From Rhododendron vialii (Eukaryota; Streptophyta; Magnoliopsida; Ericales; Ericaceae), in NCBI RefSeq assembly GCF_030253575.1, contig NC_080557.1, forward strand, positions 45,894,501-45,958,500: DNA of 64,000 bases, written 5' to 3'. Of this stretch, positions 1-64,000 are shown one piece after another. A program made the translations under genes and the position numbers. The notes beneath the pieces were generated by a model. The model did not search any database, had not been told where the DNA came from, and saw only the letters and a program-made list of their open reading frames with translations. The first letter of the stretch is position 1; every line of letters starts with the position of its first letter.

Positions 1-760
1 CAAATGGAGGTTTAAAAACAACTGAAACATTATTTTCCCATCAACATAAACAGACATAGAAAAGTAATAAGACTTCGTGGAAGAGATAAATACTGAAAAA
101 AACAAATCCAGGGATTCAATAATAACACACAGAAACTTCCCAAAAGGTTACAAAGAGCTATGGCCTCAAGTATTCTACTCTAATAAGATGAAAACTCACT
201 ACCAAAGACCCTAACCACCTATTTATAACCTAAGACACTTCACAAACCCTAACTAAAAATATGCATCCATAAAATGAACCACTATTAGTAAAATAGACTG
301 CATCAATGAAGTAAAATTGTTATTTTGAGAGTCAAGGACTCCTGTTGTATTTTAATTTGAGAGTTTCTCTACCTAGAATCAAATTCTTGATTTTTCTGGT
401 TACAAGTTTATGGCATCACGTACCAAGTTCAGCGTACTGTTGTTTGCAGACGGGGCACTCCGATCCAAACTGGGTAGATCTCGGTACGCAGAAACTGAAA
501 TAGGGTTTCGAAAAATTTGAAGTCAGATCGCAGAATATATCACAATCAAAACCAAACAATAGAAAATCAGAGAGAGAGAGAGAGAGAGAGTAGTAGTAGT
601 AGTAGTATAGTAAGAAGAACATTTGAGGAGTGAGAAGAGGAAACGAACTCGCAAAAGATGTGATTGCAGGGGAGCAGCTGTGGCCGGTTGAGCAGATTTA
701 GGCTGAAAGAATCACAAAATCAACGGTCCAACCAAATTAGTCATTACCCAGATGCAGTAA

Positions 761-799
<39 letters not shown>

Positions 800-890
800 A
801 CCAGAGAGGGCACTTGAGCTCGAGACCCAGTTTCTGGTGATGGAGAAGCCATGGATTGAGAAAGCTGGAGTTGTTGGAAGCGTCCGCCAT
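1..890 (-). CDS. BARD1: BARD1-like RING protein, 5' part only (runs off left edge)
   Basis: This is a host nuclear gene of the BRCA1-associated RING domain family, which in plants acts in DNA repair and chromatin repression as an E3 ligase partner of BRCA1. Three coding exons can be read on the minus strand: 890-802, 702-649 and 494 to about 420. They join in phase across GT-AG introns. The product starts MADASNNSSFLNPWLLHHQK and carries a complete cysteine-rich RING: CPLC, then CNHIFCDFC, then CPVC, with the ligand pairs split over all three exons. The start at 890 is the first ATG in frame and matches the plant BARD1 N-terminus (short Ser/Asn stretch, LNPW, then the RING). A GA/CT run (764-796) lies directly inside intron 1. 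Bases 1-415 show no exon I can defend and are probably intron 3. The BRCT and PHD parts must lie beyond the left edge. A BRCA1-like identity is less likely because of the LNPW start. The exact 3' end of exon 3 is uncertain (424 or 420). Confidence 0.82.
764..796. repeat. (GA)n microsatellite in BARD1-like intron 1
   Basis: An uninterrupted GA dinucleotide run, CT on the coding strand, starting a few bases after the exon 1 donor. A shorter GA run followed by an AGT trinucleotide run lies at about 570-607 in intron 2. Confidence 0.95.
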
Positions 891-1600
891 TGTTGTCGCT
901 GAGCTCTGACTGTTACTGTAATTGCAGATGAAACGAGAAAAAGGCTTAACAATTGAACGGACTTAATAAACTGGTAGTAGTGTTTAATTTTTTGGAAAAA
1001 AGGCGCTGATATTTGAACTTGGCGCGCTTTGCCTCAAATGTTAAACTCCCGCCACCGTGGTTTTATTTCCGTCTAAATTCCCAAACTATCCCCTTCTTCT
1101 GCGTTCCAAACCCTAGACCAGGGCTAGGGCTCCAAACGAACCAGTAGAATCTCGAAGTGTTCGAGCTCGGCTCGTTCAAAACGAGTCTCCAGCAAGTAGA
1201 ACCCAAAAATTGACCCGTAGCTTGGCTCGTCTAGTATTGCGGTGTTCGAGCTAGTTTTATAAAAAGAGTCGAGCCTTTCCAAATGAACCGAGCTTTTATA
1301 AATGAGTCGGGCTTTTATGAAGCCTGCCCTAGCCCCACTCCACCTCCTCCACCACCGCGTCCTCCCAACCCCAAATCTTGGTTAAATAGCACCTTGCCCA
1401 CAGCCTACGCTCTCGCTTTTGAGAATTGTAATCTTTATTCTTCATGTAACATTTTCAAACCACATCTTCTTCTTCTTTTTACTCAAACTCAAAATTTGAG
1501 GAAAATTTCCTACTATCCACCCTACTTTTTTAGTGAAAAAGAAAATTTCTTTGTGCCGTCACAATGTTTCATACCAAAATGAACTTTTGCAAATTACTTT
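891..1600. other. Promoter side of BARD1-like gene and intergenic DNA
   Basis: The region upstream of the BARD1-like start. Bases about 1140-1330 contain degenerate CGAGCTCGG/GCTCGTT words, resembling the low-complexity words of the foldback in the PP2A gene (39507-39792). A proline-rich open frame at 1283-1582 has no recognisable family and is probably chance. Confidence 0.5.
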
Positions 1601-1621
1601 TAACAAAATTTGAGTAATTAA

Positions 1622-2570
1622 TGTTGGAGATGCTAATTACCCTTCAACAAGTTACAAAGGAGGATCGCCTGGATTTGCTAACTACTGCACGAGATGCTGT
1701 TATAGTGCCCACACAACTTCTTCACCAGTTAATAATTGTTTCATAACAGTGACCCCATGCTAGGGTGCAAAATTGGAAGAGAAAATGTTCACTTTTGCTT
1801 CCAACAGGTAGAAGAAGAAGCATAAAATTTGGCTGGTGAACTAGGGTCTCAGGGCATTCCCATCACATGGCTGGTGGGATCATTCCTGCATGGTATCTTC
1901 TTCGTTCTTTGTATCGAGAAATCACTCAGTTGAAAGTTTAATTCAATTCCATCGTTATCTTGAAAAGTTGTAATGGTATCAGAGCCCTGGCTAGAAGGCT
2001 TACCGATGAACCTTTTAGTCGAGTGTTTGTACAGTGTTGGAATCCACCTCGATCAAAGCGTGCCTTCTTGTTTGCTCTTTCACCTCAAGGAGATTGAGTT
2101 CAAATTCTTTGAAAGGCATAAAGGTGAGCAGAAACTGTTGAATTATATTTTCCAGATAATGCAAAAGTTTTGGAGAAGGTGAACAAGAATTATTCCAATC
2201 GACACAGAAGCTGTATACTATTCATTTTATTCTTGACTTGAAAGAAAATTAAAGATTCGCAAACAGCATTATTTTTCTTAAATTGAGGGGGTGTTATATA
2301 CTAAACGGTTGGTAATGCAGCGTATTTCTTGCATCGCGTCCAGAAAATGAGGTTGATGGGACACCGGTTGATATAATTTCGGAATGCCATTTGTCTTGAG
2401 ATAAACGGTTTAAATGGTTCCATTTTGAATCCAGTTGATAAATAAAATTTAAAGCAAAACACTGCTCGGCGATTGGACCAACACTTGCCAGGAGATGCAA
2501 GGGTAAGACTCTTAGATTCGGATGTTAATACCAATGTTCAAGCAGTGTTTTTAGGCACGGGCATGCACTA
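1622..2570 (+). mobile_element. Possible remnant of a small non-coding LTR retroelement
   Basis: At 1975-1990 the sequence TGGTATCAGAGCCCTGG matches the primer-binding site complementary to plant initiator-Met tRNA. About 300 bases further on, at 2280-2292, there is a purine tract (TTGAGGGGG) of the kind that precedes a 3' LTR. A TGTTGGA start at about 1622 would suit a Copia-type LTR edge. The short internal part without coding capacity would fit a TRIM-like element. I cannot align two LTRs convincingly, so the outer limits are guesses. It is an old, broken fossil if real. Confidence 0.3.
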
Positions 2571-2677
2571 AGTACTTATTTTTTGAATTAAAAGTGATGT
2601 ATTGTGAGAAAATGACTTGTCTCCGAAAGTAGGAAATAAGTACTTAAAAAATAAACACCTTAGCGGAACGGGACTTA
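2551..2677. mobile_element. Short MITE, 'AAGTACTTATTTTTT' family
   Basis: About 125 bp with inverted ends: GGCACGGGCATGC-ACTAAGTACTTATTTTTT on the left against the reverse complement of AAAATAAACACCTTAGCGGAACGGGAC on the right (each given in part). Internal words AAATAAGTACTTAAAAA and GAGAAAATGAC recur at about 46580-46700, so at least two copies lie in this window. No coding content. Confidence 0.5.
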
Positions 2678-3147
2678 AGAAAGAATAGTTTTTGATAATT
2701 TACCCTCCAAAGAAAGAAGTGTACATGCTTGAAAGGTGAAGAAAATCTTATGCTGTGAGCCCAGTATATTTATTCATATCATGTGTTGGTTTAACTCACT
2801 ACTATCCTTTCCCTGTTTTCTCTGCTCAATGAGGATTAATAGTTGGGAACATTACATTTTCTGCAAATCATTATCCAGAGTGAAATTTGACTGGAAAAAA
2901 AAAAAAAAGCATCCCAGATTCATAATAATACTTCAACCTCCTTTGCTAACACAATCGAACGCGTCTGTCACATAAAATATTAAAGGCAACGTTAATCACT
3001 CACAAATCTATTTTTCTCACACCTTGAAACAATGAAACCACTGGTTTAATTACTTCACAACTAGAAAAAGAAGGTAACCCAAAAAAAAAAAAAAGGGAAA
3101 AAAACTTGCTAGAGAAGACAGAGAAAACATTCTTCCCTGAAGAAATC

Positions 3148-6100
3148 TCAGCTTCTCTTTTGGATTTCAAAGGAATATTTGAGCTCCATATGGCATCTTT
3201 GGTCATCATCTTCAAACTGTATAAACAGTCAATGTAAGAGGAATTACGAAATCGTAAACCTATTTGTCAGACAGAAAAGAGAGGAAAAAATGGTAACAAA
3301 AGAAACTTCATCTATTCGATCACATTACAGGTATAGCATAGACTTCCATTAGAATCAACTGCAATGTCACTAACTGTACGTTACAGGCAGAACAGCGTCA
3401 CATGGGCTCTTCAAAATAAAGCAAGTACTTGTATTGACAATTCACACCTGGACAAAGTGTGGTTTGTGTCCAATATTAAGGTGCCATTTTTTCATACTCT
3501 TCGATTAGAGGTTTGACAGGTCCAACCCCTAGACGGTTAGACCTGCACCTGAATTTATCATGCAACATAGAGCAAAACCAGCTTGGATTTGATGTACTTG
3601 TGTGCTACAAACGGAACCAACTTGGTAAAGTTTTCAGCAGTCCGGGCCGTGTCTTAGTCCAAGTGTGGCTGATCATTCACAAAGACCAGCTGAGCATAGT
3701 CGGCGTACTTGTGCTAGGGTAAAATGGATTTCAGGTTCCAGTTAATGTGCAAGTCTAAATGTGCTACAGCTTACAGGTAGGTTATATATCTCCAGGTTAA
3801 TTCAGCCACTAGTTCTCCAATAAAAGTGAAAATTATAAAACAGATTTTCTTTTTAGCAGTTATTCATTCAAGAAGGAGAATGCTCCTCCAACCTTAAGAG
3901 AACAAAGCTATGCATATTCTTTAAGGTGTAAAAATGAGGGCTAAGAAGAAAACATGACCTTCGGATTTTACCCGCTTAGATCACAGATTTTTGGTTACAT
4001 ATGCTTGAGCATGCTTGAGGGCGTAAGTGCACATACGTGTTGTTGCAAGGAGAGGGAGGAGGAAGAGGCGAAATTGCACACACCTTAAGCTTAGCCGAGT
4101 ACATTCCCCTTGCAAGCACGCCAGATGGAGCGGTCTCCTCGTCTAAGGTATGCACGTATGGTTCACGTCGAGGAGCAAATGCACCCAACATTCCTTTGCT
4201 TTGATCAACTGCAACCCAAATGGCAAATAAACGGACAAAATAAGTAAAATACAACTTTAAGTTGGTTGAAATAAACACTGTCAAAGATTAAGAAACCAAG
4301 TGTTCTGTGTTTTCTTTCCTAAGCACAGTTGAACGACTCGAACCTTTGAAATACCACTGCCGTAAAGATGAAAACCAACAAAAACCCAAGATTACAGCGA
4401 TACCAAAGAATCATAGCTCCTGTTAAAGCGGTTTTGCGGAGGAATCCCTACATTATTGCTGTGATAACAATTCTGCTAACCGTTTTTAATTTAACAGCAA
4501 TTGCGGAAACCATGTTGCCCAGAACTCTTGATTTATAAACCTCAGTTAAAACATTTATCTGTTTTATTTGTGTGCAAAAGGAACAACAAAGGAAACAGTA
4601 TAGACCATACACAACACCCACATGTCATTGTGTTTAGTGAATAAGTATAGACCATTGTGCATTCTATAGGAATTCCAATGGCGCATTTGCAACAGTTTTG
4701 GTGTCCTCCAACTGTTTCCCAATCACTTTTACGGTTGAATGAAACTGCTTTCATTTGTAAGTATTTACCCATTTTTTTATTAGTCGAACACCTGTGTTGT
4801 AAAAAAAAAATTACTTTTTGATTAGTCACGGTTTGAATTAAGCTGCAATGAGTTCATCACAATCTTACCAGTGATTCTGCTCATATAAAATTTAACTCAT
4901 CATTTGTGAGAGAGAAAATAGAGAAAGTTCTCAATCACCTTGGAGTCCTCCCTTCCACACTGCGTTTGTGTAGGTCAAGCCAGAGACAATGTTGTGCAAG
5001 ACAGTGAATGCCAGTTTAAGTCGATACTCGGAACCCTCCTTTAGGGTAAAGAGGGCACAGCTGCTTTTACTCTCATCAACAGGTATAGGAGTACTAATTT
5101 CCCCAATATCATCAGATATGATTCCTATGGAGTGGAATATAACTTCAGGTTCCGTTTTTCCTAACAAAACAAAGAAAAAAAGTTCACGAAACAAAACACA
5201 TTGAAGCCCTTGAACATTTTTATAAGGCATCATAAAACCTAAGACAACCATCTAAATCGCTTTCCACGCAACCGAGCAGCTGCTCTTTCCACCGCCTTAA
5301 GCTCTCATCCTCCTGAAAAAGCAAAGTTAAATCTTAGTACTGATCTCTGGCCATACCAAAGGATACACCAATGAGATCCGATTGATGAACCTAGCAATCA
5401 TCTATTGGAGCACTTCTATGCCCAACAGAAATGCAAATATTTTTTGTTTTAGGTAACCCAGCATGTGAATAATCTTCATCAGCAATGGAAACGGTGGAGG
5501 TATAAGCTTTAAGAAGTTCTACAAATGATGTGAAAGGAAATGTTTAAAGCTGAGTGGAAAACGCAATCTGTTAGGTTCGTTTCCATGGAGAATAATCCGA
5601 AGAAGGCAATAGGCGGCTCATGGGATTCAAATGGGAGCGAGGGGGCGTTAGCACGCCTCGAACCCATGACCACATGAGAGCCAAACCCAATGGGAGTAAC
5701 CCATTGCCGTCTTGGCTACCAACCCGGGTGGTGGTTATAAGGTGACGTGTAAAACTAGAATGTATTCATATTATTGTTAAACTAAAATCCTAAGGATGAA
5801 TTTTTCCTTACATGGTCATTTCAAGGTTTTCTTACATAGTCATTTCAACTCCATCGTGATAAAGCTCCCACAGCCAATGTCCAAATTCATATGCAATTAT
5901 TAAATCTGAGATTGGACTATTCTCATCGAACAACGTGTGCCAAATTCTTTATTTCAATCCACATGTGTCCACACCGGGGCCGAGACAAGGGATGCCGGGG
6001 TGATCGCCCCTGCACAACTCCAAATATTCATATTTATTATACTATTTTTTTAGGTTAATTCGAAAACTTTTGTGAGATTGGCGCCTACAAGTCCCTTGAG

Positions 6101-6560
6101 TGCCTTGAGTGAAAGAAGTTATTAAAATTAATTCTAAGTTACCAATTATGTTTCGATCTCGTATAAAATTAAGCAATGATTACGTGTATACACACAATCT
6201 CGTCTCTTCCTCGACCTAGCAGGTTGCAAATGCAGTATATACTTACGGAATACAAACAATTAAAGATTTGGCATTGGTAAAATTCAACAATGAAAATGAT
6301 ACTGAATGAGAGAGTAAACAAACCTTGTCTTTCTCAATCTGGTCTCTGAGAGGCACCAGAGGGCTGGGTACAAATTTCCCAATAGCCTCACCATCTTGTA
6401 GAGTACTAGTATCATTTTCTTCATCAACAGAAGGATCATCATCCACAATACAGATCTCCACTGGTTTCTCAGTCACTTGTTGATTTTCATCACCACCGAC
6501 AGCACTAGCTGAAGCACACCCACAAGTCTGTCCTGCCCCTGCTCTCTCTCTACCCTCCAT
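3148..6560 (-). CDS. Rho GDP-dissociation inhibitor (RhoGDI)
   Basis: Cytosolic regulator that extracts prenylated ROP/RAC GTPases from membranes and keeps them in the GDP form. Five exons read on the minus strand: 6560-6324, 5312-5249, 5160-4939, 4208-4084 and 3216-3148. All have GT-AG borders, and the total is 717 bases (238 residues). The acidic, poorly conserved N-terminus (about residues 1-75) holds VDDDPSVDEEND and ends in VPLRDQIEKDK. The folded part contains EDESLRRWKEQLLG, FTLKEGSEYRLKLAFTV, NNIVSGL-type NIVSGLTYTNAVWK, and EETAPSGVLARGMYSAKLK. It ends with DDDQRCHMELKYSFEIQKRS. These are the landmark blocks of eukaryotic RhoGDI, in order, and the length is normal for plants. The start at 6560 (MEGRERAGAG) was chosen from family layout. 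An ATG at 6641 is in frame without a stop, and the extension would read through a GA-rich stretch as DREREM. Large introns 3 and 4 hold no other gene. It is one of two ROP-pathway genes in the window (see 22213-23546). Confidence 0.93.
5590..5745 (-). mobile_element. SINE-like tRNA-derived head in RhoGDI intron 1
   Basis: On the minus strand, GGGTTCGAGGCGTG (about 5665-5680) resembles a pol III B box. About 45 bases upstream, TTGGTAGCCAAGACGG could be a degenerate A box. The stretch is GC-rich compared with the surrounding intron. I could not find clear target duplications or a poly(A)-type tail, so this is only a suggestion. Confidence 0.3.
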
Positions 6561-7302
6561 CTCTCTCTCTCTATCTCTAAACACCACAAATTGTGTTGTC
6601 GAAAATCCTCCCAACAGATTTGGAACGGAGACAAAGATCACCTAAAACTAAAAAGGAAAAGTTCTCTCTCTTCTCTCTCTCTCTCTCTGATTTGGTTGCT
6701 GGATTTGTTTGTTGGCTTGTCTTCTGTTTGCACATTTTCGGCAGTGTCGGATTTGTCGGCGTGTGGATAAATACAGTGGATCAGTCACACATACTTTGCA
6801 AGTTTGAATTTAAACGTTATTTCCATGTCAAAAAAATTTAACCGTTATTTTGCCCTTGAATTTAAAGTCTATTCGTTGTTTATTGGCCTTTCCTTGGCGG
6901 GTACTGTATTAATTATGAAAATACGTTTTTAACCGTCATTTTTTCAAAAAAAATTGAACACCATGGTCCAATAATTTGATGAGAATCGTTTATTTTATTT
7001 AAAATTGCTGTTTTTTTTTCCTTTTCTAAACGGCATTAAAATTATTGCTTTAATCGTTTGTAAATGGAATGACTACTACTTCCATCTTACTATAATTCTT
7101 ATTTATTGTAAACATTTTATAAGAGCATATATATAATAAACTTCAAGTCACATCAAAATGTAGTACTTTATTTTCAAAATTGACCCTATTGATCTTAACT
7201 TTTTAAAGTGGTGTTATTCTCCTCTGTAAAGCTAATACTGTAAATAGGAAATTTAAAAAGGTGTTTGTCTTGACTTTTTAAAGTGAACGTGTATTTATCG
7301 GA
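6561..7302. other. RhoGDI upstream region
   Basis: CT/GA-rich leader (6541-6590 and 6656-6690) followed by AT-rich DNA. No second gene is recognised. Confidence 0.5.
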
Positions 7303-7693
7303 AGCGGGGGGGCTGCTGTGCCCGATTCTGGGCCCACTCTGGTCTCGTTTCGATGATCGGAATCGTTCACTTTGTAGAGCTCGTCAAGTAGAACAACCAT
7401 GCAAAAAATCAGCTTAATTGGATATCGTTAAGTGCCTGATCAGAGCCCATATAATTCTCGGTCCATGGGTTACAGTGGATTTGATCCAGTGTTTCGGATC
7501 CATTCTTTTCAAGATAAAAAAGTTCCAATCAGGCACTTAACAATATCCAATTAAGCTAGTTTTTTGCATGATTGTTCAACTCGACGAGTTCTACAAAATG
7601 AACGATTCCGATCATCGGAGCGAAACTGGAGTGGACCCAAAAATTGGGCCCAGCAGCACGCTGCTGTCCCCAAGGAGACAGCAGCCCCCCCTC
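7303..7693. mobile_element. Foldback element 1 (long inverted repeat)
   Basis: The left arm, about 7303-7435, begins GGGGGGGCTGCTGT. The right arm, about 7525-7693, ends ACAGCAGCCCCCCC. The arms pair over more than 120 bases around a loop of about 90 bases. The arms contain GATGATCGGAATCGTTCA, GGGCCCA and CAAAAAATCAGCTTAATTGG. The right arm has an extra GC-rich piece near its end. Non-coding. It shares the motif 'AAAAA-TCAGCT-AAT-GATA' with the elements at 9408, 9857 and 41253. Confidence 0.8.
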
Positions 7694-8965
7694 CTCCCTC
7701 TAGGTTCTAAAACAGAAGGATGGCTAAAAAAATGAGACAGGTGGAGGCCAAACATAAAAAAAAAAATCTAAGATAAATATGCTTCCTATATATCAATTTC
7801 AATTAACTTCACTTTTTTGTACGTATGTTACCGGGCAAGCCCAACAACGACTCGCTTTTTGCATGTTTTTCTTGACCACTTTAAAATGTGTAGACTAACT
7901 TACTTGCATCTCGACTCATCTTTGAGTGACCAATCCCAGAGTCGAAAATAAAAAATGTAAATATTCCAACTTAAATTAAGGCAAAACCGCGTATGAACCA
8001 ATCGTTAGGCCTTGAATGGACCTAGGCCTTGGAATGCCGCCCAAAGCGTGATAGTCCAGTCCACAACCCAGCAATGGGCATCAACTAGATACTATCATGA
8101 ATATCTTGCGAAACAGATTCACAAAGTGATAAAATTTATCCGAGTTCAAATTAATTTTAATTTCACTAATTTTTTTCGATAATCAGATGTGAGGAACAAT
8201 TTGTTCAGACCTCCACTAATTTCAAAGCCTTGAAGTTAACGACATTACACAAACCCTTCAGTGATTCAAAGGTTTGGAATATTTAACCTCCAAAGAATTC
8301 GAACATGCGATCTCTTAGAGGACAGTCGTTTATTTGCTTTTTCACACATTAATTTCATTAGATGCGTAGTTTAGTCAAAGACCTTCTTTGGAAGCTTACC
8401 TTTCATCATGCATCATAAACCAACCAGATGCTATTAATGAATTATTGTTCTCCCAATTTTTTTGAACCAAATAAGTGTTGTCTGATTAAATACTTACCTA
8501 TACAAGACTATCTGGGTTTATTTTCTCTCAGAATTGCCCAAAATAGAAAAAGTTTCGCTAAATGAAATCAGAATGAAACACATGTAAATCACATCCAACA
8601 TTGTACCAAAGCTCTATCTCCCTAACGGCTAACACTTGTGCTATCCCCGAAGGGACTTGGGTTCGAGCCACGATACCCCTCTTATCTCTCTCCACATCTA
8701 ACATTGTAATCTTCGCAAACTTCTTAAGAATAAAGTCCAATCTAGTCTCCTAATGTCCCGTCTCATTCAGTTTGGCCACTTGTGAGCCCAAAACGAGTCC
8801 ATAACAAGGCATTGATTGGTGTCCCATGCACATAATTTTTTACTCAGCAAGTTCCATAAAATAAATATTTCCGATAATTGTTGTGGACCGGGAAGGGCCA
8901 ACCAAAGGTCGAACTAGAGGGGACTAGACCTTATCCCAATGGGTGAGCAAAATTGCACTTGGGCT
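7694..8965. other. Intergenic, no gene recognised
   Basis: AT-rich DNA with no supported exon. A GGGTTCGAGCC word at about 8647-8660 is SINE-like, but no A box or tail is convincing. Confidence 0.4.
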
Positions 8966-9391
8966 TAGAGCATCCGCAACGGGGTTTGGTATATTTGTGT
9001 GTTAAAATGTGTATTAGGATAAAAATGGATCCTACAAGTATTTGTTAAACATTGTTAACATAGGAGTGTGTTAGAACATCCACAACGAGTTTGATAAATT
9101 TGTGTTAAAATATGTGTTAGGATAAAAAAACGAGTCCCACAAGTGTATATTAGGAGTAATAGACATTTACATTTTGTGGTTGGAGTCTGAATTATAGAGG
9201 TGGGATCCACTTCTTGTTTGCTAGCATATTTGTCAAACTTGACACGCATGCTAGCACATTACAAGATTTAACACACTCTAACACACAAGCTAAATGCAAA
9301 CATTGTAGCATAAAAAATACATTTTTTTTTGGCTAAATCTTAACACATACAATTAAACACACGAGTTAGTACACCCATTGTGGATGCTCTT
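8966..9391. mobile_element. hAT-like MITE with GAGCATCC ends
   Basis: Left end TAGAGCATCCGCAACGGGG, right end CCCATTGTGGATGCTCTT, an imperfect inverted repeat. Inside, a second GAACATCCACAACGAG start at about 9071 repeats the left end, followed by similar GTTAAAATRTGTRTTAGGATAAAAA words. The left part is therefore duplicated in tandem. The same end type is seen at 62691-62947. Confidence 0.65.
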
Positions 9392-9407
9392 GGGTTGAAG
9401 CAGAAAT

Positions 9408-9794
9408 GATACTGGTACAGACATAAATCTGTACTAGTGAGTACAAACGCTTTTTTGGGCATGTTTTGGGTTAAAAAAAATTATTAGAGCCGCTCATTTT
9501 ATTTAAAATACTTTGTTTATAGTCTTTGCAAAAAATAAGCTCAATCCAGTACCGGTAAGGATGTTTACAAAACATCTAACTTTGCTTTAGAATTCAAGCC
9601 TGAATTCTATGACAAAGTTGGATGTTTTGTACATGCTCTTACCGATATTAGATTGAGCTTATTTTTTGCAAGGATCATAAACAAATTATTCTAAGCAAAA
9701 TGAGCGATTCCGATCATTTTTTTAAAATCCAAAAAAGACCCAAAAAATCATTTGTACTCACTGATACAAATATTAAATCTGTACCAGTAGCATC
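9408..9794. mobile_element. Foldback element 2
   Basis: The left end is GATACTGGTACAGACATAAA and the right end is its near reverse complement (ATCTGTACCAGTAGCATC). The arms of about 180 bases meet almost without a loop near 9595-9605. They contain TTGCAAAAAATAAGCTCAAT and its complement. No coding content. Confidence 0.82.
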
Positions 9795-9856
9795 ATTCGG
9801 GTCGAAGTCTCAAAATAATCGAAGGCCCGCAATTTAGGAAGAGTTGGGTTTTTTTT

Positions 9857-10246
9857 CAGTAATGCTACACGCACAGCAACTGTGCACAGATTTTGTGCAT
9901 AGATTTTTTGTGGGGCCCACTGCGGGTTCCACACAAATAATCCGAGCCGTTCATTAAATGTAAAACATTTTTTCAAGGGCCCCCGCAAAAAATCATCTCA
10001 ATCCGATACTCATAGATGCTTGATTCAATCATTTAACTTTTCATTCGAATCTCAGGATAATGAAAAGTAAATGATTGAATCAAACACTTATAGATATCGG
10101 ATTGAACTGATTTTTGGTGGGGGGCCTTGAAAAAATGTTTTACATTTAATGAACGACTCGAATTATTTGTGTGAGACCCGTAGTGGGTCCCACAAAAAAT
10201 TTGTGCACAAAATCTGTGCACAGTTGCTGTGCGTGTAGCATTACTG
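9857..10246. mobile_element. Foldback element 3, well conserved arms
   Basis: Begins CAGTAATGCTACACGCACAG and ends CTGTGCGTGTAGCATTACTG, an exact 20-base terminal inverted repeat. The arms continue nearly to the centre (about 10040-10070) with few mismatches, so a transcript would fold into one long hairpin. The element is flanked on both sides by T-rich runs. It lies about 85 bases before the TATA box of the next gene, so it is part of that gene's proximal promoter region. Confidence 0.88.
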
Positions 10247-10331
10247 GTTTTTTTTTTTGGTCTTTTCACAACCTTCGAGCTTTTTCCCCCGTAATTACAC
10301 CGAAATGTAGGGGCAATCAACTACTGCCTCC

Positions 10332-10340
10332 CTATAAATA
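10332..10340 (+). promoter_or_regulatory. TATA box of the gene at 10864
   Basis: CTATAAATA, followed about 40 bases later by the CT-rich leader. A possible leader intron could start at GTAAGG (10501). Its acceptor is not clear. Confidence 0.55.
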
Positions 10341-10376
10341 TGCCCCCTGGTCCCTACCATTACCCCCTCCCTAATC

Positions 10377-10427
10377 CTCTCCCCTCTCTCTCTTCGCTTC
10401 TCTCTCCTCCCCCTCTCTCTCTCTTCG

Positions 10428-10460
<33 letters not shown>
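10377..10460. repeat. CT-rich leader microsatellite
   Basis: Interrupted then pure CT run just downstream of the TATA box, likely in the 5' untranslated leader. A second, shorter GA run is at 10733-10757. Confidence 0.85.
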
Positions 10461-10461
<1 letters not shown>

Positions 10462-10863
10462 AGTGGGCGACCACCGGCGGCAACTCCTTGTCAACCTCCG
10501 GTAAGGTCCAGATTCCGGCCACAGCCTTTCCGATCTAATTTATTTTCGCAATATTAATCCTTGTTTTGGTGCCCATACACCCTTTGATTATTTACTCCCT
10601 TATTTTCAATTTCCTTCGCCCAAAACCAAATTCCCGATTTTAAGTTTTAACCGCTGCTTACCCCTAAAACATTTTCACTTTTCACCATTTTACCGTATAA
10701 CCCCCAACCTTTTCTTTTCTCCTTTAATTCAAAGAGAGAGAGAGAGAGAGAGAGAGAAATAAGGTGAGGAGAGAGAGTACGTCTGAGTGGTCCGGACTCC
10801 GGAGGAATATTAAAAAAAAAACGTTGATTTCTGTGAGCTGACGTGGCATGCATCGAGCGAGGC

Positions 10864-11325
10864 ATGAGTACGACAGCGACGATGAGCAATCAGGACCGTC
10901 GATTTCTGAATCATGCGCTCGTGGGCCCCTCAGTTAAGCGCAAGGAGAGAGACGGTTTCGACGATCCGAAACCGAAGCAAGCGCGGCTTGGCATTCCCGG
11001 ACCCGGCTCGCCGGCGCCGGCTCCCGAGCCGGCTTCGAGGAATCAGCTCCTGGCGGGGTATCTAGCTCACGAGTTCCTCACGAAGGGCACTCTGTTCGGC
11101 CAGCCGTGGGACCCGGCTCGAGCCGAGGCTGTGCCCGTGTCAGCCGATTCGAGGAGGCTGAAGCTGTCAGGGCAGAAATTCAAAGCCGAGATGAGTTCGA
11201 GAGCCGAGCCGCAGGTGGAGAGGAATCAAAGGTACGTCGAAGTAGCGGATCTACTCAAGACTGACGGGGCCCACTTTCCAGGTATCGTCAACCCTACCCA
11301 ACTCGCGCGTTCCCTGCAGCTGTGA
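10864..11325 (+). CDS. Conserved-looking plant protein of unknown function
   Basis: An intronless reading frame of 153 residues with clearly higher GC than its surroundings, which argues for real coding. I do not recognise a named domain. The N-terminal third is basic and polar and includes a KRKERDGFDDPKPKQAR stretch. It is followed by a Pro/Ala-rich linker (about residues 45-60) and a more ordered block, NQLLAGYLAHEFLTKGTLFG, at about residues 62-81. The C-terminus (RYVEVADLLKTDGAHFPGIV...) looks like another conserved block. There is no signal peptide or membrane segment. The ATG at 10864 is the first in the frame. A second, at 10882, would give MSNQDRRF and is also plausible. The TATA box at 10332 and CT leader fit transcription in this direction. 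A GT at 11282 inside the last block could be a splice donor, so the C-terminus is less certain. Confidence 0.72.
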   Translation: MSTTATMSNQDRRFLNHALVGPSVKRKERDGFDDPKPKQARLGIPGPGSPAPAPEPASRNQLLAGYLAHEFLTKGTLFGQPWDPARAEAVPVSADSRRLKLSGQKFKAEMSSRAEPQVERNQRYVEVADLLKTDGAHFPGIVNPTQLARSLQL

Positions 11326-11670
11326 CGCGGGCTTTGCCGGGTACGCTCGCACACGTGGAATATCTTCATTGGTCCGTTCTTCCTCCACTAAACGAAACCA
11401 GTTATCCATTTCTTTCTCTTCTCTCTCTCTCTCTAAAATGCAGGGCCCTTTTGTAGTTTTGTTATGTACTGTATATGTGATGTAATTGCATGTAAGCTAG
11501 CATGCGAGTATGTGAAAAACATGATACGAATTCCAGGTGAAGTAGAATTAGGAAGAATGGATGGTTAAATTTCATGATTCGTGAATTTGATAAATCAAAA
11601 AGTGCACTACAAGATCCCCATGTCTGCTTAGGTCTTATTTCACTAAGAAAAATAAGTACGCACTATGTTG
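11326..11670. other. 3' flank of the unknown gene
   Basis: Probable 3' untranslated region and AT-rich intergenic DNA. No exon is seen. Confidence 0.4.
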
Positions 11671-11784
11671 TTTTTGTTGTTCCTAAACTTTCTTTAATTA
11701 AGCACGATTGAACTTTGATCTCTTTGATGTTTTTGTTGTTCCTAAACTTTCTTTAATTAAGCATGATTGAACTTTGATCTCTTG
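11671..11784. repeat. Tandem duplication, 59 bp period
   Basis: Two copies beginning TTTTTGTTGTTCCTAAACTT, at 11671 and 11730, differ by very few bases. This is a recent local duplication. Confidence 0.9.
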
Positions 11785-12222
11785 GAATCCGTTTGATCAA
11801 CAAGAAAAATATAATAGAAAATGATAGTAAGTGAAGTTAAAGAAAAGAAAAAGAAAATATAATATAATATTTTTTTTCTCACATCCGATTAGGATGAAGT
11901 TTTACAAGAAAATAATCGAAAAAATAAAATATCATTGTTTAAAAATGAGGAAAGTTACCCAAAATTAGAAGAGAAAAGTTGGAGGAAAGAGGGTAAAGAG
12001 AAAAGTTAGAGTAATTATTATTGATTTTCTTGATAAAATAAAATTTTTCTGCACATTTTGTGAGAGAAAGTGAGGTAAGCTCTCAAGTTTTAAAGGGTTG
12101 TACGGGAAAATTCACCTTCTACAATTTTTAGGATATTTTTGCTAAGTGAACAGAAAAAAGTATATATTTTTTCCTATTTCTTGCATTTTTACTATTATAT
12201 CGCTAGTCAAACAGACCCTTGG
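11784..12222. mobile_element. MITE with GTTTGA-type inverted ends
   Basis: Left end GGAATCCGTTTGATCAACAA; right end TAGTCAAACAGACCCTTGG, inverted and imperfect. The inside is A/T-rich with poly-purine runs and no coding content. Confidence 0.5.
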
Positions 12223-12648
12223 TGAACCATCAAGGATGGAGACATAGAGTCATGGAGCAGGCCCAATATTTTCTTATTTATTCCATTGATTTATTTGCTT
12301 TTAGTTTTGACATTAACCGGTTTCAACCGCGGGCGTTTCATTTATGAATTATGTGAAGAATTAATGGCGTAATCGAATGGGCGATCAATGGGTGAGTGAT
12401 AAGATGATTCTATATATTTAGAGAGATGCATTTAAATGTATTGACAATAAAACTATTATAATGAAAAGTTTTTGGTTTCACAATATGAAAACTCGTCGGG
12501 GTATTTTTAACTAATGTAACTTTTATTTCATAAGTAGTTTTGTTACTTATGTAACTTTTGTTCGTGACTATCTGTTTTGTTGGTATTTTTAATGGAAAGG
12601 TCATTAATTCTATTATTGGTAGATGAATATGTTACTACTTTTTTACTA

Positions 12649-12910
12649 TTCCCTCTGTTCCTAAATGTTTGGCATTTTCATGTTTTTTATTGTCCCATAT
12701 AATTTGTTCATTTTGAAAATTCAAAAGCAAAATATAGTAAACTTCCCATGTTACCTTTTTCTTTTGGACACAAAATTTTAATTTCAAATTTTTAAGTACT
12801 ATTCAAAGTACACTAAAAAGATAAGATGAGACACTTGATTTTGCACAATGCAATAATAATTTTTTTTTAAAAGTGAGAACTTCCAAAAGTGCCAAAAGGG
12901 ACGGAGGGAG
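12649..12910. mobile_element. Stowaway-like MITE
   Basis: Ends resemble the Stowaway consensus (CTCCCTCCGTCCC): left TTCCCTCTGTTCCTAAATG, right AAAAGGGACGGAGGGAG, flanked by TA dinucleotides. About 260 bp, no coding content. Confidence 0.8.
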
Positions 12911-13565
12911 TAGTATTTTCAGTGAAGAAAAGTACATATATATGGTAGTATCATTTGTTACGATTTTTTCTTTCTTGAATTTGTGCTTTCGTTGTGCTCC
13001 ACTATTCGTTATTTCTGGCTATGCCCTTGTACTTTGGTTTCAAGAATTCCAAAATGTTTTTCATTTTTGTGTGCTATTTCCTTCAACTGACTATCGTTGT
13101 GGGCCTGTGGCATTAATTTTGAAGGAAAAAAAAGATCTTTGAGTTATGTTTTTGTTTTGAGAGCGATAGGCTTCAAACTCAGACACGTCATTCCTTATTA
13201 GCTTAGCTTCTACACATAGTCTTCTATATCAGAATGATGAGGTGGTGGGAAATTATTTGAAATCGAAATTAATCATGATGTGTGTTTTCTTTTCGAAAAT
13301 GATGATAGTCTTCAAACTCAGCTCCGCCAGATCGTTGATCCCTATGTTATATGCATTATTATTATTTTTTTAACGCAGATTGTCTTCACGTTAGCTTGCA
13401 CGCTGGATTAAATCTCTATGGCCCCCACCAACGTTTGCTAACCCTAAGATTTTTACGCATGGATGTTTCCAAGAGTTTTTTTTTGCAGTGCAGAGGAGTC
13501 GAACCTAAAATTTTAGGGTGCTAAGCCCCTCTGTCCTGCACAATCACCAACTACATTATCCCTTA
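12911..13565. other. Intergenic, no gene recognised
   Basis: AT-rich sequence. The 89-codon open frame at 12873-13142 overlaps the MITE end and has no recognisable family. Confidence 0.4.
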
Positions 13566-14026
13566 GGGTTCGTTTGGATGCGGGATAAGGATTGAATGTA
13601 TTATTTATGAAGAGGGATAAAATAGTAAAGGGTATTGATTAATAAGGGATGATCCACGTTGATGTGATGTTTATAAAGGATATATTAAATAGTACAATAG
13701 TTGATTTGGATGAGATATTAAAAATGGGGAGATAGAATAGTGCTTTGTTTGGATGAAAAATAAAATGAGGAAATAATATTATTTTATAGTTGAAATGGAG
13801 GGGGAGAGAGTATTATTTCGGCCTTATTCAGGGGTATTAACTAATAACGCCGCAAAACCCATCCATAAATAATTCTCCATAGGGGGTATTGACCGGTGTT
13901 ATAGAAGAGGGGGATAAACGAAGAAGCCCAGATTTTTTGGTTCCCAAACCAAGGGATAAGGAGGGCCCATAGTATTATAGAGGGGATAAGTTATATCCCT
14001 TCACAACACTGCTTCCAAACGAGCCG
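13566..14026. mobile_element. Tourist-like (PIF/Harbinger) MITE
   Basis: Inverted ends GGGTTCGTTTGGATGC and GCTTCCAAACGAGCCG pair over 16 bases with few mismatches. They are flanked by TTA on both sides (13563-13565 and 14027-14029), the expected three-base target duplication. The inside is rich in GGGATAA words and has no coding content. Confidence 0.8.
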
Positions 14027-14029
14027 TTA

Positions 14030-15610
14030 GGGTTTTATGTTCTTTTGTTACAACACTTCTCTTTTTTCCTACATAAAAAGAGCTAGGGGTTAAACAAAGA
14101 TGGCTCTCAACCAGTCATTGCTAATTCAAAAGTGTTACGGACAAGAAGTTCATATAGTATATATCTGGATAAAGATATTTTGAAATCGTCCGATATGTAT
14201 GGACTTATCACATTTTTTCTTATTAAATATACGTACATCGAACTATTCCAGACGCATTTATGTCCGAATCTATGAGCATACGTCTTTCCGCATTGTTAAG
14301 CACCAATAGTCAACTTGTCATAAACCGCTTTTAATTTCCTACAATGACTAATCCTACGTGGCATATGTTGATGATGCATGTGAAGGTGGTAGTAACATTA
14401 CTACTACGAGTCTAATTCATCACATGTTGGGATTGAATAAAAACAGATTCCCGTTACTGTTGGGAGATTTAGAGCCACTGAAAAATTAACCCTAAAATGG
14501 ATACTGGATGGATGTAGTTTTGTATGTGGATCTAAAGGATATAGCACCCGTGTTTGTAAGATCTCCACTATCTCATGAGTTGTCACGACCCTATAGGTGT
14601 GAATCGGTTAAGAAATCAAGCGGGCGAATGAATTCATAAGGCATATTTATTTGAGCAATTCAATTGGTATAATTGCGGAGCCAGGATTTTTGATAAATGG
14701 GGTCGAAAATTTGAACTATGTGTAATTCGTAAATGAAACTCTTGATTTGTTTTGAGGAACGAACAAACTACCGTTACGTTTGTGGTAGACAATGGGGTTG
14801 GTTGCCCACCCTTGTCTATATGTCCTCCGTCACTAGAATCACACAACGTGGTTTGAATTCATGCACAAATAAGGTTCTTCATGAATTCAACGAGTCGGTA
14901 TGATGTTTAACGAAAAAAAGTCTTGGTGGGTGCATAGCAAAATATTTAATGTCATCATAAGCAGTACTATAAATTACTCCGTATATCAATTGTACTGTTT
15001 TTCGTTTTAATATAACTATATTGCTCGTAAATTTTTTTTTTAGTAAAGACCTTAGTGAACTTTCAAAACGGATTAAGCTATGATGCTCCTACAATTATAG
15101 TTTCGAAAATACTCTGGAATCGCTTTGATTACATCGAATAATGTAACGAAAATACCCAAAGAGACCCTCGTAGCGTGCTGAAATCATCCGTTAAGTTGCT
15201 CGAAATATCATCCAAGTTTTTTTAGCAAAAGACCATCCAAGTTACTACTATATTAATACGAAAAACAAAGTACATCAAAATAACAAAGCAAAATACAAAA
15301 AAACAAAAAAACAAGAAAAGCTTGCTCAGTCGCTGATATCGGATCCCAATACTTCGTTCATAGAGGTGGGTGGATGGAAGATTGCCACCGAATCATACTA
15401 TCGTCAGAGGATCGCTGCTGGATCTACCTTCAAATGCCTTCATCGTCACCATTGAAGATCTCAGGAAATCATCGTCCGAGCCAAACCTACTAGGGTCTCC
15501 GTGCAAGAACTAATACCTAGACCTAATTTCAAAAATGATGGGGAGAGTGGGGGAGGAGAGGAGAAAGTTCGGATCAATGGAGGGCTAAGAGGGGAGGAGG
15601 AAGTTACTTA
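14030..15610. other. Intergenic, no gene recognised
   Basis: No supported exon. A GCGGAGCCAGGATTTTTGAT word at about 14675 is typical of plant hAT-type MITE ends, but a clear partner end is not found. Confidence 0.4.
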
Positions 15611-15750
15611 TGGGCGCGAATAATTACTCCTGACCGCAAAGAATTGTTTTTGGCCGTGAAGAATTACTTTTGGTCGCAAAAAATTACTTATGGCCACAAA
15701 AAATTATTTCTGACCGCGAAGAATTACTCATGACCGCCAAAAATTACTCC
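15611..15750. repeat. Minisatellite, seven units of exactly 20 bp
   Basis: Seven head-to-tail units with consensus TGACCGCAAAGAATTACTYN, each exactly 20 bases. They begin at 15611, 15631, 15651, 15671, 15691, 15711 and 15731. Units differ from each other at several positions, but no indel has accumulated. The period is not a multiple of three and no frame is open, so it is not coding. Confidence 0.93.
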
Positions 15751-16007
15751 CCTCAAAAGGACATGATACTTTTGCTGCATCTAAAATAATTTGGGAACAA
15801 CGGAGTATTTTTAACAAGTGAAGGGTTATTTCTGGAAAGCAGTTAGAATATAGAGCTCAAAAGGTAATTAAAAAAAAAGGAAGTAACGAGGTAGGGCCTG
15901 CTTTTCCGTTCCCGCCACGGTCGACCATGTCGCCGGCTGTCTCTCTGTGGGTTTGATCCAACCATTCTCGAGCCTGTCACCTTGATCTTTACCGAAGGAT
16001 CAGAAGA

Positions 16008-19000
16008 ATGGTGAGAGGATCGCTTGACAAACTCGTCTCTCGCTCTCTGTCCGTCGCCGGTAAATGGCAGCAGCAGCAGCTCCGCCGTCTCAACATCCAC
16101 GAGTATCAGGTTCCTCTTCTATTGTCATCCTTCGTAATGTTTATTTTACACAGCCGTAGATACCTGCAATCTAGAGAACTTACTTCGACTTCGATTCGAG
16201 AACTGGTCCTCCTTTTGTTTGCCAAAAATAAGTACAGAAAGAAAGAAAGAAAGACCTAATTATACGCTCTCCAATGTTTTTCTTTCCATTTAGCCAAAGC
16301 CTAACCACATAAATCACAGCTTGATTGATTTGTTTGGATTCTGATGGGGTTGTAGATAGGGAAACCTGGTGAAATTTAGCAGCTGGAGTGATGTTGTGTG
16401 AATTTTCAGGGAGCCGAGTTGATGAGCAAGTATGGAGTAAATGTTCCGAAAGGCGTAGCGGTTTCTTCAGTCCCAGAAGTTAGAAAGGCAATTCAGGATG
16501 TGTTTCCCAATGAAAGCGAGGTAATTGTTACGCTGTAGGATGCCTGTGTCTCAATTTTTATTTCTTTTGGCTTTACGGAGGTATGAAAGGCCAATTCAAT
16601 CTGGCAATGTAGCACTACTATGCCGAGTTGAATGCAGATTTTTAATTTGCGGTGTCGGGAACTATAGAAGTTCTGAGACTATATAGTTGAAACTTAGTAA
16701 TTCAGATCATCTGTCTCCTGTGGTGCGAATCCTCCCCCCCCCCTGATGACATGGAAAAATCCATGAACCAGTAGCAGTATGAGAAGGGGTACCGATCGAG
16801 GCAGAGGATCTTCATTTGGAAAGTAGACGGCGTGCTTTGTTGGAACAGATTTGGGAAGTGATTCACTAAATTAATGCAAGCGGGGCAGGGAATCTGTTGA
16901 TGGTATAGATGAACCTACTTAAGTGCAAGGGTAAAGTTTCATTTCTTTGGTATTGTCGTTTTGTCAGTTGAGAATGTAGAATCACATAGCCCTTCAGCCT
17001 TCTGTTTTGACTTCTTTAGAACTGAAGTATGCTGGTGGCAACCGTATAGGTGCCTTTTAGTAGAAATATATGACTAATCAGGAAGAAAAAATAATGCAGA
17101 CGCTGCTCATACGACTGTTTTGAGTGCAAGATTATTTTGTGCTTTTCTTTTCCTTTCCCGGTTATCAATCAAGCTAAGAAACATGAATAAGCAATGTTCG
17201 CTTTGGTTCTTATCCAGTTGGTAGTTAAAAGTCAGATCCTTGCTGGTGGTCGAGGCTTGGGAACATTCAAAAGTGGTCTTAAGGGTGGTGTCCACATTGT
17301 TAAAGCTGATCAGGTTGAAGAGATAGCTGGTATGGAAGTTTTCTTTCGTCTCTTTCCTTTGCCGCTATTGAAAATTGTTAATTTACTTAAGGTGCAATAA
17401 TTCTTTCCCCATCACCTCTGCACATTGTTGGATATATAATGCGTTCGATTATTCAAAGGATTTTTCTCAAAAGAGAGTTTGGTTAAGCTTTTGTAATGCG
17501 ACTAACTGCGCTCTATACTTGTACGTTTACTTTTTAAATCGATATATTTCCCAAGTTTAGTCGCTTGTTATTGTTTGCAGGGAAGATGCTTGGACAGATA
17601 CTTGTAACTAAACAAACTGGGCCTCAGGGCAAAGTTGTCAGCAAGGTTAAGTTTCTTATGTATGCAAGGGCAGAGCTATTTAGATACAGATGGGGTCAAT
17701 TGAGCCCAGTGACTCCAACATCTCACCCGAAAATTATAGAACTTTTACATCTGTTTTACAATTTTGACCACATTAGAACACCTAATTTGCCTAAAGCCCT
17801 ATGGCCCCTCACTTGAGCATTATGTGATTTTAGGTTTTTAACCCCACTATCCAAGATTCTGGCTCGGCCTTATGTTGACAGTAGACTCATGTGGTAGGTG
17901 ACGAAGTTTCTGTAAGATTGATCTTCTTGGACTTGCATTATGACTTGTGCATATGAATCGGTAATATGTCAGTATAGTTGTTTGGGTTGGCAATTGGCGG
18001 AAACAGCACGTGTTTCACACTTTCACTTTCACCAACCGTATTCTGCTCCTTCTGGCATACCCTCAGCTATCCCCATGCCCGATGCCTGTCGTAAATTAAC
18101 TCTTTGTCCCCATGTTAGCTAGGCTGCCAGTTAAAAACATTGTCTCACAAATTATGGTTCTACTAGAGGGTAGGACAAGAGCATTGTCTGGCATCATGAA
18201 CAACTTTTAATGGTAAGACCTACTTGAATTTGTAATTTGAAGTAGACAGATAAAGAGTAGCTGCAACACAATTTGAATGTGTTACGAGAAAAGAAATCAA
18301 ACTGGATTGTCTGTTAAATTCTCTATTACTTGCTGTCCCTCAATACCAATTTACATGTTTTATGTTTGGAGATATCTGGACAGTAGTTCCTTAACACTTC
18401 TATTTTCTCCTACACAGGTTTACTTGTGCCAAAAGCTGTCCTTGGTCAATGAGATGTACTTTGCTATCACTCTAGATTGTAAAACGGCTGGTCCTGTATG
18501 CCCCCAAACTTTCTTTGGTTTTTGAGTTTAACATAGTGAAGGGTTACTTATTATTCCGTAAGAGGCCTATGTTCTCTATTTAGGGTTATGTTGGGGAAAG
18601 ACCAGCTTGTTTCCTGTCTGCTCTCTCTCTCTCTTTCTCTTTGATATTTGATTTTCTTACATCTGAAGGAAAACTCCGTGCCTCTCGTTACAACAAAACA
18701 ATTGGAACATGACTACTTTGTGTGACTTTACTATGCATTTGCTGTTTAGAAGAGTCAAGGATGAATGCTAGGGCTGGCAGTGTATCATATATAAGCATGC
18801 CACCCTGTCAGGGAAGTTAGAAAAGGTTAACTCGATTTGGTATAGAAAGAGATATTGATCGATTGATTTCTAGTTATATGACATTTTGTATGGTTCTGGC
18901 TTTCATCATAGCGCTTCTTTACCTCTTCAAATTATGTTCTAATGACATTGAAATGTATCTAGTTGTTAGCTATCAAGTTCAGATTTCAGTGGTCCTGTTG

Positions 19001-21586
19001 TTGATAAAAATTGAATGGAGTGTAAGAAGTTGTGATTTTCTTCCATTCTCCTATGAATTAGCATGGATTGGTAATTGTTCTGTAAAAATTCTTTTCCATC
19101 TGTGATAAAGTCAGAAAGAATACTTACCCAAAATAAATAAATAAATAAATAAATCAGAAAGAATATCTACTTCCTGCCTTTATATTTTACTTGGTCCTTT
19201 CCGAATGCTAGTTCATGAAGTAGTACAACATCAATTTTGATGGAATCCTTTTTGATTTAGTTTTCTTTATTTGGTTTTGCACATTTTCTATTGCCTTGAA
19301 ACAGATGTTCTCAAGTGTAAGGTGCTTTTGCATTATTCTGTTGTTCAGCTCATTATTGCTTGTCGGAAGGGAGGAACCAGCATCGAAGACCTCGCAGAGA
19401 AATTCCCTGACATGATTATAAAGGTTCTGGCATGCTTTACATAGACCATAAGTAGTTTCCTTGCAACATTGTATTTCCTTGCATAAATGGTTGTCTGGTT
19501 GTCTGCCCAGGTCCCTATTGATGTTTTCAAGGAGATTACAGATGAAGATGCTGCCAAGGTTGTAGATGGATTGGCTCCCAAGGAAGCTGACAGGAGTGCT
19601 TCGATGGAACAAGTGAAGAAGTTGTACAAACTTTTCTGTGAAACTGACTGCACTCTTCTGGAAGTAAGCATTAGCTGCTTTTTGTCGTGAGTCATGACCC
19701 CTGCTCAGGGTTAATAATTGATGACTGTCTTGTGTTTCTGAAAAGTTTTTGTCCCATATTTTAGCTGAGCATTTTGCATATGGACAGATCAATCCAATTG
19801 CAGAAACTTCTGATAACCAGTTGGTAGCTGCTGATGCAAAGCTGAACTTTGATGACAATGCTGCTTACCGTCAGAAGGAGATATTTTCTCTTCGTGATCC
19901 GACACAGGAGGATCCTCGTGAGGTTTGACGATAACATTTTTTTCCTGAGATATGTGAAAATGGTTGCACTGATACTCTGGTTTAAAGTCTCCGGTTACCT
20001 TCCCTAAGACAAAATTTGGACAGATAACACCAGCCGTTAGCTTGAATGTCACCTCCTGCCATCGTCAAAGGGAGTGCAGGGTTTATGTCTTGGGTTGGGA
20101 TGTGGTTGAGCGCTTGTCTTTTCAAAGATGCGGAAAGTATATCGGAAGAGTATAAGGTCATAGTTTTTTGGAAGTCATATTCATATAAGAGGAGCAAAGC
20201 CTATGGAAAAGAAGAAAATAAAAACTTTGCAACTAAACTTAGGATTCATTTTTTTTTCTTGGGTAATCCAAAATTTTCTTAGAAAGACCAGACGAAGAGA
20301 GCGACTAAGGGAGCACAAGGGAAAACACTCGAAACCAGACACTAAACTGATACAGACTCAGAACCACACATTCTAGGAGTTAGATGTCAAGAGTGACGAA
20401 GGGCTAGATTAAGGGGGGTAGGCTCAACAGAGGAGAATTGAGATCCCCTAATTTGGAGATCAAACTTTATCTGCTGAAGGATTGAGGATAAAGGCAATTA
20501 ACATACGATTGGTTATATTTCTTCAGCTATGTCAAATTTGCTGATTGTCTTCAACTTCTGATAGGTTGCTGCTGCACAAGCAGATCTGAATTACATCGGG
20601 TTGGATGGGGAAATTGGTTGCATGGTGAACTGAGCTGGATTGGCAATGGCTACAATGGATATAATTAAGTTGCGTGGTGGAACTCCAGCCAATTTTCTTG
20701 ATGTTGGCGGGAATGCGTCTGAAGGCCAGGTAATTCGTGTAGGGTGCTTGCCTATCTTGCTAACAGAAATTCATCTGCCAATTATCCACACTGCAATCAT
20801 GTGATGCAGGTTGTGGAGGCGTTCAAAATTTTGACTTCTGATGACAAGGTGAAAGCAATTTTGGTGAATATATTTGAAGGAATAATGAAATGTGATGTAA
20901 TAGCGAGTGGAATTGTCAATGCTGCTAAACATGTGAGTTTTGCATCAGATTTATAATGATGGAGATTGCAATATCTTTTTGACTGCTTCCCTGTTAGTTT
21001 TTGGCTTTGGGTCTTTATATCAATATATCCTGATTTTCATTTTTCAATTTTCATCCTAGTTCAGTTAGAAAATATTCCTTAGGCTGTATTTGTATCAAGT
21101 ATTTTGGTAAAAGAAGAGAAAGGAAATAGAAAAGTTAAATGATCTAACAGCTCTCAACTGTCTATTTCCTTTTCCACCCAATGCTCGGATATTACGTAGT
21201 ATTTCATTTTCATTCGAGTCTTTACTTATGCTTAGAGCAGTTCGATCTCTGACCTATATGCTAGTTGTCGCACAAGCGCTGACTTCTCTATGCATTTGTA
21301 TTCAATGAAGGTTCAATTGAAAGTACCAGTAGTTGTTCGTCTTGAAGGCACCAATGTTGACCAAGGGAAGAGCATTCTGAAGGTAAATTTCGAAACTGTA
21401 TCTCCAGTCAAATCTTATAGGCAGAATGTTCACTACGTCTTCCAAAGTTGTCTAATGAAAAAGGAAATCCATCGATGATTGCTGTTTTGATCTCAAATCT
21501 GGTTACAGGAAAGTGGCATGACCTTAATTACAGCAGAAGATCTAGATGATGCCGCTGAGAAAGCAGTCAAAGCGGCGTACAATTGA
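16008..21586 (+). CDS. Succinate-CoA ligase beta subunit, mitochondrial (frame interrupted by one TGA)
   Basis: TCA-cycle enzyme subunit that, with the alpha subunit, converts succinyl-CoA to succinate while making ATP. Twelve exons: 16008-16109, 16410-16520, 17218-17329, 17581-17645, 18418-18495, 19349-19423, 19511-19663, 19788-19922, 20565-20729, 20810-20932, 21311-21382 and 21509-21586. All borders are GT-AG and in phase. The total is 422 codons plus stop, the usual plant length. The first about 28 residues are Arg/Ser/Gln-rich, as in a mitochondrial transit peptide. They are followed by [17 protein letters not shown] (ATP-grasp start), [40 protein letters not shown] and [20 protein letters not shown]. 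The C-terminal ligase domain has [14 protein letters not shown]. Oddities: TGA at 20631-20633 (codon 300) replaces the Gly of the GCMVNGAGLAMA motif. Codon 355 (20876-20878) is Glu in NIFEGI, where the family has NIFGGI. Codon 151 (18478-18480) is Cys where Arg is usual. Either a young pseudogene, a broken allele, or sequence error. Identity of the family is certain; whether it is functional is not. Confidence 0.9.
17667..17872. mobile_element. hAT-like MITE in intron 4
   Basis: Inverted ends TATGCAAGGGCAGAGC and GGCTCGGCCTTATG inside the intron between 17645 and 18418. About 200 bp, no coding content. Ends are imperfect. Confidence 0.45.
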
Positions 21587-22212
21587 GGAAGTCAAATGAT
21601 CTTTTCATATAATTTTTTTTCCCTTTACCTTGATTCATTGTGTCAAGTCCTCTGCAAATTCTGTGGTATTTTGTTGAACAAAATTTTGAATTGGTATGAT
21701 GAAAATAGTGATGGAGGTTATTTTGGTGTCAATCCTCCATAAGGCAAGCTGGTGGTCAACTGCACCTCGGGTTCTTCGTGTTACTCATTTTTCTGATGTT
21801 TGGTGATCTCGTTAGCCAACTAGAGAAGTTTGATTTCCCGTTGTTTCAGTCTTTCAGACATTGAAACAGAAGACAGAATCGTGAAGCCGTGATCAAAAGG
21901 AAAGCAACTTCGGTGATTGTGGTTGGTCTGATGATGCCCAAGAAAGTAGCAGAATGGACTTGTAAACCAGAAGGGGGGAAAGAAAGGGCTTCCTTATATT
22001 ATTCATTGCACTTAAGTTCTTATTACAGAATTTGTACAGGAAATGCAAAATTTTGAGTCATCCAAAAAGAACTTACCATTCATCAAGGACTCTGCAATCC
22101 CCTTTGAGATGCAATAAGCAGTGGGTTTCCATGGGATTGCACAATAGTATTCCAAGAAAATTAATGGCTAAGCGAGTCTGTTCTCTATCTACAACACATA
22201 TGTACCAATTCT
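21587..22212. other. Convergent 3' ends
   Basis: Space between the stops of the succinate-CoA ligase gene (plus) and the RIC gene (minus). It should hold both 3' untranslated regions. No other gene is seen. Confidence 0.5.
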
Positions 22213-23546
22213 TCAAGAAATCCCATTACATCCTTTCTCTCCCTCTCTTACAAGAGGCCTGAAACTTGAAGAGTGAGCGAGCTCGCCGTTATTTGATCCA
22301 GGTATGTATTCGGTATTTGGTCCAGGATCCGAGAATGGAGATTTATAGGCCACAGGAGGGATATTATGGGCTTTTGACCGCGATGATCTTGTTGATCCTT
22401 CACCCGTCGGATCCTTTGCCTTCTTTCGCGATGATTTCTTTGGTACGTCGGGAAGGTCTCGCGAGGGTGAGTCCGACCCAATAACTAAACCCTTGGGCTG
22501 ACGCGCCGGTTTAGACCCGTCGGATGTGTTTCTCCTGGATTGCCTTGATCTGGTGGAAGACTCTCGTCTTGGGGACGCTGGTGCTGTTGAAGAGCCGTCT
22601 TCCAACGAATGGCGTCTCGTTGATTTTGGCAACTCAGGTATGTCCTTGGTGGAAGGATTTTGTGATCTTGAACTCCTTCGGCTTGAACCTGCAAAACAGG
22701 AATGAGACCATTTTTCCACTACTAAACATAGACATGGACGACAGACCCATGATTTCGAATCCTCCTTTGATCTTAACAACATTGAGAGATAACTACTCGT
22801 AAATACAGAAGGACATGTTTGTTCCCTGTCATACTTGGACAAAATGAATCTAGATACTGCCTTCTTAAGGTTTGAATCCCTTTATGAGCAAGTTAAGAAG
22901 TGAAGTAACAAACCTTCAGAAGAAGCCCCTTTGTTTTCTGGATTCTCCTTAGAGTCCCCATTAACAGGTAATGGTACTGATTCAGACCCTTGGGGTGCTT
23001 TGAAATCCTCCATCTGCACAAATCAGTATACAAAATGTTCTTGAACAACTAGAGGAGTCCAACCCCCAACATTTTACCATTGTAGATAAAGAGAAAATTA
23101 GTTTTCCCAATTTCGTATCACAAAATGGGATGTTATTAGGAAAGAAAAGAATTACCCAGCTTGGTGAATCTGCAGATGATTGTCCATCCCATCCTATATG
23201 AGCCACGTGTTTCACGTCGGTTGGATTGCCAATCTGCATTTCCGGTTCTTTTTCCTCATCTGCAAGATAAATTGGCAATCGTATTAGAATTTCTCAAGAA
23301 AGATATCGCTCAATTGCATTGGAATTTCTCATTTGCCGCAATGTAAAACCTATCGGCCATAGGTTTCATCTCTACGGCTAGTAGGTTGTTAGAGGGACAT
23401 AGTTTGCGGCCGACAGGCTTTACATTGTGGCAGCCAGTTTTGTTCTGCAGGGAAATTGTCAATGCAACAAGAGATTGAGATTGCGAACCGAAAATTTGGG
23501 TAATGTATCTTAGGCCTTTCAAAAGGCCCTTCATCTTTGTGCCCAT
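22213..23546 (-). CDS. CRIB-motif ROP effector (RIC family)
   Basis: Plant RIC proteins bind active ROP GTPases through a CRIB motif and relay the signal to cytoskeleton or membrane traffic. Four minus-strand exons: 23546-23489, 23259-23156, 23013-22914 and 22688-22213. They have GT-AG borders and give 245 residues. The N-terminus MGTKMKGLLKGLRYITQIF is short and basic, as in the RIC10/RIC11-type group. The CRIB core IGNPTDVKHVAHIGWDG lies at residues 29-45 and keeps the two His and the Gly-Trp-Asp. After an acidic, polar linker, the C-terminal half is low complexity: Ser/Arg/Lys-rich with repeated SRRSSRSQ, PKSTRRHS and KKSSRKK patterns, and is probably disordered and phosphorylated. There is no catalytic domain. 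The ATG at 23546 is preferred because it gives the conserved start. Which RIC paralogue this is cannot be settled here. Confidence 0.9.
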
Positions 23547-24770
23547 TCTTCTATTAATTGTCTAATCTAACAATTTCTCCTCAATAGCTGTAGAAACTGG
23601 AATAATCTGACCCTCACATCTGAAAACCAAGAAGAAAATTAGCTATATAGAGAATGTGAATTAGAGTTCCTGTTTTAACCTCATTTTGAATGAAAGCAAG
23701 AAAAAAAATGGAAACAAACCTTTAAAAGAGAAAAACTCCATGCCATGGCATGGGATCAAGATTTGATAAACTGGGTGAGCGATCAACCAGATGAGATCCT
23801 CTTTGGATGGAGGTTGTAAGGAATTCAAAAAGAGATGGAAAGTGATAAACCTGTTTCATTGTTTAATTGTAACATTGTGAAGATTACCTTGGTGAAAGAA
23901 AAAGTAAGATGGAAGAAAGAGGAGAATTTTGTTGACTTTTGATGGCAATGTATGGCTTGTCTTTTAATCAAACTACTTTAAGATTTACAGCGAGCATGGG
24001 AAAAGGTTGTGTCGATTTGGTTATTTTTGATATTGTAGTGGCGGTAGCCTCATGCATTGAACGAGATTTGTGGTTAACTAATTGTTAATACAAACCAGTT
24101 GTTGATCGAAATTTTAGGTGGCAAAACAAAAATTACTACATCTTTTTGAACAAGAATGCTAATAATAGATTTGTTTTAACAAGTCATTTTTTCTTTAAAA
24201 GATGTCATGCCGTTTAAAAGATGTTATAAATGAATGATGGTTACTAGAAAGTAGGATGATATGGCGCGAAACTTTAGCTTTTTTTTTAATGCACATAAGT
24301 ATTGAGAATTCAAGATTGAATGTCACGGCGAGATAAACTTTTTATTATTACAATATCTCTAGTCTAGAAAGCGATTGAAGACTTATTAGAACTTCACTTC
24401 CTTATTTCTAAATGTAATGCAACTTCAGAATAAAGTAAACAAAAACGCTAAAATTATTTTTGTTAATGCTAAAATGTGTAAGTGTATATGATGCACAAAA
24501 AATTTGACATTAATAAAAATAATTTGGATATTATCATGAAATAAAAAACAACAAATGTGAATATGTATAGTTGGTGTATTTACAAGTGTTGGGGCCAGCT
24601 AATCTTCTTGCGACACGTTGACGACGTCCTTGGTATCGACCCCATCTGATCACAACTCTAAAACGGAGAAACTCCACTGTCGCCTTCGCTTCGCAAACCC
24701 TAATTCTATCACTGCGGTCTCAGCCTTCCAGTCGTTTTTGGTATCCGTCCGGCCAACTTAGATCGCCGAT
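23547..24770. other. Divergent promoter region between RIC and eL14 genes
   Basis: Start codons of the two genes point away from each other across about 1.2 kb. The stretch is AT-rich. No exon, MITE with clear ends, or other gene is recognised. Confidence 0.5.
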
Positions 24771-24771
24771 A

Positions 24772-27391
24772 ATGGTGAGATTTTGAGCTATAGTTTTCAT
24801 TACCTGTAAATGTAAATGTATGTGTATTAGCGATGATGGTGGTTGTTTGTGTTGGTTGTAGCCGTTCAAAAGATACGTGGAGGTCGGAAGGGTCGCTCTC
24901 GTCAACTACGGGAAAGACTATGGAAGTCTCGTCGTCATTGTTGACGTCATCGATCAAAATAGGGTACGCGATTTGCTTCGATTTTGATTCGAATGCTAAT
25001 TTTCGATCAGTTGTAACTTCAATTTGCTGTCAACGAACGGAGACCGAACTGCTGAAGGAACGCTAAATTTCGCGCCTCTTCTCCCTCGTGTCTACTTATA
25101 TGCACTTGAATACATGCATGACCTCCGTCCCAAAAAGATTGTCCGGTTCTGCCGAAGAACTTAAAAAGAATGCATTTTTTGTCGAGAAAGAAATTCAAAC
25201 CTTTTGCCGCTAGATATACTAAATATCAATGAGTTGTTTTAATATACTAAAGAGAGTTTGAATTTGTCTTTAAAAAAATGTAATTTCTTAAGTTCTCGTT
25301 TTGTGGACCGAACAACCTTTTTGTGTCGGCGAGAGTAGTATGTATCTGTACGATGCTTCATTCAGTTGCCTTGAATTTGTATGAATCGATGAACAGAATT
25401 TTGATGTCCAATTTTTTGAGTCCTAAAAGTGCCTTCTGTTGTGTTAGGTGTGTGTGTTTTGTTTTTGATAGCTCAGTTGGGTGCATATTCAGCTCATAGT
25501 AGGGTACAATGTAGATACTCGGTTGTGCACATCTAGCCTTCTAGGTGCTTGGACAGGTAGCGGAAGAAGTCCCATATGTCTTTAGGGAAGTCCAGCAGAA
25601 CTTGAGCCCAATTGTGCATTTGTAGTCAGGACAACTAATGGCTTACTTCTCTTCTTTTGAGTTTAACCAGTATTTGAAGACCATTCTAGTTATCACACAT
25701 TTATTTCTTGGATCTTGTCTTTAAGTATTATTGTGACTTTCTCTGTTTTTTGCTTGTCTTAATGATGCAACCATCATGACAGTTCATTTGTTAGCATAAT
25801 TTCGTTATGAGTTTTGGAGTAACAAAGCTTGGACGGCATGTATAACATGTCCTTAGAGTTGATCCCTCAGAGATGAGCATGCATGTTTGTATGTGCACCT
25901 GGTTTGTGGTATGATCTCATTAGGAAAAGCTTAATGAGATTTTAAATGAAAACATTTGTTTTGGTTTTGAGTCTTTTGAATCAGTAAGTTTTACCCAATG
26001 AATGAATTAGCTCTCCTTGAGTAGTGATAAGAGTTCTAAAGGAGTGGCATGGTTTACAAGAGTATGACCTACTGATTCAGAATGGCTTTAGTTTTTACTG
26101 ATCTCGTTTGGTAACTCTGCTTCTCAAGAACAATTTATCTGCTAGATTGTTGCAAAGTGAGTTTATTTCTTGACGTATTGACGAAGGGGAAAGAAATTGT
26201 TGCGCACTGCTACCAAACTGAATCCAATGAACTTTATGAATTTTGACCTTAGTTTGAGATCTACGTCCTAGAGAACTTATGAAGTTATAACTAAGTTCCG
26301 GAGGTTGCCTTGAAGAATGGTGAAACATCTTGTCTCGGACTGCTACTTATTGAATGCCTACAAGACCTTTCTGCATGTATGTGTTTGTGTTCTACGGATA
26401 CTTCGGAGGCTGTAGTTTCAGCCCCTTGATCTGTCTTATACTCCCTGGCCCCTGGATTTTCTCTTTCTTTTCACTCTTTTAACATTTTGATGTTGCAGGC
26501 ATACTCATAAATTGTTGGAGAATGTGCATTTACTTCCCGAAGATAAAACACTGGTTTCGCTCATTTAGTTTAGCCTTTTTGCCCTCGTGCAGGCTCTTGT
26601 TGATTCCCCTGATATGGTGCGGACCCAAATGAATTTTAAGAGGCTTTCACTCACCGATATCACGATTGACATCAAAAGGGTTCCAAAGAAGAAGACTTTA
26701 ATTGCAGCCATGGAAGCTGCTGGTAAGTACAAAATGGTTTAGTGTGTGGTTTCTGTCTTGTCTCCATGCTTCAGGAATTGAACCCATAAATTGTGATGGC
26801 AGATGTGAAGAACAAGTGGGAGAACACTTCTTGGGGCAGGAAGCTTATTGTGCAGAAGAGAAGGGCTTCACTTAATGATTTTGACCGGTTCAAGCTAATG
26901 TTGGCAAAAATCAAGGTCCAGAGTGCTTCCAAATATGTTTTTTTTTTCTCGAATTAGTTTTAAAGATGTTTTGAGGAATTGAGAACTTTCTGAATGCAGC
27001 CTGTTGCTGTATTTATACCCACAGGCCACAACCACCCACGCACACATTAATAAGTAGCTTGAGCTCGACTGAAACCCCCGGTGCCTATTTGTGTTAATGG
27101 ATTTGAGCCGAGACTTGACTACAGAATCGTTTAGGGCCCATTCTCTAGTCAAGTTCCCGTGTTGATGCACGGGCTTCTATTGGTTTTGTTGGTTAGAGTT
27201 GCACAATTTTGTAATCTTCTTGAATGCATTAAAGAATATCTCAAGTATCTAACACATTGATTAGTAGTTGAACCTCAAAAGCCTATATTTCTTTTGTGAT
27301 TTTGATATATATTTTTGTAAATGTGGCTTTGCAGAGAGCTGGAGCTGTGAGGCAGGAACTTGCAAAGCTTAAGAAGCAGAGCGCAGCATAA
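24772..27391 (+). CDS. RPL14: 60S ribosomal protein eL14
   Basis: Cytosolic large-subunit ribosomal protein. Five coding exons: 24772-24774, 24862-24963, 26593-26722, 26803-26915 and 27335-27391. They give 134 residues, exactly the usual plant length. The product reads [20 protein letters not shown], then the KOW-like region ([20 protein letters not shown]). It continues with [12 protein letters not shown] and [20 protein letters not shown], and a basic C-terminus ending KLKKQSAA. Exon 1 contributes only the ATG: the initiation codon is followed at once by the donor GTGAG, and the next exon starts CCG TTC AAA. The 1.6 kb intron 2 holds a Stowaway-like MITE (25121-25338). CT-rich words around 24660-24720 may be the pyrimidine-rich leader common in ribosomal protein genes. 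Confidence 0.95.
25121..25338. mobile_element. Stowaway-like MITE in eL14 intron 2
   Basis: Left end ACCTCCGTCCCAAAAAGATT; right end AACCTTTTTGTGTCGGCGAG followed by AGTA. The ends are inverted and imperfect and match the Stowaway CTCCCTCCGTCCCA type. About 215 bp, non-coding. Confidence 0.7.
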
Positions 27392-28032
27392 CGCCTTTTC
27401 TCTTCTTATTTGGAGCTTTTTCATAGGTTTCTGCAAGTTTTTTTGGGAACTTGCAGTGCTTTTTGAATTTTTTTGTTAAGATGATCATCTGGCTCCATTT
27501 CAATGCCTTCTGGTTTTTGAGTCCTTGTCTTTGGCTCGGTAACTTGTGTATGCAAAATTGGGATTGATGTGGTTTCAATATCAGTGCTAGTATGTTCACA
27601 TTTGGTTGCTTTGATTTTTTGAGTTATGGGATGGCCCGACCAAATGTATCGTTGTATCGTTGCGTTTTGCATGATTCATCCCCAGATGATAGTCTGCTTT
27701 CATTCTGACTGATGAAGCTTTGACTAAGAGGGTGTCTGTGGGCCCATTTTGGATTGGGAATTGATTTTCACTCTTTTTTTTTAAATCTACAATCTATTTT
27801 TTGTCTTTAGTGAAAAAATATACTTTTTCAACACTAAAAAACCAAAAAAGGAGTGTGGATATCAATACAGGGAGTGCAAAATCACTCCCCTTTGGATTTC
27901 TCATTTTTAGCTTTAAGGTGTTTGGCCCCCTAACCCCAAGATTTCTCAAATCTGGCAGAAGGCGTTTTGTCTAATCTTCAGATTTCACAAAATCTGATTT
28001 TATTAATATCTGAGTCCAAAGCATCAAAACTA
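27392..28032. other. eL14 3' flank
   Basis: 3' untranslated region and intergenic DNA. No further gene is recognised. Confidence 0.4.
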
Positions 28033-28274
28033 AGGCCCCGTTCCAGAAACATTCTTAACAAATAAGTAGCTTATTTCACATTTTCAAACTCAAAAATAAA
28101 GTAAATGAAAAATAATTTTTCAATTTTTTTTGCATCGTATAAAAGATCTCATCAAGATCTTTTAAACAAGATCCACATTGCATATTTTTAGATTTCAATA
28201 AGTCTATAATTTTTGAGTTTGAAATTGTCTTCTTAAAAAATAAAAGCTTTTTTTTTTTGTTCCGGAACGGAGAC
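28033..28274. mobile_element. MITE with CCGTTCC-type ends
   Basis: Left end GGCCCCGTTCCAGAAACA and right end TGTTCCGGAACGGAGAC form a terminal inverted repeat with few mismatches. The inside contains AACAAATAAGTAGCTTATTT and a matching inverted AAATAAAAGC. It may be distantly related to the AAGTACTTATT family at 2551 and 46580. Confidence 0.65.
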
Positions 28275-29430
28275 ACTTTTAAAGCTGGTCCCATCAATTC
28301 GATTCTTGGAAATAGCTCATCTGCTTACTACTAGGGTGAGGTTATGTACATCAATCCTTTCCTAAATCTCGCATATGTAGAAGCTTAACCCAACTTACGA
28401 ATTGTACCGCCTTGTTCTAAACATTCCGGGCGATAACAGGTGTTTTGGTCTGTCTCGATCATTTCTTGAATCTCGGCCGGTACTAGAAAGGCATTTTTTT
28501 TTTTCTTCTAACAATTGGTTATTTCATAATTACTCTCAAGTTGAGCCTTTTAATGCTATTTTAAATTTCACTTGTCGTAGCCTTAGTTATTCACGTCACA
28601 AAAACAACCATACCCTTCTCGTATAGAGGCTTTTTATTTTTTATAACTCTTTATTTACTGAAGATATTTTTATTGTTAAAAAGTAGAAAATCATAACTTC
28701 TACTTTTGTCTGTTTTCCATGGTGAGTAGTATATTAGGAGTACTCTAAAATTAAAGTATAGAATGTATTATATCGATACTTCAAAAACGGTACACCGGTA
28801 CAGTCTTATACATATGTAGCGCACTAGTAAAAAAGAAGAAGGAATACTTGTGGATACGAGATTCATAACTTTGATTGCAACACGATTATAGTCTCATGTA
28901 GGAGTAATAAATTAAACCGGTAAGGATTACTACGTACTGAGATCTTCATGACTATACTTTTGATGTTTGAAAAATACTTCCATCTCTTTTTTAATCTCCA
29001 AGCTAAAAACTCTAGCACTCAAATAGTTTTATACACTAAAATGAAACTTGTAGACCCCACACGTGATGCTGTAGAGTAGACCCACCTACCCTGTGAGCTA
29101 GATGCATTGATTTATGCCCAGCTAATTTGTACGAATCAGCATATTAATGCATTAAGATTCTCAAAATTTAATGCTTTGGCAATTAAAGTTGATATATATG
29201 AGGGTCATATACTTAATGGCATCAAACCAAAAGCTAAGCTCTTCAAATTGAACTAGGGCTGGCTGGCTGGCTGGCTGGTGCGCAGTAAATTATTTACTCT
29301 GGGAAAAATTAGGACTTTTTTATGAAACATTGGTATCGAAAATCCTATGTATATTAAAACAAATTAAACTCAACTCCTCACTTTTCTTGTAAAAAGATGT
29401 AAAAATTCTACAAGAAGTTCGCAAAAATTA
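28275..29430. other. Intergenic, no gene recognised
   Basis: AT-rich DNA. A short GGCT tetranucleotide run is at about 29258-29278. No supported exon. Confidence 0.4.
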
Positions 29431-29435
29431 AGACG

Positions 29436-29850
29436 ATCAATGGACAAGCACCGCCTAAATTTTCTCTTGAGATTGATTTAGTTGTTGTCGCTGAATCTAC
29501 TGATATGACTAACTACATGTGATCCAAAGTAAATCTATCCTGAAAATTAAAAATCTCGAGGGAATTAATGCAAGTCACGTGCCGACAAGCGCCGCCATAA
29601 TTTTCTTGTAAAATTCGTTAGTTCATGAGGTTGAATCTAGCTAATTATATGAATAATCACAAGTGAATAAGTGATCCAAAGTAAATCTTTCCTAAAAATT
29701 CTAAAAAATTTGGAGGAAATTAATACAGACCACATATCGACAAGCGCCACCAGAATATTGTTCTTTCAAACATAGTACTAAATTTTACCTGTTGTATAAA
29801 AGCAAATCAAGTTGGTTTGATTAATTATGTGAGATCCAACGTAAATATGG
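29436..29850. repeat. Degenerate tandem array, about 145-155 bp units
   Basis: Three diverged units start with GACAAGCRCCRCC at about 29441, 29583 and 29739. The word GATCCAAAGTAAATCT recurs at the same offset in the first two units and as GATCCAACGTAAAT in the third. Not open in any frame, no element ends seen. Confidence 0.7.
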
Positions 29851-30779
29851 ATCCAATATACTTAAAATTCAACTCGTCAAAATTCAAAAACATAATAATG
29901 AAAAAAATGAGAATTAAAGTTTAAAAGCAGAGGTTCTAACGTGTATTCAAGTAATGTGAAGCTTGCAAATTTATCCAATGGCCCGGGCACCGCCACGTGG
30001 TGCCCCAAACTCATTCTCCATCATACATTATGTAGTCCCTACCACAAAGTGTGTGGAATCCACACAAATGTACGATAAATAAGAGCCCATTTGTGTTCTC
30101 GTGAAGCTTCAATTTTCTTATCTTATATAGCAAGAAAATAAGTGGTTATAACAATCTCTCTCACTTATGTGATAAGAACCGTTTTAGGGGAGTAATAATT
30201 CAGTAGTCTTAGAGCAAAGTCACAAAGTGTCCCAGAATATTATGTGACCGTGCTCCGAAAGCATTGAATAATTAGACGTTTGAGGGAGAGAGAGAGAAAG
30301 CAGATGTCGCCCATGCATCAGATCGGTCAATTGTAATCTTTAACTGGATTCCATGGGAAACTTTAAAGTCTAACCCATTTTTTCCCTTCATAAAATGGTG
30401 GCTATAACAACCTAGCTCCCATGGATCCGTGGACGTGACCATAGGTATTCTAGACATGCAAATGGTTTCGTGAAAGACCAATCACTCATATGTTTTTACT
30501 GTCCCACCAAACGATCGAAAGTGGGTCATAGCCGCACCAACAGGGTTGCAACCTTGTGAACCCATTGTGCCCTCTAGTTAATTGTGCGGTTTCTTGGTTT
30601 CGAAAAACAAAACAAATAACATTTGATGTACGTATAGAGAAGAAGACAATCGAAAGTAACACCATCGCGAAGAAAACAAACAACATTTCATTTAACCACA
30701 AGATACTCTTATATGATCCAAAATCACTCACAACATAAACAAAACACTCATCAAACTAAGGAAATGGAACACCAAAACC
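29851..30779. other. Intergenic, downstream of the zinc-finger pair
   Basis: No exon is seen. CACCGCCACGTGGTGCCCC at about 29989 is palindromic around CCACGTGG, a G-box core. Similar 'caccgcca...cacgtgg' words lie at about 32798-32822 between the two zinc-finger genes. Confidence 0.4.
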
Positions 30780-31215
30780 CTAGAAAGGTACATTAAGATC
30801 GACGTTAAGATCAATCTCAAATCGCTTCACTTCAGCAGCTTCCTGATTCAAATCCACAAGATCGAGCCACAGAGGTTGAACCTGTGCGACCGGGGTTGAC
30901 TTGGGGGGAGCCAGGTTGAGCCCAAGGCTCATTTCCTTGAGGGGCTCCACCTTAGAATTAGATGGTTCGGCTTCTGATTTTTTACCATCACCTTTGCTCA
31001 GTTCCTCCAGAAATTCCTCCAACATGTTTTCATGCTCAGAGATATTCAAAACCTTCTTTCCTTTCCTTTTATCTCCCCAATTGTGGTACTCATATAAGTG
31101 TTCCAGTAGTCCCTCTGGGGGGTCAAGAATTATGTCACACTCCGGACAGTGAAATCGGTCGCTTGGTGGCACTTTGTTGAGGGTAGAATCGTCATAATAT
31201 AAATATCCTCCTTCC

Positions 31216-31217
<2 letters not shown>
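30780..31217 (-). CDS. Small single-finger C2H2 protein with EAR motif, copy 1
   Basis: Intronless, 145 residues. It starts MEGGYLYYDD and has one zinc finger of the form C-x2-C-x12-H-x4-H (Cys24, Cys27, His40, His45), followed by NW. The middle is acidic and charged (LEEFLEELSKGDGKKSEAEP). The C-terminal third has SLGLNLAPP, an LxLxL EAR-type repression motif, and ends DLNVDLNVPF, a second EAR-like stretch. In plants, such small finger-plus-EAR proteins usually recruit TOPLESS-type corepressors. That role is inferred here. The start at 31217 is favoured over an in-frame ATG at 31331 for two reasons: the TATA box (31353-31361) puts transcription start near the latter, and the paralogue at 33154 starts with the same MEGG. 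The leader is a pure CT run that touches the ATG. I do not recognise a named gene. Confidence 0.78.

Positions 31218-31277
<60 letters not shown>
31218..31277. repeat. (CT)30-type leader microsatellite abutting the start codon
   Basis: A pure GA run on the plus strand, CT on the coding strand, ending directly at the ATG of the zinc-finger copy 1. It keeps the upstream frame open as alternating Leu-Ser codons, so an in-frame ATG at 31331 would add a Leu-Ser tract. Confidence 0.95.
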
Positions 31278-31279
<2 letters not shown>

Positions 31280-31352
31280 TTTTGTGAATTTTTTTCCCTG
31301 TACCTTTACCTCTCCTCTGGCGGATATGCAAAACCCTACAAGGAGCATGGCC

Positions 31353-31361
31353 TTATATATA
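31353..31361 (-). promoter_or_regulatory. TATA box of zinc-finger copy 1
   Basis: TATATATAAGG on the minus strand, followed 12-25 bases downstream by GCTCCTTGTAGGGTTTTGC. The second copy has the same arrangement (TATATAAGG ... GCTCCCTGTAGAGTTTGC). Confidence 0.7.
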
Positions 31362-31374
31362 CAGGTGAGGATCA

Positions 31375-31382
31375 CATGCATG
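31375..31382 (-). promoter_or_regulatory. RY element upstream of zinc-finger copy 1
   Basis: CATGCATG, the palindromic RY core bound by B3 factors of the ABI3/FUS3/LEC2 group, 14 bases upstream of the TATA box, with a conserved TACCCTTCCA-like word (CCCTTCCAATCC) beyond it. Confidence 0.55.
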
Positions 31383-31399
31383 GGATTGGAAGGGCATTT

Positions 31400-33153
31400 A
31401 TGGTATTTGAGTGGATGGTGGGGGGTAACAATCTCATGATGCGTTGGATACAATTAATGATATATATTTAGAGCACTTGATATATATTTGGGTTATTAAT
31501 TAATTCCTAACATATGGAAATGATAAAGAAAGGTTTGATACAATAAAGCGGCAAATTCAAGTTGAAACTAATTTGGTAGTAGTATTTGAGAAAAATAATC
31601 TTACAAGAAAATTTCAAATTTCCAACTAATTTAGATTTAGGTGTGTTTACATCCAATTATCTGTTGGATGTTTCTTTTATTTTCTTTTTCATTCGCTCCC
31701 TTGATGTATCCTTTTCGAGTATATAAAAGTTTCGTTTGCCGAGAAAAAAAAAAATTTCAAATTTCAAACAGCTGCATGCATGCCCTAATACCCCAAAACA
31801 AAAGGGTTTTTTTTTTTTTTTTGTGGGGAATTAAAAGAAGAAGAAGATGTTTTCAACAGTTGGATATACTTATATATGTATACTTATAAAGATGTTTTCA
31901 TTAAGGTACGTAACTAACGAACTCTGTGTATTCAAAAGAGAGACGACAACAAAGATTCTAGAAATTAGCAACGATTACTAAGTGAGAGCGCCCAGTAGAG
32001 CGCCGTCATTTTTAAAAAAAAATATTTATGACGTACCCAACATGAAGAGATAGGCATGCCAATGCATTTTTTTCAAGAATTATGGCGCTCTATTATTGTC
32101 AAATCGATAGACGGCAGTTGAAGTTAGTTTTACGCCAATGCACGTTATATACGTTGATCATAATGTCCGTTCATCAAGGACAAAATGTCGGTTAATGACG
32201 TCGGTCACAGGTGACCATCAGATCTCACATATTTTCTACCTTATTATATATCTCACATTTAACCGAAGTAAAAATTAAGGAAGTAATCATCAAATGTGAA
32301 ATTTTATTTCTAGAAATACAGAATAAATGCGGATAAAAAAAAAAGTACAGAATAAATAAAAGATATATACAGGGTCCTAGGTTTGCCATGCTAGATTGCC
32401 GATTTCTAGTAGGTGCTCATCAACTTGACCCTTTTTCTCCTTTGAATTGCCATGAATTCCTTTCCAATCAAAATAAATCTAATTAAACTGTACAACAAAA
32501 AATGAAGTTATAAAGTAAGACACAAGCAGAGATCCAGTTCTCTCATCTTGATAAACAAAAATTGTATAGCAACATATATATGTGTGTGTGTGAATCAGTA
32601 CCCAAGAAGAAAGCCCTGAGAAAGAGAGGGAGAGAGAAAGAAAACAACGCTGGATGCCTAATTATTCAGAGATTCTGGAGCACCGTCACATGATGTTCCA
32701 CATGCCTCTATCAGTACCATACATTCACTTGGAGTCTATACATTAAATCGTGAATCCATGTAAATGTATGGTGGCCGGCAAAGCCCTTTGGATCAAGCAC
32801 CGCCATGCATTCGATCACGTGGAGTCCATCCATTAAGTCCATACGTTAAGTAATACTGTAATTTTCCCTTTCCAGGGGAAATCCTAATTCCTTCTTTCCT
32901 TCGTTATCATCGCCACCCTTTGTTTGAGAGAGAGAGAGAGAATGATACCTTAAAATTATAGCAATCCTCAATATTTAATTTCACAGACAACCAAAGTACT
33001 AAACATCTGAACAACTTTTTGTTCCAATTTAGTCCCCTCACATGGTGCAGACACAAACAAAAACACAACAAAGACAATATTTGGGATTTTCAGCTACATG
33101 AAAATTTCTCATGCCCATCACACATGAGACTTAAGTTTAAGTAAATATTTCTC
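31400..33153. other. Spacer between the two zinc-finger genes
   Basis: About 1.75 kb with no second gene. Part of it (about 31975-32120) resembles sequence upstream of copy 2 (about 34010-34170). Shared words include GATTACTAAGTG, GCCGTCATTTTTA/GCTGTCATTTTCA and GCTCTATWAYTGTCAAATC, so the duplicated unit probably covers upstream DNA as well as the gene. Confidence 0.5.
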
Positions 33154-33534
33154 TTAAACTCCATTTTTCCCACTCCCAAGAGTGAGCTCAAGGCTGATCA
33201 CTTCAGCCTTGGGCTCCACGGAATTACAAGTTCCTGCAGCTTCAGATTTTTGACTTTTATACTCCTCCTCCAACAATCCCTTCAACATTGTTCGAGGGTC
33301 AGGAACGTCATTCAGCTTTAGTTTGCCCAGTGTACTTTTGTTTCGTTCTTCCCAGTTATGGACTTCGACACAGTGAGCCACAACTTCCTCTACTGACATA
33401 AGCATTGTCTGCTCACACTCGGGGCAAGGAATTTCTTCAATCAGTGGCCAGTATTTGTTGAGAACATTTGCCTCGAATTCGTCGAAATCTTCTTCGAGGG
33501 CAGAAAAGACACTGTACAGGTCTCCTCCTTCCAT
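33154..33534 (-). CDS. Small single-finger C2H2 protein with EAR motif, copy 2
   Basis: Intronless, 126 residues, a tandem paralogue of the gene at 30780. It starts MEGGDLYSVFSALEEDFDEF. One finger follows, Cys37, Cys40, His54, His59 (C-x2-C-x13-H-x4-H), in the context CPECEQTMLM ... HNWEER. The acidic linker contains MLKGLLEEEYKSQKSEA, parallel to MLEEFLEELSKGD in copy 1. The protein ends with ISLELTLGSGKNGV, where LELTL is an LxLxL EAR motif. The longer C-terminal DLN stretch of copy 1 is missing. Its leader also has a CT run (33535-33557) just before the ATG. The pair has diverged strongly in protein sequence but not in architecture. A transcriptional repressor role is likely but unproven. 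Confidence 0.77.
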   Translation of the reverse strand: MEGGDLYSVFSALEEDFDEFEANVLNKYWPLIEEIPCPECEQTMLMSVEEVVAHCVEVHNWEERNKSTLGKLKLNDVPDPRTMLKGLLEEEYKSQKSEAAGTCNSVEPKAEVISLELTLGSGKNGV

Positions 33535-33557
33535 CAGAGAGAGAGAGAGAGAGAGAG
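33535..33557. repeat. (CT)n leader microsatellite of zinc-finger copy 2
   Basis: CT run on the coding strand separated from the ATG by only two bases, the same position as the longer run of copy 1. Confidence 0.9.
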
Positions 33558-33608
33558 TGTGTTTAACTTGAGGTCCTCAAGTGTGCAAACTCTACAGGGA
33601 GCGTGTCT

Positions 33609-33633
33609 CCTTATATAGATGAATGCATGCATG
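33609..33633 (-). promoter_or_regulatory. TATA box and RY element of zinc-finger copy 2
   Basis: CTATATAAGG (33609-33618) with CATGCATG (33626-33633) immediately upstream. The order and spacing are nearly the same as in copy 1, followed by ACCCTTCCATTGC further upstream. Confidence 0.65.
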
Positions 33634-34179
33634 GACATGTGCAATGGAAGGGTATTAAGGACATTTGTTCACTCTCTTGGTGTTGGTGGGTTGTCTCTAC
33701 ACTAAATGATATTTAGAGTAGTACCGAATTCGGGGTATCCTAACAGATTTTGGTAATAATTATCCTGACAGATTTTGGTAATTATTATGGGTTCAAACAC
33801 ATGGCATATATAAAAGGAAAACACAAATTTCAGGAACTTTGTTTTTATCGAGAAGGCAGTTTAAATTTATTTATTTTTCCCGTTTTGATTGGATTTTTTT
33901 TCAATTTTGGTCCATACTTTGATATTTGTCTAATTTTCCCGTTAAATCCAATGATTGATATTAGAAGGAAACCATATTTTGATGCTTTAGATTGACCACA
34001 TAGATTACTAAGTGGCGAATTTAGTAAGATCGGATAAGCAATTGTGGCTATGTTAAGCGGCGACAAAGACGATGTAAGCCAATTATTACTAAAAATGGCG
34101 GCGTAACATGCAGAGATAAGTATGTCGTTGGCGCTGTCATTTTCAACCAGTTTTGACGCTCTATAACTGTCAAATCAAA

Positions 34180-35987
34180 ATTAAGAGAGTTTATTAACAT
34201 GTTTATCGTTAATGTTGTCTTAATCATTACTAATCACCGAACACTTAAAATTAACAAGAGTCCTCATATTTTTAAAATTTGCACGTCTTAGTAATTGGAG
34301 GAATTATCTTAAATAATAAGGGGAATGAACGTTTGTGGGAGGAATTATCTTAAATAATTGCCTTATCTAAGATTTGAGCACTTTTTTGGACAACAAATTA
34401 AAACACAGGCTGCATTCCGAAGATTATACATTGGTAACTAAATATGGAAAATATATTTCGACTCTCAACTTGGTAAATGAACATTACTTCCTCATAGTTG
34501 AAGAGTTGATTTGCGAACATCGCAATGTTTGTTTTTCGCAAAATAAACGATACTCCTATATTGATCTGAAAAAACATAAGCTTCAAATGGATCAGATTGG
34601 TTTTTTATCGGAGACCTTGAATAAGAAGTTTTATAATAACACGTGCGACAAAAAAAAAGTCAGAATTTAGCCTTTTTGTTTTGGTCACTCGATAGATGTC
34701 TTAGCCTACTATTAAGGGGGTGTCAGAATTAAGTCAATAATTGTTAAATGGTGGCAGCCGTGCGCTGCCGTATTGCATATATGGAATTACCCAAACCAAC
34801 CTTGGGTGTGCTAAGGATGCCGTTAATTAATATGGATTTTGATGCACTGAATTGTCAAATGAAATTATAGGCCGATACAAGTATAGTTTTGCGCCTGTAC
34901 AAAATGCCGCAAGGTTGCCGCATTCATTTATCAATATTACATGCTTTATCATATTTCAACATCAAGCTTTCAAGATTTTCATCTTAAATTTGGTGAAGCT
35001 AAATAACTTTCCACAAAATCATCACTAATAGCAGGCTACAAATATGTAAACAGAGTAACTGGAATGGGGGACGGGACGCAACATGCATGACAGCTGCATG
35101 GATGAATCCAGAATAGATGGGGAAAAAGAAATGGAGCTGATACCAAGTAAACAAAGTGTCGAAATGCGGCTTGATGATTATGCCTCTGTGAAAGACCAAT
35201 CGGCATTCCTAATTACAACGTTTTGATGCAGGATTCCCAAGTGCTTGCTTGTTTCAACTGCATCATGACAGAGTATTACGAAAAGGCACCAGATCACTCT
35301 TCGTACTTTTTCCCGTTGAATTCATTCAATGAGTGTTTCCTGGGAGTGTCACGGGCATTCTTTGGAAGCTGCAGAAATAAGACAGCATTATGGAATCTTG
35401 GTTTTCTAAGCAATATACTACTCGACAGAAGAGATTGTGATTTGAAGTAATTGAATATCTAAGAAAATGATCAAGGTAACTGATGCTCGAACAGTTTAAT
35501 GTTGAGAGCTTTCTGGCAGAACAAAAATTTTCACAAATGCCACAAGTTTTGAGATCCTATGCACTAAAACAGCAGAATTAAAAATTTCATCTTTTCTCCT
35601 CTAGGATTCATGTCACTCCCTCTGGTGGGGTCCCACTCTAGTACGATTTGGAGTGCACGCACAGCAAGGTACATAACCAGATTGTTGTGATTGCAGTAGT
35701 GATTGGATTAGGGATTTGCGGAGGGAATCGCTGAGAGAGGAAAAGAGCGTAAAAGCTAAATTTGTTTCTCTTGCTTCCTTACTATTAGCCTTTCTCTTGA
35801 TAAACCATATCCCTCCGCAAATCCATGAGCCAAAAAAAAGCCTTTTAAGGTTTTCTGGTTTACGTACAAGAGCAAGACTTTCTTCAGAAACACAAGGACA
35901 TAGACTATGTTTATGAAACGTTACTCGTGGGATATCTATTATGACTCCCATCAAGGCCTCATCTGTACAAAACTCACCTAATTGAAC
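34180..35987. other. Intergenic and 3' flank of the PP2A B'' gene
   Basis: No supported exon. The part from about 35600 to 35987 is probably the 3' untranslated region of the PP2A gene on the minus strand. Confidence 0.4.
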
Positions 35988-38900
35988 TCAAAAGGGTGCC
36001 TCAACTGATCTTTTCCAGACTTTAATACCTTCATTTTTGTCTCCCTCTTCTTCTATTGAGAGCCTAATATATTCTCTATGTGCAAAGCGATCCCAATCTG
36101 TCAAAGACGGATCCTCTCGCTCCTGCTTACAACATCACATAACACTGAAGTTAAAGTAGGCTAGTAGCAGAGAAATTGTACCTGCATCTCGATGGTGAGG
36201 CCATGAAATATCAAAGAACAAAATCGTCAAAGTACCTGGCGAATGAGAAATGGATCACGAGTTTCGAAAGCCATGAACTTATTGAGATTGAAAAGGATAT
36301 TGAAAATGTGTCCTGAAAGTTTGCACCCTTTGAAGTCACGGAGTGTGATGTAATCCTCCCTCTGCAAGCAATATGGCATCAGTGAAGGTGAAGAGATCTC
36401 CAAATAGACAAGGGAAAGGAGGACACAACGACAGGATAAGTTGCAACCTCTGGTTTAATCATGTCCACAATCTGACATAAGATGTCTTCAAATAGTATAG
36501 GCTCTTGGGCCATGCACTCTATTCGGTGAAACTGTTCCTCATAAATATACTGCATTTCATTCACTGTTATCACCCCATTTCCATCCAAATCTATGCATTT
36601 GAACCTAACAAAGTTGTTTGAATAGTAAGTGGAGTAAAAAAGATGATATAAAATTAAATCTCTTGAATAAGCAGAAACTAAAGGCCTGGATTGCTTCAAA
36701 TCTTGCGTGATACTCTACCTCAAATGTCTACCTCATAGTTTCATAAGGAAATTCCTACAAATCTAGAAAACTTAAAAGAACCAATTTTCCTTCCACCATT
36801 TCCGCAGTGAATCCTCATTTAAAATGTTTGACAAATTTAGGGTGCCAACAGTTCATCTAAAGACCTTCTCATTAGGTTCTTGCCCAAGTCCCAAGTAATT
36901 TTTTCAAAATGCCTCACCAATTAGATTATCAATCATCAGGATGAGAATACATCAATCAAAAATTTAGTACTACTACTGCTACCTAAAAATATCAACCATC
37001 AATGGTATCACTGGCTAATCGAGATATGAAATTGATGGAACCCAATTTGAGTGCAAAAAGAACTTGTAGCTACTGCAACTAATCAATAGTTGTAACAAGG
37101 CCAATGCACTTTTGAACTGAAGAGAGCAGTTTGAGGTAGGCAGTAGCAGAAGATAATTCTTCTTTTAGTATAGAAATCAATGACAGGAACAATTGGTAAT
37201 TGGCAGAACATATAAGATAACTATACCAATACTCAAGACTAGGTTCAGATGATTTATCCTCCTCCGCAAGCACGAAATAAACAAAATCTTCATAAGCCAT
37301 TTTCCCTTCAATATTGCTACTAAAGTTCCTTGGAACCTGAAAATAATAGAGCAGAAAAACAACAATGCATTAGAGTTTAGTAGTAGATGCATAGGTGTTT
37401 AGGTATAGATGTTCACTCTGCACCAATATCAGTTAGTTTAATACACGTTTTTGAAGCATATAGTATCAAGTAACAAATACGAACCTGTGAAAATATCCTA
37501 CCAATGATCCTGTAAGTAAGAGCATGATTACCATATCTGATAAGGTTCTCCTTGTCAATTAAGAAATCATGGTCTGTGTCCAGCTCCCAAAATATGCAGT
37601 ATATAACATAAAAGTGCTCATAAGAGAAGTACCTGAATAAAAGGGAAAGCATGAATCAACAGCTCACATCAATCAACAATCAATGAACCCAGTCATCAAA
37701 CAGAAAAGAAATTAGTTCCCATGTTACCAATGGCAGTCATACACCAAAATTTCAAACACAATTTCTTAAAATAAGATAACACGTACAAATTAGTCTTATG
37801 AAACATAAAGAGACAAAACCTCCTTGACCAGGATGAGCTTGCAGCCCACGAGTGTCCTTGTCTAAAACTTCCAGAAGTTCATTTGTGTCTGCTGCCCTTA
37901 AAAAGGAACTAACTCAAAATATATATACGAGCTCTGGTAGCTTGTTTAGCGAGCCCCAGAAATAAAGTTGATCCTTCGAAGGAGTACACCAGATGCTGAA
38001 TTAAAAATATACTTGTAATTGCAGCCAAACTGAAAATAATTTTTCAAATGTCCTTCACTCCAATCATGCAAAGAATCTCCCAAGCACACTTACCTCAGAA
38101 TTTTGTTAATATCCTTTTCTTCATCTGCATGCTGCATTGCTTCAATAAGGTTTCCACGTTTCAGCTCCCTGAGGGTCAGTTGGCCATTTCCAGATCTATT
38201 GACGTAGAAAAATATTCTGCATACAACAGTTTCAGCTGGACCATTGTTCATGTTCAAAGCATGTTAGTAACCACGTGCCCACTAACTTTTAAAAGAAAAA
38301 AGAGAACAAAACTAGATTAAATGTCCAAAATACAACTGAAAAACGTCTGTCAAGATTAACAGCAGTTTTGCCATGATCTGTTCCATTCATCCCAGTCTTA
38401 CCTTGTGACCACGAGCAAAACGAGAAAAAAGAAAAAAAAAAAAGGCGGGACATTAGATCAACGGTCCCACGAGTAAACCACAAGGAACTTGTCAACTGAT
38501 TAAGAGCATACCATATCTTTCTTGAAAGTCGGGTGTGCTTTGTAAGAATTCCAACCCTGGATGGGTAGCCAAAAGTTCCCGAAGAATAGGTTTGAAGTCA
38601 GCCTGAATGCAAGATCCAGAGAAATGAATGGCGAATACATAAAAGAAAATTGAAATGAAGAAGAAAAGAGCCAAAGGCAATAATAACATACAACCAAATC
38701 TAGGGCCACGTCATGGCATACAACCAACGTCTATGGCCACTAGGATTGCAGAGATTTACCAGTGATCCTGTTGCAATTTCTGTTAACTCTTAACCATACG
38801 CATGAAGGAAAAGTTGAGATCCCAAATATCACACTGAAGTAAGAATCATTGAAATAACCTTGGTAAGATATTTAAGGTTAGGTTGCTTAAGAATTTTGAA

Positions 38901-41042
38901 TATCTGGGTCGCTATATCCTTTGTCAGCATGTTGCCATCAACCCAATATTTGACAAATGCATCTCTGCAAACACGAAAAATTATGCAGCATATCAGCAAG
39001 GAGGGGTGACAAACCTTGTTCTCATGTGACATTAAGCTAAAATCATCTTCCCGTGGGTTAAAAATTCATAGTTATGCACTTGTCAGAATCTAAAGGGGTC
39101 CTAAACTGATTTAGTTACCTAGTAACCATTCCTGTGCAAGCAGTGTCTATCTTTCTGAAAAGCGCAGAGGAAAAGAATGATGGCAACTTGCATAATTCCT
39201 TTGTGACTTGTTTAAATTCTGCATCATGAAATCAAGAAAATAGTTACTCGAGTCTAAGATAGGAGGAAGGATAAAACCAAGATTTATCTTCCAACATAGA
39301 TGTAAGAGAAAACCAGAGAAAGCAGATATCTGACCATGTACTTGCAATCCATCCGATCCATTGAAAAGCTGATTGATTCTAGAAAGACATTGTTCTTTTA
39401 GTTCCTTTGGGGCTGGACAACCATTTTGAAAATAGAACTGAAAGAACATAAATACACATGGATGTTGCATTCGATACATAAGACAAGTAACAACAGCATT
39501 ACAATTAGGGGCGATAAACGAGTCGAGCAGTTAGTCGTTCAAGTTTGGTTTGAAAACTTAACGAGCTTCAAAACATGTTCAAGCTTAGCTTATTTATGAG
39601 ACAAGCTGATCTCGAACGGGCTTCAATCGAGCCAAACACGAGTAGAGTAGTAGCCTGTTCGAGCTTGGTTTAAAAGCTTAACGATTTTCAAAAAATGTTC
39701 AAGCTTCATTTGTTTATGTAACAAATCTATCACGAATGAGCTTCTAAAACACGAGCTCAAACTCGAATAGCTTGGTTCGTTTATCGGCCTTCATTACGAT
39801 TGGTTCAATGGGTCAAACCTGAGGTATGTTTTCTCTAACTGGTTCACATTTTAGTGTAGAACCCAGTGAAAAAGGGTTAGTCCTCTGCTTCAAAGAACGC
39901 GGAGAACTAGAATCAATTCCAGGTGAAAGTGGAGGTGCACTACTACCCACATGAAACTTAGAAGCCAATGAATTGCTACCACCAACAACATTTGAAATCG
40001 AAGAGGTCCCCATGGCATTATTAGTAGGTATACCTGATTTTGCATCATTAAGTAACGATTTCACCTGCATTTTTCCAAAATAGAGGGAAATATATTCAAC
40101 AAGACTATTACGAAATCGGCCAAATCAACAAACAAATACAGGCGCATGAAAAGAACAATCAAGAAAATAAACAAAGAACAAAAGACACGTACATTTTTAA
40201 GTGGTTCCCAAATGTGTGGTTGAATATGTTAGGGTCCGGAGTGCCCCCTTGGATTAGGTTACACAATGCCACTCCCCGCGACTGCTCTAAAAATAAACTT
40301 GCGGGTGTGATGTTGAATGACATAAAGATTTAATTGAAGCCATTAACACCAATTGGTTTTAGGAAAGAGGTGGAAAAGCAGACCGACAAGTAGTATTAGA
40401 GCCAGGAGGTGATAGGTTCGAATTGCGGGAGCGTCATCGCGAGGGAGGGACTGTTGGGCCCGGAGTGGCCCCCATGGATTTGGTTACATAATGATACTCT
40501 CTACAACCGCTCTAAATAACAGACTTGGGGGCGGTGTCGAATGTCGTAAAAGACTAAATTGAAGTCCTCCCTAACAGGGTTAGGTTAGGTTTTACGAGAG
40601 ATGGTGGAAAAGCGGTCCGACAGAATACATCTTTGGCTCATACCAGTTTCTGCTACGTATGGAATGAAAAGGGAATACAAGTGGATATAAGAAGTGTTAA
40701 TAACCTAGCCAAGCCAGTTTTTAGTACGTATGGGGTGAAAGAGAGTACAAGTGGATATAACCTAGCTAAGCGCAACCCAAATCAAATATGGCTTTCACAA
40801 GCCCAACATAGACACCCACTCCAAAATCAACCGATGAGTTTCGACCCGAAGAGAAAAAGTAACAAAATCACAAGAAGGAAAGGTACCAGTCGGCCAGTTT
40901 GTGGAAGTGATAACCACTGAGCAAACAGGTCTTCGGCAATCCGAGGGCTGTTCTTTAGCCTTACTACAGAGGAGACCTCTTGTTCTTGTAGTTGCAGCAA
41001 CAGTTCAGGGTCCAGTGACGTCACATCCCCCACGATATCCAT
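35988..41042 (-). CDS. PP2A regulatory subunit B'' (EF-hand type)
   Basis: Calcium-binding regulatory subunit that targets the PP2A core phosphatase. Twelve exons on the minus strand: 41042-40887, 40064-39819, 39437-39335, 39218-39119, 38964-38859, 38602-38512, 38235-38094, 37632-37485, 37336-37227, 36604-36448, 36361-36236 and 36122-35988. All borders are GT-AG. The sum is 540 codons, 539 residues, normal for the plant B''alpha/beta group. The start [15 protein letters not shown] is the typical N-terminus. A Ser/Pro-rich linker (about 70-130) is followed by [19 protein letters not shown]-hand loop 1 is [12 protein letters not shown] (333-344). EF-hand loop 2 is [12 protein letters not shown] (406-417), with canonical D-x-D-x-N and Glu at position 12. 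The C-terminus holds [20 protein letters not shown] and [18 protein letters not shown] and ends VEAPF. TON2/FASS is less likely because of the N-terminus. Intron 1 holds a TRIM and intron 2 a foldback MITE. Confidence 0.94.
39507..39792. mobile_element. Mutator-like MITE with duplicated core, in PP2A B'' intron 2
   Basis: The ends AGGGGCGATAAACGAG and GTTCGTTTATCGGCCTTC are an imperfect inverted repeat. The flanks ATTACAATT (39498-39506) and ATTACGATT (39793-39801) differ at one base, so they look like a 9 bp target duplication, the Mutator hallmark. Inside are two diverged direct copies of about 130 bp built from words such as TTCAAGCTT, AACGAGCTT and CGAGC. Confidence 0.65.
40227..40622 (+). 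mobile_element. TRIM-type LTR retroelement in PP2A B'' intron 1
   Basis: A miniature non-coding LTR element of 396 bp. LTR 1 (40227-40388) starts TGTTAGGGTCCGGAGTG and ends CCGACA. LTR 2 (40452-40622) starts TGTTGGGCCCGGAGTG and ends CCGACA. The internal part of about 63 bases begins with TAGTATTAGAGCCAGG, which matches the initiator-Met tRNA primer-binding site well, and ends in the purine tract GCGAGGGAGGGA. GAATA lies directly on both sides (40222-40226 and 40623-40627), a 5 bp target duplication. It looks structurally whole but has no genes. The two LTRs have clearly diverged, so the insertion is not recent. Confidence 0.88.
40645..40770. repeat. Short imperfect direct repeat in PP2A B'' intron 1
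   Basis: The block TACGTATGGAATGAAAAG ... TACAAGTGGATATAA at about 40655-40690 recurs at about 40725-40760 as TACGTATGGGGTGAAAG ... TACAAGTGGATATAA. Confidence 0.6.
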
Positions 41043-41252
41043 ATCCAGTCTATATACAAATGAAATGGTTGTATATCATCGGCCACCACCACTTCCAAAA
41101 TCTAGCTCTAGACGACCACCGATGAGAGAGAGAGAGAGAGAGCGCACTCGTTAACAGAAGTTTGATGTTTATATACAGACGTATACGTATGCTCCTGCTT
41201 ACGTGTCTACATACACTCCTCTCTTTGCATTTCGAGACAACAAGAGAGAGTT
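41043..41252. promoter_or_regulatory. Upstream region of the PP2A B'' gene
   Basis: Contains a GA run (41126-41142, CT on the coding strand) within 100 bases of the ATG. It is directly followed by the foldback at 41253, so the proximal promoter is short or lies in the element. Confidence 0.4.
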
Positions 41253-41962
41253 TGCTACGTACACTGCACCAAATCACTACATCATCCATTATATTTTCAG
41301 TGTAATCCACTCAAGATTTAAAAAAAGAGGAATGTTACATACACTACACACTTTCACTACACCATCCACTACATTTTTTATGAGACTCATTTCGGGTCCA
41401 ACAAAAAATACAAAAAAATATCCATAAATTTTAAAATAATATTTTAGAGGGCTCCGTAAAAAATCAGCTCTAACGGGTATCGATAAATATTATTTCTGAG
41501 TTTGTATGTTCGAAACTACGCAGTTGAGCATTTTCACTCCTATTATTTCCTGTTAGTGCAGTGTACAAGTGGATATAAGAAGTACACTACACTAAACCAC
41601 TACATCATTCACTACATTTTTTATGGGACTTATTTCAGGTCTCACAAAAAATTCAAAAAAATATTCATAAATTTTAAAATAATATTTTAGAGGGGCCTGT
41701 AAAAAAATTAGCTCTAACGGATATCGATTAGTATTATTTCTAGATTTGTAGGAGCGAAAATGCTAAACTGTGCAGTTTTGGCCGTACGAACCCATAAATA
41801 ATAGTATTTACCGATATCCGTTAGAGCTAATTTTTTATAAGGCCTCATAAAAAACATTATTTTAAAATTTTTGGATATTTTTTTGTATTTTTTTGAAATC
41901 TTGAGTGGACTTCACTAAAAATGTAATGGATGATGTAGTGGTTTGGTGTAGTGTACGTAGCA
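41253..41962. mobile_element. Foldback element 4 with three left-arm copies
   Basis: The outer ends are inverted: TGCTACGTACACTGCACCAA at 41253 and the near reverse complement of it (TTGGTGTAGTGTACGTAGCA) ending at 41962. Between them lie two further direct copies of the left arm, starting near 41332 and 41575. Each reads CACTACA-CATCCACTACATTTTTTATG, then TAAATTTTAAAATAATATTTTAGAGG, then AGCTCTAACGG-TATCGAT (given in parts). A single right arm starts near 41790. It shares the AAAAATCAGCT ... GATATCG core with the elements at 7303, 9408 and 9857. Confidence 0.8.
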
Positions 41963-42744
41963 TCTCTCTAGTATTGTAAATTAACATGAAAAAAAATGAA
42001 TTGGTGTGATAGTCCTGCACTTATTGGCGGGAACATCACGTGGGAGTGCTCCGGAAGCAATTATAATTTTCTGTAAATGACCGTCTCATATTTCATAAGC
42101 TGTCATTTTTTTTTTCAATTTGATCACTTTAAGAATTACAGTTTCCTACTTTGCTTAAGCCCGACTGTAAGTATAAGCTCAACAGATCACCGTCTAAAGC
42201 GCACAAATTTGGCCTCAAAATTGGGGTTCGTTATGGAAAAATCTAACAACCCCTTCTGATGGTGAAAAAATGTGAGATAAGAAAATGGGAGTCATTTTCA
42301 CTTTAAAGTCTCACCATTTCAGGTGAGATTGGATGAGAAAGAAGAAGAGCCAGCTAAAAATGATTTGACTAGAAACCATGACCATTTCTGTTCTTTTCTC
42401 CTGAAATCTCACCATTCGAACGGGTTGTAAGGGTGTGTAAATGACAATAATGCTGCACGATCTTTATGCACAAGCAGCACAATTGTACATTAGCCAGATA
42501 ACGAACACAATAATAGCAAGAAATGGTGCCTGGAGGGTTCAATCCAGGCAGAAACCAGATTAATACCAACCACATGAAACAAATTCTCACCCAGAAGTCT
42601 CTCTCATATAGTTCAAATTTTCAGCATTCCATACGTAGTACAATTTCAGCATTCAAAGATTTACTGCTAGCATGGTGCACCATACTTAGTATTGCAATTA
42701 CTTCGAACAGCTACATAGTAATAAGCATGAAGCCTGTTAAGTGC
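41963..42744. other. Intergenic and NOP10 3' flank
   Basis: No exon is supported. The last few hundred bases probably include the NOP10 3' untranslated region. Confidence 0.4.
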
Positions 42745-45358
42745 CTAATATTTCGGGAGCGGCTTTTGAGTTGGCAGCAGTCCAAAGCGTTTCTTTAGAA
42801 GAACTCTGTGTCTTGAAAATTTGTCATCAGGAGAGAATCGAGCTGTAGTTGGAAAACAAAAGCAGATCAATTACTAAAGACACTGTATAGTTGCATAATT
42901 TTCTTTTGAAGGTAATATATCATCGAGTAGTATCAAAACATACATACAAACTGAGACACGTAAAAGAGCATACAAAGCCTGAGAAGGAAGATGAAGAGAA
43001 TGATTCACTATAAGTATAGTGAAGACTTAAAACATAATTCTACTTGGAGTAAGCATTCAAAAGAAAGGACGATAACCAACTCTTAGATTGTGGAGTGGAG
43101 ACAAAGTAATGCACATCTATTTCCAGGCGTTGGTGACAAAAAGAAGAGAATTGTGGGTGTGAATATGTTTCGTTGAACCAAGTGGCCCATTCTAAACGAC
43201 ATGCTAGAAAAGAAATGGAGGCTCTATAAATTAGTTCTGCGCCAATTCTGGAGGGCTATCGTCAAGAATAGGGTACCATAGGATAGTGACAAAAACAGAA
43301 AGGTGAAGTTCCAAAGGCAGAAACACCATGCTGTAAGCAAATTGACTCAACTTGAAAATACTGAACCCGCATTCGAAAATTGGAACCATAATAATCAAGA
43401 GGACAACATCACAGAAATGAAACTTTGGTCAAAGCTCTCTCTCTTAACTAAACCTCATTGGTCTAGAAAAGGTCCGAAAGCCTCATTTTAGAATTACTTA
43501 GAACATGACTTTGGATAAATTTACTTTCAATGGAGAAACCAAACAACAGCTCCACCGGATGGAGATAGTTGTTTTCTTAAATCCCCCAATAACAACCCAG
43601 TCTACTTCAGTCATTATCCATGGTTAAACCATGACAAACAAGAGAAGGGATGATATTTTTATGGGCATACTCAACCTGTAGTTTAATCCAAAGGATCCTT
43701 CAAAGTCGGAAACTCTTTTCCCCGTTTGAAAGTACAACAAAAATAGACTAATACATCCACAAACAAAAAGAAAAGTACCTGGATGAGCAGATTGTGTAGC
43801 CAATCCAAGTGGTGATTCTTTCTGCGTGCAGAAAAGTAACTCAAAAGTCAATAGTGAGCATAATACAAGACAAAGCCAATTAAAAATTAAATTGGCTGAG
43901 CTAAACAAAATATGGAAGATGAACGTGAAAATTAGATGAGCTGGGCTGAACAAAATATGGGCAATGAATTCATAAAAAGAAGATGGACGATAGATTCCAT
44001 TCACTTTAACCATCTAGAAGTATCCAATAAGAGAGCTTCAAAAGGTTCAGTGAAATATGTACACGTACCTTCCAGATTGAAATATTAAAATTTCCGAGGG
44101 CACATCCAGTAGTACATGTACCTTAATTTTTGTAGCTTTTTCCATATCTACGTAAACCTATTAATAGTACTGTATATGTGGTTCATAGCCTATCTAACAT
44201 GTGCCTTAAGCTGTGTGTTGCACAATATCTCTCCTATCTCAAGCTCCAGGAGAATTGGCCTTAGTGCAACTTGAGCCTTAGAGCAAGTCCAACCGTTAGT
44301 GCCAAATGGCATTACAGAAGCCATTTTTTTGCTCACTACAATGTGATAAAATAGCAATGCTATGACACCAGTTTGTGTCATTTTGGCACAATCTCAAAAC
44401 CAGACCGTCAGATTAAGCTCATCCTGTTTTTTGATGCAATGGCTTGGATGATGTGACAAGTTTAGCAATTGCCCAAAATGGCTTTATTCATTGCCAAAAA
44501 ATGGCAATGGCAACGGAAATCTGGCTTTATGGGTGTTGATACTCTAAATAAGACCAGATCCAACACACGTTCCAACTTAAGCCAAATGACAGCTAAACAT
44601 GATACTTACTACATCTACATGGCCCACAACTTGACTCATTCAAATCCAACTGACCCAACATATCAACCTTCCTAACTAGGATTCCAATTCATGAGGTGTA
44701 GTGGTGGACCATCTCGGAGATGAGCCACAATGGTAGAAGCATTAAGCAACTCAAGCCACAAAAGCCTCAAGAAGGTTCAAAGGCTTAACTTAACATTTAG
44801 GATTGCTTGCACCGATAACATTCATGTTCATGTACCAACACCACCATCAAGCTTAACCTAACTACTAGCTACCATCAAAGTTGAGCTTCATCAATGTTCA
44901 ACACTCCACATAAATAGATAACATCTAATCACCGGTGAAACCAAAGCTTAATTGAACCGGGTGTATAGCCCTCGATTGAAGCAAAAGATAATTCATGTAG
45001 TTAAGCCCAACTAATTGGGACATAAGGTTCAATTTGATGAGATTTACAATAGGGGTTATGAAAGGAAAAAAGAACTTAACTAAAACCCAAGTCGTACGAG
45101 TTAGCAAGTCCTTGGCATGGTCCGATTTCTCATACTCGAGGAATGTTTCAATGAGGGGTTATAATTTTAAAACTATATATAGCAACACTAAACGGTTGGA
45201 ACTGCTGTTGTAACGTGGAACATCATATCATATCATATAAATAAAAGCAGAAAAAAACAAAAAAAAAACAAAAAAAAAAGCATTGACCAAAAAAACCCAC
45301 AGACCTTAGTAGTGTAAACTTTGTCACCCTTCTCGTTTATGTAGAACTGAAGATACAT
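42745..45358 (-). CDS. NOP10: H/ACA ribonucleoprotein subunit 3 (NOP10)
   Basis: Small nucleolar protein of the box H/ACA complex that makes pseudouridine in rRNA, with CBF5, GAR1 and NHP2. Three minus-strand exons: 45358-45305, 43821-43779 and 42842-42745. They have GT-AG borders and give 64 residues, exactly the family length. The product reads [18 protein letters not shown], then [15 protein letters not shown], then [17 protein letters not shown], and ends [13 protein letters not shown]. Plant and animal NOP10 lack the metal-binding cysteines found in archaea, and none are present here. The introns are large for so small a protein (1.5 kb and 0.9 kb) and intron 1 contains a MITE at 44279. 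There is no other candidate start, since the first codon begins the conserved sheet. Confidence 0.96.
44279..44546. mobile_element. MITE with AGAGCAAGTCCAAC-type ends in NOP10 intron 1
   Basis: Left end AGAGCAAGTCCAACCGTTAG; right end AAAGCCAG-type ATGGGTGTTGATACTCT, inverted with several mismatches. The inside has palindromic GCCAAATGGCATT and TTGCCAAAAAATGGCAATGG words. No coding content. Confidence 0.45.
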
Positions 45359-46579
45359 TCTGTCAAAACTGTTCACCTGTGGATACGACACAACAAAACA
45401 ATTAAGAGCAATCGGCATACAGAACACAAACATCAAAACAAAACAACTCGAACCCAATTGGTTATTATACAGAATACGGACCCGAAAAGAGAGTATCTTC
45501 CAAAGCACACAAAAATTCTGAAATTTTACTATCCTCCACCTTTAACTTTTCTCAACAAACAAACAGTCTATTATAGCAACTACGAGCGCTGAAAGTTAAG
45601 ATGGATGAAGATTAACAGCACATAGAAGCTTACCAGAAATTACGCGGGAAGCTAATTCTTAGTTGTGGAGCCTTTGAAGTTTGTACTTCTCAAACCCTAA
45701 AACCCTGGAGACCTCTACAATTGGGGGGAGGAAACCCTAATGTGTCTATGTGAGACGAGAAGCCGTGTTTCCGGTATTGTCCAGAGAATTGCTCAGAAAG
45801 ACAGCTAGGGTTTTACCAGGGGAGTGGGGCAGTATTGTCCAATTAAATATTGTCAATCTTTTAATTTCTTTCTGTCGTCTTGTAAACTTTTTTCCGATTT
45901 TGGTGTGTATTTGTGTGTCCTTTTCGATTCCACTCGTCGATCCGAATGATCTAAGGTAAGAAACATACCAAAATCTACTTAAAAATTATGATAAAATGAT
46001 CAAATAGACTATGATTAAAAAAAAATCACCAAAAAGTTAGATCGAAGGAAGACTTATTGAAACTTGGTGACTGTTTGTATGTACAATCAAATGAAGTTCA
46101 TAGGTCATTGAATTTTTGAACAAGGTGTGAGCAAGAAATCGTCGAACTGCAAATCCAATTCGAACAGGTCTAAATAGGTTGGTTTGGTTTGATTTGATTT
46201 TTTTAGTAGTGTGGTTTGCATTGGTCTCAGTTCGGAAAATCCCCCCCCAATTTGAACGGTTTGGTTTGTGGATTTATTCCCACAATTCAGATTCCGTACC
46301 GATCCAGACCGCAATTTACATTACATTGTTTGATTTCGGTTTTAAATTACGATTTAATTCAAGTTGAGATAATTTACTTAAAAAGCATTTGAAGCAAACA
46401 AGACTTTGTGTTTGAACCAATTTGGTTAAAACCCCTAAAAGTAACTAAAATAGATTCATAAGATTCACTGTCAGTCATAAAACCAAATATGTACTAATTA
46501 TATACTTTATAGGATGAGAGTATATTACAGTTGAGTTTATAATTATCTCGTGTTCCTAAATAAAATATCAACTAATTAA
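45359..46579. other. NOP10 promoter side and intergenic DNA
   Basis: Leader of NOP10 (to about 45740, with several AAACCCTA telo-box-like words at 45695, 45731 and 45806 reading AAACCCTAA or its complement). The rest is AT-rich with no gene. Telo-box words are common in plant promoters of ribosome-related genes. Confidence 0.5.
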
Positions 46580-46700
46580 AGCCCCATTTCGCGAAGGGAA
46601 ATAAGTCTTTATTTTTTGAATTGAATGTTATATTATGAGAGAATGACGTGTTTTGTAAAGCTGAAAATAAGTACTTAAAAATAAGAATCGTCTAATGGTT
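46580..46700. mobile_element. Short MITE, second copy of the 'AAGTACTTA' family
   Basis: Contains AAATAAGTCTTTATTTTTTG, TTATGAGAGAATGACG and GAAAATAAGTACTTAAAAA in the same order as the element at 2551-2677. The ends are eroded. Confidence 0.45.
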
Positions 46701-46882
46701 TGTATTGGTTCATTTCAATGGATTTCAAGGATTGATTTGTTTTCAAAAATCTTTATTTTGTAAGAGTTTAGTTTGGTTCTTAATTTACTATAGAACCGGA
46801 TCAATTTGGTCCGCTCACCCCTTTACTTTGGACAATTGGCTGGATTTAGAAACTCCCGACGCTGTGAAGCTTAGCTGGCCAT

Positions 46883-46885
<3 letters not shown>

Positions 46886-46957
<72 letters not shown>
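46886..46957. repeat. (GA)n microsatellite upstream of F-box gene
   Basis: About 70 bases of pure GA on the strand of the F-box gene, roughly 270 bases before its TATA box. Confidence 0.95.
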
Positions 46958-46961
<4 letters not shown>

Positions 46962-47000
46962 TTCCCAATGGAAGTCGACAATTAGAGTCCCCAAAGGAAA

Positions 47001-47190
47001 TCTAGTCAAGGAAGTCAGTAGGGGGTGTTAAGAGCACTTCGTTATGGGATTGCTTGGGCTTTACGGATCCTAAACTTGATACAATTAGGAATCTAGTCAA
47101 GGAAGTCAGTAGGGGGTGTTAAGAGCACTTCGTTATGGGATATGGGATTGCTTGGGCTTTACGGATCCTAAACTTGATACAATTAGGAAA
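47001..47190. repeat. Tandem duplication, 91 bp, in the F-box promoter
   Basis: Two nearly identical copies start TCTAGTCAAGGAAGTCAGTA at 47001 and 47092. The second copy has a 7-base insertion (duplicated ATGGGAT). The near identity indicates a recent event. The pair lies within 35 bases of the TATA box, so it doubles any promoter element inside it. Confidence 0.95.
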
Positions 47191-47218
47191 TCCTAGCGGA
47201 ATTATATTTCCCAGCTCT

Positions 47219-47229
47219 TCTATATATAG
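47219..47229 (+). promoter_or_regulatory. TATA box of the F-box gene
   Basis: CTATATATAG about 105 bases before the ATG at 47333. Confidence 0.6.
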
Positions 47230-47332
47230 TCTTCCAAAGTACTTATGTCCCTCACAGTCTTACAGAATATCAGATCTTCTCATAAATTACTTCCCACAAT
47301 ACTAGTCACTCTCTCTGTTCTAAGCAACAACG

Positions 47333-48496
47333 ATGGCGTTTGACGGAGAGATTCTTGAAATCTTCTCATGGTTACCGGCAAAATCCCTCCTCAAATTCAG
47401 TTCAGCTTGCAACGCTTGCAAAGATTATGTCTCCGATCCGTTTTTCATAAAAAAACAAAACAGAAACATGCAGTTGAAAGGCGACTCTAGCTTTTTCGTA
47501 CAACCACATTCATGCCAAAGATTCGAAGGAAATTTGGAGTTTCATACTTTACCTGGTGAGGAGAATTACGAGGGGGTGCCTAACGAGTGTGTCAAATTCA
47601 TGAAAACTAATGGCCGGGTGCTTGCTTCGAGTAACGGGCTGGTTTGTTGTAGAAATATTAGCAACCAAGCAACAATGAATCACCTGTTATTTATTTGCAA
47701 CCCGGCTATGCGAAGCTGGCTAGGCATTCCCTCCCCGGCTAACCTCAGAAGCACGGCGGATAAAGATTTGCATATCTTTTTTCAGTGCAATATCGAGTTA
47801 TATGATCAGTTTCCCCGCGATTACCTTTTAATGTTGATGGAATATGAAGAAGATTGGTCTAACACCCTTTCATGCAAAATCTACGTACCCCAAAAGGAGA
47901 TATGGCTTGAGGCTGGGCACATGGATAGTGGCGGTAGAAACTTGTTATTTGAATCTGGCGTGTATCAAGGTGGCACTATTTATTTTTTATCAGATTGGTC
48001 TCCTTGTTTTGCTGAAAGAAGTCCTTTTTATTGGCCATATGTTCTTGCGTTCAATCTCGAAGAGGGTAAGTCAGGATTTTTAAAAGTACCGAAGGAGTCA
48101 AGAAAAGGCCTTACTGATCGGAGTTGCAGGATGTGTATATTTCCATGGGAAAAAGAGAACTCGATCTGTTTGGTGAAGTTACTCAAGGGTGTGCTTCTTG
48201 TATGGGTGTTGCGAGACTTTAACTTGGGGTCATGGAGTAGGATTCTCAAGATACGTGGGCGAGCGATGCGAATGGTCGAGCCTGAGCCCATTATTGTTGG
48301 TTTTACCGTCTTGAAAGGGAGTACGTTACTAGTGGCCACAACAAAAAGGATATATCGATACGATCTCACCGGTGATTGGAAAAGCAGGAGTGTTCGGAAC
48401 ATATGTCGACATCAATGTGGCGGAGATGTGTTGCTAAGTTCGTACTCGAGTACTCTTCGCCCGTGTGGAGACGGTGCGTCAGTGATTCATATATAA
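47333..48496 (+). CDS. F-box protein, single exon
   Basis: Intronless, 387 residues. The N-terminal F-box spans about residues 4-45. It reads DGEILEIFSWLPAKSLLKFS, then a degenerate CNACKDYVSDPFFIKK, which keeps the LPxKSLL and DPxFIK landmarks. F-box proteins bring substrates to SCF ubiquitin ligases through SKP1. After it comes a conserved-looking SSNGLVCCRNI block and FICNPAMRSWLGIPSP, which is the NPxxxxWxxxP pattern of plant F-box-associated/kelch-like domains. The C-terminal half has further beta-propeller-type strands (WSRILKIRG, LLVATTKRIYRYDL) but no clear kelch repeats. The substrate cannot be predicted. The start fits both the F-box position and the TATA box at 47219. The last codon is followed by ordinary AT-rich 3' flank. 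Confidence 0.88.
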   Translation: MAFDGEILEIFSWLPAKSLLKFSSACNACKDYVSDPFFIKKQNRNMQLKGDSSFFVQPHSCQRFEGNLEFHTLPGEENYEGVPNECVKFMKTNGRVLASSNGLVCCRNISNQATMNHLLFICNPAMRSWLGIPSPANLRSTADKDLHIFFQCNIELYDQFPRDYLLMLMEYEEDWSNTLSCKIYVPQKEIWLEAGHMDSGGRNLLFESGVYQGGTIYFLSDWSPCFAERSPFYWPYVLAFNLEEGKSGFLKVPKESRKGLTDRSCRMCIFPWEKENSICLVKLLKGVLLVWVLRDFNLGSWSRILKIRGRAMRMVEPEPIIVGFTVLKGSTLLVATTKRIYRYDLTGDWKSRSVRNICRHQCGGDVLLSSYSSTLRPCGDGASVIHI

Positions 48497-49491
48497 GTTC
48501 TTGGAAGGTTTTTTTAGAACTGTAGTTGTTTTTGTTTGTTTGTGGTTGGAACCATATACTTCCCACAAGGAAGTATTTGCTGTTCATTCCCCCTATTTTG
48601 CTTGATTGTTCGTTATTCGGCTTCAATATTAGACACGGCTTTAGTTACCGTTTTGGAATAACTGGTGATTTGTTTAATTGTGTGATTAGCTTAATCAACT
48701 TTGCTGTTTCACAAATTTTCATTTCATTTCATATAACTGTTTTGGTTGAACTACCTACATTGTTTTACGAATTGTTTTATATAAATTGATTAACGAAACT
48801 TTCGAATGAATAAGTCATAACTAGATACAATCAAAAATAACTTTTGATCCAAATACAAGTTTCTCCAGTCATATTTAAAAAGACAAAAGCAAAAAAAATT
48901 AGAAAAATAAACTTTGTTTCCAGCCCCTGGTTGTGACATAGTAATTACGTAGAATATGAAGAAATCAGAAAAGAAAGGAGAAAAGAAATTACATAGTTCG
49001 GCTTAAAACCTAATCTTCATCGGAGACATCCTACGTAGGAACCTCACTGTGGATAAGATAAATAGATAATACAGTGACAGGGTTTGTAACTGCAAGTCTG
49101 CAACTCTCCTGGAGCCCCAGTACTCCATACCTTACATAACAAATGGGTAAAAAATCTTGAATAATAACCAATGGCAAACCACGCTGCTTGTCTATAGTTA
49201 GTTGTGCGCAAGCAGGTTATAATCATCACCTCGATTGAATTCAAGGCATCTCTCAGAAAGATCAGTAACCCCAAGAGCGAGCACGTCAAGCAGAACTGCA
49301 GCAGTTGCAACCCTTATTTCTGAAAAACGTTGTAGGAAAACTATTGGACTGCTCAGAAATTTGAACCAAAAGCTATATGGACACAGAAGTAGTAATATAT
49401 TCCAACCGGCAGCACTCATTATATAATTCTTCCTGTGTATGGATGACTTCCAATTTGAACTGTGACATAAAAGTTGCCAAATTTGGAGAGA
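48497..49491. other. Convergent 3' flanks of F-box and ABCI genes
   Basis: About 1 kb between the two stop codons, with both 3' untranslated regions. No gene or clear element is seen. Confidence 0.5.
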
Positions 49492-52400
49492 TCACCGATA
49501 ATAGGCCATGTGCCTGGATGACCTAAAAGGAGACGAATCGAATGGGGAAGATTTCTGGATTATAGCTGAAGGATTGGCAGGTTTCTTTTTCTCTTGCTTT
49601 GTTTCAGATCGAAGCCATGACTCAACCACTGAAAGTAGATTAGCAGAGTTCTTCAACTCACCAAGCTCGGATAATTTTTCGGTCCTCTTTAATTTGCCAT
49701 CTTGGATGTAGGCCAAATCCGTCGCCCACGTTTCCAGTCCATCAAAAATATGGGTTGCATACACAATGGTAGCTCCTCTCTACCCAATAGCAGTCCAAAC
49801 AAGATATAAACAAATAAATGCCTTAGTTAAGATTTGGGAAAGTTGATATTCAAGACAAATATTGAAGTACAGTAACATGCGTAACCTCAGCTAAAACTTC
49901 TTCGGTGTTTGTCCATTTTAGGACTTAATGCCATTTTTTAGAATCTTGTACATATACTTATGTAAAAACCTAAAAATACGCCAAGCATGTCCATACCTGC
50001 TCACATTCTTCCTTAAAGAAGTCCAGCAAATCTAGCCTGGCAACAACATCTAGATCAACTGTAACCTCGTCTAGCAAAAGAACCTGCAGGAGAGTAGTTT
50101 CGAGTCACTAAAACTAGAAGAGATGCAAAACCGTGTGACCAAACAGAACCATCCACTTGTCTAAAAAAACGCAGGTGCATGCCCATGTTACCACCATGTA
50201 CACTTTAAAAAAGATATGCACACACACACAACAATGACCAGATTCATGAAGAGGAAGAATAAGGGAAAGGGGAAAACAAAAATGAAGAGGTGCCTTTGTA
50301 TCCGCAAGTGAAGTAAATGGAAAAGGTTCACTTAGGTCCACAAATCTTCTAACACAACTAAAACGTTCAGCTTTCAGGAATCACATCAGTCTTACAAGAT
50401 TGGACCAAATTACCAGCAAATACATGATAACCTGAAACTCATGCAATTCTAGCATAACATATAAATAACGCATATTCTAATTCACAGAAGATATACATGA
50501 GCCAATGGAACAAAGATACCTGAAAAGGATGGAGAAGACCCATGCAGATTTGGACTCGACGCCGCTGACCATCAGAAACCTTATGCATTCGCCACAGTAG
50601 ATCAATATCGAGCAGTTCAATCAGCTTCTCTCGTCGAACAGGGTCAACCCCTTCAACTGGATGACAAGGAAAAATTAAAGAAGTTCACGGCGCATTTTCA
50701 AACTATGGATTCAACAAGAATTAGGTAGTTTTCATAGAGAGAACATGAGTTGGATTGAGTATTTCATCTACATTCAAAAGATAAATCTTTTCCTCCACAC
50801 TAACTGTCAACATTAGTTTCGAATATTAAGATAAAGTGCCAATCAAAAGAGTGGACAATGGCAGTTAATTCAGACTTGATGGAAGTAGATGATTGTCATG
50901 GCATGAAAAAATTATCCGTAAGCACTATCAAACTAATGCTTTTACTGACCTCCAAATATCATATGTTCAGCAGAAAAGTCTCCTTGAAGTGGTATCTCTC
51001 CCTGAATGTTAAAAGGCAGTACAATTTAGAATCGCATCTTAATTTCCTACAGTACATCCCTTTGAAACCAACATTAAACGGTAAAATCTAGAAAGCTCAA
51101 AAACTAAAATATCGCAAATATTCCCTCCATATATACAATCTGATATCAAATAATAAAGGGCAGACTGAATAATATGAAAGGATCAAGGGCAGTCTTAAAA
51201 ATATGAAAGGCATACTAGGCTAGATGTGTTAGCACTCTATCTCGCAGCTCCACCTTGCCAAAAATGAAAGTTACCTTAAATCAACCCAAAGGCTCACAAA
51301 CCATGCCACCCAACAATAAGATGAACATTTTGACGAAAAGCATGGGTATTATAAAAGGCCTACTGATGAAAGACACAAGGACTACTTCACTCCCAAGTCC
51401 CAACCAATCCACTAGAAGTAGATAACTAGTTATCTACTATTCCTAGCGAACTACTGGATACATGAACAGGCCAATTAGTCTTCTACATGGCTGAGATGAT
51501 CATGCTTCATATGCACTTCATGGTTTTTTGAAAAGCAATGCACTTCACAGTTGAGGAGAGAATCAATGTCTCATAAATGTTAATTAGGCTCTGGAAATAT
51601 GGCATAATTCCTTTCGAAACCAAATGAATTTATTAGTAAGTTGCAAGGAGGGAGAGATTATTTCATCTAACGTTTCCCAACGATAAGCAGCGAACACCAA
51701 AGTAAGTCTTAAAAACCCAAACACGCAATAATATATGCCTGATTCAAGCATTCACATTCTCCTAAAAATAGTATAATTCCATTATGCCAGGAGAAACAGA
51801 AAAGGTACAGCACTTGTGGGTTTTACATGAGCTTGGTAAAGAACTCACAGCAGAGCCAACAGTTTTACTCCAAGATCCTCCCAGATAGGATAAGTCACCA
51901 CTACAAACTAGGTGTGTATCATGAAAAGCTGAACCATTAAGCACCCGAACAATATCTCTTCCGCCAACCATATGCTTCCCAGCCAAGATCTTCAACAAAG
52001 TGGTTTTCCCTACACAATATTAGCAGCGAGTGGGATTCAGTAAACAGAGAATGAAATTTTTCCAGATAACTTAGACGCTCAGTAGTCAGTACAGTCAGGG
52101 GTGGAAGGTAATAATAGGAAATCATGTCAATATTTGGAAAATTTGACCATGATTGCTCCACCCAGCCAATCCTACTCTCTAACATGAATAAATGAGGACC
52201 TCGGATTTGTAACTTGTAAAGCAACTGATGGAAGTGACTTTCAAGAAAGCCAATTTCAACTAAATTTAAAGTTGGAGTAATTGGCTTTTTTGTTTCGCTT
52301 TATTAAAAAAAAAAAAATCGAGTTTGTTTGCTTTGCGCTTAACTTTTGTGGATTATTTGTTCGTCTTGACGAGAGGAATTGGAAAGGTAAGAAACTATGA

Positions 52401-52844
52401 CATTTATGTTTACCCAACATTTGTCGGACATATCCAACGAACAAATCGGAAAAGCCAGTTTTTGGACTTTTTCTTGATATTTCCAATTTTTTTTTGGGTA
52501 AATGTCATTATTTCTACTTTTTTAATTCCTCTCGTTGAGACAAACCAATAATCCATAAAAATTTGGCGCAAAACTAACAAACGTGAATAATTTTTGGAAA
52601 AATATAAATAAAGACAAAAGAAAAAGAGTCAAGTACTACAACTTTTAGTTTAGTGGAAACAAGTGGCTTTCTTCATTCATGCATCTATGAAAGTAAAAAA
52701 AAGGATCATACTAAAATCATGGAAAGAGCAAAATAATGCGGGATAGCTTCGATAATAGCTTCCACTAAGAACAGAAACAGTGAATAAAAACAAGAAAGCA
52801 GATCAAATGACATGGGAATGTGAATTCAATGGTGCCTTCTCTCT

Positions 52845-52908
<64 letters not shown>

Positions 52909-53336
52909 TTCTGTGTTGAAACTCTGGTTCATTCTCTGTTTTCCCTCAGTATGCACGTAGCCACTCTCTCCCAAATTGGCAACCATATATTTGGAACAAA
53001 AAGATCATGGAAGCTACTATAATAACCTGAATTCCAACAAAGTAAATACTCCCAATTCGAGGGTAGTTGCAAACAATATGCACGCAATCACAAAGAACAT
53101 AATCACGCAATTGACTAACAGAAAACACAAAACAAAGGTATTATACAATCAAGGAAGAACAAAATGTCATTTGCGATAAAAATGTGATTTTGATTACCGG
53201 ATCCGTTGGCACCGACGAGAAGGCATCGAGATCCGGGCAAGATACTGAGACTGAAGTCCAGGAAAAGCGGGGGTTGGGCATCGTACGCGAATTGCATACC
53301 ACTCACCCGAATACCGCTCGAACTCTCCTCCTCCAT
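49492..53336 (-). CDS. Soluble ABC ATPase, ABCI19/20/21 type
   Basis: A stand-alone nucleotide-binding domain without membrane segments, of the plant ABCI19-21 group (related to yeast CAF16). Members have been linked to ER-associated complexes and hormone responses. Six minus-strand exons: 53336-53198, 52009-51849, 51001-50950, 50656-50520, 50083-49997 and 49779-49492. They have GT-AG borders and give 287 residues. Motifs in order: [18 protein letters not shown] (A-loop region) and Walker A GANGSGKT (42-49, split by intron 1). Then come signature VSDGQ (144-148, where classical transporters have LSGGQ), Walker B VLLLDE (164-169) and H-loop His202 in [12 protein letters not shown]. The C-terminal tail is Lys/Ser-rich and ends SSRHMAYYR. 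The start at 53336 (MEEESSSG) fits the family. An in-frame ATG at 53495 would add about 53 residues, including an Arg-Glu tract encoded by a GA run. Intron 1 holds a long CT microsatellite. Confidence 0.94.
52849..52905. repeat. (CT)n microsatellite in ABCI intron 1
   Basis: 57 bases of pure CT on the plus strand, GA on the coding strand. Confidence 0.95.
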
Positions 53337-53529
53337 TTTCCCGGCTCTCTCTCTCTCTCTCTGCACTTTATATGCGTCGCAACGCTGAGTTTTATTCCCG
53401 CAACCGAACTCCAATGAATGTTCGTCGTGTTCGATTGAATGGCCTCTGTAGAGTTCGAGGCTCACCTTCTCTGAACGTGTCTCCATCCCACCCACCCACC
53501 CCTTCGTTTGTTGAGCTTTGCGACCGTTT

Positions 53530-54014
53530 GTAATTACAAGGGGGAACTACATTTAAACCCCCTGAACTATTGACTTGTTTTTTGAGTTGTCCCCTGAATG
53601 TTTAAAGGACCCCTCTCAGGCCAATTTCTCGGTGGCATTTTTGTCACAGTTTTTGCTTGTTTTCTCTTAGTTTTAGGGTAGTGATTTTAAACACTTTCCT
53701 ATTATTAATTGACACTTCTATTTTTTGTAACATGAAAGTATCAAATTGTCTTTTGTATGAAAAATATGACTAAATAGTTAAGGGTAATTCAGTAATTTTA
53801 CATGAATAAAAGAAAATATATTGAGTGACAATGGATAAAAGGGGAGTGTGGAAATCATTTTCTTAATTTTAACGAGGTTTGGACAAAATTTTTACATCAC
53901 ATTATTCGTTTCAACGAGAGTAATAAAAAAAACTATTAGAAAAATACCATAAACGAAGAGATACTAAAAGATTGTTTTCCCGGTTGAAACTCGATGTAAA
54001 TCAAAAAGTCACTA
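53530..54014. other. Intergenic, ABCI to RPN2
   Basis: Upstream of the ABCI start and divergent from the RPN2 gene. AT-rich, no exon seen. Confidence 0.4.
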
Positions 54015-54218
54015 ATGCTTTGTTTGCAACTTAAGGAAAAAATGAGGGAAAAGAAAATAAAATAAAAAGAGAGAGAAAAAGTAGGAGAAAAATTTTACTT
54101 TACAATTTTAGAATTTATTATTTTTTCTTCTCTCTCTTGTAACCAAACAATGGTAAAAAAAATAAAAATTTACGTTCTTTTCTTTTTCCTTACTTTCCTT
54201 AGGTTCCAAATAAAGCAT
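54015..54218. mobile_element. MITE with GTTTGCAACTTAAGG-type ends
   Basis: Left end TGCTTTGTTTGCAACTTAAG; right end CCTTAGGTTCCAAATAAAGCA. They pair over about 20 bases with few mismatches. A/T-rich inside with purine runs mirrored by pyrimidine runs, so the whole element can fold back. Possible TAA flanks would suit a Tourist-like MITE. Confidence 0.7.
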
Positions 54219-54588
54219 AAAAAATATTAGACTATAAAGACAATCTTTTAATGTGCCTTCGTTGTCTTTGATGGACTTTTTCAACTTAATTTATATCTTA
54301 TCCTTGTTTCGATTCCTCTCATCGTCTAAGATGTAATGTAAAGATGATATATTTTGAAAATCTAGCAAAAATTTTAAAAAATTCAAGAAACAATAGCATA
54401 TAACATTTTCAAAGTTTTAATCTCAATTTAAAAAACTACTACTACTATAATGAAAAACGATGGGTAAATTTGGAATTGAAGAGCGTAAAAACGTCTTCCT
54501 CCTTCGCGGTATCTACCCCCTCCCCTCTCAGTGGTGCGCTGACTGAGAACTGAGAACACTCAGGGCAAGCGACCGTGAACTTCTCTAC

Positions 54589-54689
54589 GTAAGATCTACA
54601 CGATCTCGTCTCGATTTACTACTATGTTCTAGGGTTTTTGAAAGTTCGATAGTCTCCAATAAGTTTCTTCTTTGTTTCCTTTTTTTCAG
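54589..54689 (+). other. Probable leader intron of RPN2
   Basis: Donor GTAAGATC at 54589 and acceptor TTTTTTTCAG ending at 54689, two bases before the ATG. Both signals are good and the upstream piece would be the non-coding first exon. Inferred. Confidence 0.55.
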
Positions 54690-54691
54690 TG

Positions 54692-57600
54692 ATGGCCGGA
54701 AAGTTGGGATTTTTGGTTCTGTTGCTATGTCTGACGTCGATCTGCGAAGCTGCGGCAATCCAGCCGATATCCGACGCTCATCGATCTGCCGCACTAGAGC
54801 TCTTCACGCCGGTCGACGGATCTTTCGCAAGGTCAATCTAAACCCTAAGGAAACCCTCAATGTTTGTATGTCCTAAGTATGCTTTTATTGTCACGATCCA
54901 ATTGCCCTTTAAGCTTTTTCGCCTTCCGTTATTTTCCGCCATGTTTGTGACAAATCTTAAGAGGAGTGAAAAAAGACTCCTGTTTTGCGCAGGGTTTGAT
55001 CCTTCGTATAAGAGGTTTTACTTGCCGGGAAAAGAGAGAAGGGTTTGGAAAATAGTGTTGCAGTTAGTGATAATTGCTTGTTGATCTGTTGAAAGACTCG
55101 GATCAGATGGGAGGAGATTGTAGGACTCGTTAATTGGAGTTTGTAGAAATTCGATGATGTCTTTTTGGTGTCCTTTTCTTTTGTAATTTCGAGGGAGCAA
55201 CCATACGGAGCATTGCTAAACTGGAAAATATGACATAGTCTTATGCTTGAGCTCTGTTTTATTTGATTTGTTCGGTTCAATTTTAGTAACATATAGGGGG
55301 CATTCTGGGACTGGTTTCACCTCATTTTGCATTTAGCACGCAAGATGTTTGTATTATCTGTGCGGATGTTCGTTTTTTTTTGTTTCTGTCACGTTTTCTT
55401 CAGTAGTTTTTGTAGTTGCCAATTACGTGTACTCTTGGATATGGTAGCTCTTTTTCTTCGGTCTTAGTTTGATTATGGATATAGTTGATGATTGTGGGTC
55501 AACTCCCTATGTGAGGCTGGGAGATGTACCCTTTTGCTTTCTTTCTCAGGCTTAATACAGCTCCGCTTATTAAGCTAAGGTAGAGGTTCAGGCATGGTGG
55601 AGTAGGAGCATCCAATTGGCAGTCTTTTTGGCTTGACCAAGAAGTTTTATATCCTTCGAGTTGCACGTCACTTTTGACCGAAATGACAACTTGCATAATT
55701 CACGGGTTTCTTTTTTCATAACCTTAAATTCTACCTTGACTGGCTTTTCAAATTGGTCTCTTGACCAGTATTAAGTAGTGTTTGTGTATGTATGTTCATA
55801 TCAATCATACAATATTCCAATCACTGGGGCTTGTTCCAACTTGATTGCGCCAATTCATTGAACTTGAACTTTGCAAATCCATGTTAAGCAAATATCTTAT
55901 GTTTGATTTATGTGTACAGCTTAGAAGAAGCATATGAAGCTTTAAGAACTTTCGAGATTCTTGAAATTGGGAAAGAGCTTAATGTTAGGGCTTCCACTTG
56001 CTCTTCCGCGGTGGATAAACTTGGGTCATCCTCTAGTCTGAAGGACTTATTCTTTGCGCTGAGGGCCAATGTGCTATTTAAATGCGAGATCAATGAGCAA
56101 GTTTTTCTGGTAACTTAAAGCTTTGGCACTGATATGTTTTTCGACGTTTGAAGCTGGCTCTTTGAGTACTTTGCGGGTATGGTGATACATAATGATATAA
56201 GTATTTTTCTTCTGCATTAAGGAAATTGGTTTGAGACTCAAAGCATCTGTCAACGATGCGAATTCATTGCTTGACTTCTACTACGCCATAGGAGGTTTGC
56301 GGCTTATAAAGGTAATTAGTGCAAAAGAACGATACTTTATCCTTATCTTATTCTGCATCAAGATCCTACCATGTTTCCATCGTGTGCAGTGGTTGAAGAA
56401 AATTGTCTTTTTCCAATTAGTATTTGTAGTCACTTGGAAATATGATGCTGTTTGGCTGTTGAATAATTTCTATCTTAGTTTATGTTAGCAGGTCTTTGCT
56501 CTAGGATTGGATATAGGACATCACTTTAATCCAGTGATTGTTTTTCATTGTTTGCTTTCTTTGTGTTTTTGCAGGATCAAACCTCTGAAGTTGATGTGTT
56601 TCTTGCCGACGCTGATGGAATTTTTCGATCCATAAAGGTTAGTATGAATAGTTTATACCTCCCAGATTATTGAAAAGCCTATGCTTTTGGGGGTGAGTCT
56701 GAGTGGGATGGTTAGTATGAATAGTTGATGGACTTTTTTCATGTCTTGCTGGAATACAAAGTTGTTTTGTTAATGCTGGAACTCACTTTCAAAAATATTG
56801 CAGGCACTCAGCCAAAGTGATGGAAGGTGGCGCTATGGTCCCAATAACCCTGTGTCAAGTACTTATGCTGCTGGTAATAATTTTATATAATGTAAACAAT
56901 TTTCATGTTTTCATATTTTGTTGATTATCATTCTTTAAGTCTGCTCTAAGCTTCTTAATATTCCTTTTGCAGCATTAATTACAAAATTATGTAGTTCATC
57001 ACTGGGTTTATTGAACTTGTGCAGGAATAGCACTTGAAACACTTGCTGGGGTTATATCCTTAGCAACTTCTGAGATTGATCAATCTCTGGTGAGCAGAAA
57101 TATATTAAGTTCTACTCTAGAAAAATTGTGCGTATCATTGTTGCTTTTGCACTTATCAAAAGAAAAGACCTTCATAATTGTTGGGTTCAACTATTCTGAT
57201 TTCTGATTCAGTATATCGGGAAGTGACCTGTTGTACTGATGGATTTGGAGAAGTTCTTTCATTTAAGCCTGGCATGTTAATAGGTTGCATTCATTATTAT
57301 CTTAATTTTGGCCAATTATGAAGACTGATTTGATGGGTGGAAAATGAGGGGTTAGTCTAGCATTGCCCTTGTAGGGGTTCATGTCGGGTCATTAGGCAGT
57401 TGCATATTTTTCAATTGGTAGGACAATAACTTGAAATTGAAACTTTCACTTGTTAATAATTTTTTAACTCTTCTACCCTTGACTATAAAAAGAAAAAGAA
57501 AGATTTATTGTTTAGGATACATGCCCTGTTCTCATTTGATAAAGCAGGAAATTCTAACCTCCAACGTGGATGGAGAAAGAATCCCCTGCCGCTTCATATT

Positions 57601-60600
57601 CTCATCTAGTAGTGCATTTCAAAATAAGAAAAAGGAATTTCATCAGCTTTTTGCTTGGTTAAACGGTTTGGAAAACTAGATAGGATGTGGGTGCTTGGAA
57701 ATTTGTCGGTCTTAAATTAGGCTCATCGTGCATTATGGGAATCTAGATACTAGGTAGACTTCACATCTTGTTTTCGGTAAGTGAATAAATTAAAGGCCAA
57801 AAGTGGAAGAGGGGCACAAACCTTTATACATTGGAAGTCTACAAAGCAAGAGTCTTCTAAGGAGAGGTCTCCTATAAATATGTTCACAAGAAGAGATAAT
57901 TTCAAAAACTTTATTCCGTAGACAAAAAAGATAAGTGTGCATCAAAACTACCTTCAATATATGCATATGCTAAACAGCATTAATCATACTTCCCAAATAG
58001 GTACTGAAATATAATGAAGGATTCAACCATACATCCCCGAGTATCCAATAGAAATGTCCTGTTTTTCTTAGCCATTCTTTTTCATCTGCCTACTGGGTTG
58101 ATAACAGTGGTATGTGTATTAACATTTTGTAGTTGGAGTCTCATTAATCTTGATGTTGCTCCTAAAATGGTCGCATCAATGTCTTCGTAGTTCTGTTTTG
58201 TTCAATTTAACGATTTTTCTATTGCCAGATTGGGACGCTTAGTAATGACATTGTGAAGCTTTTTGATGGCATTGAAAAATATGGTATGTCTAGTAATTGT
58301 TGTTTCTCCCTCCTCTGTCTTCTGATTGTCATAGTGACTTAAAAGAGTGGATGTGCATGTGAGATTTGAGCTCATTTCTCTTGTTTGTTTGCTTGCTCAA
58401 CCACTATACTTCGGTTTTTCCCCTTCAATTAAAATGCCAATGGTTTTAGATTGGTGCTATCAGGTCATTGATTTTATGATATGTATGATTTCTTGGCATC
58501 TTAAGACATTCTATATCGTAAACAATAATTATTTTAGCTCAAAACTAATAAGTAGGTTGCATATCTAGGATGAGGAACATGTATATATCACATCTGTATT
58601 GTTAAGGAGGTTAGTTTAATTTCAGAAACCAAATGGGGGCTATTCTTTTCGTTACGCCATCGATGAAGTCAGTTTGGCTTTCAATTCGAACTAAATACTA
58701 CGACTGTGTCAGTTTGGTTGTCATGTTCTTTTACTGAAATCACACCATGGTAAATGCCTTCTAATAGCTGCCTTGACTATAATGTTGACAAATTATTCTT
58801 ATTTATCCTACTCTTATTGTGGCTCCTTTTTGTGTTGTAGATGATGGTGCCTACTACTTTGATGAGAAACTTGTCGATGCACGTGAACATCAGGGTCCTC
58901 TTTCAGCAACCTCATCTGTAGTTCGTGGGCTGACAGCTTTTGCAGCATCTACTTCTGGAAGTTTAAATGTTAGTGGGGCTTTTTAGTGCTTTAATGATAA
59001 TATTTACATGTTGCACTTTTATTTTGTACTTTAAGTTTTTGGTTTTTAATTTGCAGCTTCCAGGAAACAAGATATTTGGTTTGGCAAAGTTTTTCCTTGG
59101 TATTGGAATTCCTGGCAATGCCAAAGACTTGTATAACCAAATTGATGCATTGGCTTGCTTGGAGAGCAATAGGTAACTACTTGAATACATTCCATAATGG
59201 TTGCAACTTTTTTGGTGGACTTTTACCAAGTATTTTACATGATATTGGGAGAACAAAGGAGTTGGATGGGGATGCTTCAATGCTTGAATGTCTCTTGTTT
59301 TTTTCAAGAAAAGAATTACTCTAGATAACTGTTTGCCTTTTCCTTTTTCTATTGCAGGGTTTCCATTCCGCTGATTTTATCACTTCCAGCTACTGTGCTT
59401 TCACTGACCGAGAAAGACCAACTCAAGGTGTTTCAGCTCTGTTCGTTTTTGTCTTCTCATTTAAGAATGAGTGTCAATTACTTGTTCAACATAACTTTAA
59501 CTATTAGCAGTGGAACTTTAGGTTGATTCCCTCCTTGCTGCATGTTTTTAAATGTTGTCAGATGATTTCTTCACCAGGAACTAAATACTCTCTTCTTTGG
59601 GCTGGTTGGTGGGAACTACGATATCTGACTGAACTAGTATAACCTTTTTTTGATTGCACTATGATAGCATTGGACGAAGTACTGTCTGAAAGAGTACCAG
59701 CACATTTTGTAGGATAACTTGAGATACCAGTGGTCAAATTGACTATAAACACCAAGGAACACCATTATTAGTTTCTAGTATTACTATCTAGTTGTTTTGG
59801 TTTTGCCATGTTAGCAGTTAGCACTGGAACTTCATTCGTGTTTGGGAAGAACTACATTTCTCTTGGCATGCTCGATCCTCTTTGGTGATAAAAGAAACGA
59901 TTATAATCGTGTCTACTTATGTTAATATCTGGATGTCTCATCTGGTGATATACGAATTGCTGAAATACTCCCCGGGTCGGCTCCAAAATTATAGTTCAGC
60001 GGTGACAAAAACACACGGAAAAAATTTGTATACAAAACTCAAGCTATATACACTTACGAATTTAAAGTGTATTTTCATCTACTTTTTTATGATTTAGTGC
60101 AGAATATTAAAGCAAAACTAAATTATAAATAACAAAAGTTACAATATTTAAGTGTATTTTTTGAACCCAGCCAACCCCCCTGACCATATGGTAGAGCCGC
60201 CCCTGAGTACTCTACCGGTCAACCCTTCCTTTTCTTGGAGGTGCTCAAGTGCCATCATGTGACTTTAACGCCTACCTGTCAGCTCTTTTTCTTCCTCTTG
60301 GTATAGTGTAAATGATCCTTAATCATCTGCATTCGTACAATTGTAACAAACACTTTCAATCGATGAACATATGTTCTTGCTGTATATTTCGTTTAGATGC
60401 TGCTTGTGTAGGAGTACTAATTTGTTCGGCACTTTGATCAGGATTTCATTCTTTTGACTTGGATGGGTTATCAAATTATGATCTTAATACGATTTTGCCC
60501 TTCAGGTTAGGGTTAGTACTGTACTGGGATCTACTGCACCTCCTCTTTCCGTAAAACTCACACAGGCTTTCAGTTCTGATTCAAAGGACGCGTCTATAAT

Positions 60601-63522
60601 CGAGAGTCAGGTACTGCATGGACTTTTGTTGTTGCTTATCAGATGCTTATGACCACTTTATTGGATCTGTTGCCCGACTTATAGCTTAATGATCTTGCAT
60701 TTACTTGATGCAGGAACTCAAGTTTGATCCAGAAGCTGATGCCCATGTCTTGGATGCGTTGCCAAAGATCGTGGATGTTGGCAATTATGTTTTTGTATTT
60801 GAGGTAAATTCACTCTCATGTTACATGAAAATCCCTTCCCCTTGCTATCTCATGCCTGAGAAGCTCATCTTCATCTGCTTTTTGTGTGTGTGTACTTTTT
60901 CTATTCTGGTCTTCTATGGTAGACTGTGCTACATGATCAAGAGCACAAGAAAGTTTATGCCACTGGAGGTCGAACAAAGGTACCGATTTATGTCACGGGA
61001 GTTATCGAAGTTGACAATGCAGAAATTGCTGTACTGGATAGTGATCTTGGGAGCTTAGAAACTCTGAAGAAGTACGCCACCTTGTCCTTGAATTTGGAAT
61101 TTTTTCGTTCTTTTCCTGTGTTTTCAAACATACTATTTTCAGCTTAGTTCGATATAATTTTCTGCTGTTCTGCATAACCCAATTCTCTGAAATGCTATAG
61201 TGGTCTACCCATCATTGCCTAGAACATGGATTCCTATCCCTGCTGAAAGTGTTGAGAGATTTGTGATTAATTTGAAATCTTGTACTCCGTAATTCTCAAA
61301 CATCAACTGTGTCAACCTTGTTAGTTGTTATTCTGAGAGAGACTTTTGCTTCTCAATACATGAAACATGCCTTAACTGATCTTTTGATATGTTATCTATT
61401 GGTGTATTCCTTGGTATAGTTTTTACTTTCTCACAGTAAGATCTACATCCTGGTATTTTTTTTTCTGCAGGCTTGATTTTGTCGAGAATAATGCTATTTC
61501 TTTATCAGCAAACCACTTGCAAAAGCTGCGTTTGTCCTTTCGGTTGACCACCCCTCTTAAGCATTCATTCGAACCACATCAGGTCTTCAGTCTTCTTTTG
61601 GTTTATTTCCTTGAATCATGTTCTCCTTGTCTTTTGCTTTTTTTTTGTTTTTTTGTTTTTGATCGTCAACTCCTTGTCTTTTGTTGAAACCTCTTTTTGC
61701 CTGCAGGCTTTCCTCAAGCTCATACATGAGACCAAAGTTGAGCACATCTTTGTCTTGGGGAACGCTGGGAAGCAGTTTGAGATAATACTAGTAATTCTCC
61801 TTCTATCATTCAAATCTTAAAGTTCCATTTTTGCCCCTCTTTTTCCCCAAACGGAGCCCATGGATTTGCAAGTTATTATTGATACAAGTTAATTAGTTTA
61901 TCAACTCAGATCTAAGGACTTGTGTAACGACGACTCTAGCATACAGTCTGGTCTGACTTACTGACCTTAAAATATAATCAAGATAAGATGAATTCAATAA
62001 TGGTTAACAATAATGTTCAGATAATTTGATTCCTTATACAAGCAGCATTTGTCTTGTAGGATTTTCTTGGACTGGTCGAGAAGTTCTCCTATCTTTCTGG
62101 TACATACGATATTCAACTTACAGTGGGTGATGCTGTCATGGTAACCGTGCTTTTCTTTTTTCCCCACCTTTAATTACGTAATTTATATTTTACCATTATT
62201 GTCATTCCACCTTCGATGAAGTCATTGTTGTAATGACATTTAAGCTTATTTCATGTCTTAATCGTCGTTTCCCCCCGTTTTGTTTGCAATTTTTATTTTT
62301 CAGGAGAACTCTTTCTTGCGGGAGCTGGGCCATATTGAACTAGATTTGCCAGAACCACCTGAGAAGGCTACCCGACCTCCTCCACGGCCGGTTGATGCTT
62401 ACCTGAGATATGGGCCCAAAGCTGAGATAACACACATCTTCAGGGCTCCAGAAAAGCTTCCTCCTCAAGAGCTCTCTCTTGCCTTCTTGGGTCTCGTTCT
62501 CGTGCCACTCCTTGCATTTTTGGTTGGGGTGAGTCGTTGGATTCTTATTTTTTGTTCCCATTTATTCCAAACATATTTGACGTTAGACCGCTTAAGCAGT
62601 TATACTGAATCTTAGTAACCGAAAATTCTTCCTCCTCGGCGTCCTCGCACTTGGTGGTTTTTAAACAGAATCAAGTTAGAATTCTCTTCTTAGAGCATCC
62701 ACAATGTCATAATAAAAATTAAAAAATTGTTAAAATTAGCAATATGTGCTTAAAAAAGTGTTCACATTGTAATAATCAAAGTTAGCAACCTCCTAACCAA
62801 TAATCAAATTTGGGCATTTGAATAATCAAAAGTAATAATGTGAGACTTCACATTGCTAACTTTAACAACCCTCTAAATGAATAATCAAAAGCTGACGTGG
62901 CAAGTTTTGATTATTCACTTTTGATTATTACATTGCGGATGCTCTTAGGGTTCCTCGTTAGTCATTCCTGTTAGTTATTTTGATTTGATAGACTCTTGTG
63001 TGGCTTAACTACTTGGAAACTTCTGTAGTTTTCTGGTGGGCTGTTAACTTCACACTTTCTTGATATCTTTGACAGCTTTTGCGTCTCGGCACAAACCTGA
63101 AGAACTTCCCTACATCAACGGTCCCTGCCACATTTGCGATCTTGTTCCATCTTGGCATTGCGGCAGTTCTCTCACTCTATGCTCTTTTCTGGTTGAAGGT
63201 TTGTCTTTTACTCGGCACTTTTACACTTAACAGGTCTTAGACTCTTGCCTTCCTGCCAGCAGCCTTGTACAGGAATTTTACCCTATTCATCACTCGGTAG
63301 TAAAGGGGGTAACATTGACGTCTCAAGGAAAACTTCTTAGAAGAGCTGGTTATTGAGAACCATTTCCACCAAATTTAACTCAAATTATAATTGTATTCTC
63401 TGCAGTTGGATCTATTCACAACATTGAAAGCACTAGGTTTCTTGGGAATCTTCTTGATGTTTGTCGGGCACAGAACCCTTTCTCACCTTGCTTCAACCTC
63501 GGCCAAGTTGAAATCATCTTGA
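54692..63522 (+). CDS. RPN2: Ribophorin II, oligosaccharyltransferase subunit (RPN2/HAP6)
   Basis: ER membrane subunit of the oligosaccharyltransferase that transfers N-glycans to new proteins. Nineteen coding exons: 54692-54831, 55920-56109, 56222-56311, 56575-56637, 56804-56873, 57025-57089, 58229-58283, 58841-58968, 59057-59172, 59358-59427, 60506-60610, 60714-60803, 60923-61071, 61471-61582, 61707-61790, 62060-62140, 62304-62528, 63076-63198 and 63406-63522. All junctions are GT-AG and in phase. The product is 690 residues, like other plant RPN2. [20 protein letters not shown] is a cleavable signal peptide, and a long lumenal domain follows (for example [24 protein letters not shown]-type [15 protein letters not shown]). 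[14 protein letters not shown] precedes three C-terminal membrane segments at about 591-613, 628-651 and 655-674. The protein ends TSAKLKSS. The ATG at 54692 is the first ATG after the leader intron. MITEs sit in introns 10 and 17. Confidence 0.95.
59971..60202. mobile_element. hAT-like MITE in RPN2 intron 10
   Basis: Left end CCCCGGGTCGGCTCC, right end GAGCCGCCCCTGAG, inverted and imperfect. They match the CAGGGGCGGCTC-type ends common to plant hAT MITEs. No coding content. Confidence 0.6.
62691..62947. mobile_element. MITE with GAGCATCCACAATG ends in RPN2 intron 17
   Basis: Left end TAGAGCATCCACAATGT and right end ACATTGCGGATGCTCTTA form a 17-base inverted repeat with one or two mismatches. 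Inside, AATAATCAAA-type words alternate with their complements. Same end type as 8966-9391. Confidence 0.85.
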
Positions 63523-64000
63523 GAAAACGAGAGAATGCGTTTGCAATGACAATGTTCGGAACGAGGAAACACATCAACGAGATATGGTTGGCTGGTCTTC
63601 TTGATTCAGTTTTGTAGGAACTCTCCAGTCAGAAGTTTAGTGCACAATCACATCGAAAAGCATGGATCGCTTTGTCCTCTTTCCATGTCGACGAACTTTT
63701 CATCCCTTACGGTGTTTTAGATTGAGTGACATGGAGGAACCGCTGTTTTAATAGTCGCTTTACAGTGTATTGTCGAATCATTGTTTCAGTAGTAGCTTGA
63801 ACTGGCTCCTTGAGAAATAAGCAGGAAATAATTTTGTGAGTTCGGATAGCCGCGATTCATATGTTGGGAGAGGAAACTGATTCCTGATTAGTTTTACTGG
63901 TAGTAATTAAAGGAGGAATATTTTGTGTGATGATCATTAGAAGCGGAGCTTTCGCTTTCATTTTAATCAAACAAATACAAACAATAGGATATTCCTAGGG
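63523..64000 (+). other. RPN2 3' untranslated region
   Basis: Sequence after the RPN2 stop. It contains no exon of another gene before the right edge. Confidence 0.6.

Follow-up and report, generated by a model that had tools for sequence, protein, structure and literature searches.

The window analysed here is a stretch of 64,000 nucleotides from Rhododendron vialii (C1:45894501-45958500), and all positions below refer to it unless a contig is named. On its + strand, at 16008-21586, lies a gene of the mitochondrial succinate-CoA ligase subunit beta type, with 12 exons and 1269 nt of coding sequence, whose joining follows the reading frame and the splice sites. The exons are at 16008-16109 (exon 1, codons 1-34), 16410-16520 (exon 2, codons 35-71), 17218-17329 (exon 3), 17581-17645 (exon 4), 18418-18495 (exon 5, codons 131-156), 19349-19423 (exon 6), 19511-19663 (exon 7, codons 182-232), 19788-19922 (exon 8), 20565-20729 (exon 9, codons 278-332), 20810-20932 (exon 10, codons 333-373), 21311-21382 (exon 11) and 21509-21586 (exon 12). 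As the original prediction had it, the frame and splice sites are intact over the whole gene: all 11 introns have GT-AG borders, and the joined exons contain no frameshift. When a premature stop in exon 9 is read through, the protein scores 466.1 bits against NF001913 (ADP-forming succinate-CoA ligase beta, cut-off 370) and 432.5 bits against TIGR01016 (cut-off 375.55). Pfam ATP-grasp_2 matches residues 29-237 (193.6 bits, cut-off 29.5) and is followed by Ligase_CoA at residues 297-417 (115.3 bits, cut-off 24.5). The same family includes human SUCLA2, with which 201 of 393 aligned residues are identical, SUCLG2 and bacterial SucC, all with ATP-grasp_2 followed by Ligase_CoA, and ahead of the bacterial match the Rhododendron protein has an N-terminal extension of 27 residues. 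Judged by its domain order and by scores above the family cut-offs, the gene is a succinate-CoA ligase subunit beta by descent.

Several other features were seen in the window. Upstream of the beta gene, about 260 bp from its ATG, a 20-bp unit is repeated in tandem in 7.2 copies (15604-15748), and intron 8 contains a repeat (20245-20494) with relatives at C13:4718953-4719221 and C6:24026692-24026966. The neighbouring genes include pieces of a Rho GDP-dissociation inhibitor (4934-5251, - strand), a PP2A regulatory subunit B'' (35991-40058, - strand), an F-box protein (47324-48493, + strand) and ribophorin II (60693-62612, + strand; two matches under the Pfam cut-off). An ABC-type ATPase gene (Pfam ABC_tran), joined by eye, is at 49582-53336 on the - strand, and its residues 192-258 have a 93% identical match about 110 kb away at C1:46058900-46059100 (+ strand). 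No tRNA genes were found in the 64-kb window, and no Rfam family matched it at the gathering score.

Codon 300 of the beta gene, at 20631-20633 in exon 9, is an in-frame TGA, beyond which the frame stays open as far as 21584-21586, the normal terminal stop. It had been predicted that this TGA takes the place of an invariant glycine, and the alignment bears this out: all 80 bacterial sequences examined (the best 80 of at least 592 confirmed bacterial relatives) have Gly here, as do both human chains, SUCLA2 and SUCLG2, and a second copy of the gene on contig C13. That the TGA is one base change away from GGA, which had also been proposed, is not established, as the C13 codon is GGT. The glycine aligns with Gly324 of SUCLA2, and with this offset 13 of 13 other checked variant positions land on the named residue (positions from the part of the variant list consulted in PMC10342173, with listed positions 28 and 54 left out). 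Disease-associated SUCLA2 genotypes given in that part of the source include Gly324Ser, and also Gly324Asp combined with Arg284His (PMC10342173). The stop takes away 118 of the 121 residues of the Ligase_CoA match, in agreement with the predicted loss of the C-terminal ligase domain, and the 299-residue product as encoded scores 271 bits against NF001913, below the family cut-off of 370. The ATP-grasp_2 match lies entirely upstream of the stop.

The stop is not the sole lesion, although it had been treated as such. Three further codons depart from residues that are invariant in the same 80 bacteria, in both human chains and in the C13 copy: codon 151 (TGT, 18478-18480) encodes Cys in place of Arg, codon 189 (GAG, 19532-19534) Glu in place of Gly, and codon 355 (GAA, 20876-20878) Glu in place of Gly, all on the + strand. 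Five of the 80 bacterial translations each contained a stop, which was treated as X and disregarded at its column. Two of the four lesions, 151 and 189, are thus upstream of the stop and within the ATP-grasp_2 match, and one is downstream of it. Codon 355 is the position at which the NIFGGIM motif has its first Gly, and this motif begins a phosphate-binding helix. The stop and these three replacements set the window copy apart from SUCLA2, SUCLG2 and SucC. The number of departures from conserved columns was considered as evidence of decay and rejected. Counted over columns in which the bacteria are unanimous and match the other two eukaryotic proteins, the window copy departs at 6 of 79, SUCLA2 at 4 of 77 and SUCLG2 at 5 of 78, while among the 80 bacteria (the best of at least 592) 74 show no departure, five show one and one shows two. 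By itself the count proves nothing, because the working human subunits depart nearly as often. On the sequences compared, the argument for decay is instead carried by the kind of change and by the comparison with the C13 copy. Of the 79 columns that have one residue throughout the bacteria and both human chains, the C13 copy differs at only two, 161 and 171, and the window copy shares both differences. Since it has the common residue at codons 151, 189, 300 and 355 (Arg, Gly, Gly and Gly), all four lesions are private to the window copy.

A check for a second locus had been proposed, and such a locus exists at C13:3996612-4002171 (- strand). It is a full-length and structurally intact copy, with 12 exons equal in length to those of the window gene, GT-AG borders at 11 of 11 introns and 1269 nt of coding sequence running from ATG to TAA without an internal stop. 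In a search of the whole assembly (532,647,506 bases in 13 contigs; 21 of 21 first-look candidates scored) with the read-through protein, the 24 matches at E <= 1 consisted of 12 in the window gene and 12 on C13, with none elsewhere. Within the 64-kb window, tblastn with the same protein matched just the exons of the gene itself. A PF08442 family search of the whole assembly gave no match at E <= 0.001 and missed even the window gene, a failure that we think is due to the short exons, as the protein query found both loci. Viral contigs were searched with a 118-residue piece, and 10 stretches fitted a pattern, none of which was confirmed. The premise that the enzyme is encoded by a single essential gene fails in this genome, where a second, intact copy is present. 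In Arabidopsis, we take At2g20420 to be the only beta gene among three succinate-CoA ligase loci. A table of Arabidopsis genes, in the excerpt consulted, lists the three as At2g20420, At5g23250 and At5g08300 (PMC6387960). For tomato, the portion of the study drawn on here reports one beta gene, and its suppression by antisense or RNAi without significant change in phenotype, photosynthetic rate or respiration rate (PMC8590752). Yeast mutants that lack the beta subunit are complemented by the tomato genes (PMC8590752).

Between the two Rhododendron copies 158 of 1269 coding bases are different, with 112 of these changes in third positions, and 37 codons specify another residue. By the Nei-Gojobori method, with codon 300 excluded, Ks is 0.551 (bootstrap range 0.42-0.68), Ka is 0.044 and Ka/Ks is 0.080. 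The duplication is therefore old, and both copies have been constrained for most of the time since. Polarised with bacterial rather than plant outgroup sequences, 11 of the 37 residue differences, including the four lesions, seem to have arisen in the window copy and five in the C13 copy, with 21 unpolarised. Exon 2 is far more diverged than the other exons, with a Ks of 2.2 and a Ka of 0.20 (16410-16520 against C13:4001568-4001678); conversion or shifted constraint are possible causes. The pairwise Ka permits a neutral portion of at most 16% of the window branch, or about 12 My if a Ks of 0.55 corresponds to 78 My and neutrality is assumed only at the end. Both the calibration and the indel rate are assumed, so that all these ages are orders of magnitude only. 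The combination of four lesions in 79 columns and a complete lack of indels is best matched by an age near 3-4 My, while the lesions alone point to about 6 My, an age at which the probability of no indel is near 0.035. From the sequence record, the lesion count would thus call for an older death than the lack of indels does, and the two pull apart. Under the assumed rates the loss of the window copy looks recent, at roughly 1-10 My.

In Rhododendron, according to the part of the source that we drew on, a duplication peak lies at a Ks of about 0.65 and has been placed at about 78 Mya (PMC7572368), and the range of 0.42-0.68 for the pair takes in this peak. A comparison of the 64-kb window with C13:3930001-4050000 (120 kb) found no shared neighbour genes, the matches being the beta-subunit gene and dispersed repeats. 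Relatives of two neighbours, the PP2A B'' and ABC-type ATPase genes, are on C1, C3, C5 and C9, with weaker ones on C4, C6, C8, C10 and C11; none were found on C13 in the assembly search. An origin by whole-genome duplication is not demonstrated, as no neighbouring gene is common to the window and the C13 region, and in this the pair is unlike genome-duplication pseudogenes. Both heavy gene loss after a genome duplication and a transposed duplication are possible. At 41245-41969 the window also has an element with inverted and direct repeats, related DNA of which lies directly upstream of the intact copy (C13:4002470-4002857); it is probably a dispersed transposon-like repeat.

Taken together, these data make it very likely that the window copy, introns included, is a pseudogene that arose by duplication of the nuclear gene for the mitochondrial succinate-CoA ligase beta subunit, with an intact copy elsewhere in the genome. 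Like the duplicated (non-processed) pseudogenes of plants, it has kept its introns, all 11 of them, it has an intact paralogue elsewhere, on C13, and it carries disabling lesions, among them the TGA. As a working subunit it falls short on two counts, the encoded product scoring below the family cut-off and codons 151, 189, 300 and 355 departing from the residues expected. Against a pseudogene stands the lack of any frameshift or broken splice site, which a gene long dead should have. The original prediction had offered a very young pseudogene beside a working copy as one option. The pseudogene, the intact C13 copy and a loss that looks recent agree with that option, but the duplication itself, with a Ks of 0.55, is old.

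Messenger RNAs with a stop upstream of exon junctions are typically subject to decay. The TGA lies 96 nt ahead of the end of exon 9, with three exon junctions after it, and because of this position the window mRNA would probably be decayed. Were it translated instead, it would yield a fragment of 299 residues whose ATP-grasp domain is damaged. Either way the window copy would yield no working beta subunit, and the beta subunit of succinate-CoA ligase (succinyl-CoA synthetase) would be supplied by the C13 copy. The loss would then be an ordinary case in which a duplicated housekeeping gene reverts, late, to a single working copy. Among the papers listed by a literature search at the level of titles and abstract openings, none was devoted to this gene, and the plant residues at the lesion sites, sought in the literature as peptide words, gave no match.

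The stop could be limited to the haplotype sequenced, with the C1 copy on the homologous chromosome lacking it, so that what we describe would be a polymorphic null allele. A single haplotype was compared, and a private stop is possible given that the two R. vialii haplotypes differ at 3,152,185 SNPs, as stated in the section of the genome paper used here (PMC10338486). The three other replacements of invariant residues suggest a wider loss of constraint at the locus, and we regard such a null as unlikely.

It is very doubtful that function has been kept without a full-length beta subunit, whether by a truncated ATP-grasp protein, by a product that skips exon 9 or by read-through of the stop. 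The retained frame and splice sites would fit such a use, as would the position of the ATP-grasp match, all of it ahead of the stop, and exon 9 is 165 nt long, so that skipping it would drop the stop and preserve the frame. However, two of the lesions, 151 and 189, fall within that ATP-grasp match, the 299-residue fragment does not reach the family score, and skipping would delete codons 278-332, including the conserved GCMVNGAG and DVGG stretches. Read-through would fill the position with a residue other than Gly, and a change of this Gly to Ser in SUCLA2 is disease-associated, according to the part of the source cited above (PMC10342173). With similarly little confidence one could speculate that the C1 gene has retained a role in which its early-stop mRNA or exon 9-skipped product regulates the C13 copy, for instance by offering subunit alpha a decoy partner; if true, this would explain the intact frame and splice sites despite four lesions.

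That the gene works and its TGA is an error of assembly or base calling, an option which the original prediction had left standing and which the otherwise intact frame and splice sites might favour, is hardly credible, because three further replacements accompany the stop, so that the gene would not be a working one even if the TGA were an error, and because the assembly, built from HiFi data and polished with short reads, has a single-base error rate of 0.00021% by the excerpt of its description used here (PMC10338486). The neighbouring PP2A B'' gene, joined by eye, also aligns over 360 residues to the solved relative 4i5l_B with no break.

The finding matters mainly for annotation, in that a gene predictor may call the locus a working enzyme gene or may trim exon 9 and so conceal the stop. 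Most likely the window copy is a dead duplicate of an ordinary and fairly young kind, and the plant has probably been left with a single working beta gene, as reported for tomato in the portion of that study referred to above (PMC8590752). Seen in this way, a duplicate of a citric-acid-cycle gene arose long ago, was constrained for most of its life and was lost late.
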